The notes: generated by a model from the letters alone, not told the origin. A stretch of 45,540 nt of DNA from Bacteroidota bacterium (GCA_024277895.1 JAJRUH010000108.1:1-45540), one strand, 5' to 3'; positions 1-45,540 are shown, counted from the stretch's first letter. Made by a program: numbers and translations.

Positions 1-108
1 CCACAGGCACACCATCTTTCAAATTTCTCTTATTTCACAGTATTTATATACGACTTCAAACGAGAAACTTGAAATCTAATGCACCTGTGAGCTTTTCAGC
101 AAGCCCTA
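1..108 (-). repeat. Left copy of conserved-arm/variable-centre element (reverse complement of 45255-45443); truncated by window edge
   Basis: 1-20 = reverse complement of 45424-45443; 40-108 = reverse complement of 45255-45323; centre 21-39 unrelated to the right copy. Confidence 0.9.
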
Positions 109-133
109 AATAGAATAAACAGAGCTTAACAAT

Positions 134-166
134 AAAAAAAGACTTTCATTTTGACAGTCTTTTTTT
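134..166 (-). terminator. Intrinsic terminator hairpin (AAAAAAAGACT...AGTCTTTTTTT), bidirectional, downstream of the threonine-synthase-like gene
   Basis: 11-bp stem with A-run/T-run; near-identical to 11624-11656. Confidence 0.75.
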
Positions 167-245
167 ATTCGAAAATATAATATCTTGATTTTGAACCAAA
201 AATATTGATCAGACACAGCTCTGTCGTGTATATTAAAAAACTGCA

Positions 246-1565
246 TTAATATTTTTCAAAAGGTTCCCAAACTTTTTTTCGGTATTTTTCTCTGTCAAAA
301 TGTTCACAATCATCAACAGAATGAACTTCCGAAATTGTATAAGCGGCTTTGTGCATATATTGATAAGCTCTGTTTGCCGATTCACCCATATTTATAAAAA
401 CTGATTCACCGTCTTTTATCAAACCTCTTTTAAGTGCTTCGAAGAAACCGAGCAATCCGGCAGCCGAAGCAGGTCCTATTTTTATTACACGCTCGTAAGC
501 AACGAGACGTATCATATCCAAAGCCAAATCTTCCTTTACGGGAAATATTTCTCCGCCGCTTCGTTTTACGAGAGGTCCCATTAAAGGATACATCCCCGGA
601 TTTCCGGTAGCTATGGTAGGAATAAGCACTTCAGGATTTTCATAGATAGGATAATCTTTTTCCCAGCCTTCGGGATAATTATTTTCTTTAGCTTTTTTCC
701 AAGCATCAGCCATAGGAGCACATCTGTCGCCCTGCGAAAGCAAGAATCTGGGAAGTTTTCCGAAAATATTAAGTTCTTCAAAATCTTTAAATGCTTTTTC
801 TACGGCAAAAGGTCCCGTTCCGCCGCTTAATGCCTGAATATATACATCGGGGATTTTACCGAGCAGACGTATCATTTCAAAAACTTGTGTTTTTTTTGCT
901 TCAAGACGCAGCGGATCAAGATTTCCGCCGGTAATTAAGGCATTATATTTTTTTGCATATTCGGCGGCAACTTTTTTTGCGTAAGCATAATCGCCCTGCA
1001 CGTGAAACACTTTTTGTCCGTAGGCACTGATATGAGCCATACTGTCGCTGAAAGCATCTCCGGGCATAAATATTGAGCATGAAATTCCGGCTTTCGCCAA
1101 ATAATGAGCAAATGCTGTAGCCGTATTTCCGGTACTTGCTACAACATATTCTTTGATCCCGTGTTCTTTCAAAACGCTTGCAGCAACTGCACCTCCCTTA
1201 TCTTTAAAAGTTCCGGTTGCAAAACTTTTGTCATTTCTGTTTATAAAAACTTCAAGATTAAGATTGTATTGTCTTTTTGCATAATCTTCAAAAAAGGACC
1301 AGCGTTCGATAGGTGCTACTCCTTCACCGTCGGTTACAATATTTTCTTTATTTTCTAAAGGAAGAAAATCAAAATAATGCCATAAACTTTCGGGTTTTGC
1401 ATCTTTTCCGATAAGTTCTTTTATCCGTTCTTTTGGTGTATTGTAAATTGTATCAATCTTATTATCACCGCATTTCGGGCATTTTTGCCCACCTTCAAAC
1501 CATTCTTTAAAACCTTCGATTTCTTGTCCGCAAGTTTTACATTTGAAATAAAATTTTTTGCTCAT
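246..1565 (-). CDS. Threonine-synthase-like PLP-dependent enzyme with N-terminal zinc ribbon; candidate cysteate synthase
   Basis: CxxC...CxxC zinc ribbon (CKTCG...CPKCG), FKDKGG PLP-lysine motif, STGNTATAFA and SGGTGPF motifs of fold-type II PLP enzymes. Confidence 0.8.
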   Translation of the reverse strand: MSKKFYFKCKTCGQEIEGFKEWFEGGQKCPKCGDNKIDTIYNTPKERIKELIGKDAKPESLWHYFDFLPLENKENIVTDGEGVAPIERWSFFEDYAKRQYNLNLEVFINRNDKSFATGTFKDKGGAVAASVLKEHGIKEYVVASTGNTATAFAHYLAKAGISCSIFMPGDAFSDSMAHISAYGQKVFHVQGDYAYAKKVAAEYAKKYNALITGGNLDPLRLEAKKTQVFEMIRLLGKIPDVYIQALSGGTGPFAVEKAFKDFEELNIFGKLPRFLLSQGDRCAPMADAWKKAKENNYPEGWEKDYPIYENPEVLIPTIATGNPGMYPLMGPLVKRSGGEIFPVKEDLALDMIRLVAYERVIKIGPASAAGLLGFFEALKRGLIKDGESVFINMGESANRAYQYMHKAAYTISEVHSVDDCEHFDREKYRKKVWEPFEKY

Positions 1566-1618
1566 ATTGCTTTTTTTTGCAAAGATAAAAATTATAGAAT
1601 GCCGGAGATAATGATTTT

Positions 1619-1918
1619 TTACATATATGAAAGAATGCGTTTTTTAACTTTAAAATAATGAAAAATTCCGTACGAAAAAAGCAATAATGCAATAATCATT
1701 AAAATAATTCCGAGAATGTAGATATTCTTTAATGCTTGTAATTTAATAATTGCCAATCCGGAACTCAGCATTACCACAAATGATCTGAAAAAGGCTAAAA
1801 ACGTACGTTCATTTGCTAATTTTGTCCTGTCGATTGCTAACTTTTCACTGACAGTTAATATATGTTTTTCATTCATAAAGTATTCTGAAGGATTTAATAA
1901 AGGTCTATTTTTTTGCAA
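1619..1918 (-). CDS. DUF202 (YidH-like) small membrane protein; internal Met at about 1876 is a likely alternative start
   Basis: LAIDRTKLANERTFLAFFRSFVVMLSSGLA motif followed by TM segments. Confidence 0.75.
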   Translation of the reverse strand: MQKNRPLLNPSEYFMNEKHILTVSEKLAIDRTKLANERTFLAFFRSFVVMLSSGLAIIKLQALKNIYILGIILMIIALLLFSYGIFHYFKVKKRILSYM

Positions 1919-2720
1919 TAAAATACGGATTAAGTAAATTTTCTTTATTATAATTTAAAGGTGAACTGTCAATTTTGGTTACACTTCCTCCGGCAGCTGT
2001 TACAATGGCATGTCCGGCAGCGATATCCCACTCCATAGTGGGTCCGAAACGAGGATAACTATCGGCTTTGCCTTCGGCAATCATACATAATTTCAGCGAA
2101 CTTCCTCTGCTTATTATTTCAATTTTGCCATGTTCTTTTTCTAATTTCTCAAAAGCTTCTTTTGTTTCGTCATTCATATGCGAACGACTGCCGACAACCG
2201 TAAATATTTCTGTTTTATCAACCGGTAATTTTTCGGAAATATCAATCAGAAATTCAAGATTTTCAATTTCTAAACCCATCCACTGCAAATAATCCATTTT
2301 ATATGCTCCGATGCTTTTTTCGGCAAAATATAAAATTCCGTTTACGGGAATATAAATTACTCCGGCTACGGGAATATTATTTTCAATTAATGCTATATTT
2401 ACCGTAAAATCACCGTTTTTTTTAATAAATTCTTTTGTTCCGTCGAGCGGATCGACCAGCCAAAATAATTCCCAATCTTTTCTTTCCGAATACGGAATAT
2501 CTTTTCCTTCTTCGCTTAATACAGGCAAGTTTGTTGTCTGCAAAATTTGCATAATTACATTGTGTGCATTTTTATCGGCTTGCGTTAAGGGTGAGTTATC
2601 GGCTTTTATACTTGTATGAAAATCATTGCTTTCATAAACTTTCAGAATTGCTTTACCGGCTTGAACCGATGCTTTAATTGCCGTAAGAATTAAATCTTTT
2701 ACATATTTTTTGTCTGCCAT
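1905..2720 (-). CDS. cysQ: 3'(2'),5'-bisphosphate nucleotidase CysQ
   Basis: Inositol monophosphatase-family motifs: LSEEGKD, WLVDPLDGTKEFIKKNGDFTVNIALI, EWDIAAGHAIVTAAGG. Confidence 0.9.
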   Translation of the reverse strand: MADKKYVKDLILTAIKASVQAGKAILKVYESNDFHTSIKADNSPLTQADKNAHNVIMQILQTTNLPVLSEEGKDIPYSERKDWELFWLVDPLDGTKEFIKKNGDFTVNIALIENNIPVAGVIYIPVNGILYFAEKSIGAYKMDYLQWMGLEIENLEFLIDISEKLPVDKTEIFTVVGSRSHMNDETKEAFEKLEKEHGKIEIISRGSSLKLCMIAEGKADSYPRFGPTMEWDIAAGHAIVTAAGGSVTKIDSSPLNYNKENLLNPYFIAKK

Positions 2721-2777
2721 AATTTGTTTTTATTTTCTGTTATCTGCAATTTATCCTCTTGAGAAACTTGTGTTTTG

Positions 2778-2860
2778 TCGCCCGGAGAGAGACGTTTTAC
2801 AATTATCGCCTCAGAGAGACGACTTACAACTGTCGCCTCAGAGAGACAACTTACATTCTG
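2778..2860. repeat. Three degenerate tandem repeats of about 27-28 bp (TCGCCTCAGAGAGACGACTTACAACTG-like)
   Basis: Units 2778-2805, 2806-2832, 2833-2860 read directly. Confidence 0.8.
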
Positions 2861-3606
2861 TGTGTATATGAAGAATTTGCTTGTGCCGCAGGCATAATTA
2901 AAATATCATTGATGTTTACATGCGGCGGGCGTGTTACTGCAAATTCAACAGCTTCTGCAATATCCTGTGCATAAAGAGGTGTCAACCCTTCATAAACTTT
3001 ATCGGCTTTTTCTTTATCTCCCAAACGCACAAGTGAGAACTCAGTATTTACTGCTCCGGGAGAAACCGATGTTACTTTAATACCGTACGGTAACATATCA
3101 ATACGCATAGCTTTTGTTATGGATTCAACAGCATGTTTGGTTGCACAATACACATTTCCTTTTAAATAAGTTTCTTTACCGGCTATTGATGAAATATTTA
3201 CGATATGTCCTGATTTTCTTTCAACCATTTTAGGCATAATTGCACGCGAAATATACAGCAAACCTTTTACGTTGGTATCAATCATTTTTTCCCAATCGTC
3301 AATGTCTGCTTCATGAATTAAGTCTAAACCCGATGCTAAGCCTGCATTGTTTATTAAAAGGTCAATATTTTGAAAGTTTTTCGGCAAAGTTTCGATTTGC
3401 TTTTTTGTTTCTTCTCGATTTCTGATATCAAAATTTAAAATCAAAACTTCAATTTGATATTTTGCTTTCAATTCCTTTTCAAAATTTTGTAATCTTTGCA
3501 GGCGTCTGCCGGTTATGATTAAATTATAATTATGTTTTGCCAACATTAAAGCTGTTGCTTTTCCTATTCCGGAAGTTGCTCCTGTAATTAGTGCTGTTTT
3601 ATTCAT
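2851..3606 (-). CDS. SDR-family NAD(P)-dependent oxidoreductase (YdfG-like)
   Basis: TGATSGIG, NNAG, YCATKHA and PGAVNTEF motifs. Confidence 0.88.
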   Translation of the reverse strand: MNKTALITGATSGIGKATALMLAKHNYNLIITGRRLQRLQNFEKELKAKYQIEVLILNFDIRNREETKKQIETLPKNFQNIDLLINNAGLASGLDLIHEADIDDWEKMIDTNVKGLLYISRAIMPKMVERKSGHIVNISSIAGKETYLKGNVYCATKHAVESITKAMRIDMLPYGIKVTSVSPGAVNTEFSLVRLGDKEKADKVYEGLTPLYAQDIAEAVEFAVTRPPHVNINDILIMPAAQANSSYTHRM

Positions 3607-3663
3607 TTTATATTCATTTTAAAAAAGGTAAAAGTTCTTCAGAAATATTTCATATTAATTTTG

Positions 3664-3891
3664 TCAATGATTAAATTTTGGTTTAAATTGTCTTTTTTTC
3701 TTAATTGTCATTTTCCGTTTCAATAAAAAATAAACTATAGGTCCGATTACCGGCAAAATGATAATAAGAAAAAGCCATAGTGAATTTCCATATTGAATTG
3801 CAAAACGAGATTTAACAATATCAATTAATGCCCAAAACCATAAAAAGAGGGATAAAATTGATAAAACTGAAATTAGCAATAAATATTCCAT
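3664..3891 (-). CDS. Small membrane protein with PLDc_N-type domain
   Basis: WALIDIVKSRF...WLFLIIILPVIGPIVYFLLKRK pattern. Confidence 0.7.
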   Translation of the reverse strand: MEYLLLISVLSILSLFLWFWALIDIVKSRFAIQYGNSLWLFLIIILPVIGPIVYFLLKRKMTIKKKRQFKPKFNH

Positions 3892-3905
3892 AAGCGTTTT
3901 TTTAA

Positions 3906-5681
3906 TTAAAAATACATTAAACTCAATATAGTAACAGTAACAATCATATAAATTATTGTTAAAGGTGTTCCGATTTTTAAGAAATCTTTGAATTTATAAC
4001 CGCCGGGACCGTAAACCATTAAATTTGTTTGATAACCTATAGGTGTCATAAAATTTGCAGCAGCAGCATAAGCTACTACGAGAATAAAGGGCATTACATC
4101 GGCGTTCAAACTTAAAGCAAGTGATAAAGAAACAGGAAAAATTACGGCAACCGCAGCCTTATTTGTGATAAATGCTGCTAATATTGCAGTGATAAAATAA
4201 ATTCCGGTTAAAATTCCTATAGTTCCGAAAGGTTTAAAAACTGTGATAATACCTGTTGCAAACATATCGGCAACACCTGTTTTAATCATTGCCGTACCGA
4301 GTGCCAAAGAAAGAGCAATTACAAGGATAAGATCATAATCTACACTTTTTATTAAATCTTTAGGACGTGTAATTTTAAAAATAACCAAACCTGTAAGCAA
4401 GACTAATAATCCGTTAAATAATTTTATTAATCCGATTGCCGATAACAAAATAACTGCAATTGTTCCGCCGACAAGAAAGGTAGTTCTGGCAAAACCAATA
4501 CGCCTGAATTCTTTAATTCTGGAAATTAAATAAAAATCTGAAGTATCTTTATAACGGGCTTCAAAATAGGTTCCGGCAAGTAACAAAACTGCATCACCCG
4601 GTTTTAACTCCACGGAACCTATTTTTCCTGCTAAAGTTTCTCCGTTTCGGTGAACGGCAATTGCCGTTGCGTCAAATTTAGCTCTGAAATTAACTTCTTT
4701 TAATGTCTTTCCTTTTAATGCTGAATTATGCGAAATCACAATTTCCAGAACTTCGGTATTTTTCTTTCGTGAAAACATGCCGACAGAGGGGATTTCAATT
4801 CCGTCACGTGATTTCACAAAATCGGCAATGGCTTTTGTATTTCCTGTGAATAACAATATATCTTCTTCCAAGAGAATGGTATCATTAGGAACGGCAGTAA
4901 TTCGTGTATTTTCTCTTAATATTTCAAACAGAAAAAGACCTTCCAAATTTCTTAATCCGGCTTCGGCAATTGTTTTTCCTATTAAAGAACTGCTTCCTTT
5001 TATTCGACCTTCCATAATATATTCTCTGGAAATTTCAGGAATAGTTTCAATAACACTTTTGTGATCGGGTAATAATTTTTGACCGAAAACAAGCAAATAA
5101 ATTATTCCTATAATCAACATTGGTAAACCGACCGCCGTAAAATCAAAGATTCCTAATCCGGGAAGGTTGGGAATTATTTTCTGATCGGTTACTAAACCAT
5201 TGACAATTAGGTTAGTAGAAGTGCCTATCAATGTCGTACAACCACCGAGAATAGCAGCGAACGATAGCGGAATCATTAATTTAGATACAGATGCTTTATA
5301 TTTTTGTGCTCCGGTATGTACATAAGGCATCATTAAAGCAACAAGCGGTGTGTTATTTAAAAAAGCTGACAAAGGAGCTACAATCAACATCATTCGGGCA
5401 CTAAAACTTTTCATTGTTTTTGCCCCTTTAAAAATTGAATTAAAAAAAATATCCAGAACGGATGTTCTTCTGTAAATATCACCGAGCAGCAAAAGCATAA
5501 TGATAATTGCAATTTGTTCGTTTGAGAACCCGTCAATAATTTCGGAAGGTTTTAATACATGTGTCATTCCCAGCACAATAACCGCAATAATAAAAGTCAT
5601 TGTCGGTCCCACAATTTCAGTATATAATGAAACTATAAGAAAAAGCAAAACGAGAATTACGATTATTGCATCAAACGACAT
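3906..5681 (-). CDS. SLC13-family anion permease with paired TrkA-C (RCK_C) domains; probable sulfate transporter
   Basis: Multiple TMs, NNTPLVALMMP and GTSTNLIVNGL motifs, two RCK_C-like segments, location beside cysND. Confidence 0.85.
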   Translation of the reverse strand: MSFDAIIVILVLLFLIVSLYTEIVGPTMTFIIAVIVLGMTHVLKPSEIIDGFSNEQIAIIIMLLLLGDIYRRTSVLDIFFNSIFKGAKTMKSFSARMMLIVAPLSAFLNNTPLVALMMPYVHTGAQKYKASVSKLMIPLSFAAILGGCTTLIGTSTNLIVNGLVTDQKIIPNLPGLGIFDFTAVGLPMLIIGIIYLLVFGQKLLPDHKSVIETIPEISREYIMEGRIKGSSSLIGKTIAEAGLRNLEGLFLFEILRENTRITAVPNDTILLEEDILLFTGNTKAIADFVKSRDGIEIPSVGMFSRKKNTEVLEIVISHNSALKGKTLKEVNFRAKFDATAIAVHRNGETLAGKIGSVELKPGDAVLLLAGTYFEARYKDTSDFYLISRIKEFRRIGFARTTFLVGGTIAVILLSAIGLIKLFNGLLVLLTGLVIFKITRPKDLIKSVDYDLILVIALSLALGTAMIKTGVADMFATGIITVFKPFGTIGILTGIYFITAILAAFITNKAAVAVIFPVSLSLALSLNADVMPFILVVAYAAAANFMTPIGYQTNLMVYGPGGYKFKDFLKIGTPLTIIYMIVTVTILSLMYF

Positions 5682-5852
5682 ATACTCGAATTAAAAATAA
5701 AATTCAAAAGTAGAAAAAAAGTCGGATATTTGAAAGTTGATACAGGAAAGTTGATACTTCTAATCGGAAATCGGTGTTGATTGCTTCGAGAGTGATACCG
5801 GTTTTGCCTGCTTCGACTTTGCTCTGTAACTGCTCAGATTATTGTCATAAAA

Positions 5853-7139
5853 TTATGCTTTGTCAATAATCATTCCTGCACCTAAGGTTTCATTTGTAAC
5901 TTCATCAATTAATACAAAACTGCCTGTGTTTCTGTTTTTTCTGTATCCGTCATAAAATATAGGTTTGGAAGTTTTAATTTGAATTCTGGCTATATCATTC
6001 ATTTTAATTTCTTTATCATCATAATTTCTTTCCAAAGAGTTAATATCCATTTTAAATTTAACATCCTGAATGATACATTTAACATCGTTAGTGGTATGTC
6101 GGAGTGAATATTTTCCTCTCAAAATTAAAGGTCTTTCGTTAAACCAACTTATCATAGCAGTAATATCCTGAGATTTTCGAGGAAGATTATCACTTTTTGC
6201 AATCATATCACCTCTGCTTATGTCAATATCATCTTCAATTGTAATTGAAACTGATTGCGGAGCAAAAGCCATATCAAGTGTTTCGTTTAAAGTATCAATT
6301 GTTTTAATTTTTGATTCCAAGCCGGAAGGTAAAACTTTTATTTTATCTCCGACTTTAAAAATTCCTCCGTCAATTCTGCCGGCATATCCTCGGTAGTCGT
6401 GAAATTCATCTGATTGCGGACGAATAACATATTGAACAGGGAATCTTGCATCAACATAATTATTATCACCTTTAATATAAATGTTTTCAAGTAAATACAA
6501 TAAAGTTGTTCCCTGATACCAAGTCATTTGTTTTGAAGGTTCAACAACATTATCTCCTTTTAAAGCACTTATAGGTATAAATTCAATATCTTTCACATCT
6601 AATTTAGGTGCAAACGACATAAATTGTTTTTTAATTTTTTCGTAAGCTGATTCATCATAATCAACTAAATCCATTTTGTTAATACACACTACTATATGGG
6701 GTATCCGGAGTAAAGAGGCGATATAAGAATGTCTTAATGTTTGTTCAATTACACCGTGTCTTGCATCAATTAAAATAATTGCCAAATTAGCCGTAGAAGC
6801 ACCGGTTACCATATTTCTGGTATATTGAATATGCCCGGGAGTATCGGCAATAATAAATTTTCTTTTGGGTGTTGCAAAATAGCGGTATGCTACATCAATT
6901 GTGATACCTTGTTCTCTTTCGGCACGTAGTCCGTCTGTCAGTAATGCCAAATCAGTTTCTTCGTTTCCTTTATTTCTGCTTGCTTTTTCAATTGCTTCAA
7001 TTTGGTCTTGAAAAATTGATTTGCTGTCGTATAATAATCTTCCGATAAGTGTACTTTTTCCGTCATCAACGCTTCCTGCCGTAGTAAAACGTAAAAGTTC
7101 CATATCGAGGTATCCGTTTGTGTCTTTTTTTTCTGTCAT
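5853..7139 (-). CDS. cysN: Sulfate adenylyltransferase subunit 1 (GTPase)
   Basis: LRFTTAGSVDDGKSTLIGRLLYDSKSIFQDQ, DTPGHIQYTRNMVTGAS, NKMDLVD. Confidence 0.96.
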   Translation of the reverse strand: MTEKKDTNGYLDMELLRFTTAGSVDDGKSTLIGRLLYDSKSIFQDQIEAIEKASRNKGNEETDLALLTDGLRAEREQGITIDVAYRYFATPKRKFIIADTPGHIQYTRNMVTGASTANLAIILIDARHGVIEQTLRHSYIASLLRIPHIVVCINKMDLVDYDESAYEKIKKQFMSFAPKLDVKDIEFIPISALKGDNVVEPSKQMTWYQGTTLLYLLENIYIKGDNNYVDARFPVQYVIRPQSDEFHDYRGYAGRIDGGIFKVGDKIKVLPSGLESKIKTIDTLNETLDMAFAPQSVSITIEDDIDISRGDMIAKSDNLPRKSQDITAMISWFNERPLILRGKYSLRHTTNDVKCIIQDVKFKMDINSLERNYDDKEIKMNDIARIQIKTSKPIFYDGYRKNRNTGSFVLIDEVTNETLGAGMIIDKA

Positions 7140-7194
7140 TATATTTTGAAATTTGAAGTTGGGTGTTTGAAATTTGAAATCAGGAACTTATAAT

Positions 7195-8100
7195 TTAGAA
7201 ATAACCTTCTTTTTTTCTGTCTTCCATTGCAGTTTCCGAACGTTTATCATCAAATCTTTGACCTCTTTCGGTTGTTCTTTCTGCTGCTATTTCGTCAATA
7301 ATATCTTTTAAATTATCTGCTTTGGAACGGGTTAAACCGGTATTTGTAATATCACCGATTGTTCTGCATCTTACGTCAAGTGTTTCTATTTTTTCATTTG
7401 GTTTTAATTGCATAAAAGGAGCTGCAGCAAGTAAAACACCATCACGTTCAAAAACATCTCTTCTGTGCGTATAATACAAACTCGGAATTTCAATATCTTC
7501 CATATAAATGTATTGCCACACATCTAATTCTGTCCAGTTACTTAAAGGAAAAACTCGGAAATGTTCGCCCATACGTTTTTTACCGTTAAAAATGTTCCAA
7601 AGTTCCGGTCTTTGATTTTTAGGATCCCATTGACCGAACTCATCTCTGTGTGAAAAAAAGCGTTCTTTTGCACGGGCTTTTTCTTCATCTCTTCTTCCTC
7701 CGCCCAAAGCTGCATCAAATTTATGCTCTTCGATTGCATCAAGCAAAGTAGTAGTTTGCAACACATTACGACTTGCATTGTAACCGGTTTCTTCCTGAAC
7801 TTTACCTTCATCGATTGTTTTTTGGACAGATCCTACATATAGTTTTACACCATACTTTTCAACCAAATTATCTCTGAATTCAATTGCTTCTTTAAAATTA
7901 TGTCCGGTATCAATATGCAATAAAGGTATCGGAACTTTTGCCGGGTAAAAAGCTTTTCTTGCCAGGTGAAACATAACGATAGAATCTTTTCCGCCGGAAA
8001 AAAGGATAACGGGATTATCAAACTGTGCAGCTACTTCTCTGAAAATAAAGATTGATTCTGCTTCTAATTCTCTTAAATGATTAAGATGGTAATTATTCAT
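7195..8100 (-). CDS. cysD: Sulfate adenylyltransferase subunit 2
   Basis: LFSGGKDSIVMFHLARKAF, GRRDEEKARAKERFFSHRDEFGQWDPKNQRPELW. Confidence 0.97.
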   Translation of the reverse strand: MNNYHLNHLRELEAESIFIFREVAAQFDNPVILFSGGKDSIVMFHLARKAFYPAKVPIPLLHIDTGHNFKEAIEFRDNLVEKYGVKLYVGSVQKTIDEGKVQEETGYNASRNVLQTTTLLDAIEEHKFDAALGGGRRDEEKARAKERFFSHRDEFGQWDPKNQRPELWNIFNGKKRMGEHFRVFPLSNWTELDVWQYIYMEDIEIPSLYYTHRRDVFERDGVLLAAAPFMQLKPNEKIETLDVRCRTIGDITNTGLTRSKADNLKDIIDEIAAERTTERGQRFDDKRSETAMEDRKKEGYF

Positions 8101-8147
8101 ATATTTTTGTTGTTTAAAACTTGAAATTCGAAACTTGTTATTTGAAA

Positions 8148-8390
8148 TCAGCTGTTTCTTGTTTTGTTTATAAATGCGTTTAATTTAGGACCTAATTCAT
8201 TGATTATTTTTTCATATTTTTCAATTTGTTTTTTATTCAATATTTTTCTTCTGATTAATTTCCTCAACCAAGTTTTTGTTTCTTCAAAAGAACCCCTTGA
8301 GTACAAATAAAATTTTGTTCTGTCTTTTGGCGTATATCTTCCGAAACCTTCTGATAATTTATAAATATCCAAATTTTCAACCGATATCAT
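8148..8390 (-). pseudogene. N-terminally truncated four-helix-bundle (23S rRNA intervening-sequence-type) protein
   Basis: EGFGRYTPKDRTKFYLYSRGSFEETKTWL matches the C-terminal half of that family; N-terminal helices absent; only 11 bp to cysH. Confidence 0.6.
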
Positions 8391-8401
8391 AACAATACAA
8401 G

Positions 8402-9145
8402 TTATAATTTTAATTCCTTCGTATCAAATTTCAGGTGCTTATTTTCAAATTTCAAATCTACATGTAAACCGCATTCTTTTTTATCTTTGCTTTCCCACCA
8501 CCATCGTCCGGCTCTTATATCTTCGCCTTCTTTTACGGCTCTTGTACACGGAGCACATCCTATGCTCAAGAAACCTTTGTCGTGCAACTCGTTATACGGT
8601 ATGTTATTTTCTTTGATATAACTTAAAACATCATTATAAGTCCAGTCTTTTAAAGGGTTAAATTTAATTACATTAAAAGTTTCATTTTTTTCCAGCAGAT
8701 GCAAATCAACTCTGGTTACGGATTGTTCGGAACGCAGACCGGTTATCCATAAATCAATATTCTGTAATGCTCCGGTTAAAGGGTGTACTTTTCTGATATT
8801 GCAACATTCTTTTCTGTTTTCGATTGATTGATAAAAGCTGTAAATCCCCTTTTTTTTTATCATTCTTTCAACTTCATTACTGTCAGGAAAATAAGTTGTT
8901 ATTTTTTTATCATATTTTTTATTGGTAACATTCCAAATTCTGTAAGTTTACTCAAACATACGACCGGTATCTAAAGTAAAAACTTCAATCGGAATATTAT
9001 TTTTAAAGATAATATCTGTCAGAACTTGATCTTCTTGCCCGAAACTTGTAGAAAAAGCAATTTTTCCTGAAAATTCTTTTGCCAGAATTTCAAGTTGTTC
9101 TTTGATTGATTTGTTTTTTATTTTTTCCGTAAGATTGCTAATCAT
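8402..9145 (-). pseudogene. cysH: CysH-type reductase (APS-reductase type, CC...CxxC) interrupted by a single in-frame TAA at 8948-8950
   Basis: ORFs 8948-9145 and 8402-8863 lie in the same frame; translation through the stop is ...FTLDTGRMFE*TYRIWNVTNKKYDKKITTYFPDSNEVERMIKKKGIYSFYQSIENRKECCNIRKV...GCAPCTRAV... Confidence 0.88.
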
Positions 9146-9153
9146 AATTCAAA

Positions 9154-10233
9154 TTATTTTACCCTGTTCCAAGCCAAAGTTTTAAGCATCCAATTCGGCA
9201 GAGCTTTTTCGGGTTTTCTTTTCATTAAGTCCAGATTAATTCCTAATTTTTTAACTATAGGAATTTTATATGTTTCTACAAATTCAATAAGTGTTCCGTC
9301 GGGATCTTCAGTATATGTAAAATGTCCTGAGGCTTCTCCCATATCAAAAATTTTCCCTCCGGTTTCGTATATTTCCGGATTACTGTCAACGGTAAAAGGG
9401 AAACCTGCTTTTTTACAATGTTCTTTAAATGCTTTCATATTACGAACATCATAGCAAATTTGAATATAACCCGGATCACCCCAATACCTGCCTTCATATA
9501 TTTTCTTCGGTTCAGAATCATAAATTTTAATCAATTCTATTTGACTGTTGCCCAACATTTTGCTGAATGCACCTTCCCTCGGTTTACTGTGAGATAATAA
9601 AACCCTGTCAAATTTTTTATCGCCTCTTTTTAAACCGGAAAAATCTTTAAAAACATCGGATTCATAATATTCAATAACATCATACCCTAAAACATCAGAA
9701 TAGAAGCGAATGGATTTTTCAACATCAGTAACACCTATTACAGCACCGAAAATACCTCCGGAAAAAGCTTTTGTTTTCGAAAAAACAGTGTCATTTTCAA
9801 CTATTTGAAAAACATTTCCGTAAGGATCCTCAAAAAAGAAATGTCTGTTTCCTTTAGGATCTTTCTCTAATTCACTAAGCAAATGTATATGATTTCCTTT
9901 TAACTGATTAAAAGCATTTTCAATTTGATTACTTTTAATTTTGGCGGCATATACGCCTAAATCACCTGCTTGTATCTTAAAATCAGCTTGTTTCGGCTCA
10001 CGAGTAAGATATTGCCAAATTTCCAACCCGCCTCCGCCTTGAATATTTAAAGCGATAACGGCATGTCTTTCTTGTGGTTGTCCGCCGGTATATTTAAGCA
10101 TTTTTTCGGCTGTTCCCGGAGCATTAACAACCGGAATATCAAACCCCAAATATTTACGATACCATTGCCATGATTCGTTAACATCAGTTACCCCGATTCC
10201 GATTTGTTGAATACCGCTTATTAAATATTTCAT
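9154..10233 (-). CDS. VOC (glyoxalase/bleomycin-resistance/dioxygenase superfamily) protein with two VOC domains
   Basis: Two repeats of IGVTDVxxSxxFY...FxEDPYGNVFQIVE / YTEDPDGTLIEFVE; start set at internal Met (MKYLISGIQQIGIGV), ORF track extends to 10290. Confidence 0.8.
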   Translation of the reverse strand: MKYLISGIQQIGIGVTDVNESWQWYRKYLGFDIPVVNAPGTAEKMLKYTGGQPQERHAVIALNIQGGGGLEIWQYLTREPKQADFKIQAGDLGVYAAKIKSNQIENAFNQLKGNHIHLLSELEKDPKGNRHFFFEDPYGNVFQIVENDTVFSKTKAFSGGIFGAVIGVTDVEKSIRFYSDVLGYDVIEYYESDVFKDFSGLKRGDKKFDRVLLSHSKPREGAFSKMLGNSQIELIKIYDSEPKKIYEGRYWGDPGYIQICYDVRNMKAFKEHCKKAGFPFTVDSNPEIYETGGKIFDMGEASGHFTYTEDPDGTLIEFVETYKIPIVKKLGINLDLMKRKPEKALPNWMLKTLAWNRVK

Positions 10234-10381
10234 TTTATTTTTAAGATTTTTCAAATAAACTGCAAAGATACTAATTTTGCTTATTCGCAAAAATTATGTT
10301 TTTTAATATCTTCAGAAAACGATAAAAATTCTATATTTGCACATTCTCAGAAATTTAATTTATTAATTATAAATCAAGGTC

Positions 10382-11605
10382 GTGGATATATTCAAAAAAT
10401 TAGACACATCAAAAACCGATTTAGGAAAATATCAATCTTCCGTTCACGGATATATGACTTTCCCGAAATTAGAAGGAGAAATCGGTCCGATTATGACATT
10501 TCAAGGTAAAAAAGTAATTACTTGGAGTATTAACAATTATTTAGGACTGGCAAACTTGCCGGAAGTAAGAAAAGCAGACGGCGAAGCTGCCGTTGAATGG
10601 GGAATGGCTTACCCTATGGGAGCTCGAATGATGAGCGGAAATACTAAATATCATGAAGAATTGGAACAGAAATTAGCTGACTTTGTGAATAAAGAAAGCG
10701 GTTATCTTTTAAATTACGGCTACCAAGGAATGGTTTCTGTTATTGATTCTTTAGTTGACAGAAACGATGTTATTGTTTACGATTCAGATTCTCATGCCTG
10801 TATTTTAGACGGTGCAAGATTACATATGGGTAAACGTTTTGTTTTTAAACATAACGATATGAAAAGCCTCGAAAAACAATTAAAACATGCAACTCGTGTT
10901 GCCAACAGAAATAACGGAGGTGTTTTGGTTATTACAGAAGGTGTTTTCGGAATGGAAGGTGATTTAGGTAATTTGAAAGGCATCACTGATTTAAAAGACA
11001 GATACGATTTCAGATTATTTATTGACGATGCCCACGGTTTCGGAACAATGGGAAAAACCGGTGCAGGAACGGGAGAATATTACGGTGTTCAGGATAAAGT
11101 AGATATTTATTTCGGAACTTTTGCAAAATCTATGGCAGGAATAGGTGCTTTTGTTTCCGGACCTAAACAAGTCATTGATTATTTACGCTATACGATGCGT
11201 TCACAAATTTTCGCAAAATCATTACCCATGCCTATGGTATTCGGTGCTATGAAACGTCTTGAGATTATAAAAAGAGATACAAAATTAAAAGATAAATTAT
11301 GGTTAATTGTTAATTCTTTGCAAAAAGGTTTGAAAGAAAACGGATTTAATCTCGGAGAAACAGAATCGCCTGTAACACCGGTATTTTTTGACGGCGATGA
11401 TACCTTAGTTATTAAAATAACTAAAGATCTTCGTGAAAATTACGGTATCTTCTGTTCGGCAGTTGTATATCCCGTAATTCCGAAAGGAAAAATTATGTTA
11501 CGACTTATCCCCACAGCATCTCACGAGCAGGAACATGTTGATAAGACAATTGAAGCATTTAAAGAAATTCAGAAAAAATTACAAAATAATTTTTATTCAA
11601 ATTAA
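10382..11605 (+). CDS. Alpha-oxoamine synthase family PLP enzyme (serine palmitoyltransferase / cysteate acyltransferase-like), GTG start
   Basis: NNYLGLANLPEV, DSDSHACILDGARLHMGKRFVFKHND, FIDDAHGFGTMGKTGAGTGEYYG, GTFAKSMAGIGAFVSG. Confidence 0.85.
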   Translation: MDIFKKLDTSKTDLGKYQSSVHGYMTFPKLEGEIGPIMTFQGKKVITWSINNYLGLANLPEVRKADGEAAVEWGMAYPMGARMMSGNTKYHEELEQKLADFVNKESGYLLNYGYQGMVSVIDSLVDRNDVIVYDSDSHACILDGARLHMGKRFVFKHNDMKSLEKQLKHATRVANRNNGGVLVITEGVFGMEGDLGNLKGITDLKDRYDFRLFIDDAHGFGTMGKTGAGTGEYYGVQDKVDIYFGTFAKSMAGIGAFVSGPKQVIDYLRYTMRSQIFAKSLPMPMVFGAMKRLEIIKRDTKLKDKLWLIVNSLQKGLKENGFNLGETESPVTPVFFDGDDTLVIKITKDLRENYGIFCSAVVYPVIPKGKIMLRLIPTASHEQEHVDKTIEAFKEIQKKLQNNFYSN

Positions 11606-11623
11606 GAGATTGTATCTCCGAAT

Positions 11624-11656
11624 AAAAAAAGACTTTCATTTCGAGAGTCTTTTTTT
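11624..11656 (+). terminator. Intrinsic terminator, near-identical to 134-166
   Basis: AAAAAAAGACTTTCATTTCGAGAGTCTTTTTTT. Confidence 0.8.
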
Positions 11657-11838
11657 CTATTAGACATTTTAGAAGACTGAAAGCGTAAAATGAACACAGT
11701 CAGTATGTTGAGTGTATTTTTCCAAATGAAGAAAACTTTCCGGCTCTTACTTGTCTAAAGTTAAAACTATTTTTTCTAATTACTTGAATATTACTTAAAA
11801 AGTGTTAATAATATTTGGAATATAAAATAGCAAGGTTA

Positions 11839-12549
11839 TTAACCTCCTGTGTAAACAGGAATTTCACCCCTGACATCATCCGAACGAAAACCAAAACCAA
11901 GACGTTTTCCTGTTTGTACAGGATTTCTGTTACGTTTTTCCTGAATTTGCTCAACCGTAATTACTTTCATATTCTCATACGGCGGAACCAATAAATCAAA
12001 ATCCAGTGAATAAGCAATTGCCGTATCAACAATTTCTTTCAACCCGACTTTGTTTATTATGCTGTTTCCGAAGTCATTATAAAGGTAGCCCATTTGTCGT
12101 TTTCCTTCAACAAAATAGTGCATGTCTTTATTAATAAAAATTCTGCCGATAAGGTAACCCAAATCATTTGTACGGTTATATTTAAAAGAATCGGCTAAAA
12201 AATTGTAAATATTAATTATTCCCGAATACGTAACCATATCATTATTTTGCACATAAGAAATCTTCCAAACTCCGTGATCTCTGTCAAATTCAAAAATATT
12301 TGAGTGCATTTGAAAAACTAAAATATCTCCGGCAATTTTAAGTTCGCACTGAAAATCACTTATATTTTTATATTTGAAAGGATCTTCCGTAACACTGCCT
12401 TTAAGTTTGGTGTTATATTTTTTTTCAATTTCGGACACTAACCCTTTCAAATCTTTAAAAACATTGAAAGTATTCGTAAAAACTTTCTGTTTTAATATGG
12501 ATTTATTTTTTATTGTTTCAAGAATAACCTCTTCCTTGTTACTTGTCAT
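11839..12549 (-). CDS. Hypothetical protein
   Basis: 236-aa ORF, no recognised motif. Confidence 0.7.
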   Translation of the reverse strand: MTSNKEEVILETIKNKSILKQKVFTNTFNVFKDLKGLVSEIEKKYNTKLKGSVTEDPFKYKNISDFQCELKIAGDILVFQMHSNIFEFDRDHGVWKISYVQNNDMVTYSGIINIYNFLADSFKYNRTNDLGYLIGRIFINKDMHYFVEGKRQMGYLYNDFGNSIINKVGLKEIVDTAIAYSLDFDLLVPPYENMKVITVEQIQEKRNRNPVQTGKRLGFGFRSDDVRGEIPVYTGG

Positions 12550-12725
12550 AATTTTCGATTTTATTTAACAAAAGTAGTGAATTTTATGTTAATTCTTATA
12601 TTTTTGTTTCGTTTTTGTTTTATACTTATTTGCATATGAACTTATACTTATGAATACGAATTTTGTCTATAAATTTTATAAGTAAATGAGTATTTAATTT
12701 GTATAAATTTAATAAATAATCAATT

Positions 12726-14447
12726 ATGAAGAAATTATTTTCGATAATTTTAATAAGCCTGTTTACAGTTTATTTTTCGCAATCGAATGCCTGTACTAAT
12801 TTTTTAATTACAAAAGGTGCATCTGCCGACGGTTCCGTTATGATTAGTTACAATGCCGATTCTCATCTTTTATACGGAGAATTGTATCATTGGCCTGCTG
12901 CCGATTGGCCATCCGGTTCAATGTTAGATATCTACGAGTGGGATACAGGTAAGTTTCTCGGTCAAATTCCGCAAGTTTCTCATACCTATAATGTTGTAGG
13001 GAATATGAATGAGCATCAAGTTGCAATAGGAGAAACAACTTATGGCGGAAGATCCGAATTACAGCATCAAAAGGGAGCAATTATGGATTACGGCAGTTTA
13101 ATTTACATTGCCCTGCAACGTTCAAAAACGGCACGTGAAGCTATTAAAGTTATGACTGATTTAGTGCAAAAATACGGATATTACAGTGAGGGTGAATCTT
13201 TTTCGGTTTCAGATAAGAATGAAGCCTGGATTTTTGAAATGATAGGTAAAGGTGAAGGAGAAAAAGGAGCAGTTTGGGTTGCTCGAAAAATTCCTGACGG
13301 ATATATTTGCGGTCATGCCAATCAGGCTCGAATTACTACTTTTCCGCTTAGCGATTCTGAAAATTGTATGTATTCAAAAGATGTCATTTCATTTGCAAGA
13401 AAAAAAGGTCTGTATGTCGGCGACGATAAAGATTTCAGCTTTTCTGACACCTATGCACCGGTTGATTTTGAAGGAGCAAGATTTTGTGAAATACGTGTTT
13501 GGTCAATGTTTAAGGACACAAATAAAAATATGTCGCAATATTTTAATTATGCAAAAGGAAATGTAGAGCATGCAAAATCATTTTCCGACGGCAGAAAAAA
13601 TCCGAATAAATATGCTACAAACAGAATGCCTCTTTGGATTAAACCCGATAAAAAAATTACAGTTCAAAATATGACAGACTTTATGAGAGATCATCTTGAA
13701 GGAACTCCTTTGGACATGCGAAAAGATGTCGGTGCAGGTCCTTTTGAATTACCGTACAGATGGAGGCATTTAACTTGGAAAATTACAAGTGACGGGAGTA
13801 AGGAACTGAATAAATTATTTAAAAAATATAAAACAGATACACTTGAATTTTGTAATGAAAGAGCAACAGCCACTCAACAAACAGGATTTACTTTTGTTGC
13901 ACAATCCAGAAGTTGGCTGCCCGATGAAATAGGCGGGATTATTTGGTTTGGTGTTGACGATGCGGCAAGTACGGTTTATACACCGATTTACAGTGCATCT
14001 TATAAAGTTCCTGAAACCTATGCCGTCGGAAACGGTAAAATGATGGAGTGGTCGGATAATTCGGCATTCTGGACTTTCAACCAAGTTTCAAATTTTGCAT
14101 ATCTGGCATACAACAGAATTCATCCGGAAATTGATAAAAAACAACATCAATTAGAAAAAAGTTATCAAAATAAAGTAAAAGCAATAGATGCCGGAGCAAA
14201 ATTATTATATAAAACTGATAAAAAAGCAGCTTTGGATTTTATTACCGATTTTTCTGTTAATAATGCAAATAATCTCGTGTATCAGTGGAAAGATTTTTAT
14301 CATTATTTGTTTATGAAATATATGGACGGAAATGTGAAAACTCCGAATCCCGGTCATTTAAATCCGCATTTATCTCAACCAGGTTACAGTGAAGATTTTT
14401 ACAGAAGAATAGTTAAAGATACAGGCGAAAAATTGTTAGTCAAATGA
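12726..14447 (+). CDS. Peptidase C69-family dipeptidase (N-terminal nucleophile Cys)
   Basis: Signal peptide followed by ACTNFLITKGASADGSVMISYNADSH; GNMNEHQVAIGETTYGGR. Confidence 0.9.
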   Translation: MKKLFSIILISLFTVYFSQSNACTNFLITKGASADGSVMISYNADSHLLYGELYHWPAADWPSGSMLDIYEWDTGKFLGQIPQVSHTYNVVGNMNEHQVAIGETTYGGRSELQHQKGAIMDYGSLIYIALQRSKTAREAIKVMTDLVQKYGYYSEGESFSVSDKNEAWIFEMIGKGEGEKGAVWVARKIPDGYICGHANQARITTFPLSDSENCMYSKDVISFARKKGLYVGDDKDFSFSDTYAPVDFEGARFCEIRVWSMFKDTNKNMSQYFNYAKGNVEHAKSFSDGRKNPNKYATNRMPLWIKPDKKITVQNMTDFMRDHLEGTPLDMRKDVGAGPFELPYRWRHLTWKITSDGSKELNKLFKKYKTDTLEFCNERATATQQTGFTFVAQSRSWLPDEIGGIIWFGVDDAASTVYTPIYSASYKVPETYAVGNGKMMEWSDNSAFWTFNQVSNFAYLAYNRIHPEIDKKQHQLEKSYQNKVKAIDAGAKLLYKTDKKAALDFITDFSVNNANNLVYQWKDFYHYLFMKYMDGNVKTPNPGHLNPHLSQPGYSEDFYRRIVKDTGEKLLVK

Positions 14448-14576
14448 TGCGTCAGAAATACAATTTACTTTGGCAAAGTGTTAAATCTTTGCCAAAGTTG
14501 TTTTAATAAGTTTCATCTGTTATTTTTTATAAATTAAAATATTCTATTTTTGCAGTTTATTTACAAAAACAATTAA

Positions 14577-16049
14577 ATGTCGAAAGGAATTACATCAAGA
14601 AAAGAAAATTATTCTCAATGGTATAATGATATTGTTATAAAAGCCGATTTAGCAGAAAATTCAGGAGTACGAGGCAGTATGGTTATAAAACCGTACGGTT
14701 ATGCAATTTGGGAGAAGATAAAAGAGCAATTAGATAAGATGTTTAAAGAAACCGGTCATGTAAATGCATATTTTCCGCTTTTTATTCCTAAATCTTATTT
14801 TACAAAAGAAGCAAGTCATGTTGACGGTTTTGCTAAAGAATGTGCAATTGTTACGCATTATCGGCTGAAAACAAATCAAAACGGTGAAATTGTTGTTGAT
14901 GAAAATGCAAAACTTGAAGAAGAATTGATTGTTCGTCCTACTTCTGAAACCATTATTTGGAGTACCTATAAAAAATGGATACATTCTTACCGAGATTTAC
15001 CAATTTTAATTAATCAATGGGCGAATGTAGTGCGTTGGGAAATGCGAACCAGGCTGTTTTTAAGAACTTCCGAATTCCTTTGGCAGGAAGGTCATACCGC
15101 ACATGCTACTGCCGAAGAAGCAATTGCCGAAACAAAACAAATGCTTAATGTATATGCCGAGTTTGCCGAAAAATGGATGGCAATGCCTGTTATCAAAGGG
15201 TCAAAATCTGAAAGTGAACGATTTGCGGGAGCATTGGATACCATAAGTATCGAGGCAATGATGCAGGACGGTAAAGCATTACAGGCAGGTACTTCACATT
15301 TTCTCGGTCAAAATTTTGCAAAAGCTTTTGACGTAAAATTTACGAGTAAAGAGGGCAAAGAAGAATTTGTCTGGGCATCATCGTGGGGCGTTTCTACACG
15401 ACTTATGGGGGCTTTAATTATGGCACATTCAGATGATAAAGGACTTGTCCTTCCTCCCAAATTAGCACCTGTAAAAGTTGTTATTGTTCCTATTTATAAA
15501 AATGAACAACAACTTGAAATCATTCGAAAAAAAGTTTCCGAAATAACGGATAGATTAAAAGATAAAAACATTTCTTTTAAATTTGACGATCGAACAACTT
15601 ATCGACCCGGACATAAATTTGCCGAATATGAATTAAAAGGAGTTCCGGTGCGTTTGGCAATAGGTCAAAGAGATATTGATAACGGAACAATTGAACTTGC
15701 ACGTCGTGATACTTTGGAAAAGAAAATATACGATATAGCAGGGATTGAGGTTGTTATTGAAAATTTACTCAATGATATTCAAGATAATATTTACCGGAAA
15801 GCTCTTAAATTCAGAAATGAAAATACTTATAAAGTTGATACTTACGAAGAATTTAAAGATATTATTAAAAATAAAGGCGGTTTTGTAATGGCACATTGGG
15901 ACGGTACTCCCGAAACAGAAGCAAAAATTCAGGAAGAAACAAAAGCAACAATCAGAAATATTCCTTTTGATGCTCCTGAAGAAGACGGGAAATGTATAAT
16001 TACCGGAAAACCCTCAAAGCGAAGAGTACTTTTTGCAAAAGCATATTAA
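14577..16049 (+). CDS. proS: Prolyl-tRNA synthetase (archaeal/eukaryote-like, type 3)
   Basis: [77 protein letters not shown]. Confidence 0.97.
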
Positions 16050-16071
16050 GATTTAATTTGTAGATATTAAC

Positions 16072-16104
16072 AAACGGTTGCTTGAAAAAGGTAACCGTTT
16101 TTTA
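16072..16104 (+). terminator. Intrinsic terminator after proS
   Basis: AAACGGTT...AACCGTTTTTT. Confidence 0.7.
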
Positions 16105-16246
16105 ATCCAAATTTTCATTAGTAATTTCAAATGTTTGATATTCTTGTGCAATAATTGTACAAACTTCATTTGCAGAATATCTTTCCGAAGCGATATTTGT
16201 TTCAATCATATTATATTTCTGTTACAGTAAAATTATTTTATTTCGA

Positions 16247-16975
16247 CTAATTACAGTCAAAACTTTTATCGCTGACTTTATATTTTGTTCCGCAAGTATG
16301 TGAAAAATGCCACCATTCCGAATTAATTCCTTTAAAATGATATTTTTGCATTACTTTGCGAAGATACATTCGATTCTTTTTTACCGTATCCGGCAAATCG
16401 GCATAAAAAGTTCTTGCTTTTTTACTGAAATTATCATGCGGAGTGCCGAAATCAAGCTCTTTTCCCGCAGAATCAACCAAACTTATATCTACGGCACTGC
16501 CTCTGTTATGTCTTGAACCTGTTGCAGGATTAGCCACCAAACCGGGAATCGGAATTTTTTTCCACATTAATTTTTGAACATGCAAGGGGCGGTAACAATC
16601 GTAAAGTTTTATACGGAAACCATCTTCGGCAAATTCACTTTCAGCTCTGAGCAAATCTTTTAATACTTCATAACGTAACAAACATTTAGCACAAGGATAT
16701 AAAATTGTATCTAAAAAATTATCTTTTGTTGCATAACGAATTTTTAAAACAGCTTTATCGGAGAATAAAGTAATATCAACCAAATCCGAATCATTAAAAT
16801 TTGCAGTTAAAGTATCAAGCAAATGCGAGTTTTGAATTTTTTTGCTTATTGTAAAAGTTGATGAATCTTTGTTAATAACAAGTAAGGACTTTTCGGTGTT
16901 TTTCTTTTCGGAATGTGTATTATTGCAAGCCGAGAATAAAAAAATAAAACTTACGTAAAATATAAAATACCTCAT
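16247..16975 (-). CDS. M15-family D-alanyl-D-alanine dipeptidase (VanX/DdpX-like) lipoprotein
   Basis: Lipobox FSAC; RLKLYDCYRP-type motif, SRHNRGSAVDISL, EWWHF; ORF track start 16990 is TTG, ATG at 16975 preferred. Confidence 0.88.
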   Translation of the reverse strand: MRYFIFYVSFIFLFSACNNTHSEKKNTEKSLLVINKDSSTFTISKKIQNSHLLDTLTANFNDSDLVDITLFSDKAVLKIRYATKDNFLDTILYPCAKCLLRYEVLKDLLRAESEFAEDGFRIKLYDCYRPLHVQKLMWKKIPIPGLVANPATGSRHNRGSAVDISLVDSAGKELDFGTPHDNFSKKARTFYADLPDTVKKNRMYLRKVMQKYHFKGINSEWWHFSHTCGTKYKVSDKSFDCN

Positions 16976-16989
16976 AATAAAACGTTTCA

Positions 16990-18132
16990 ATGACTACAAA
17001 CTTACGATTTTTGCGAATAATTTCGCTTTTCTTAACAGTTTTTTTTCTGTCTTGTAAAAATCCGGTTATCGAAAATAGCGGTACAATTTTTAAAGATGTT
17101 AAAAATCTTTCTGCAAAACTTTTTAAAATTGAAAGGAATAAAAATTTCACAAAACTTACTATTTTTGATGAAGAGGGGAATTTGAAAAATGCATATTTTT
17201 TAATAGAAAAAGAAAAAGAAATTCCTGAAAATATTAAGAATAAATTTATAATCAGAATTCCGGTACAAAAAGTTGTATGTCTTTCAACAACACATATCGC
17301 ATTTTTAGACATTCTTGATGAAACAGATAAAATTGTTGCCCTGTCCGGAACGCAATATGTTTATAATCAAATATTAAGAAAGAGAATTAAGAACGATGAA
17401 ATTCAAGATATCGGATATGAAAACTCGCTTGATTTTGAATTACTTTTAAAACTGAAACCCGATTTAGTTACTGTTTATAATATTAACGGAAGCATTTCTC
17501 CGACAATTAACAAACTGAAGCAATACAATATTCCGGTTGTGCAAATTAACGAATATTTGGAACCTTCTGTTTTGGGGCAAGCCGAGTGGTTGAAGTTTTT
17601 CGCGGAATTTTTTAATAAAAGTGAATTCGCCAAAAATAAATTTGATAAAATTTATAAGTCATATTTCGAACTTAAAAAAATGACAGATACTCTAAAAGAA
17701 AAACCAACGGTTTTATTAAACATGCCATGGAAAGGAACTTGGTATATTCCCGGCGGAAAATCTAATGTTGCACAATTAATTGCCGATGCCGGAGGCAATT
17801 ATATTTTTGAAAATTCTGATGAAAAGCATAATTCGGCTTTAAGTCTTGAAGAAGTTTATGCAAAAGCCCGAAATACTGACTTTTGGTTAAATCCCGGGCA
17901 GGCAAAATCAATAAATGATATTATCGGGACAGATATCAGACTGCAAAAATTTTCGACACTTAAAACCGGAAAAGTTTTTAACAGAAACAAGCGATTGTCG
18001 CCCTCCGGCGGAAACGATTATATGGAAAGCGGAACGGTAAGACCCGATGTAATTCTTAAAGATTTAATTCAAATTTTGCATCCGGAATTAATAAAAAACG
18101 ACAGCTTGTTTTTTTATCGTAAGTTGAGATAA
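16990..18132 (+). CDS. ABC transporter substrate-binding lipoprotein (BtuF/FhuD-like)
   Basis: Lipobox FLSC; VCLSTTHIAFLDILDETDKIVALSG, NPDLV-type (LKPDLVTVY), PGGKSNVAQLIADAGG. Confidence 0.85.
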   Translation: MTTNLRFLRIISLFLTVFFLSCKNPVIENSGTIFKDVKNLSAKLFKIERNKNFTKLTIFDEEGNLKNAYFLIEKEKEIPENIKNKFIIRIPVQKVVCLSTTHIAFLDILDETDKIVALSGTQYVYNQILRKRIKNDEIQDIGYENSLDFELLLKLKPDLVTVYNINGSISPTINKLKQYNIPVVQINEYLEPSVLGQAEWLKFFAEFFNKSEFAKNKFDKIYKSYFELKKMTDTLKEKPTVLLNMPWKGTWYIPGGKSNVAQLIADAGGNYIFENSDEKHNSALSLEEVYAKARNTDFWLNPGQAKSINDIIGTDIRLQKFSTLKTGKVFNRNKRLSPSGGNDYMESGTVRPDVILKDLIQILHPELIKNDSLFFYRKLR

Positions 18133-18142
18133 AAATGAAAAA

Positions 18143-19075
18143 TTATTCCAAATCCTTAACTATATCTTTGGTGAATTTTGCAAGCGGACGTTTATGTATT
18201 TCATCATCCGAAATATAATTGCCGAAAATAATTCCTTTTAATTGTTCGTAATTTTTGAATAAAGTGCCTTCATATTGTTTGAATAACGTTTCGATATATT
18301 CTTCGGAATACATATATTGTTTCTTTATCAGTTCAAGTGCAATATCGGAATGTTCTTTATATATTTCATTTAATCTGAAAGTTGTAATTGTATTTTTTGT
18401 TTTTGTGTCATTTTTATTTTTCCCTTTTAATTCAATATCAATAACATCTTTTGAATAATAAAAACTTGGTTTGGTAATTTTTAAATGAAATTTTGCAAGC
18501 GAATTAAAATCATCTTCATAAGGGTGCAGATGTTCTTCTTTTGCAAAATCTTTTGTATGCTTAAATTTACTGTTACAAATTGAACACGAAGGAATTAAAT
18601 TGTAAAATGATAATGCCAAAAACGGATAACGTCCTTTATCGTAAAAATGGTCAAAAGTTGCCAATACTCTCGCTTTTCCTTTTTCTGTGTCTTCAAATTT
18701 AAAGATATATTCTCTGTTGCAATACGGGCAAACTGTTATTCCTAATTTATCAACTAATTCTGTTGCATTATAACCGTTCATGAATTTTTTTGTTGAATTT
18801 GCAAAGCCGTTATATAATTTTAATATTTTTTTTATATAATCCGGAGAGTTTGAATTTGTTGTTTTTTTTTTGATTAATTTTTTTAATTGCCGGGGGTTAG
18901 CTTTAATAACATATTCAAAATTTATTTCAAAATTTATTTTTAACCACTTATTAATATTGTCTAAATCTTTTTTCGAAAATCCTGTTGTTGTTGTTTTTCT
19001 TTCAAAATATTCAATAATTGCATTATAATGCTCTTTTACAAAGTCGCTTATATTCGGATGTGTTATTTGTATCAT
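18143..19075 (-). CDS. ptuB: HNH endonuclease, PtuB-like (Septu system)
   Basis: CPYCNREY...FDHFYDKGRYPFLALSFYNLIPSCSICNSKF zinc-HNH motif; 4-bp overlap with the upstream ATPase. Confidence 0.78.
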   Translation of the reverse strand: MIQITHPNISDFVKEHYNAIIEYFERKTTTTGFSKKDLDNINKWLKINFEINFEYVIKANPRQLKKLIKKKTTNSNSPDYIKKILKLYNGFANSTKKFMNGYNATELVDKLGITVCPYCNREYIFKFEDTEKGKARVLATFDHFYDKGRYPFLALSFYNLIPSCSICNSKFKHTKDFAKEEHLHPYEDDFNSLAKFHLKITKPSFYYSKDVIDIELKGKNKNDTKTKNTITTFRLNEIYKEHSDIALELIKKQYMYSEEYIETLFKQYEGTLFKNYEQLKGIIFGNYISDDEIHKRPLAKFTKDIVKDLE

Positions 19076-21045
19076 TTTTTATCGTCTTCTAACAGATTTA
19101 TTTTTTCTTGTATCTCTTTCATTTGTTTTTTTAGTGAAATTATGTCAGTTTTATTTGTATTTTCAATTTTATATTTCAACATTTTTTGTAGTTGATTTTT
19201 TAAAATCGGTTCACCTATAATATTTATTATTGCTTGTGCTTCATAAATATTTTTTATTTCTGTATTTTCTTTTTCGTTTAAATAATCAATAACACTTTGT
19301 ATTTTTTCTTCCGCAAATTTCCCGATTAAACCGTCATTCATAAAAAATGAATTTGTAAACAGAGTATGAATATTTGCTCCGAAAGTTTCTTTTTGCTCAA
19401 TTTCCGGAATAACTATACAATTTCCGTTTTTATCTCTATCAAGAAAAATAATATGTTCTTTCGGAAGGTCGGAAACTATAAAGGGTGAGTGAGCCGTTAT
19501 TATTATTTGAACGGGTTTCTTGTCAAATATTATCGGTAAAACTTCTGTTAAAAGATAAATATTTTGTTTTGACCATTCAGGATGCAAGTATAAATCAATT
19601 TCGTCAATTAAAATCAGATATGTTTCTGTTTTTATTTGTTTTTCTTTTACTTCTTTATCAATTTGTTCTTTTGCTTCCGATAATCTTGCAAATAAATTTA
19701 CAAAAGCCAGTTCTCCGGAACTTAATCTCCAACCAAAATTCAAGTAATTATTAATTTCTGTATTATATGTTAATGACTTTTTATAAATTTTAATAATTTT
19801 TGTGAAATATTTCCTTGGTACTTTAAAATTTATATTGTCATCAGATATATCATTAAAAACTATTTCATTTGACGGAATACTTTTTACTATATCAAGCATT
19901 TCTGAAAAAGTATTTAAATTATTTTCTTCAAATAACTTCTTACTATTTTTCAAAAGCATTTCATAAGTAGCTGTTTTATTATTGATTAAATCATAAACAT
20001 CATTAATGTATTCAAAATAATCTGTAAGTAAACGAGAGTCTTCTTTTATCAGTATTTCTAATTCTTTTTTCTTTTCTTCAAACGTATTATCTTTAATAGA
20101 ATTAAATAAATCTCTAATATCTGTAAGTAGATTTCTAATTTGTTTTTTCTTTGAGTATGTATTGTTATTAGGATTTAAATTATTAAAAATTGAGTTTACT
20201 TTAATTTCAAAGGATAAAATAAAAAATAGATAAATTAATCTTAAAATTAACTGTGTATGTTCAGAATATGTGTATATCTTTCTATATATTTCATTACTAA
20301 TCATAGAAGTACCTATCCGTAGATTTATGTTCAATATATATATGTTTGATGATATTGTTATGTTTTTTATTCCGTTTTCAGTTCCTAAAATTTTAGTTAT
20401 TTTATCAGAATATTCCTTTTTATCTAAAAAATTATTAATACTTTCTAAATTTTGAAACCAATATTCTTGTATGATAGAATAATGACTTTTTGTTTTATTT
20501 TTTTCTTGAATTTCTGTTAACTTATAATTTAAAGAAACATCTTTTGATGATGTATAAATTGATTTGGGATTAAAAAAATCATAAGGATTAAAAGTATTAG
20601 ACAAATAAATGACTGCAATTTCAGACTTTGGGAGTTTTTCATTCTCATAGCCATTTTCATTTCTGAGTACGATTTTCTTAAAAGATGTATTTATTATTAT
20701 ATTTTCGTGATGTAAAATAATTATTTCAGAATTTTCTTTTATGATAACGAAATGTAATAAATTGTAATTCTTCACCAATTTTGTTAAAAATTCTAACAAA
20801 CTACTTTTCCCACTTCCGTTTTTCCCTACAATTCCTGTAATATTTACAATACTGTCTCCGAAAAAATTATCAGGTAATCTGTAATCTTTTTTTTCATTAT
20901 GTATAAGTTCTCCGCCTGTAATCTCTTTTTTTTTATTATTGCCGTTGTTTTCGGGGATAAACTCAAAATGATGTTTAGGACTGAAGTTAAAGCCCTGTTT
21001 GTGTATATTTTTATAATCTTCAATCCAAATATATAAGAGTTCCAT
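19072..21045 (-). CDS. ptuA: AAA/SMC-like ATPase, PtuA-like (Septu system)
   Basis: Walker A GIVGKNGSGKSSLLEFL, signature LSSGELAFVNLFARLSEA, Walker B YLILIDEIDLYLHPEW, H-loop TAHSPF. Confidence 0.8.
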   Translation of the reverse strand: MELLYIWIEDYKNIHKQGFNFSPKHHFEFIPENNGNNKKKEITGGELIHNEKKDYRLPDNFFGDSIVNITGIVGKNGSGKSSLLEFLTKLVKNYNLLHFVIIKENSEIIILHHENIIINTSFKKIVLRNENGYENEKLPKSEIAVIYLSNTFNPYDFFNPKSIYTSSKDVSLNYKLTEIQEKNKTKSHYSIIQEYWFQNLESINNFLDKKEYSDKITKILGTENGIKNITISSNIYILNINLRIGTSMISNEIYRKIYTYSEHTQLILRLIYLFFILSFEIKVNSIFNNLNPNNNTYSKKKQIRNLLTDIRDLFNSIKDNTFEEKKKELEILIKEDSRLLTDYFEYINDVYDLINNKTATYEMLLKNSKKLFEENNLNTFSEMLDIVKSIPSNEIVFNDISDDNINFKVPRKYFTKIIKIYKKSLTYNTEINNYLNFGWRLSSGELAFVNLFARLSEAKEQIDKEVKEKQIKTETYLILIDEIDLYLHPEWSKQNIYLLTEVLPIIFDKKPVQIIITAHSPFIVSDLPKEHIIFLDRDKNGNCIVIPEIEQKETFGANIHTLFTNSFFMNDGLIGKFAEEKIQSVIDYLNEKENTEIKNIYEAQAIINIIGEPILKNQLQKMLKYKIENTNKTDIISLKKQMKEIQEKINLLEDDKK

Positions 21046-21056
21046 TATTTTAATTT

Positions 21057-21103
21057 AAAAAGTTTACAAATCAGGAGTTCAATTCCGAATTTGTAAACTT
21101 TTT
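21057..21103. promoter_or_regulatory. Perfect 15-bp inverted repeat (AAAAAGTTTACAAAT / ATTTGTAAACTTTTT), 17-nt loop, about 11 nt upstream of ptuA ATG
   Basis: Arms 21057-21071 and 21089-21103 read directly. Confidence 0.85.
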
Positions 21104-21183
21104 TTGAATTCTGCAAATCTTTTATTTTTATGAATTACCTTTGTGGGTAAAATTTACTTTTCAATATACAAATTTCTGATAAA

Positions 21184-22539
21184 ATGACCGAAAAGGAATT
21201 TGAAAATATATTAAAACTCGGAGAAAGTTATACCGTTGAGTTTAAGAGAAATATAAGTAAAGAACTTAAAAATGAAATTTGTTCGTTTTTAAATTCGTCG
21301 GGTGGAAAATTTTTTATCGGAATTGAAGATGATAATACCGTTTGCGGTGTTAATATTGATAATAAGATAAGTTCACAAATACAAACTTTAATTTCAGTAA
21401 TTCAACCAAATCCTAAATTGGATATTAGTGAATATACTTTCAAAAAGAAACAAATCTTTATAATTGATTGCAAAACTGACGAACGGAAACCATATATGAG
21501 TTTAGGAGTGGTTTATGTCAGAAGAGGAGCAAATTCTCAAAAATTATTATCACCCGATGAATTAAAAGATTTTTTTCAAAAAGAAAATAAAATATATTTT
21601 GAAAAATTAGTTAATGAAAATTTTTCTTATCCTGAAGATTTTGACAGTAACAGATTTAACGATTTTATAGAGAATGCAAATATATCTTCAAAAACTTCAC
21701 AAAAACAAATAATTGAAAATTTACAATTATTTTCAAAAAACAGTAAATTAATAAATGCGGGTATTTTGTTTTTTGCAAAAGATGTTCAAAAATACTTTGA
21801 ACACGCATCAATAAGATGCCTTTTATTTAAAGGAACTAATAAAAGTATAATTCTTGATGATAAATTAATTGGAGGAAGTTTACCTGAACAATACAAAGGA
21901 GCATTACAGTTTTTAAAAACCAAACTTGAATTACGCTACATAATAAAAACAGCCCGACCAAGAATTGAAAAATATGAAATTCCGGAAGTCGTTTTTAAAG
22001 AAGCAATTATTAATGCTTTAGTTCATCGTGATTATTTTGAAGCAGGCGGGAAAATCCATATTGAAATTTATGATAACAGAGTTGAGATTACAAATCCCGG
22101 AGGACTTGTAAATGTTATAAAAGACAATGAATTCGGAAAGAGAAGTGTTTCCAGAAATCCGATAATTTTTAATTTTTTTCAACGATTAAATTTAGTCGAA
22201 CAAGTTGGTTCCGGTATATCTCGAATGTTTGATGAAATGAGAATGCAGAATTTACCTGCGCCTCATTTTTTAGTTAAAGGAATTTTTTCTGTAACTCTTT
22301 ATCGTCCTATAAACTTTAATAGTTGGATGCAAAGTCCGGAAAATAAATTAACAAAAATTCAAACGCAAATTTTGATTGAAATATATAAAAATAGTAATAT
22401 TACACAATCAGAAATAAGTAGTTTAACAGATGTCGGAAAAACAACTGTTTATAATAATATTAAAAAACTTAAACAATTAGGAATACTTGAACGAATAGGC
22501 TCGGATAAATCGGGATATTGGACAATTTATTACAAATGA
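21184..22539 (+). CDS. AlbA_2 (Schlafen-like) DNA-binding domain protein with GHKL-ATPase-like region and C-terminal winged helix
   Basis: ESYTVEFKRN...ICSFLNSSGGKFFIGIEDD; EAIINALVHRDYFEAGGKIHIEIYDNRVEITNPGG; wHTH at C-terminus. Confidence 0.88.
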   Translation: MTEKEFENILKLGESYTVEFKRNISKELKNEICSFLNSSGGKFFIGIEDDNTVCGVNIDNKISSQIQTLISVIQPNPKLDISEYTFKKKQIFIIDCKTDERKPYMSLGVVYVRRGANSQKLLSPDELKDFFQKENKIYFEKLVNENFSYPEDFDSNRFNDFIENANISSKTSQKQIIENLQLFSKNSKLINAGILFFAKDVQKYFEHASIRCLLFKGTNKSIILDDKLIGGSLPEQYKGALQFLKTKLELRYIIKTARPRIEKYEIPEVVFKEAIINALVHRDYFEAGGKIHIEIYDNRVEITNPGGLVNVIKDNEFGKRSVSRNPIIFNFFQRLNLVEQVGSGISRMFDEMRMQNLPAPHFLVKGIFSVTLYRPINFNSWMQSPENKLTKIQTQILIEIYKNSNITQSEISSLTDVGKTTVYNNIKKLKQLGILERIGSDKSGYWTIYYK

Positions 22540-22585
22540 TATGTAAAAAAATATGCAATAATATTATAATCACGTTGTTATATGA

Positions 22586-22650
22586 TTTGGAATGTAAGTT
22601 TGATATGTAAATTTGATATGTAAATTTGAATTGTAATTCTGATATATAAA
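22586..22650. repeat. Five tandem 13-bp direct repeats (consensus TTTGATATGTAAA)
   Basis: TTTGGAATGTAAG, TTTGATATGTAAA, TTTGATATGTAAA, TTTGAATTGTAAT, TCTGATATATAAA, contiguous. Confidence 0.9.
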
Positions 22651-22679
22651 GTAATAAGAAATATTTTAAAATTTTAACA

Positions 22680-24482
22680 ATGACAATTATAGAAAAAATC
22701 ATCGCAAATCATTCAAAATTCGATACCGTAAAACCCGGCGATATTGTTGATATTGATATTGACGTAAGAGCGGCTCGCGATTTCGGAGGTCCCAATGTCG
22801 TTAAACACTTTAAAGAATATAATTTAACAATTAACGACGTATCCAAAACATTTTTTACTTTCGATACAAACCCTACGGGTTCCGACCAAAAATATGCAGT
22901 AAATCAGCAAATTTGCCGGCAATTTGCACGCGAACACGGCATAAAAGTTTTTGACATAAACAACGGAATAGGGACGCATACTTTTATTGAAAAAGGTTTG
23001 GCATATCCCGGAACAACTTCTTTAACAACCGATTCACATGCAAATATTTTGGGTGCCGTGGGTGCTTTCGGGCAAGGAATGGGAGACAAAGATATGGCAG
23101 TTGCTTTCAGCAAAGGACGTGTGTGGTTTAAAGTGCCGAAATCCGTCAAAATAAACTTTACAGGAAAACGTCCCGACGATATTTCCTCAAAAGACATTGT
23201 TTTGAATTTATTACATAAATTCGGTGCAAACAGTTTGCTCGGTTATTCCGTTGAAATGTATGGTAAAGAAGTTGATAAACTTACTCTTGACGAGCGAATT
23301 ACGATTGCCTCAATGGGAACCGAAATGGGAGCTATTATTATTTTATTTCCTCCGAATAAAGAAATTATGGACTATTGTTCCGAAAGAGCAGAAAAGAAAA
23401 TAGAAGGCGTTTATGCCGATGAGGACGCACAATATGATAAAGTTTTTGATATTGACATAAGCACTTTTAAATCTATGATTTCTCTTCCGGGAAAACCGCA
23501 CGATACCGTGAATATCATTGAAACAAAAAAAGTTAAGATAGATTCCGGTTTTATAGGCAGCTGTACAAACGGAAGAATTGAAGATATGCGTGAAGCAGCA
23601 AAAATTTTAAAAGGAAGAAAAATTGCACCGGGTGTTGTTCTGAAAATAGTTCCTTCGACTGATGAAATTTGGCAACAATGTTTAGATGAGGGAATTATGA
23701 AAACTTTTAAAGAAGCCGGAGCATTGGTTTCAAATGCCGGATGTGCCGGATGTGCCGCCGGACAAGTAGGGCAAAACGGTCCCGGAGAAATAACCGTAAG
23801 CACCGGGAACAGAAATTTTCCCGGTAAGCAAGGAAAAGGCAGCGTATATTTGGCATCACCGGCTACGGTCGCTGCTTCGTCTCTTGCCGGATATATAACA
23901 ACTTTCGACCGTATTCCCGAAAAACCCGAAGTATTTACACCGCAGGAAACAGAAGAAAAAATAAAAACTTCCGAAACTCATAAAGATATTGAACAAAAAC
24001 CTTTGATTGTTGAAGGCAGAGTTTGGTATATTCCTATGGATGACATAGATACCGATATGATTTTTCATAACAGATATTTGGCAATTACCGACATTAACGA
24101 AATGGGACAATATGCTTTTGATAATTTGGAAGGTTACGAAGATTTTGCAAAAAAAGCTAAACCCGGCGATATAGTTTTGGTTCATAAAAATTTTGGTGCG
24201 GGAAGTTCTCGCCAACAAGCCGTAGATTGCTTTAAAGCTCTTGGTATTCAGGCAATTATTGCCGAAAGCTACGGTGCAATTTATGAAAGAAATGCAATAA
24301 ATGCCGCTTTCCCGATAGTAACATACAAAACTTTGGAAGGCTTGGATTTAGAAGACGGAGACACTTTAAGAGTAGATTTTGAAACCGGAAAAATTGAAAA
24401 CATTTCAAAAAATACAAGCATACAAGCAGAACCGTTTTCGGAAGTTCAAAAAGAAATTTATCAAAACGGCGGTTTATTTTAA
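22680..24482 (+). CDS. Fused 3-isopropylmalate dehydratase / homoaconitase-type large plus small subunit
   Basis: LeuC-like part (TDSHANILGAVGAFGQGMGD, GSCTNGRIEDMREAA, CAGCAAGQVG) joined to LeuD-like swivelling domain (DDIDTDMIFHNRYL, NFGAGSSRQQA). Confidence 0.88.
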   Translation: MTIIEKIIANHSKFDTVKPGDIVDIDIDVRAARDFGGPNVVKHFKEYNLTINDVSKTFFTFDTNPTGSDQKYAVNQQICRQFAREHGIKVFDINNGIGTHTFIEKGLAYPGTTSLTTDSHANILGAVGAFGQGMGDKDMAVAFSKGRVWFKVPKSVKINFTGKRPDDISSKDIVLNLLHKFGANSLLGYSVEMYGKEVDKLTLDERITIASMGTEMGAIIILFPPNKEIMDYCSERAEKKIEGVYADEDAQYDKVFDIDISTFKSMISLPGKPHDTVNIIETKKVKIDSGFIGSCTNGRIEDMREAAKILKGRKIAPGVVLKIVPSTDEIWQQCLDEGIMKTFKEAGALVSNAGCAGCAAGQVGQNGPGEITVSTGNRNFPGKQGKGSVYLASPATVAASSLAGYITTFDRIPEKPEVFTPQETEEKIKTSETHKDIEQKPLIVEGRVWYIPMDDIDTDMIFHNRYLAITDINEMGQYAFDNLEGYEDFAKKAKPGDIVLVHKNFGAGSSRQQAVDCFKALGIQAIIAESYGAIYERNAINAAFPIVTYKTLEGLDLEDGDTLRVDFETGKIENISKNTSIQAEPFSEVQKEIYQNGGLF

Positions 24483-24547
24483 TCTTTAAACTATATTATT
24501 AACTTTGCAGTTCAAAATTTTTAAAATTATATAAAAACAGAAATAAA

Positions 24548-25144
24548 ATGAAACGACTTTTTTCAGTAATAAGTATTGCAACACTTTTTGCGGCTTCTTT
24601 TTTATTGTCAAATTGCAATAAGGACAAAAATAATGAAGTAACAGCAACAAACGGAAGTTCTTTTAAAATAGCTGTTGTAAAAACAGATACATTAGCCGAA
24701 GTTTATGAATATTATAACGATTTGCAAACAGCTTTGATGCTCGAACAACAAGATAAAGAAGCAGATTTGAGTGCCAGATATAAATCTTTGCAAACAAAAT
24801 ATTTAAAAATACAAAGAGATGCTCAAAATAGAATGATAACACCAACTTCCGCTCAGGCAAAACAAAAAAAATTAGCTTTGGAACAACAAAAATTGCAACA
24901 AGACCAACAAAATTATCAATCGGATATGATGGACAAATCTCAAAAAATGACATTGCAAATCTTGGACAGTATTAAAAATTATTTAAGAATTTACAATAAA
25001 GAACATCATTACGATATGATATTAACAAGCGATACTATCGGTTCTAATATTTTACTTTTTGATAAAAAATATGATATTACAAAGGATGTTATAAGGGGTT
25101 TGAATAAAAGATATCGTGCAGCAACAGGGAAAAAAGATAAATAA
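24548..25144 (+). CDS. OmpH/Skp-family periplasmic lipoprotein
   Basis: Lipobox LLSNC; KIAVVKTDTL start and Gln-rich coiled coil, YDMILTSD near C-terminus. Confidence 0.75.
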   Translation: MKRLFSVISIATLFAASFLLSNCNKDKNNEVTATNGSSFKIAVVKTDTLAEVYEYYNDLQTALMLEQQDKEADLSARYKSLQTKYLKIQRDAQNRMITPTSAQAKQKKLALEQQKLQQDQQNYQSDMMDKSQKMTLQILDSIKNYLRIYNKEHHYDMILTSDTIGSNILLFDKKYDITKDVIRGLNKRYRAATGKKDK

Positions 25145-25171
25145 TATCTTCCGTTATAATAAATGAATTTT

Positions 25172-25195
25172 CGTGCTGCACTGATGTGCGGCACG
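25172..25195. other. 10-bp hairpin with TGAT loop, possible weak terminator
   Basis: CGTGCTGCAC-TGAT-GTGCGGCACG. Confidence 0.5.
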
Positions 25196-25225
25196 GTTTA
25201 TTTAAAGTTGTTTATATAATAAAGA

Positions 25226-26485
25226 ATGGCATTTGCAGATACATATTTTAAGAGATTTCAAAGCGATACAATTCAAATTGCGAAAAAACCGCAGAATGAT
25301 TTATTTCTGATTATTGTTATCCCTTCTTATAATGAAGATGAACTGTGTAAATCTCTGCAATCTATAAGTAATTGTGTCTTGCCCCATAAATCGGCAGAAG
25401 TGATCGTAGTAATCAATTCTTCCGAAGATACATCGGCTGAAATTAAAGAAAAAAACAGAGAAACTTACAACAAAGCTCTTGCTTTTGCCGAAAAAAATAA
25501 CACATCGAAACTTAATTTTTTTATTCTTAATAAAGAAAATTTACCTCGGAAATTTGCCGGTGTAGGTTTAGCTCGAAAAATCGGAACGGACGAAGCATTG
25601 CACAGATTTAATTATTTAAATAATCCAAGCGGATTAATTGCAGGTTTTGATGCCGATGCTTTGCTTAAGAATAATTATCTGACGGAGATTGAAACTTATT
25701 TTAATCGTAATCCTAAAACGAATGCTGCATCAATAAATTTTGAACATCCTATTGCAGGAACCGGTTTCTCGAAAGAAATTTACCGAAATATTATAAATTA
25801 CGAACTGCATTTAAGATATTTTATTGAAGCATTAAGATTTGTAAAATTTCCCTTTGCTTATCACACTATCGGTTCGAGTTTTGTCGTACGTGCCGATATT
25901 TATGCAAAACAAGGCGGTATGAACAGAAAAAAAGCCGGTGAAGATTTTTATTTTCTGCAAAAAATTATCCCTTTGGGAAATTACGGGGAAATTAATACAA
26001 CAACCGTTATCCCGTCGCCTCGTTTATCCGACAGAGTTCCGTTCGGAACCGGTGCAGCTGTTTCAAAAATGATTGAAAATGATACTGATGATTTCGGAAC
26101 CTACAATTTTGATGTTTTTATTTTGCTGAAAACCTTTTTTGAAAAAACAGTCGAGTTTTATAAAAACTCCGATTATTCAGATTTTTCTCAAATTATTGCT
26201 GAGTTTTTAGATATAAATAACTTTAAAACCGATTTAATTAAAATTAAAAACAACAGTCCGAATATTACTATTTTTAAAAAACGTTTTTTCGATTGGTTTA
26301 ATGCTTTCAGAGTTATAAAATTTTTAAATTTTGCACACGAAAAATATTTTTCACGACAAAAGGTGAAAAATGAATCCGTTAAACTGCTGAAAATATATCA
26401 TAACGAAATAAATATGCCGGATAACGAAAAAGATTTATTACTTTTATATCGAAAAATTCAAAAAAAAACTTCTTATAAAATATAA
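25226..26485 (+). CDS. Family 2-type glycosyltransferase
   Basis: IIVIPSYNEDELCKSLQSI, IAGFDADALL. Confidence 0.75.
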   Translation: MAFADTYFKRFQSDTIQIAKKPQNDLFLIIVIPSYNEDELCKSLQSISNCVLPHKSAEVIVVINSSEDTSAEIKEKNRETYNKALAFAEKNNTSKLNFFILNKENLPRKFAGVGLARKIGTDEALHRFNYLNNPSGLIAGFDADALLKNNYLTEIETYFNRNPKTNAASINFEHPIAGTGFSKEIYRNIINYELHLRYFIEALRFVKFPFAYHTIGSSFVVRADIYAKQGGMNRKKAGEDFYFLQKIIPLGNYGEINTTTVIPSPRLSDRVPFGTGAAVSKMIENDTDDFGTYNFDVFILLKTFFEKTVEFYKNSDYSDFSQIIAEFLDINNFKTDLIKIKNNSPNITIFKKRFFDWFNAFRVIKFLNFAHEKYFSRQKVKNESVKLLKIYHNEINMPDNEKDLLLLYRKIQKKTSYKI

Positions 26486-26491
26486 AATTCA

Positions 26492-27361
26492 ATGAAAAAG
26501 CTAATATTAATCTTTTTTGCACTTTTTCAAACAGCTTTTATTTTTTCGCAACAAAATGATTCAACGGCAAATTCACTTCTTTGGGAAATTTCCGGAAACG
26601 GTATTGAAAAACCGTCTTATATTTTCGGAACAATTCATATGATTCCGAAAGATGATTATTTTTTTACGAATTTGATGAAAGAAAAATTTGCCGCTTGTGA
26701 AAAATTAGTTCTCGAAATTGATATAAATATGTCTTTGGCAGAGCAAATTAAAGCAGCAAAACAAATGTTTCTGCCGGAAGGAAAATTATTGTATGATTAT
26801 ATGACGGAAAAAGATTCTGTTGAGTTTCATTCATATTTAATCGACAGTCTGAAAATCAGTAAATCAACTTATAAAAAAGTTATCAGAATAAAACCTCTGT
26901 TTGGTTCAAGTTTGATATTAAAAGAATTAGTCGGCAAAATAAAAACTTACGAACAAGAACTTAATAAACTTGCAAAGAAAAAAGGAACGGAGGTTGTCGG
27001 ATTGGAAACATTGCAATTTCAAATGGACTTAGTGAATGATATAAGCATTGAAGACCAAATTAAAATGCTTTTTGAAGATGGCCTGTCCGGCAATCCGTTA
27101 GATACTTATAATGAAATGGTTGCAGCATATAAAGAACAAAATTTAACTAAGTTGAAAGAATTAATTGATGCCGACGATTCTATGACAAAACTCGGCGACA
27201 AATTTTTAAAAGACAGAAATGCCGATTGGATTTCAAAAATTGAAAAACTGATAAAAGAGAATCCTGTTTTTATTGCCGTAGGTGCCGGACATCTCGCCGG
27301 TAAAAGCGGTGTTTTAAATTTATTACGAGAAAAAGGATATAATGTCAAACCGATAAGATAA
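26492..27361 (+). CDS. TraB/GumN family protein
   Basis: LLWEISGNGIEKPSYIFGTIHMIPKDD, VFIAVGAGHLAGKSGVLNLLREKGYNV. Confidence 0.92.
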   Translation: MKKLILIFFALFQTAFIFSQQNDSTANSLLWEISGNGIEKPSYIFGTIHMIPKDDYFFTNLMKEKFAACEKLVLEIDINMSLAEQIKAAKQMFLPEGKLLYDYMTEKDSVEFHSYLIDSLKISKSTYKKVIRIKPLFGSSLILKELVGKIKTYEQELNKLAKKKGTEVVGLETLQFQMDLVNDISIEDQIKMLFEDGLSGNPLDTYNEMVAAYKEQNLTKLKELIDADDSMTKLGDKFLKDRNADWISKIEKLIKENPVFIAVGAGHLAGKSGVLNLLREKGYNVKPIR

Positions 27362-27368
27362 AAACATT

Positions 27369-28001
27369 ATGGAAATAGATTTAAGATTATTAAAGAAAAA
27401 ATTCCCGAATTTTGAAAAACGTATGTTAAAAGATATGCTTTCATACGGAATCATTAAAGAAATTCCTGAAGGTACGGAAGTTATTCGTTACGGGCAATAT
27501 ATGAAAATGCTTCCGGTTGTTATTGACGGTGTTGTTAAAGTTTACAGCCAATATGAAGATAAAGAATTTTTACTCTATTACATTCAGTCTAACGAAAGTT
27601 GTATTATGTCCTTATCGGCAGTTTTGAATGATACGCCGAGCAGAGTTTTTGCCCTTACCGGAAAAAATTCCGTAATTATGATGTTTCCTTCAAAATTTGT
27701 AAAAAAGTGGATTAAAGATTTCGGAGCTTTTAATAATTTATTCTATCATTTGTACGATAATCGTTATAATGATTTAATTGAAACACTTAATCAAGTTTTA
27801 TTTGAAAAGTTAGATAAACGGCTATATGATTACTTGGTCGAAAAATCAAAAGTCAGCGGTTCGGATACAATAAAAATTACTCACCGAGTAATTGCCGAAG
27901 AAGTCGGAACAGCAAGGGAAGTTGTCAGTCGCATATTAAAAAAACTTGAAACAAATAAGCAAATTGAACAAGGAAAAGGATACGTTAAAATTTTAAAATA
28001 A
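27369..28001 (+). CDS. Crp/Fnr family transcriptional regulator
   Basis: cNMP-like fold and C-terminal HTH VIAEEVGTAREVVSRILKKLE. Confidence 0.92.
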   Translation: MEIDLRLLKKKFPNFEKRMLKDMLSYGIIKEIPEGTEVIRYGQYMKMLPVVIDGVVKVYSQYEDKEFLLYYIQSNESCIMSLSAVLNDTPSRVFALTGKNSVIMMFPSKFVKKWIKDFGAFNNLFYHLYDNRYNDLIETLNQVLFEKLDKRLYDYLVEKSKVSGSDTIKITHRVIAEEVGTAREVVSRILKKLETNKQIEQGKGYVKILK

Positions 28002-28079
28002 TAATTAAGAATCTGAATTTATCCGAATGTATAATTACAAGCGTATAAAACGATATTAAAAATCTGAAAGTAACATAAA

Positions 28080-28661
28080 ATGGAACAGATTTACACAGAA
28101 GATAAAGCTTTCAACAAAATTAACTTCAAAGAACATTATTTAACAAAAGGAGAATACGACAACTGCAAATTTATCAATTGTGATTTTTCTGATACAGACT
28201 TTTCAGATATCAGATTTTCAGAATGTAAATTTGTTGACTGTAATTTAAGTTTGGTTAACCTGACAAAAACGGCATTTCTTGGCGTAAAATTCAAAGACTG
28301 TAAAATGTCGGGACTTAATTTTAATAGTTGTAACGAGTTTGGACTTTCATTTAGTTTTTATAATTGTTCTCTTAATTATTCTTCATTCTGTAAAACTAAA
28401 ATAAAAAAGACAATTTTTAAAAATTCTCAGTTGCAGGAAACAGATTTTACAGAATGTGATTTAACAAGTTCGGTTTTTGATAATTGCGATTTGTCAAAAG
28501 CAACTTTTGAGAACACAATAATTGAGAAGGTTAACTTTCAAACTTCATACAATTATTCAATTGACCCGGAAATTAATCGAATTAAAAAAGCAAAATTTTC
28601 TTTTCCTGGAATTTCAGGACTCTTGCACAAATATGATATTGAAATCGAAACCATTAATTAA
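28080..28661 (+). CDS. Pentapeptide repeat protein (Qnr/MfpA-like organisation)
   Basis: Repeated A/C/S-[DN]-[LF]-xx units: CKFINCDFSDTDFSDIRFSECKFVDCNLSLVNL... Confidence 0.9.
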   Translation: MEQIYTEDKAFNKINFKEHYLTKGEYDNCKFINCDFSDTDFSDIRFSECKFVDCNLSLVNLTKTAFLGVKFKDCKMSGLNFNSCNEFGLSFSFYNCSLNYSSFCKTKIKKTIFKNSQLQETDFTECDLTSSVFDNCDLSKATFENTIIEKVNFQTSYNYSIDPEINRIKKAKFSFPGISGLLHKYDIEIETIN

Positions 28662-28860
28662 TATTGAATCGATAATTGAAATCCCGAGAAAATATATGAA
28701 AATCAATAAATACGAAATAGGGATATAAGGTAAATGTAATTTTTTTTTGAATTCAGAAGAAAATAATATTCAGAAGTATTTTTGATAACAAATTTAACCG
28801 AATAATTGTGTATATTCTGATGTTAAAAACCTTTTTACAATTTCGAATATTTATGATTCG

Positions 28861-29331
28861 TTATTTAACAATATCGCAATCTTGCATAATTACGTCTTCA
28901 TACATTTCCAAATCTTCGTCATAAGATGCACCGAGCGTTATAAATCCTTTTACTTTTATCTTATCTCCGATTTTTAAATTTTTTATTCGTTCGCCGGCTT
29001 CGGGAAGAAAAGTACAACTTACTCCTGCACTTTCTCCGGCATCTTTTAATAATATAACGGTTTGATTATTTTGATCTTTCGATACGGAAAAGATTGTACC
29101 TTTTATAATAAGAACTTTTGAATTTCCGTCTTTTTCCAAATATTTATTATTAGCCGCAGCATTATCTTTTAAATATTCATTAACTATTTCTTTCGAACTT
29201 AATGTTGCAAATACTTCTGTTTTCTGTACGTCTCTGTGAGGCATAAAAAAAAGATAAACAGGATAAATTGCTGCGAGAACAGCGATAATTACTACGATTA
29301 AAATAATTTTTTTTGTTTTTAATTTTTTCAT
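28861..29331 (-). CDS. Membrane-anchored OB-fold (tRNA_anti-like) protein
   Basis: N-terminal TM; VLIIKGTIFSVSKDQNNQTVILL...GDKIKVKGF; internal ATG at 29331 preferred over ORF start 29361. Confidence 0.7.
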   Translation of the reverse strand: MKKLKTKKIILIVVIIAVLAAIYPVYLFFMPHRDVQKTEVFATLSSKEIVNEYLKDNAAANNKYLEKDGNSKVLIIKGTIFSVSKDQNNQTVILLKDAGESAGVSCTFLPEAGERIKNLKIGDKIKVKGFITLGASYDEDLEMYEDVIMQDCDIVK

Positions 29332-29435
29332 GTGTCTATTATTATTGATTTTAAATGTCAAAATTGTTATATCTTTTCAGATTGTGCTCATTTATTAAAT
29401 TTTATGCAAATATGCCGTATCTTTTTTTCTTTTAT

Positions 29436-29451
29436 TGTGACTCTCATCACA
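29436..29451. promoter_or_regulatory. CRP/HcpR-like palindromic operator TGTGACTCTCATCACA
   Basis: TGTGA-N6-TCACA between two divergent genes; extended core TTGTGA/TCACAA. Confidence 0.65.
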
Positions 29452-29514
29452 AATAATCATTATTTTATAACATATATTTGCAACAATAAAAATTTTTAAC
29501 TAAAATTGAACAAT

Positions 29515-30075
29515 ATGAAAAAAATAAGTTTAATATTTACAGTACTGTTTATGAGTATGAGTTTATTCGCTCAAAAAACATATATTACAAAAAATGCCTA
29601 TGCTAAATTATTTTCGCATACTGTTGCGGAAGATATAAGTGCCGAAAACTTTAAAGTAATTTCTAAAATAAATGCTGAAACCGGCGATTTAATAGTTTCC
29701 GTGCCGGTTCAAAGTTTTACTTTCGAAAAAGCTTTAATGCAAAAACATTTTAACCAAGCTAATTTTATGGATTCTAAACAATTCCCTAAAATTAAGTTTA
29801 AAGGAAAATTTGATGTTTCAAAAGTTAATTTTACAAAAGACGGGAAATATCCGGTTACCGTTTCCGGAAATTTAACAATAAGAGCTGTTACAAAACCGCA
29901 TTCTGCAGAAGGTACAATAGTCGTTAAAGACGGAAAAGTTTCCGCAAATTCCGTATTTATCGTGAAAAATATTTTTCAATACGGTGTAGGAAAACCAAGC
30001 AAAAAAAGTAAAAAAGAAAATGTAGCAGAAGACATAAAAATCACATTTAAAGCAAATTACGAAGAACAGAATTAA
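29515..30075 (+). CDS. YceI family protein
   Basis: Signal peptide; MDSKQFPKIKFKGKF, YPVTVSGNLTIRAVTKP. Confidence 0.9.
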   Translation: MKKISLIFTVLFMSMSLFAQKTYITKNAYAKLFSHTVAEDISAENFKVISKINAETGDLIVSVPVQSFTFEKALMQKHFNQANFMDSKQFPKIKFKGKFDVSKVNFTKDGKYPVTVSGNLTIRAVTKPHSAEGTIVVKDGKVSANSVFIVKNIFQYGVGKPSKKSKKENVAEDIKITFKANYEEQN

Positions 30076-30094
30076 TTGATTTGTTCATAAAGAT

Positions 30095-30158
30095 ATCATT
30101 GCCGACTAAGATTTTTGAGTTTTAAGAGTTCTCAAAAATCCGGCAATGATTCTTTTTT
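30095..30158 (+). terminator. Long bulged hairpin (two 10-bp stems) plus T-run, between yceI-like and cdo-like genes
   Basis: ATCATTGCCG-actaa-GATTTTTGAG-loop-CTCAAAAATC-CGGCAATGAT-TCTTTTTT. Confidence 0.85.
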
Positions 30159-30169
30159 AAAGAAACATA

Positions 30170-30880
30170 ATGAATAAAATACCCGAAATATTAAAATATC
30201 TGATTAAAGAAATTCAGGAAGAAAAAAGTATTGATGCTTCTCGTGTTGTTGAATTTATGAAAAGAACAGATATTAAAGAAAATGAATTAACGAATTTTAT
30301 AAACTTTAACCATTCTGCAAAAGAAAGTTACGGAAGAAATATAATTTTTGACGGAGGTTTTTTTAAACTTATGCTTATGTCGTGGAATAAATATGATTTT
30401 ACGGCAATTCACGACCACGGACAAGTGGAATGGGGAGCAGTTAAATCTTTCGGAACTGTTTCAAATATTGAATATTCATTTGAAAATAATAAATTAAAAA
30501 TTATTAAAAACGAAATTTTAAATAAAGGAGACGTAACTGCCGTAACATCGGATTTAATTCATCAGGCGGGAAATAATACCGATAAAGCTGTTTTAACAAT
30601 GCACTTGTACGGCTCTGATAAAGTTAAGAATGATATCGGCTTGAATTCAAAAATCTTTGATACCGTTGATAACAGAATTATATACACAACAGGTGCGGCT
30701 TATTTAAAATTACCTTCCGATATTATTATACGGAAAAACGAAAACTTAGATGTTGATATTGCAACTTTTGAATTTGATAAATCAGTGAGATTAAATTTCT
30801 TCAACAAAAACAAAAAAATATTTGCAAATGAACTTTATAAATTAAATAAATTAAATAAATTGAACTATGAATACTATTAA
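30170..30880 (+). CDS. Cysteine-dioxygenase-type cupin
   Basis: YGRNIIFDGGFFKLMLMSWNKYDFTAIHDHGQVEWGAVKSFG, third His in DLIHQAGN. Confidence 0.75.
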   Translation: MNKIPEILKYLIKEIQEEKSIDASRVVEFMKRTDIKENELTNFINFNHSAKESYGRNIIFDGGFFKLMLMSWNKYDFTAIHDHGQVEWGAVKSFGTVSNIEYSFENNKLKIIKNEILNKGDVTAVTSDLIHQAGNNTDKAVLTMHLYGSDKVKNDIGLNSKIFDTVDNRIIYTTGAAYLKLPSDIIIRKNENLDVDIATFEFDKSVRLNFFNKNKKIFANELYKLNKLNKLNYEYY

Positions 30881-31466
30881 AAAAATATTCTTGCCGATAA
30901 TTATAATATTATTCTTTTCGACAGGAAGTATAACGGCTCAAAAGCAATTGCCGAACGGCACAAAAGCACCCGAAATAAATACAATTGACCATTTTAACAG
31001 AGAAATCGGCTGGAAAGAAAAATTAAAAAAAGGACATGTAGTGGTTGTTTTTTATCGCGGTCAGTGGTGTCAATATTGTAATTTATATATGTATCATCTT
31101 GCAGATTCGCTGTCAATGATAACGGATTTGGGTGCAAGTTTAATTGCCGTTACACCCGAAAATAATGAAAATATTGACGAAACCGTTGAAAAAACAAAAG
31201 CACATTTTAATATAGTTTATGATGTTGGGCACGAAATTATGGACAGCTATAAAGTTACTTGGCATGTAAGCAAGTTTGCTCATATTTTCTATAAATTAAG
31301 AGGAATTGACTTGAATAAAGCAAGTGACGGTACCGACAGAGCCTTACCCGTTCCGGCAACATACATTATCGGGCAGGACGGCAGAATAAAAGCCGGATAT
31401 TTTAATAAAAATTACAAACTGCGAATGCCGATAAGCGAAATTGTAAAAGAACTTAAAAAACTCTGA
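30867..31466 (+). CDS. Exported peroxiredoxin/AhpC-TSA-like thioredoxin-fold protein
   Basis: Signal peptide; VVVFYRGQWCQYCNLYMYHLAD. Confidence 0.85.
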   Translation: MNTIKKIFLPIIIILFFSTGSITAQKQLPNGTKAPEINTIDHFNREIGWKEKLKKGHVVVVFYRGQWCQYCNLYMYHLADSLSMITDLGASLIAVTPENNENIDETVEKTKAHFNIVYDVGHEIMDSYKVTWHVSKFAHIFYKLRGIDLNKASDGTDRALPVPATYIIGQDGRIKAGYFNKNYKLRMPISEIVKELKKL

Positions 31467-31472
31467 AAATAA

Positions 31473-32897
31473 ATGCAGAAAAATTATCAGGATATTTTTA
31501 ATAAAGCTGCGGATATTATTGCAGAATATCTAAGAGACTCCGATTCGAATATGTCTTCGACAGTAAATTATCAAAGTCCGAAAGAGTTAAAAAAATTGCT
31601 TGATTTTAAAATTGAAGATGAAGGAATATCTTACGACATATTGTTTAATTATCTTGAAAAATATCTGCAATATAGTGTAAATACGAGAAATAAACAGTTT
31701 TTTAATCAACTTTATGCCGGAACAAATATTCCCGGTTTTTTGGGCGAAGTTTTTTCCGCCGTAAGCAATACGTCAATGTACACATACGAAGTTGCACCGG
31801 CAGCTACGCTGATTGAAAAATATTTAATTAAAAAAATGTGCAATATTGCCGGCTTTAAGAACGGAAACGGTATTTTTGTTACCGGCGGAAGTAATGCTAA
31901 TCTTATTGCGATGTTTTCGGCTCGCAATAAAATTTTACCGCAAGGAAAAACGGAAGGGATGCAAAATGCTCCGAAATTTACGGCTTTTGTTTCCGACCAA
32001 GCTCATTATTCTTTCGGAACGGCAGCTAATTTACTCGGTATCGGTTCGGATGCTTTAATAAAAGTTAAATCGGATAAATACGGAAAAATGATACCCGAAG
32101 AACTTGAAAAAGAAATTCTTGCATCAAAACAAAGAAACGAAATACCTTTTTTTGTTGCCGGAACTGCCGGAACAACCTTACTCGGAGCTTTTGACCCGAT
32201 TTCTGACATTACGGAAATTGCAAAAAAACATAATTGCCGGATACATATTGACGGCTCTTTCGGCGGCTCGGTTATTTTAAGCTCAAAATATAAATATCTT
32301 TTTAAAGGTATTGAAAATACAGATTCGTTCACCTGGAATCCGCATAAACTTATGAACGTTCCTTTAGTAACTTCCGTTATTTTGCTTAACGAAAAAAATA
32401 TTTTGCGAAGTAATTTAACGAAACTTTCAACAGATTATATTTTTCATGAAAATGAAGACGAAAATTGCGATTTAGGTGAAATTTCAATTCAGTGCGGAAG
32501 AAAAGTTGATGCTTTAAAATTGTGGTCGGCTTGGAAATTTTACGGTAACAAAGGATATGAAAAACGAATTGATGATTTGTTTGAAGTTGCCGAATATTTC
32601 GAAACAAAAGTTAAAGAATTTGAGGATTTGGAATTAATGTCGGAAAGGCAAACATTAACGGTTTGTTTCAGGTATAATCCCGGAAATATTGAAGATTTGA
32701 ATAAAGTAAATTTGAATATCAGGGAAAAATTACGAAAATCCGGAAAAAGTATGGTGAATTACGGTTATATCGGACAAGATTTAACAATTCGTTTTGTTGT
32801 TTCAAATGCCGATGTTCAAAAATCGGATATTGACATATTTTTTAAGAATTTTTTTGAAACGATAAAACAAATTAAGGATGAAAAATTCGCTTCATAA
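31473..32897 (+). CDS. Group II PLP-dependent amino-acid decarboxylase (glutamate/cysteine-sulfinate/aspartate decarboxylase-like)
   Basis: FVTGGSNANLIAMFSAR, HIDGSFGGSVILS, SFTWNPHKLMNVPLVTS (PLP lysine), IQCGRKVDALKLW. Confidence 0.88.
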   Translation: MQKNYQDIFNKAADIIAEYLRDSDSNMSSTVNYQSPKELKKLLDFKIEDEGISYDILFNYLEKYLQYSVNTRNKQFFNQLYAGTNIPGFLGEVFSAVSNTSMYTYEVAPAATLIEKYLIKKMCNIAGFKNGNGIFVTGGSNANLIAMFSARNKILPQGKTEGMQNAPKFTAFVSDQAHYSFGTAANLLGIGSDALIKVKSDKYGKMIPEELEKEILASKQRNEIPFFVAGTAGTTLLGAFDPISDITEIAKKHNCRIHIDGSFGGSVILSSKYKYLFKGIENTDSFTWNPHKLMNVPLVTSVILLNEKNILRSNLTKLSTDYIFHENEDENCDLGEISIQCGRKVDALKLWSAWKFYGNKGYEKRIDDLFEVAEYFETKVKEFEDLELMSERQTLTVCFRYNPGNIEDLNKVNLNIREKLRKSGKSMVNYGYIGQDLTIRFVVSNADVQKSDIDIFFKNFFETIKQIKDEKFAS

Positions 32898-33636
32898 AGA
32901 TTCGATTATTATTTTAGCTTGGCCTCAAACTCCGGTGAGCTCCGTAGGAATGTGGTACGATACCGTGACTAAATTCTTGGGTTTGTTAAAAAACGACCGC
33001 TACAAAGCCGGACATGCTGCCGCAGTTTTGGTTAATCATAAAACAAAAAAACTTCATTATTTTGATTTCGGTCGCTACCATATGCCGCAAAAATTCGGAA
33101 GAGTAAGAGACGAGCAAAGCGACCCGCAATTAAAAATTACCGTAAAAGCAAACTTGTCGGCAGAAGATAAATTGTTGAATATCAGCGAAATACTTCGTAT
33201 TGTAAATTCAAATAAAGAATGTCACGGACAAGGCGTTTTATATGCTTCGGCTCTTGAAAATATCAGTTTTGAGAAAGCATATAAATTTGCAAAAGATTTG
33301 CAAAATTCCGATGCGATAAATTACGGACCTTATGATTTAAACGGTTCAAATTGTTCGCGGTTTATCGCTTCTCTGGCAATTGCGGGAAATCCCGAATTCG
33401 ATATTCGTTTCAGATTAAAATTTCCGATTTTGTTAACTCCCTTACCGAAAGGAAATGTAATTATTTGTAATACAGAGTATTATTCCGTAAAAGGAAGTGA
33501 AATTAAGAAACACAAAGTAAAGTTTTCGGATTATTTAAGAAATTTTGTTTTTCCCGGTTTCAGAAAGCCCGATTTAAGTTTCGGCAAAAAAGATACAAGC
33601 ATAAATAAAGTTCATAACATTAAAATCCATGCATAA
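32878..33636 (+). CDS. Uncharacterised protein (Bacteroidetes-type DUF, possibly DUF6695); His-then-Cys motifs suggest a permuted papain-like fold
   Basis: YKAGHAAAVLV...HYFDFGRY...GPYDLNGSNCSRFIASLA; 20-bp overlap with upstream gene. Confidence 0.7.
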   Translation: MKNSLHKDSIIILAWPQTPVSSVGMWYDTVTKFLGLLKNDRYKAGHAAAVLVNHKTKKLHYFDFGRYHMPQKFGRVRDEQSDPQLKITVKANLSAEDKLLNISEILRIVNSNKECHGQGVLYASALENISFEKAYKFAKDLQNSDAINYGPYDLNGSNCSRFIASLAIAGNPEFDIRFRLKFPILLTPLPKGNVIICNTEYYSVKGSEIKKHKVKFSDYLRNFVFPGFRKPDLSFGKKDTSINKVHNIKIHA

Positions 33637-33913
33637 TAAGCCCGATAACATACTTGAAAATTCAAAATATTTGCCCGGAACGGGAGCAAGTGCATTTTTT
33701 CATATTGAAGCAACCGAAAATGATACTCTTTTCAGAATAAGGCGATTTAACGAAAACGGAAAACTTGATTGCGACCAAATTTTCCGTCTTCTTACACCCG
33801 GTTTTGAAATTTATTCCGACTTTGAAATTACTTATGTTTCTCATTGTGCTAAATGCACTGTTTTACAGAAAAATAAGAAATTTATTTTTGTCAGTCTTGC
33901 TTCAGTATCTTAA
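33629..33913 (+). CDS. Small hypothetical protein, probable partner or split C-terminal domain of the preceding ORF
   Basis: 94-aa ORF, 8-bp overlap with preceding gene. Confidence 0.65.
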   Translation: MHNKPDNILENSKYLPGTGASAFFHIEATENDTLFRIRRFNENGKLDCDQIFRLLTPGFEIYSDFEITYVSHCAKCTVLQKNKKFIFVSLASVS

Positions 33914-36900
33914 TATATTTATTCCCGGTATTTCTTATAATTCTTACGAAATAAATTCCTGCAGGGTTGTTTTGTAAATTAATTTTTATAGGTTCCGAAA
34001 CAGGTTTTATTTCTTGTATTATTTTTCCGTTAATATCTGAAATACAAATCTTTAAAATAGATTCCGAATTATCGACTTCTAAAAAGAAAATGTCTTTTGA
34101 AGGATTGGGATAAATTTTTATTTTTTGCCCTTTAATCAAATTTACGGAAACTTCGTTTTCAATATTTACATTTATAGTATCTGAATTTTCGCAAGTATTA
34201 TTATCCTCTACTTTAACCCAAAATTCATAATTTCCGGCACCTAAATTAGAACCTTCCAAAAGTAAAGTTTGTTCGCTTGAACCGTCATTCCATAAATATG
34301 AAACAAATCCGGCTCCGGCATCAAGCAGCAAAGTATCATTTACGGTAATGGTTGTATCGTTTCCGAGATTAATTTCCGGCAAAGTGTTAATATTTACGGT
34401 TGCCGTTCCCGAAAAATCGGTTCCCGTGCAATTTGCATCCGAAAGAGCCGTAATTTGATATGTGCCTGCATCGGATACAACAAAAATATAGGGATTATCC
34501 GATGTTGTTTCGCTGAATGAGTTTGTTCCGTCGGTATATGAAATATCCCAAGGAGGCGTACCCGTTAAGTTTATCGAAATGTCGGAGGTTTCGCCTTCGC
34601 AAATTTCGGCATCTCCGGATATTGTTGCCGTAGGCAAATCATTGATATTCACGGTAAATAAGCTGTTCAATTCTAATGAACATCCGTTTGCCGGATTTGT
34701 TGCCGAAATATTAAATGTCGTTGTTTCCGTCAATGTTCCGGTCGGCAAATTGATTGTTCCGGCATTTCCGGTAACTGCCGTTCCGACAAGTGAATTATCA
34801 GCATTGTTTCGTAATTGATACTCAACAAAATTTTCTGTATTGTTGAGAACAATATTTGTGTTTCCGCTTTCGCAGAAATCAGCCTGTTCGAGGGAAGCAT
34901 TAAAAATTTTATTTTCTTCATATAAATAAGAAACCTCTTCGGGTAATAATTCTCTTCCGTAAACTCGTATTTCATCAACAGTTCCTCTGAAGTACATACT
35001 TGTCGGAACATTCGGAAACGAAGCATCAATTTCGTCGTAAGCAATTTTCCACCAACCTGTGTAATTTGCTCCTTGCGTAACAGTTGCATTTTCGGCTTTT
35101 AATTGTCCGTCAACATATAATTTCATTCCCGATGTTGATAAAGAAGCCGTAAACAGATGCCAATTGTCGTCGTTATAACTTTCTGATGTTGAAATTGTTT
35201 TAGCTGTTCCGTCAAGAAGTCCGAAATTTACTTTTCCGGCATTATCCATATAAATCATTCTGTCGCTCACAGAACTTGCTCCCCCTTGTGTATCTCCCAA
35301 GCCAAAAATAAAACCTCCTGAATCGGTATTTGTTTTTACCCATAAAGAAAATGTAAATGTATTCGGATTATCAAATGAGTTTGTTGTAGTTCCTGCATCC
35401 CAATTTCCGTTAAAATACATTGCTTTGTTCCAATTTCCGTGTCTGTCTTCAGGAAAAGTCCAAGACCCGAAATAATCGTTTCCGTTTCCGCTTAAATCTG
35501 TATTGTCATATACGTCGCAAGAAAACCAACTTACTAAATTTTCGGAATTCACTCGTGCAAGTTCTCCTGTGTCTGCCGTAGTCGGGTTTGCCGTTACTTG
35601 TTTTGTGTTTGAATTTATTGAACAGCTTATATTTGTAACTTTTGCGGTATATATTCCGGTTTCTTCGGCAATATAAGAAAGTGAAGTTTCTCCTTCAATC
35701 GGATTTCCGTTTTTCATCCATTGAACTTCATATCCTGTTCCGGTATTCAGATTTAGGGTAACATTATTCCCTTCACAAAAAGTTGTATCTCCGGCTGCAG
35801 TTATATCTGCATTGCTCGGCGGCGGATTTATGCGAATCGTAATAGTTTCTGAAAATACCGAACATCCGTTTTCTGTTACTTCTACTTTATATTCTCCGGC
35901 TTCCGTTGCATAATAATTTGAATTTGTTTCACCGTCAATTATAACATTATCTTTATACCACCGGATTTCAGGATAAGCCCAGTCGGTGTATAAGCTAACA
36001 CCTTGTCCCGTGCATAAATCGGTATTGCCCCAATAGCTGATTTCGGGTTCGGGACAAGCACCCGGAGTGTTTACTTTTATTCCGTAATTACCTGAAACAC
36101 CTTCCTCTCCGTCAACAACAAAATAGTATGTAATTCCGGCATACATATTAAAAGAAGTTTGTGCGATTGTATCTTCCGGATTCCATATTCCTGCCATATT
36201 GATACAAGCATTTTCATTACAAGTTGATAAAATCAAAACTGTCAGGTTTCCCGGAATCTTTTCCGTAAATTCAAGCTTTGCCAAACCGTTATGCGTTGCT
36301 GAAATACTGTGAATCACTTCTTTATCGGTATATGTTCCCCAAGAATAATTATCAATATTATCTTGTCCGTCGGTTTCGGTATTTCCGAAGTACCAAACAT
36401 TATCTTCCAACGCAACCGAAGCGGAACAATCCATTATACCCGGAGCAATGATATCAACTGTCGCAGATTCGGTATTTAACAGCTCATCAGTTTCAATTAC
36501 TTCGTTATCGGCATCGGCAACAAAGAGAATATATTTCGTTCCTTCGGTTGCCGAAGCAGGTATTGTAATGCTTTGTGCGGTATTATATTCTGTTTTCGCA
36601 CTTAAAGCAGGAATGTTTACGGTTTCAAGAAGAATATCCGTGCCGTCTGAAATATTATCATCAGAATAATAAATTTTTGTTTTACTTGCCGGTGCAGAAC
36701 TGTTTCCTATATTTTTAATCGTAAAAGAAACATAAGCTAAATCACTTGTTTGACGAATATTCGGAGCAACGGTTTGGTCGGTAATAATTAAATCGGGTTT
36801 TTCGTCAGGAATATTTACGGTTAAGGTATAACTTCCTTCTGAACCGTATTTTCCGTCAACGACTATCAAATAAGTTCCGGGTAAGGTGTTATCTGCAACG

Positions 36901-38279
36901 GCAATTGAATCTCCGTATGCCGTTAAACTGTCTTGATTACATTCTGATAAAATAAAAACATCTAAATTATTTCCGTTTAAGTTTGTTATTGAAGCTCTTA
37001 TTCTTCCGGGATATAGAGTTGTTATTTGATGCACGACTTCTTTTCCTGTTTCATTATAATTTATACCTCCGTATGTGTTTGCAATATTTGCCGAACTTAC
37101 GGTAGTTCCGGAATAAGGCACGTTTTCAGACAAAATAACCGGACTTGAACAATCTAATCCCGGATAAGTATTTTTCGGTTGCATTCCTACAATTGCCCCT
37201 TGGCTGTTTGTAAAATTATATCCGCCGGGTGTTAAATCATTTAAATAAAAATATCCGTTATATGAACCTCCCCAGCCCCAATTAAAATGGAAAAAATCAG
37301 TTCCCTGATAACCGTCAACATTAAACGCATGTCCTCCCGTACCTCTGCCTTGATAATACATCGGGCGACCGGAATCTATTTCCGTTCTCAGCATTCGAGC
37401 CCAATTTTCTTCAGTGTAAGAATATTTGCTTGTCAGAATTAAATTCGGGGAATATTTAAAATAAGTTTTCAGAGCAGATGCCGCAGCAAATGAATAAGCA
37501 CCCGAACCGGACGGTGAATAATTCATATTAACGGAAACTCCGCAATGATAAATTAATTTTGAGATTTCTGCATTTCCGCTTCCGTCGGGCATATTTGACC
37601 AATCATAAGTTGTATTTTTAAAATCAACTGTTTGTTCTCCGTAAACCGAATGTGTATAAGTATGAGAACTGTCTCCTGTTGCCGGGTAATTGTGAAATTT
37701 CATTGATTGAGCCATTGCCGTTGCAACACAACCTGCCCAAACATATCCGCAAGGACCTGAAGCATCCGCAGGGCATAGTGAATTATAACCGCAGCCCTGA
37801 TTCCAAGTTGTTGTAAGCAGCGGTGAAACGTCTTTTGTACTTATTTTTTTCGGATGAAAATCCGGATTTGAATAATATTGCCACAAATCCGTAATTTTTT
37901 TATCGGCTTTTATTTTTTGAGTAACGGCAAAATTAATTTGTTTTTTTAACGACAGCATCCAATCAATAAAAGCATCGGGCTTTTTGTTTGAAATATTATA
38001 ACGACTTTCGGTTGAATATGCCAAAACGGGGTAAATATTATCATTGCCGGAAATTATGATAAATCCGACAGAGTTTTTCAGGTTAAAGATATAGAATAAA
38101 TTTTCTCCGGATTTTGATTTTTCTGAAAGAACTAATTCTAATTCCGGTTGTTTTGTGCTTTTTATTTTTTCGGAAAGAAAATTTTGCGCAACTGTTTTTG
38201 CTTTTTTTATCTCAATTTTAACAGCAGATACATTAAAAAATATAAAAAATACGAAAGCAAGACTGATAATTTTTTTCAT
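33891..38279 (-). CDS. T9SS-secreted C10 (streptopain-like) cysteine protease with PPC, CARDB, Ig-like and LamG-like modules
   Basis: Signal peptide, Spi-like propeptide, WNQGCGYN...AGCVATAMAQ (Cys), GGHAFNVDGY (His), NWGWGG; C-terminal IYPNPSKDIFFLEVD...GIYFVRI...KILKQD. Confidence 0.92.
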   Translation of the reverse strand: MKKIISLAFVFFIFFNVSAVKIEIKKAKTVAQNFLSEKIKSTKQPELELVLSEKSKSGENLFYIFNLKNSVGFIIISGNDNIYPVLAYSTESRYNISNKKPDAFIDWMLSLKKQINFAVTQKIKADKKITDLWQYYSNPDFHPKKISTKDVSPLLTTTWNQGCGYNSLCPADASGPCGYVWAGCVATAMAQSMKFHNYPATGDSSHTYTHSVYGEQTVDFKNTTYDWSNMPDGSGNAEISKLIYHCGVSVNMNYSPSGSGAYSFAAASALKTYFKYSPNLILTSKYSYTEENWARMLRTEIDSGRPMYYQGRGTGGHAFNVDGYQGTDFFHFNWGWGGSYNGYFYLNDLTPGGYNFTNSQGAIVGMQPKNTYPGLDCSSPVILSENVPYSGTTVSSANIANTYGGINYNETGKEVVHQITTLYPGRIRASITNLNGNNLDVFILSECNQDSLTAYGDSIAVADNTLPGTYLIVVDGKYGSEGSYTLTVNIPDEKPDLIITDQTVAPNIRQTSDLAYVSFTIKNIGNSSAPASKTKIYYSDDNISDGTDILLETVNIPALSAKTEYNTAQSITIPASATEGTKYILFVADADNEVIETDELLNTESATVDIIAPGIMDCSASVALEDNVWYFGNTETDGQDNIDNYSWGTYTDKEVIHSISATHNGLAKLEFTEKIPGNLTVLILSTCNENACINMAGIWNPEDTIAQTSFNMYAGITYYFVVDGEEGVSGNYGIKVNTPGACPEPEISYWGNTDLCTGQGVSLYTDWAYPEIRWYKDNVIIDGETNSNYYATEAGEYKVEVTENGCSVFSETITIRINPPPSNADITAAGDTTFCEGNNVTLNLNTGTGYEVQWMKNGNPIEGETSLSYIAEETGIYTAKVTNISCSINSNTKQVTANPTTADTGELARVNSENLVSWFSCDVYDNTDLSGNGNDYFGSWTFPEDRHGNWNKAMYFNGNWDAGTTTNSFDNPNTFTFSLWVKTNTDSGGFIFGLGDTQGGASSVSDRMIYMDNAGKVNFGLLDGTAKTISTSESYNDDNWHLFTASLSTSGMKLYVDGQLKAENATVTQGANYTGWWKIAYDEIDASFPNVPTSMYFRGTVDEIRVYGRELLPEEVSYLYEENKIFNASLEQADFCESGNTNIVLNNTENFVEYQLRNNADNSLVGTAVTGNAGTINLPTGTLTETTTFNISATNPANGCSLELNSLFTVNINDLPTATISGDAEICEGETSDISINLTGTPPWDISYTDGTNSFSETTSDNPYIFVVSDAGTYQITALSDANCTGTDFSGTATVNINTLPEINLGNDTTITVNDTLLLDAGAGFVSYLWNDGSSEQTLLLEGSNLGAGNYEFWVKVEDNNTCENSDTINVNIENEVSVNLIKGQKIKIYPNPSKDIFFLEVDNSESILKICISDINGKIIQEIKPVSEPIKINLQNNPAGIYFVRIIRNTGNKYIKILKQD

Positions 38280-38527
38280 TTTTATTGGTTTTTATTTTTC
38301 AGACAGATTAACCGTAAGGAAAGTTGCATCTGTTAAAAATGTTATGTAATAAGTATTTAGAAATTAGGTAGAAAAAGCTCTTTAAAATATAAATGTTTCC
38401 GAGTTCTGAAAATGCAACCTGTGAGTTGAAAAACAGGTCTTATCTTTTTAAGATTCCGGTATTTATTATTATTTTTACTTACTTTTTCTTATTTGAAAAA
38501 CTTTTAGAAACTTTTAATATATTTTCT

Positions 38528-41500
38528 ATGAAAAATTTTACTAAAAAATTTACAACTTTAATTACGTTAACTTTTCTTTTAACTTTATTCTCTCAAATTG
38601 GTTGGGGGCAAACTTGGACAGAAGATTTTACATCCGGAACTTATTCTGTTACTCTCGGAGGGGAAGGGAATAACGGTACTGCTGATTATTTTCAGATTAC
38701 GGACGGAACTAATATAAGCATAACTTATACGGGAAATACAGGGAATTTTTTCGCTGCACAAGATATTGACGACGGAGGTTGGTCCGGAAGTGCCAGTCCT
38801 TCTCAACTTACCTGGACAGGTATCAATATTAGCGGATATACCGGGCTAAGTTTTTCAGGACTTTTTGCGTCAAGTGCAACAGATAAAATTGATGATAATG
38901 ATTATGTTAAAGTTGAAGTAAATATTGATGGAGCAGGATGGGTTACAATATTAGAATTTGAAAATGACGGAAGCCAATACAATACATATTTTTTAGAAGA
39001 TACAGATTTTGACGGAACAGGCGACGGAACACAATTAACATCAACATTTACAAGTTTTTCTAAAAATATCTCAGGAACAGGAAATTCTCTTGATATAAGA
39101 ATAACTGTTGCTGTTAATGCCGGAGGTGAAGACATCGCTTTTGACACATTTCAATTATTCGGAACTTCTTCAAACGACAACGACTCTCAAGTATCAGCAT
39201 CATCAACTTTAACAGAACCCGCAACAATTTCGTCATTAGTTAATTCTTCAAACGGTGTTCAGGTTTTTGATTTTACATTTACCGATGCCGGTTCCGGAGA
39301 CGGTGTTGCAACAATTATCGACCAACTTCAAATTACGCAAGGCAGTGCAAACGGAGTTGCAGATTGGACAAATGCAATTGCCGGAGCAGTTCTTAACGGA
39401 CCAGATGTAACAAATCTTGCAGGAACCGTTAATGCAACGGATATTACATTTGCCGGAAATGATATGATTTCAATTGCAGACGGAGGTAATGAAACATATG
39501 TATTATCAATTTGGCTTAATACCGATTTATCCGGAATAACTGATAATGATATTCTCGAATTTGCAATGGATTATACAAATATTACCACAGATGCAAGCGG
39601 CTCGTCATTCGGGTCGGGAGCTCCCGAAAGCGGTGATAATAACATTGCAATAGATGTTGATGCAACCGAACTTCGTTTTGCTCAACAACCTACGGATGCA
39701 AATATTAACGATTGCATGTCTCCTGACGTTTCGGTTGAAGCAACAGATGCAAACGGAAACAGAGATTTGGATTTTACGGAAACAATAAGAATAACTTCTG
39801 CGGGCACATTAACTTCTTCACCTGTTGATGTTGCGGCAGTTAACGGTTTGGCAACATTCAGCGGAGCAAATTGCATAGAGCATTCGGCAACAGGAACAAA
39901 TTTAACTTTAAATGCCGAAAGAGCATCAACGGCAGATTGGGATGTTACAAGTAGTCAATTTGATATTACGGATATTAATGCTTGCGGACTTGAAGAATTT
40001 AACGGCGGAAGAACGGCTCCTGCAGGATGGACTTTTACAAATATATACGGGACATATACCACATCAGGCAATTACGGAAATTCTTCTCCTTCATTACAAA
40101 TGGATGCAACAGGAGATATTATTGAAACGGCAACCGTTACATCTCCTTCTCAGTTGACTTTTTGGATAAAAGGACAAGGAACCGATGCTTTATCTGCTTT
40201 GCTCGTTGAAGGATGGGACGGGAGTTGGAATACTATTGAAAATATCACAAATTTACCCACTACCGGAACAACTAAAATATATACTACAGGATTATCTTCA
40301 TATACAAAGTTCAGATTTTCATATACTAAAAGTGCCGGGAATTTGGCATTTGATGATGTTGACGTAACCTGCGGAAGTTGTGCCGAACCGACTAATGATG
40401 CAACGGCTCTGGATTTTCCTTCAAAAACTTCAACATCAATAAATTTATCTTGGACTAACGGAAACGGAGGGAACCGAATTGTAATATGCAGAGAAGGTGC
40501 GGCGGTTTCTTTTACCCCTTCGGATAATAATACATATACGGCAAATCCGGATTATTCGGCAGGAACAGAAGTAGGAACTGTAGGAGAAGGCAATAAAGTT
40601 ATTTATAACGGAAGTGCTTCAACAACCACTGTTACCGGATTAACACCGGGTACAACTTATTATTTTGAAATTTATGAATACGGTTGCAGCGGCGGTGCAG
40701 AAGATTATTTAACAAGCGGAACACCTGCCGAAGGCAATGAAACAACATTACCCGAAAATGTAAGTAATTTTTCTCTTACGTGTATTACAAATACAACGGC
40801 AACTTTAACTTGGACGATACCCGCAGGAGGATTTGACGGAATATTGGTTGTAGCCAGAGAGAGTACATTAGCACCGAGCGATCCTTCTTGTGACGGAGTT
40901 TGGCTGACTTCTCCGAGTACAGATTTTTCAACGGCAACAACTTATTGCAGTAATACTACAGACAGTCGATATGTTTATAACTCAACAGGTTCAACAGTAA
41001 CAATTACCGGCTTAACACCCGGTGCCGATTATGTATTTAAAGCATTTACATATAACGGAAGTGATTGGACAAGCGGAACACAAACAGCAACAATTGCCGA
41101 GGTAAAAAATGTTACGGGAGAAAATATTGCTCCCGCAAATCAGCAAATTTCAGTTATGTGGAATAATCCTGCAACATGTTATGATGAAATACTTGTTATA
41201 GCACATAAAGGCGGGTCAATAACAGCAGGAGCCGGACCTGCAGACGGAAATGACGGCTCCGGATATGTTGCCGATGCTTCGGAACCGTTTTCCGGAACTG
41301 ATTTAGGAACCAACGATTTTGTTGTTTATAAAGGTGCACAAACTGATTTTGATGCAACCGGCTTAGAAAACGGAACTCAATATTGTTTTAAAATATTTGT
41401 CAGAAAAGGAACAGAGTGGAGTTCCGGGGTTGAAATATGTCAAACTCCTGCAGATGTTACCGTTTTTAATCCGGGAGAACTTATAATCATAGGATTTGAT

Positions 41501-44500
41501 TCAAATGTCGGCGGAGGGAGAGACAGTATATTTTTAACTTCATTAGTAGATATAAAACCCGGAACGGAATTTTTATATGTAAACTCAAGATATGAAGCCG
41601 GTGCTCCGGCTAATGTCAGAACTGCCGAATGGCACGGCGGAGGTGATGACCCTGATGCCGACCCGGGGATTTTTAAAATATCATACAGCTCAACAGCTGC
41701 TTCAAGCATTTCGGCAGGCGCAGTTATTTCTTTCAGCACAACCGGTTATAAAGCGGATTATATAAAAGTTAACGGCACACTAAATGCCGATTTCTCAAGT
41801 TCAAATATTGTCGGTTCTGCGAATATTCATGCAACAGACGGTGATCAAATTTGGTTGCTTCAAGGCAATTTTACGGATCAAGGAACTTATTACACACTTG
41901 ACGGGAATGTGCTTTGGGGCTTAACAAATAATATTGATTGGGTACCCGTAGATCAGCCGGTTTCTGATGCTTCAGACGGAACAGGAAGAGAATCCCGATT
42001 AAATCCTGATTTGGAATGTTTCAATTTGTCAATGCCTACCGGTAAAGGGTATGCTTTATATTTAAACAGCTCTGACCACAATAATTCCAAACGTAATTTA
42101 CTCCTTGCAATAATGAACGGAGGAAATTGGAATGACGGTGTCGGTGATGCAACAATGAATTTTAATGCGGACTTTACTTCGCCTTACGAAGTTGATTCAA
42201 TCGGCAAACCTTTTACGGTAACAGTAAGCGGAAGCACTGACGGAACTTGGCTCGGAGGAGCTTCAGCTTATGTAAACGACTGGTTTTCTTGTATGAATTG
42301 GGAAGGTTTGACTGTTCCCGATTCAACAGTAGATGTAACTATTCCGAATACAACCGATAAACCGATTATTGACCACACATCAGGAAAAGCAGCGAAATAC
42401 AGTTATATTGCAGAATGTAATAATATTACAATTGATAATAATTTTTTAACTATAGAAGGTTCATCATTTGATACCTTATTTGTACACGGGAATTTAACAA
42501 TTCAAAATTCCGGAACTTTGGATATGAATTCCGGAAATTCAAATGACGGATTAATTTATATATCCGGGAATTGGGATAATCAGGCAACTTTTGATGCAGG
42601 AAAAGGAACAGTTGTTTTCAACGGAACAAATTCTCAAACTATAACAACATCTGCAACAAGCGAGACTTTTAATAATTTAAGAATTAATAATTCAAATTTG
42701 CTCGGTGTTGCGACAAATAACAATCTTATTATTAACGATACGCTTTCTCAAGAAAACAGTTTACTTAACTTGAACGGAAAAAATATTGAAATGAAAGGAG
42801 TTTATGAAAATACAAACGGCTATTTTGAAGGTGATGTAAACTCTGATTTTGCAATAAATGCCGATAACGGAAATATCGACAGCATATATTTCAAAAACGA
42901 TTTTAATCTTAATAATTTCTCAATTGACAGAACCGGAAAAAAAGCCGTTTTAATGACAGATTTGTATGTAAACGGAAATCTTACGGTTACTTCCGGAAAT
43001 GTTACGTTTACCTCCGGAAACAATTATGATATCACGGGAAGTTTGATTAATACACCGGAAACCCCTGATGCAATTATTATAAAATCGGATGCTGCCGGAA
43101 CAGCTTCTGTTATACAAAATACAGGTGCGGTGCCGGCAACCGTCGAAAGATATTTATCCGGAAATAATTGGCATTATATTTTTGCACCTTTAACTCAAAT
43201 TGACACATCTGTATTTACGGTTGCCCCTTGGGGAGATATAAATCCGAATGTATATTTTTATAATGAATCTGTTGCCGATTTTTGGGCAGGCACAACAATT
43301 TATAATCCCACAGGTTGGACTCATGCAAACGGAGTTTCTTCTTCCGGTTATATGCAAACCGACAGAGGATATATAAATTATTTTACGGCAGATAAAGTAT
43401 ATTCGCAATCAGGCGGAAATTTAACGGATGCAAATAAAAACTTTACATTATCATATACCGATAACGGAACAGGCACCGAGCCGAATACGGGAACCGATTG
43501 GGACAACTTTGAAGGTTGGAATTTACTGGGAAATCCGTATGTATCGGCAATAGATTGGGATAATGCTGGTTTAGACAAAACATACATTGATAACTTTATA
43601 TATTATTATGATGATATTCAAGAAAAATATTTATGTTACGGCGGAACTCCTCCTTGGGATAACAGCGGCATAACAATAAACGGCGGAACAAAATATATCC
43701 CGGCAGGGCAAGGATTTTTTGTAAAGGCATTATCAAGCGGAAACGGACAAACATTTTCTATTCCTAAAGCAGCTCGAATACATAATGCACAACCGTTTTA
43801 CAAATCGAATAAGCAAAATAATAACCTTTTAAGATTACAAATAAGAAAAGATAACTATACCGATGAAACCGTAATAAGAACATTTCCTGCGGAATACGGC
43901 ACTACCGACGGTCATGATGCAAACTATGATGCGTATAAAATGTTTACGTGGAATAATTTAAGACCTCAATTATATTCGCATACACCCGATAACAGTAACT
44001 TTTTTGCGGTAAATACCTTTCCGGAAATAACAACCGACAAAGAAATACCTCTCGGAATATATATCGGCGAAGCAGGTCAATATTCAATCGATATGACGGA
44101 AAACGCCTTTTCCGATATGCACATTTGGCTTGAAGACAAAACAAATAACGTAAATACGAATCTTTTAACTCAAGATTCATACACATTTAATCAATCGGCA
44201 GAAACAAATGATAACAGATTTTTCTTACATTTTCAAAAAAATACAAAACCGATTCTGAATTCAAATATTCCCGACCAAACAATTCCGGTTAACGAAATGT
44301 ATGAATATTATTTACCTGAAAATTTATTTACCGACAATGATTTTGAAGACAATCTTACGATTACCGCAAAATCCGAATCCGGTGAAAATTTACCCGATTG
44401 GCTGACTTTCAATTCCGAATTAAAACAATTTACGGGTTTGCCGACGGAAATACAGACATTAAATATTATCGTAACCGCAACCGATATTTTCGGAGCCTAT

Positions 44501-44794
44501 GTTTCGGATGTTTTCACCCTGACGGCAGAAAGTGCAAGTTCAGTTAACGATTTAAATAATGAAATATTAACTGTTTATCCTAATCCGGTCAATGATAAAT
44601 TAAATATTGAAGTTTCGAAAAATTCAGGAACAATATCAGTTTCGCTGTATGATATAACAGGAAAAATAATGGCAAAAAAAGAATTTAATTCATTAAAAGA
44701 AACATTAGATATGTCCGGTTATTCAAAAGGAATTTATATTGTTGAAATAAAATATCAAAATAAAATATTTAAACAACGAATAATAAAAGAATAA
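38528..44794 (+). CDS. Very large T9SS-secreted surface protein with Fn3-like and cadherin-like/putative Ig modules
   Basis: Signal peptide MKNFTKKFTTLITLTFLLTLFSQIGWGQ at 38528 (ORF track 38393); C-terminal VYPNPVNDKLNIEVSK...GIYIVEIKYQNKIFKQRIIKE. Confidence 0.9.
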   Translation: MKNFTKKFTTLITLTFLLTLFSQIGWGQTWTEDFTSGTYSVTLGGEGNNGTADYFQITDGTNISITYTGNTGNFFAAQDIDDGGWSGSASPSQLTWTGINISGYTGLSFSGLFASSATDKIDDNDYVKVEVNIDGAGWVTILEFENDGSQYNTYFLEDTDFDGTGDGTQLTSTFTSFSKNISGTGNSLDIRITVAVNAGGEDIAFDTFQLFGTSSNDNDSQVSASSTLTEPATISSLVNSSNGVQVFDFTFTDAGSGDGVATIIDQLQITQGSANGVADWTNAIAGAVLNGPDVTNLAGTVNATDITFAGNDMISIADGGNETYVLSIWLNTDLSGITDNDILEFAMDYTNITTDASGSSFGSGAPESGDNNIAIDVDATELRFAQQPTDANINDCMSPDVSVEATDANGNRDLDFTETIRITSAGTLTSSPVDVAAVNGLATFSGANCIEHSATGTNLTLNAERASTADWDVTSSQFDITDINACGLEEFNGGRTAPAGWTFTNIYGTYTTSGNYGNSSPSLQMDATGDIIETATVTSPSQLTFWIKGQGTDALSALLVEGWDGSWNTIENITNLPTTGTTKIYTTGLSSYTKFRFSYTKSAGNLAFDDVDVTCGSCAEPTNDATALDFPSKTSTSINLSWTNGNGGNRIVICREGAAVSFTPSDNNTYTANPDYSAGTEVGTVGEGNKVIYNGSASTTTVTGLTPGTTYYFEIYEYGCSGGAEDYLTSGTPAEGNETTLPENVSNFSLTCITNTTATLTWTIPAGGFDGILVVARESTLAPSDPSCDGVWLTSPSTDFSTATTYCSNTTDSRYVYNSTGSTVTITGLTPGADYVFKAFTYNGSDWTSGTQTATIAEVKNVTGENIAPANQQISVMWNNPATCYDEILVIAHKGGSITAGAGPADGNDGSGYVADASEPFSGTDLGTNDFVVYKGAQTDFDATGLENGTQYCFKIFVRKGTEWSSGVEICQTPADVTVFNPGELIIIGFDSNVGGGRDSIFLTSLVDIKPGTEFLYVNSRYEAGAPANVRTAEWHGGGDDPDADPGIFKISYSSTAASSISAGAVISFSTTGYKADYIKVNGTLNADFSSSNIVGSANIHATDGDQIWLLQGNFTDQGTYYTLDGNVLWGLTNNIDWVPVDQPVSDASDGTGRESRLNPDLECFNLSMPTGKGYALYLNSSDHNNSKRNLLLAIMNGGNWNDGVGDATMNFNADFTSPYEVDSIGKPFTVTVSGSTDGTWLGGASAYVNDWFSCMNWEGLTVPDSTVDVTIPNTTDKPIIDHTSGKAAKYSYIAECNNITIDNNFLTIEGSSFDTLFVHGNLTIQNSGTLDMNSGNSNDGLIYISGNWDNQATFDAGKGTVVFNGTNSQTITTSATSETFNNLRINNSNLLGVATNNNLIINDTLSQENSLLNLNGKNIEMKGVYENTNGYFEGDVNSDFAINADNGNIDSIYFKNDFNLNNFSIDRTGKKAVLMTDLYVNGNLTVTSGNVTFTSGNNYDITGSLINTPETPDAIIIKSDAAGTASVIQNTGAVPATVERYLSGNNWHYIFAPLTQIDTSVFTVAPWGDINPNVYFYNESVADFWAGTTIYNPTGWTHANGVSSSGYMQTDRGYINYFTADKVYSQSGGNLTDANKNFTLSYTDNGTGTEPNTGTDWDNFEGWNLLGNPYVSAIDWDNAGLDKTYIDNFIYYYDDIQEKYLCYGGTPPWDNSGITINGGTKYIPAGQGFFVKALSSGNGQTFSIPKAARIHNAQPFYKSNKQNNNLLRLQIRKDNYTDETVIRTFPAEYGTTDGHDANYDAYKMFTWNNLRPQLYSHTPDNSNFFAVNTFPEITTDKEIPLGIYIGEAGQYSIDMTENAFSDMHIWLEDKTNNVNTNLLTQDSYTFNQSAETNDNRFFLHFQKNTKPILNSNIPDQTIPVNEMYEYYLPENLFTDNDFEDNLTITAKSESGENLPDWLTFNSELKQFTGLPTEIQTLNIIVTATDIFGAYVSDVFTLTAESASSVNDLNNEILTVYPNPVNDKLNIEVSKNSGTISVSLYDITGKIMAKKEFNSLKETLDMSGYSKGIYIVEIKYQNKIFKQRIIKE

Positions 44795-44800
44795 AGATAA

Positions 44801-44872
44801 AAAGTCTCGGTATGAACAACTTAACTGAAATACAGAAATATTTTAGTCGGTAAGAAATCACACCGAGACTTT
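44801..44872 (+). terminator. Stem-loop with 11-bp stem (AAAGTCTCGGT/ACCGAGACTTT) and about 50-nt loop, after the large surface protein
   Basis: Arms 44801-44811 and 44862-44872. Confidence 0.55.
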
Positions 44873-44994
44873 AATTCCGGACTTTATTCTATTTTGAAGC
44901 AGTTCGAACTTATCGAAATTCATTTTGTATCTTTGACGTATTGAACACAGTAATAAAGTTATTTGTATTTCATTTCACTATTAAAAAATAAAAT

Positions 44995-45216
44995 ATGGGA
45001 TTAGCAGGTTTTCCGGAAAAAAGAGGCAGAAAAATTTTAAAAGAAAAAAAACGAACTTTAAAAATAAACGGAGTTTCTTTTACTTTTAATTCGTTGTATT
45101 ATTATGACCCCGATGACGGACATCACTATACAACTACCGAAATAGATACCGAAAATTACAGAAGAGGGAAAGAAGTTATGAAAAAAGCACTCGAAAAACA
45201 TTCACAAAAAAATTAA
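44995..45216 (+). CDS. Small hypothetical protein
   Basis: 73-aa ORF with own terminator downstream. Confidence 0.6.
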   Translation: MGLAGFPEKRGRKILKEKKRTLKINGVSFTFNSLYYYDPDDGHHYTTTEIDTENYRRGKEVMKKALEKHSQKN

Positions 45217-45218
45217 AT

Positions 45219-45245
45219 AAAAGCCCGACAATTTGTCGGGCTTTT
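45219..45245 (+). terminator. Intrinsic terminator
   Basis: AAAAGCCCGACA-ATT-TGTCGGGCTTTT. Confidence 0.88.
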
Positions 45246-45254
45246 TGTTATAAG

Positions 45255-45443
45255 TAGGGCTTGCTGAAAAGCTCACAGGTGCATTAGATTTCAAGTTTCT
45301 CGTTTGAAGTCGTATATAAATACCTTAAATCCGCAAGTCATCGTATCAATCTGACAACAAACAACCTGTCAGGTTTAAATCTGCTTCGCTTAAATTGAAA
45401 TAGTGATACGATGACTATCAACAGAAAGATGGTGTGCCTGTGG
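45255..45443 (+). repeat. Right copy of conserved-arm/variable-centre element; candidate structured RNA
   Basis: 69-nt and 20-nt arms identical to the reverse complement of 40-108 and 1-20; 100-nt distinct centre. Confidence 0.9.
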
Positions 45444-45461
45444 GCAGCTAAAATATTTTAC

Positions 45462-45509
45462 ACAAGTGCAAGGAAATAGGGTGAAATGAATTAAAAACCT
45501 TGCACTTGT
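45462..45509. other. Perfect 12-bp inverted repeat ACAAGTGCAAGG / CCTTGCACTTGT, 24-nt loop
   Basis: Arms 45462-45473 and 45498-45509. Confidence 0.8.
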
Positions 45510-45540
45510 ATATGTAAATAATCTTATAAGTAACTGAAAC

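What the first reader, a model, noticed from the sequence alone, without database searches (positions are those of the whole stretch)
30170..33913. Candidate cysteine to hypotaurine operon with unstudied members
Cysteine-dioxygenase-like cupin, exported peroxiredoxin, group II PLP decarboxylase and two small unknowns have overlaps or gaps of -14, +6, -20 and -8 bp, implying one translationally coupled operon. Dioxygenase plus decarboxylase is the cysteine-sulfinate route to hypotaurine, rare in Bacteroidetes. With the sulfonolipid-like cluster in the same window this hints at a sulfonate-centred metabolism.
Basis: partly seen in the sequence, partly recalled or inferred. Interest (0 to 1): 0.65.

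Follow-up and report, generated by a model that had tools for sequence, protein, structure and literature searches.

The report
Hypotaurine operon with toxin-fold partner gene
This stretch is a real, conserved bacterial operon that most likely turns cysteine into hypotaurine/taurine, and in many Bacteroidota it carries a third, unstudied gene whose fold has so far been known from bacterial toxins and lipid-modifying enzymes.

Summary
The cupin is an Arg-type cysteine dioxygenase (CDO) with all iron and substrate residues. The decarboxylase belongs to the GAD/CSAD/GADL1 group, with the non-glutamate pocket Y-S-Y (GADL1-like; CSAD is F-S-Y). In an even sample of 395 Bacteroidia genomes this decarboxylase group and CDO co-occur in 16 genomes (1.6 expected) and are neighbours in 11. 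So cysteine to cysteine sulfinate to hypotaurine is well supported, but neither new (Agnello 2013) nor especially rare. The 'small unknowns' are one split protein: a TseH-type permuted NlpC/P60 cysteine enzyme plus a DUF6695 domain, fused in most relatives. It follows the decarboxylase in 36 of 54 loci; its catalytic His and Cys are invariant in 62 homologues. The family also sits beside TANGO2/DinB genes, and a 2026 paper placed it among conflict toxins; here it looks metabolic. Its reaction is unproven; a lipid/amine acyltransferase or hydrolase is most likely. The window also holds a genuine sulfonolipid gene set (SulA with its diagnostic Lys281), so cysteate is a plausible second substrate. 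Verdict: a new variant of a known pathway.

The parts
30095..30158 (+). Terminator-like hairpin plus T tract between the YceI gene and the CDO gene; either the YceI terminator or a 5' leader element of the operon
   Evidence: MFE -27.8 kcal/mol, z -4.84; same structure in relative L031; single full copy in own genome; no Rfam match
30170..30880 (+). Cysteine dioxygenase, type I (Arg-type); H81/H83/H131 iron triad, R56, Y147
   Evidence: PF05995 32 bits, cut-off 23; B. subtilis CDO 3eqe match; the five residues invariant in 13 orthologues
30867..31466 (+). Exported AhpC/TSA-ResA-like thiol peroxidase/oxidoreductase (WCQYC), signal-like N-terminus; linked but not obligatory
   Evidence: PF00578 6e-19; Bcp/ResA structures; in the neighbourhood of 22 of 54 loci
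31473..32897 (+). Acidic amino acid alpha-decarboxylase of the GAD/CSAD/GADL1 group; PLP Lys292, loop Tyr322, pocket Y81-S101-Y103
   Evidence: PDB matches GAD67, GAD65, GADL1 and CSAD at 1e-95 to 1e-98; motif survey; tree
32878..33636 (+). TseH-like permuted NlpC/P60 (papain-like) enzyme, catalytic H46 (33013-33015) and C159 (33352-33354), no signal peptide seen
   Evidence: PF25218 2e-48; PDB 6v98 by sequence 5e-8 and by fold 3.5e-6, prob 1.00, using a fused orthologue; H and C 100% conserved in 62 homologues
33629..33913 (+). DUF6695 C-terminal domain as a separate ORF; fused to the preceding gene in most relatives
   Evidence: PF20405 4e-25; fusion survey
29506..30075 (+). YceI-family secreted protein, recurrent neighbour
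   Evidence: PF04264; in 13 of 54 loci
28861..29361 (-). OB-fold (tRNA_anti-like) membrane-anchored protein, recurrent neighbour
   Evidence: PF12869; in 11 of 54 loci
10382..11605 (+). SulA: cysteate acyl-ACP transferase of sulfonolipid synthesis, diagnostic Lys281 present
   Evidence: PDB 7u7h E=2.9e-172, Lys281 aligned in FAKSLPMP (criterion in PMC9304779)
246..1565 (-). Threonine-synthase-like PLP enzyme, candidate cysteate synthase
   Evidence: PF00291; threonine synthases best, cysteate synthase 9k3c at 1.2e-13

Best explanation
The five ORFs form one operon for cysteine catabolism to hypotaurine. Step 1 (inferred from conserved residues): cytosolic CDO oxidises cysteine to cysteine sulfinate with O2. 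Step 2 (inferred): the PLP decarboxylase removes the carboxylate of cysteine sulfinate to give hypotaurine; it probably also accepts cysteate, which the sulfonolipid pathway of the same genome makes, giving taurine, and perhaps some aspartate. Hypotaurine/taurine then serves as a compatible solute or redox-protective sulfur product. Step 3 (shown as genetic linkage only): a cytosolic two-domain cysteine enzyme, TseH-type permuted NlpC/P60 plus DUF6695, works with the decarboxylase, most likely as an acyltransferase or hydrolase on an acyl or amide bond. The exported peroxiredoxin-like protein is an accessory of a redox-stress gene neighbourhood, not a pathway step.
For: CDO: PF05995 above cut-off; 3-His triad, R56 and Y147 invariant in 13 orthologues. 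Decarboxylase: clade (SH-aLRT 99) beside GAD/CSAD/GADL1, apart from other group II enzymes; where the pocket could be read it is [Y/F]-S-Y in all loci but one (Y-A-H), never the GAD form S-N-F. Even sample of 395 Bacteroidia: 23 with this decarboxylase group, 28 with CDO, both in 16 (expected 1.6, Fisher 5e-16), 11 of them neighbours; a second group in that sample with the exact CSAD motif F-S-Y is paired with its own CDO. Own genome has panD, so beta-alanine does not depend on this enzyme. TseH/DUF6695 follows the decarboxylase in 36 of 54 loci, usually overlapping, including a remote decarboxylase clade; His/Cys invariant in 62. MscS channel or LysE exporter genes adjoin the decarboxylase/TseH pair in four distinct loci, fitting an osmolyte or exported amine.
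Against: No biochemistry. The pocket carries Tyr where CSAD has Phe; in mammals that residue goes with aspartate preference (GADL1; PMC5947694, PMC7367687). Seventeen surveyed genomes have the decarboxylase without adjacent TseH and 16 of these lack CDO, so the family may have other substrates. The TseH-CDO link in that survey (22/28 versus 1/17, Fisher 1.7e-6) rests on only 3 phylogenetically independent pairs and is inconclusive; in the even sample TseH and CDO are not significantly associated (p = 0.10). TseH/DUF6695 also occurs away from this pathway.
Confidence: 0.7

Rival explanations
1. The decarboxylase is mainly an aspartate decarboxylase (GADL1-like) making beta-alanine, and the CDO only disposes of excess cysteine.
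For: Pocket Y-S-Y equals GADL1, which prefers aspartate over CSA; many members occur without CDO.
Against: Own genome has PanD; all 15 CDO-adjacent members whose pocket was read carry Y-S-Y, so this pocket goes with a CSA supplier; strong co-occurrence and adjacency of the decarboxylase group with CDO.
Confidence: 0.15
2. The decarboxylase mainly serves the sulfonolipid branch, turning surplus cysteate into taurine.
For: True SulA and a cysteate-synthase-like gene in the same window; a CSAD enzyme is known to decarboxylate cysteate too (PMC12585060).
Against: The operon partner is CDO, which makes the sulfinate, not cysteate; the sulfonolipid genes are about 20 kb away; their co-occurrence with this decarboxylase elsewhere was not tested.
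Confidence: 0.12
3. The TseH/DUF6695 gene is an antibacterial effector that merely travels with this operon.
For: The TseH clade is described in conflict contexts and V. cholerae TseH is a T6SS effector with weak phospholipase activity (PMC12994826).
Against: Fixed position behind decarboxylase genes over deep divergences; no VipB sheath gene in 28 genomes searched, though the model may miss Bacteroidota-type T6SS; no PADLOC match; no immunity-like gene seen beside it.
Confidence: 0.08

Closest known systems
Bacterial CDO-CSAD taurine pathway (Agnello et al. 2013, doi 10.1021/cb400335k; full text not held, so its content is recalled and only the reference was seen)
   Same: Cysteine dioxygenase and a GAD-related decarboxylase with a non-glutamate pocket, linked in operons
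   Different: Pocket Y-S-Y instead of F-S-Y; a peroxiredoxin-like gene and a TseH/DUF6695 enzyme in the operon; Bacteroidota rather than the cyanobacterial example
Vertebrate GADL1
   Same: Identical three-residue pocket Y-S-Y and FFNQLYAG stretch
   Different: Bacterial clade of its own; linked to CDO
TseH / Tox-Act1 / LRAT / DUF4105 (Lnb) permuted NlpC/P60 enzymes (PMC12994826)
   Same: Catalytic His before Cys (permuted), TseH fold, NC motif at the catalytic Cys
   Different: Carries a DUF6695 domain; sits in a metabolic operon; no secretion system component found
Sulfonolipid synthesis (SulA, PMC9304779; 3-ketocapnine reductase, PMC11211663)
   Same: SulA with Lys281 and a threonine-synthase-like gene in the same window
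   Different: A separate cluster about 20 kb from the operon

Membership tests
Cysteine dioxygenase type I | PF05995 match above the curated cut-off | tested here: met
   32 bits against 23
Cysteine dioxygenase type I | 3-His iron site, Arg for the substrate carboxylate, Tyr157 equivalent | tested here: met
   H81, H83, H131, R56, Y147 invariant in 13 orthologues and aligned with B. subtilis CDO
Cysteine dioxygenase type I | O2-dependent conversion of cysteine to cysteine sulfinate | not testable with these tools
   needs an assay
Cysteine sulfinate decarboxylase (CSAD) | Group II PLP decarboxylase with PLP Lys and loop Tyr | tested here: met
   PF00282 3e-89; NPHK and DYIF aligned with CSAD/GAD; K292 and Y322 invariant in 12 orthologues
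Cysteine sulfinate decarboxylase (CSAD) | Substrate motif F-S-Y | tested here: not met
   Y81-S101-Y103, the GADL1 form; hence filed as CSAD/GADL1-like, not as CSAD proper
Cysteine sulfinate decarboxylase (CSAD) | Activity on cysteine sulfinate | not testable with these tools
   needs an assay
Glutamate decarboxylase (GAD65/67 type) | Substrate motif S-N-F | tested here: not met
   Y-S-Y
PanP / diaminobutyrate decarboxylase | NCBIfam equivalog score above the cut-off | tested here: not met
   182 against 606 bits; 188 against 900 bits
TseH-like permuted NlpC/P60 | PF25218 and permuted catalytic His...Cys | tested here: met
   164.8 against 27 bits; H46/C159 invariant; fold match 6v98, probability 1.00
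TseH-like permuted NlpC/P60 | T6SS effector association | tested here: inconclusive
   no PF05943 in 28 genomes, but the model may miss Bacteroidota T6SS
TseH-like permuted NlpC/P60 | Phospholipase or acyltransferase activity | not testable with these tools
   needs an assay
SulA (sulfonolipid) | Lys281 in place of the Spt alanine | tested here: met
   FAKSLPMP aligned with 7u7h (criterion from PMC9304779)

The most novel reading that the evidence does not exclude
The TseH/DUF6695 protein is an LRAT-like N-acyltransferase that moves a fatty acyl chain from a phospholipid to the amino group of hypotaurine or taurine, making an acyl-(hypo)taurine sulfur lipid in Bacteroidota alongside the capnine-type sulfonolipids. 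A toxin-fold family would then have a housekeeping lipid-synthetic role.
Probability: 0.13. Interest if true: 0.78.

Novelty: new variant of a known kind. Interest (0 to 1): 0.45.

Why it matters
It documents a bacterial cysteine-to-hypotaurine route in Bacteroidota with a GADL1-type pocket, and it gives a family so far discussed as antibacterial toxins (TseH/DUF6695) a conserved metabolic context. That makes its function directly testable: the likely substrates are named by the neighbouring enzymes. If hypotaurine or taurine is acylated, it would be a new sulfur lipid beside sulfonolipids.

Tried and rejected
Glutamate decarboxylase: rejected by pocket residues. PanP and diaminobutyrate decarboxylase: below curated cut-offs. 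Beta-alanine supply as the reason for the operon: PanD is present. T6SS or defence role for TseH/DUF6695: no VipB, no PADLOC hit. The hairpin 30095-30158 as a genome-wide repeat or known RNA family: only one full copy, and no Rfam match. DUF6695 alone by fold: no significant match; lipocalin-like hits are at noise level. Agnello 2013 full text: not held. Association of TseH with CDO corrected for phylogeny: inconclusive. Papers on bacterial N-acyl taurine lipids: one search gave nothing specific.

Full report
Observation. Among 21 same-strand junctions of the window only 8 are at or below 7 bp, and four of these are consecutive here. Pfam identifies CDO_I, AhpC-TSA, Pyridoxal_deC, TseH-like (PF25218) and DUF6695 (PF20405). 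A strong hairpin followed by a T tract (30095-30158; -27.8 kcal/mol, z -4.8) precedes CDO and is conserved in a relative whose decarboxylase is 78% identical. It most likely ends the upstream YceI transcript, so the operon is CDO to DUF6695.

Dioxygenase. The protein matches PF05995 above the curated cut-off and B. subtilis CDO in the PDB. H81, H83 and H131 (iron), R56 (substrate carboxylate) and Y147 are invariant in 13 orthologues; the roles are assigned from general knowledge of rat and bacterial CDO. This is shown at the level of sequence; activity is inferred.

Decarboxylase. The closest solved structures are GAD67, GAD65, GADL1 and CSAD (1e-95 to 1e-98); PanP and diaminobutyrate decarboxylase models score far below their cut-offs. 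At the three pocket positions that separate GAD (S-N-F), CSAD (F-S-Y) and GADL1 (Y-S-Y) in the alignments, the window has Y-S-Y. Of the 54 loci, 39 read Y-S-Y, 10 read F-S-Y, one reads Y-A-H, and four (L006, L047, L067, L078) could not be read with the pattern used. None is S-N-F. The use of these positions as a CSA motif is Agnello et al. 2013, whose text was not held and is recalled; independent support that Tyr (GADL1) versus Phe (CSAD) tunes aspartate versus CSA is in PMC7367687, and GADL1 has no activity on glutamate (PMC5947694). In a tree the window clade (SH-aLRT 99) stands beside the animal GAD/CSAD/GADL1 group and apart from other group II decarboxylases of the same genomes.

Pathway support from co-occurrence. 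In 395 Bacteroidia genomes drawn evenly, this decarboxylase group (at least 390 bits; the threshold was set by eye at a gap in the scores) occurs in 23, CDO (E below 1e-10) in 28, both in 16 against 1.6 expected (Fisher 5e-16). In 11 they are close neighbours, and one search showed one further pair (L159) with a different CDO. Ten of those eleven carry the exact CSAD motif F-S-Y and belong to a more distant group of decarboxylases, so the CDO-decarboxylase pair recurs in two arrangements. These counts are not corrected for phylogeny. PanD is present in the window's genome.

The third gene. ORFs 4 and 5 are halves of one protein that is a single ORF in most relatives. It follows the decarboxylase in 36 of 54 loci, usually overlapping it. 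L003/L032, L004/L033 and L007/L068 have identical or near-identical proteins and are probably the same genomes counted twice, which leaves 33 of 51. It also follows a remote decarboxylase clade in three genomes of one family. In the even sample, however, the four other genomes with a window-type decarboxylase (G454, G131, G348, G324) lack it. The catalytic His and Cys are invariant in 62 homologues, as are FDFGRY-type residues, two further arginines and an aspartate. An AlphaFold model of the fused orthologue L037 is confident (pLDDT 86.8, pTM 0.84) and its only significant PDB match is V. cholerae TseH 6v98. PMC12994826 places TseH (Pfam DUF6695) among permuted NlpC/P60 enzymes next to LRAT, DUF4105/Lnb and YiiX, reports phospholipase activity for TseH in one assay, and sees the clade in conflict contexts. 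Here it has no signal peptide by eye, no VipB gene in 28 genomes and no defence match.

Other contexts and limits. In the even sample 26 genomes carry DUF6695 above the cut-off; most are not beside a decarboxylase, and eight loci are beside TANGO2 (often with DinB, YceI, the OB-fold protein or an ECF sigma factor). YceI, the OB-fold protein, DUF4833, an AhpD-like protein and thiol-redox proteins recur around both kinds, so the wider setting is a redox or envelope stress island (inference). On the TseH tree the decarboxylase linkage needs at least five gains or losses. In a targeted survey of 45 genomes, CDO was present in 22 of 28 with adjacent TseH and in 1 of 17 without (Fisher 1.7e-6), but only three phylogenetically independent pairs exist and in the even sample the TseH-CDO association is not significant (p = 0.10). 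The link of TseH to the decarboxylase is therefore firmer than its link to CDO. L034 has a transglutaminase-like gene in the same place, L007/L068 an MscS channel before the decarboxylase, and L059, L060 and L076 a LysE exporter after TseH, which fits a small amine that is stored or exported; this is inference.

Sulfur setting. The window contains SulA with the diagnostic Lys281 (criterion from PMC9304779), a threonine-synthase-like candidate cysteate synthase, an SDR, and CysD/CysN/CysQ-like and PAPS-reductase genes. Cysteate is thus probably present in the cell and could be decarboxylated to taurine; a known CSAD enzyme does both (PMC12585060).

Verdict. A real operon; cysteine to hypotaurine is the best explanation (0.7). 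The pathway is known in bacteria; the pocket type and the conserved TseH/DUF6695 partner make it a new variant of a known kind. The function of the partner is the open and interesting question.

Noticed in passing
window 18143-21045 (-): AAA ATPase + HNH-like gene pair matching the PADLOC candidate defence system PDC-M62 (A and B; 9e-87 and 2e-76), Septu-like.
   Followed up: partly
window 8402-8863 (-): PAPS-reductase (CysH) ORF covers only profile positions 75-175; the N-terminal part is missing from this ORF, so the gene may be frameshifted or mis-assembled.
   Followed up: no
window 33891-38279 (-): C10 (streptopain-type) peptidase with Spi-like inhibitor propeptide, laminin-G and Ig domains and a Por secretion tail; convergent with, and overlapping by 23 bp, the end of the operon.
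   Followed up: partly
window 38393-44794 (+): 2133-aa secreted protein with purple-acid-phosphatase N-domain, fn3, Ig and Por secretion tail.
   Followed up: no
L110, L111, L117-L119, L121, L123, L128: TseH/DUF6695 beside TANGO2 (PF05742), often with DinB, YceI, OB-fold, ECF sigma and zf-HC2 genes: a second, decarboxylase-free context of the same enzyme.
   Followed up: partly
L148-L156, L159: A second group of F-S-Y decarboxylases, mostly divergently transcribed from a ~180-aa CDO; the NPH form of the motif around the PLP lysine is absent there.
   Followed up: partly
L031 4230-4520 and 6900-7800: In this close relative the CDO has no ATG at the expected start and TseH is split by a frameshift; assembly error or decay cannot be told apart.
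   Followed up: partly
L034 3580-4224: A transglutaminase-like gene takes the place of TseH directly after the decarboxylase.
   Followed up: no
L068 4586-5872; L059, L060, L076: MscS channel gene before the decarboxylase, or LysE exporter gene after TseH: hint of osmolyte release or amine export.
   Followed up: partly
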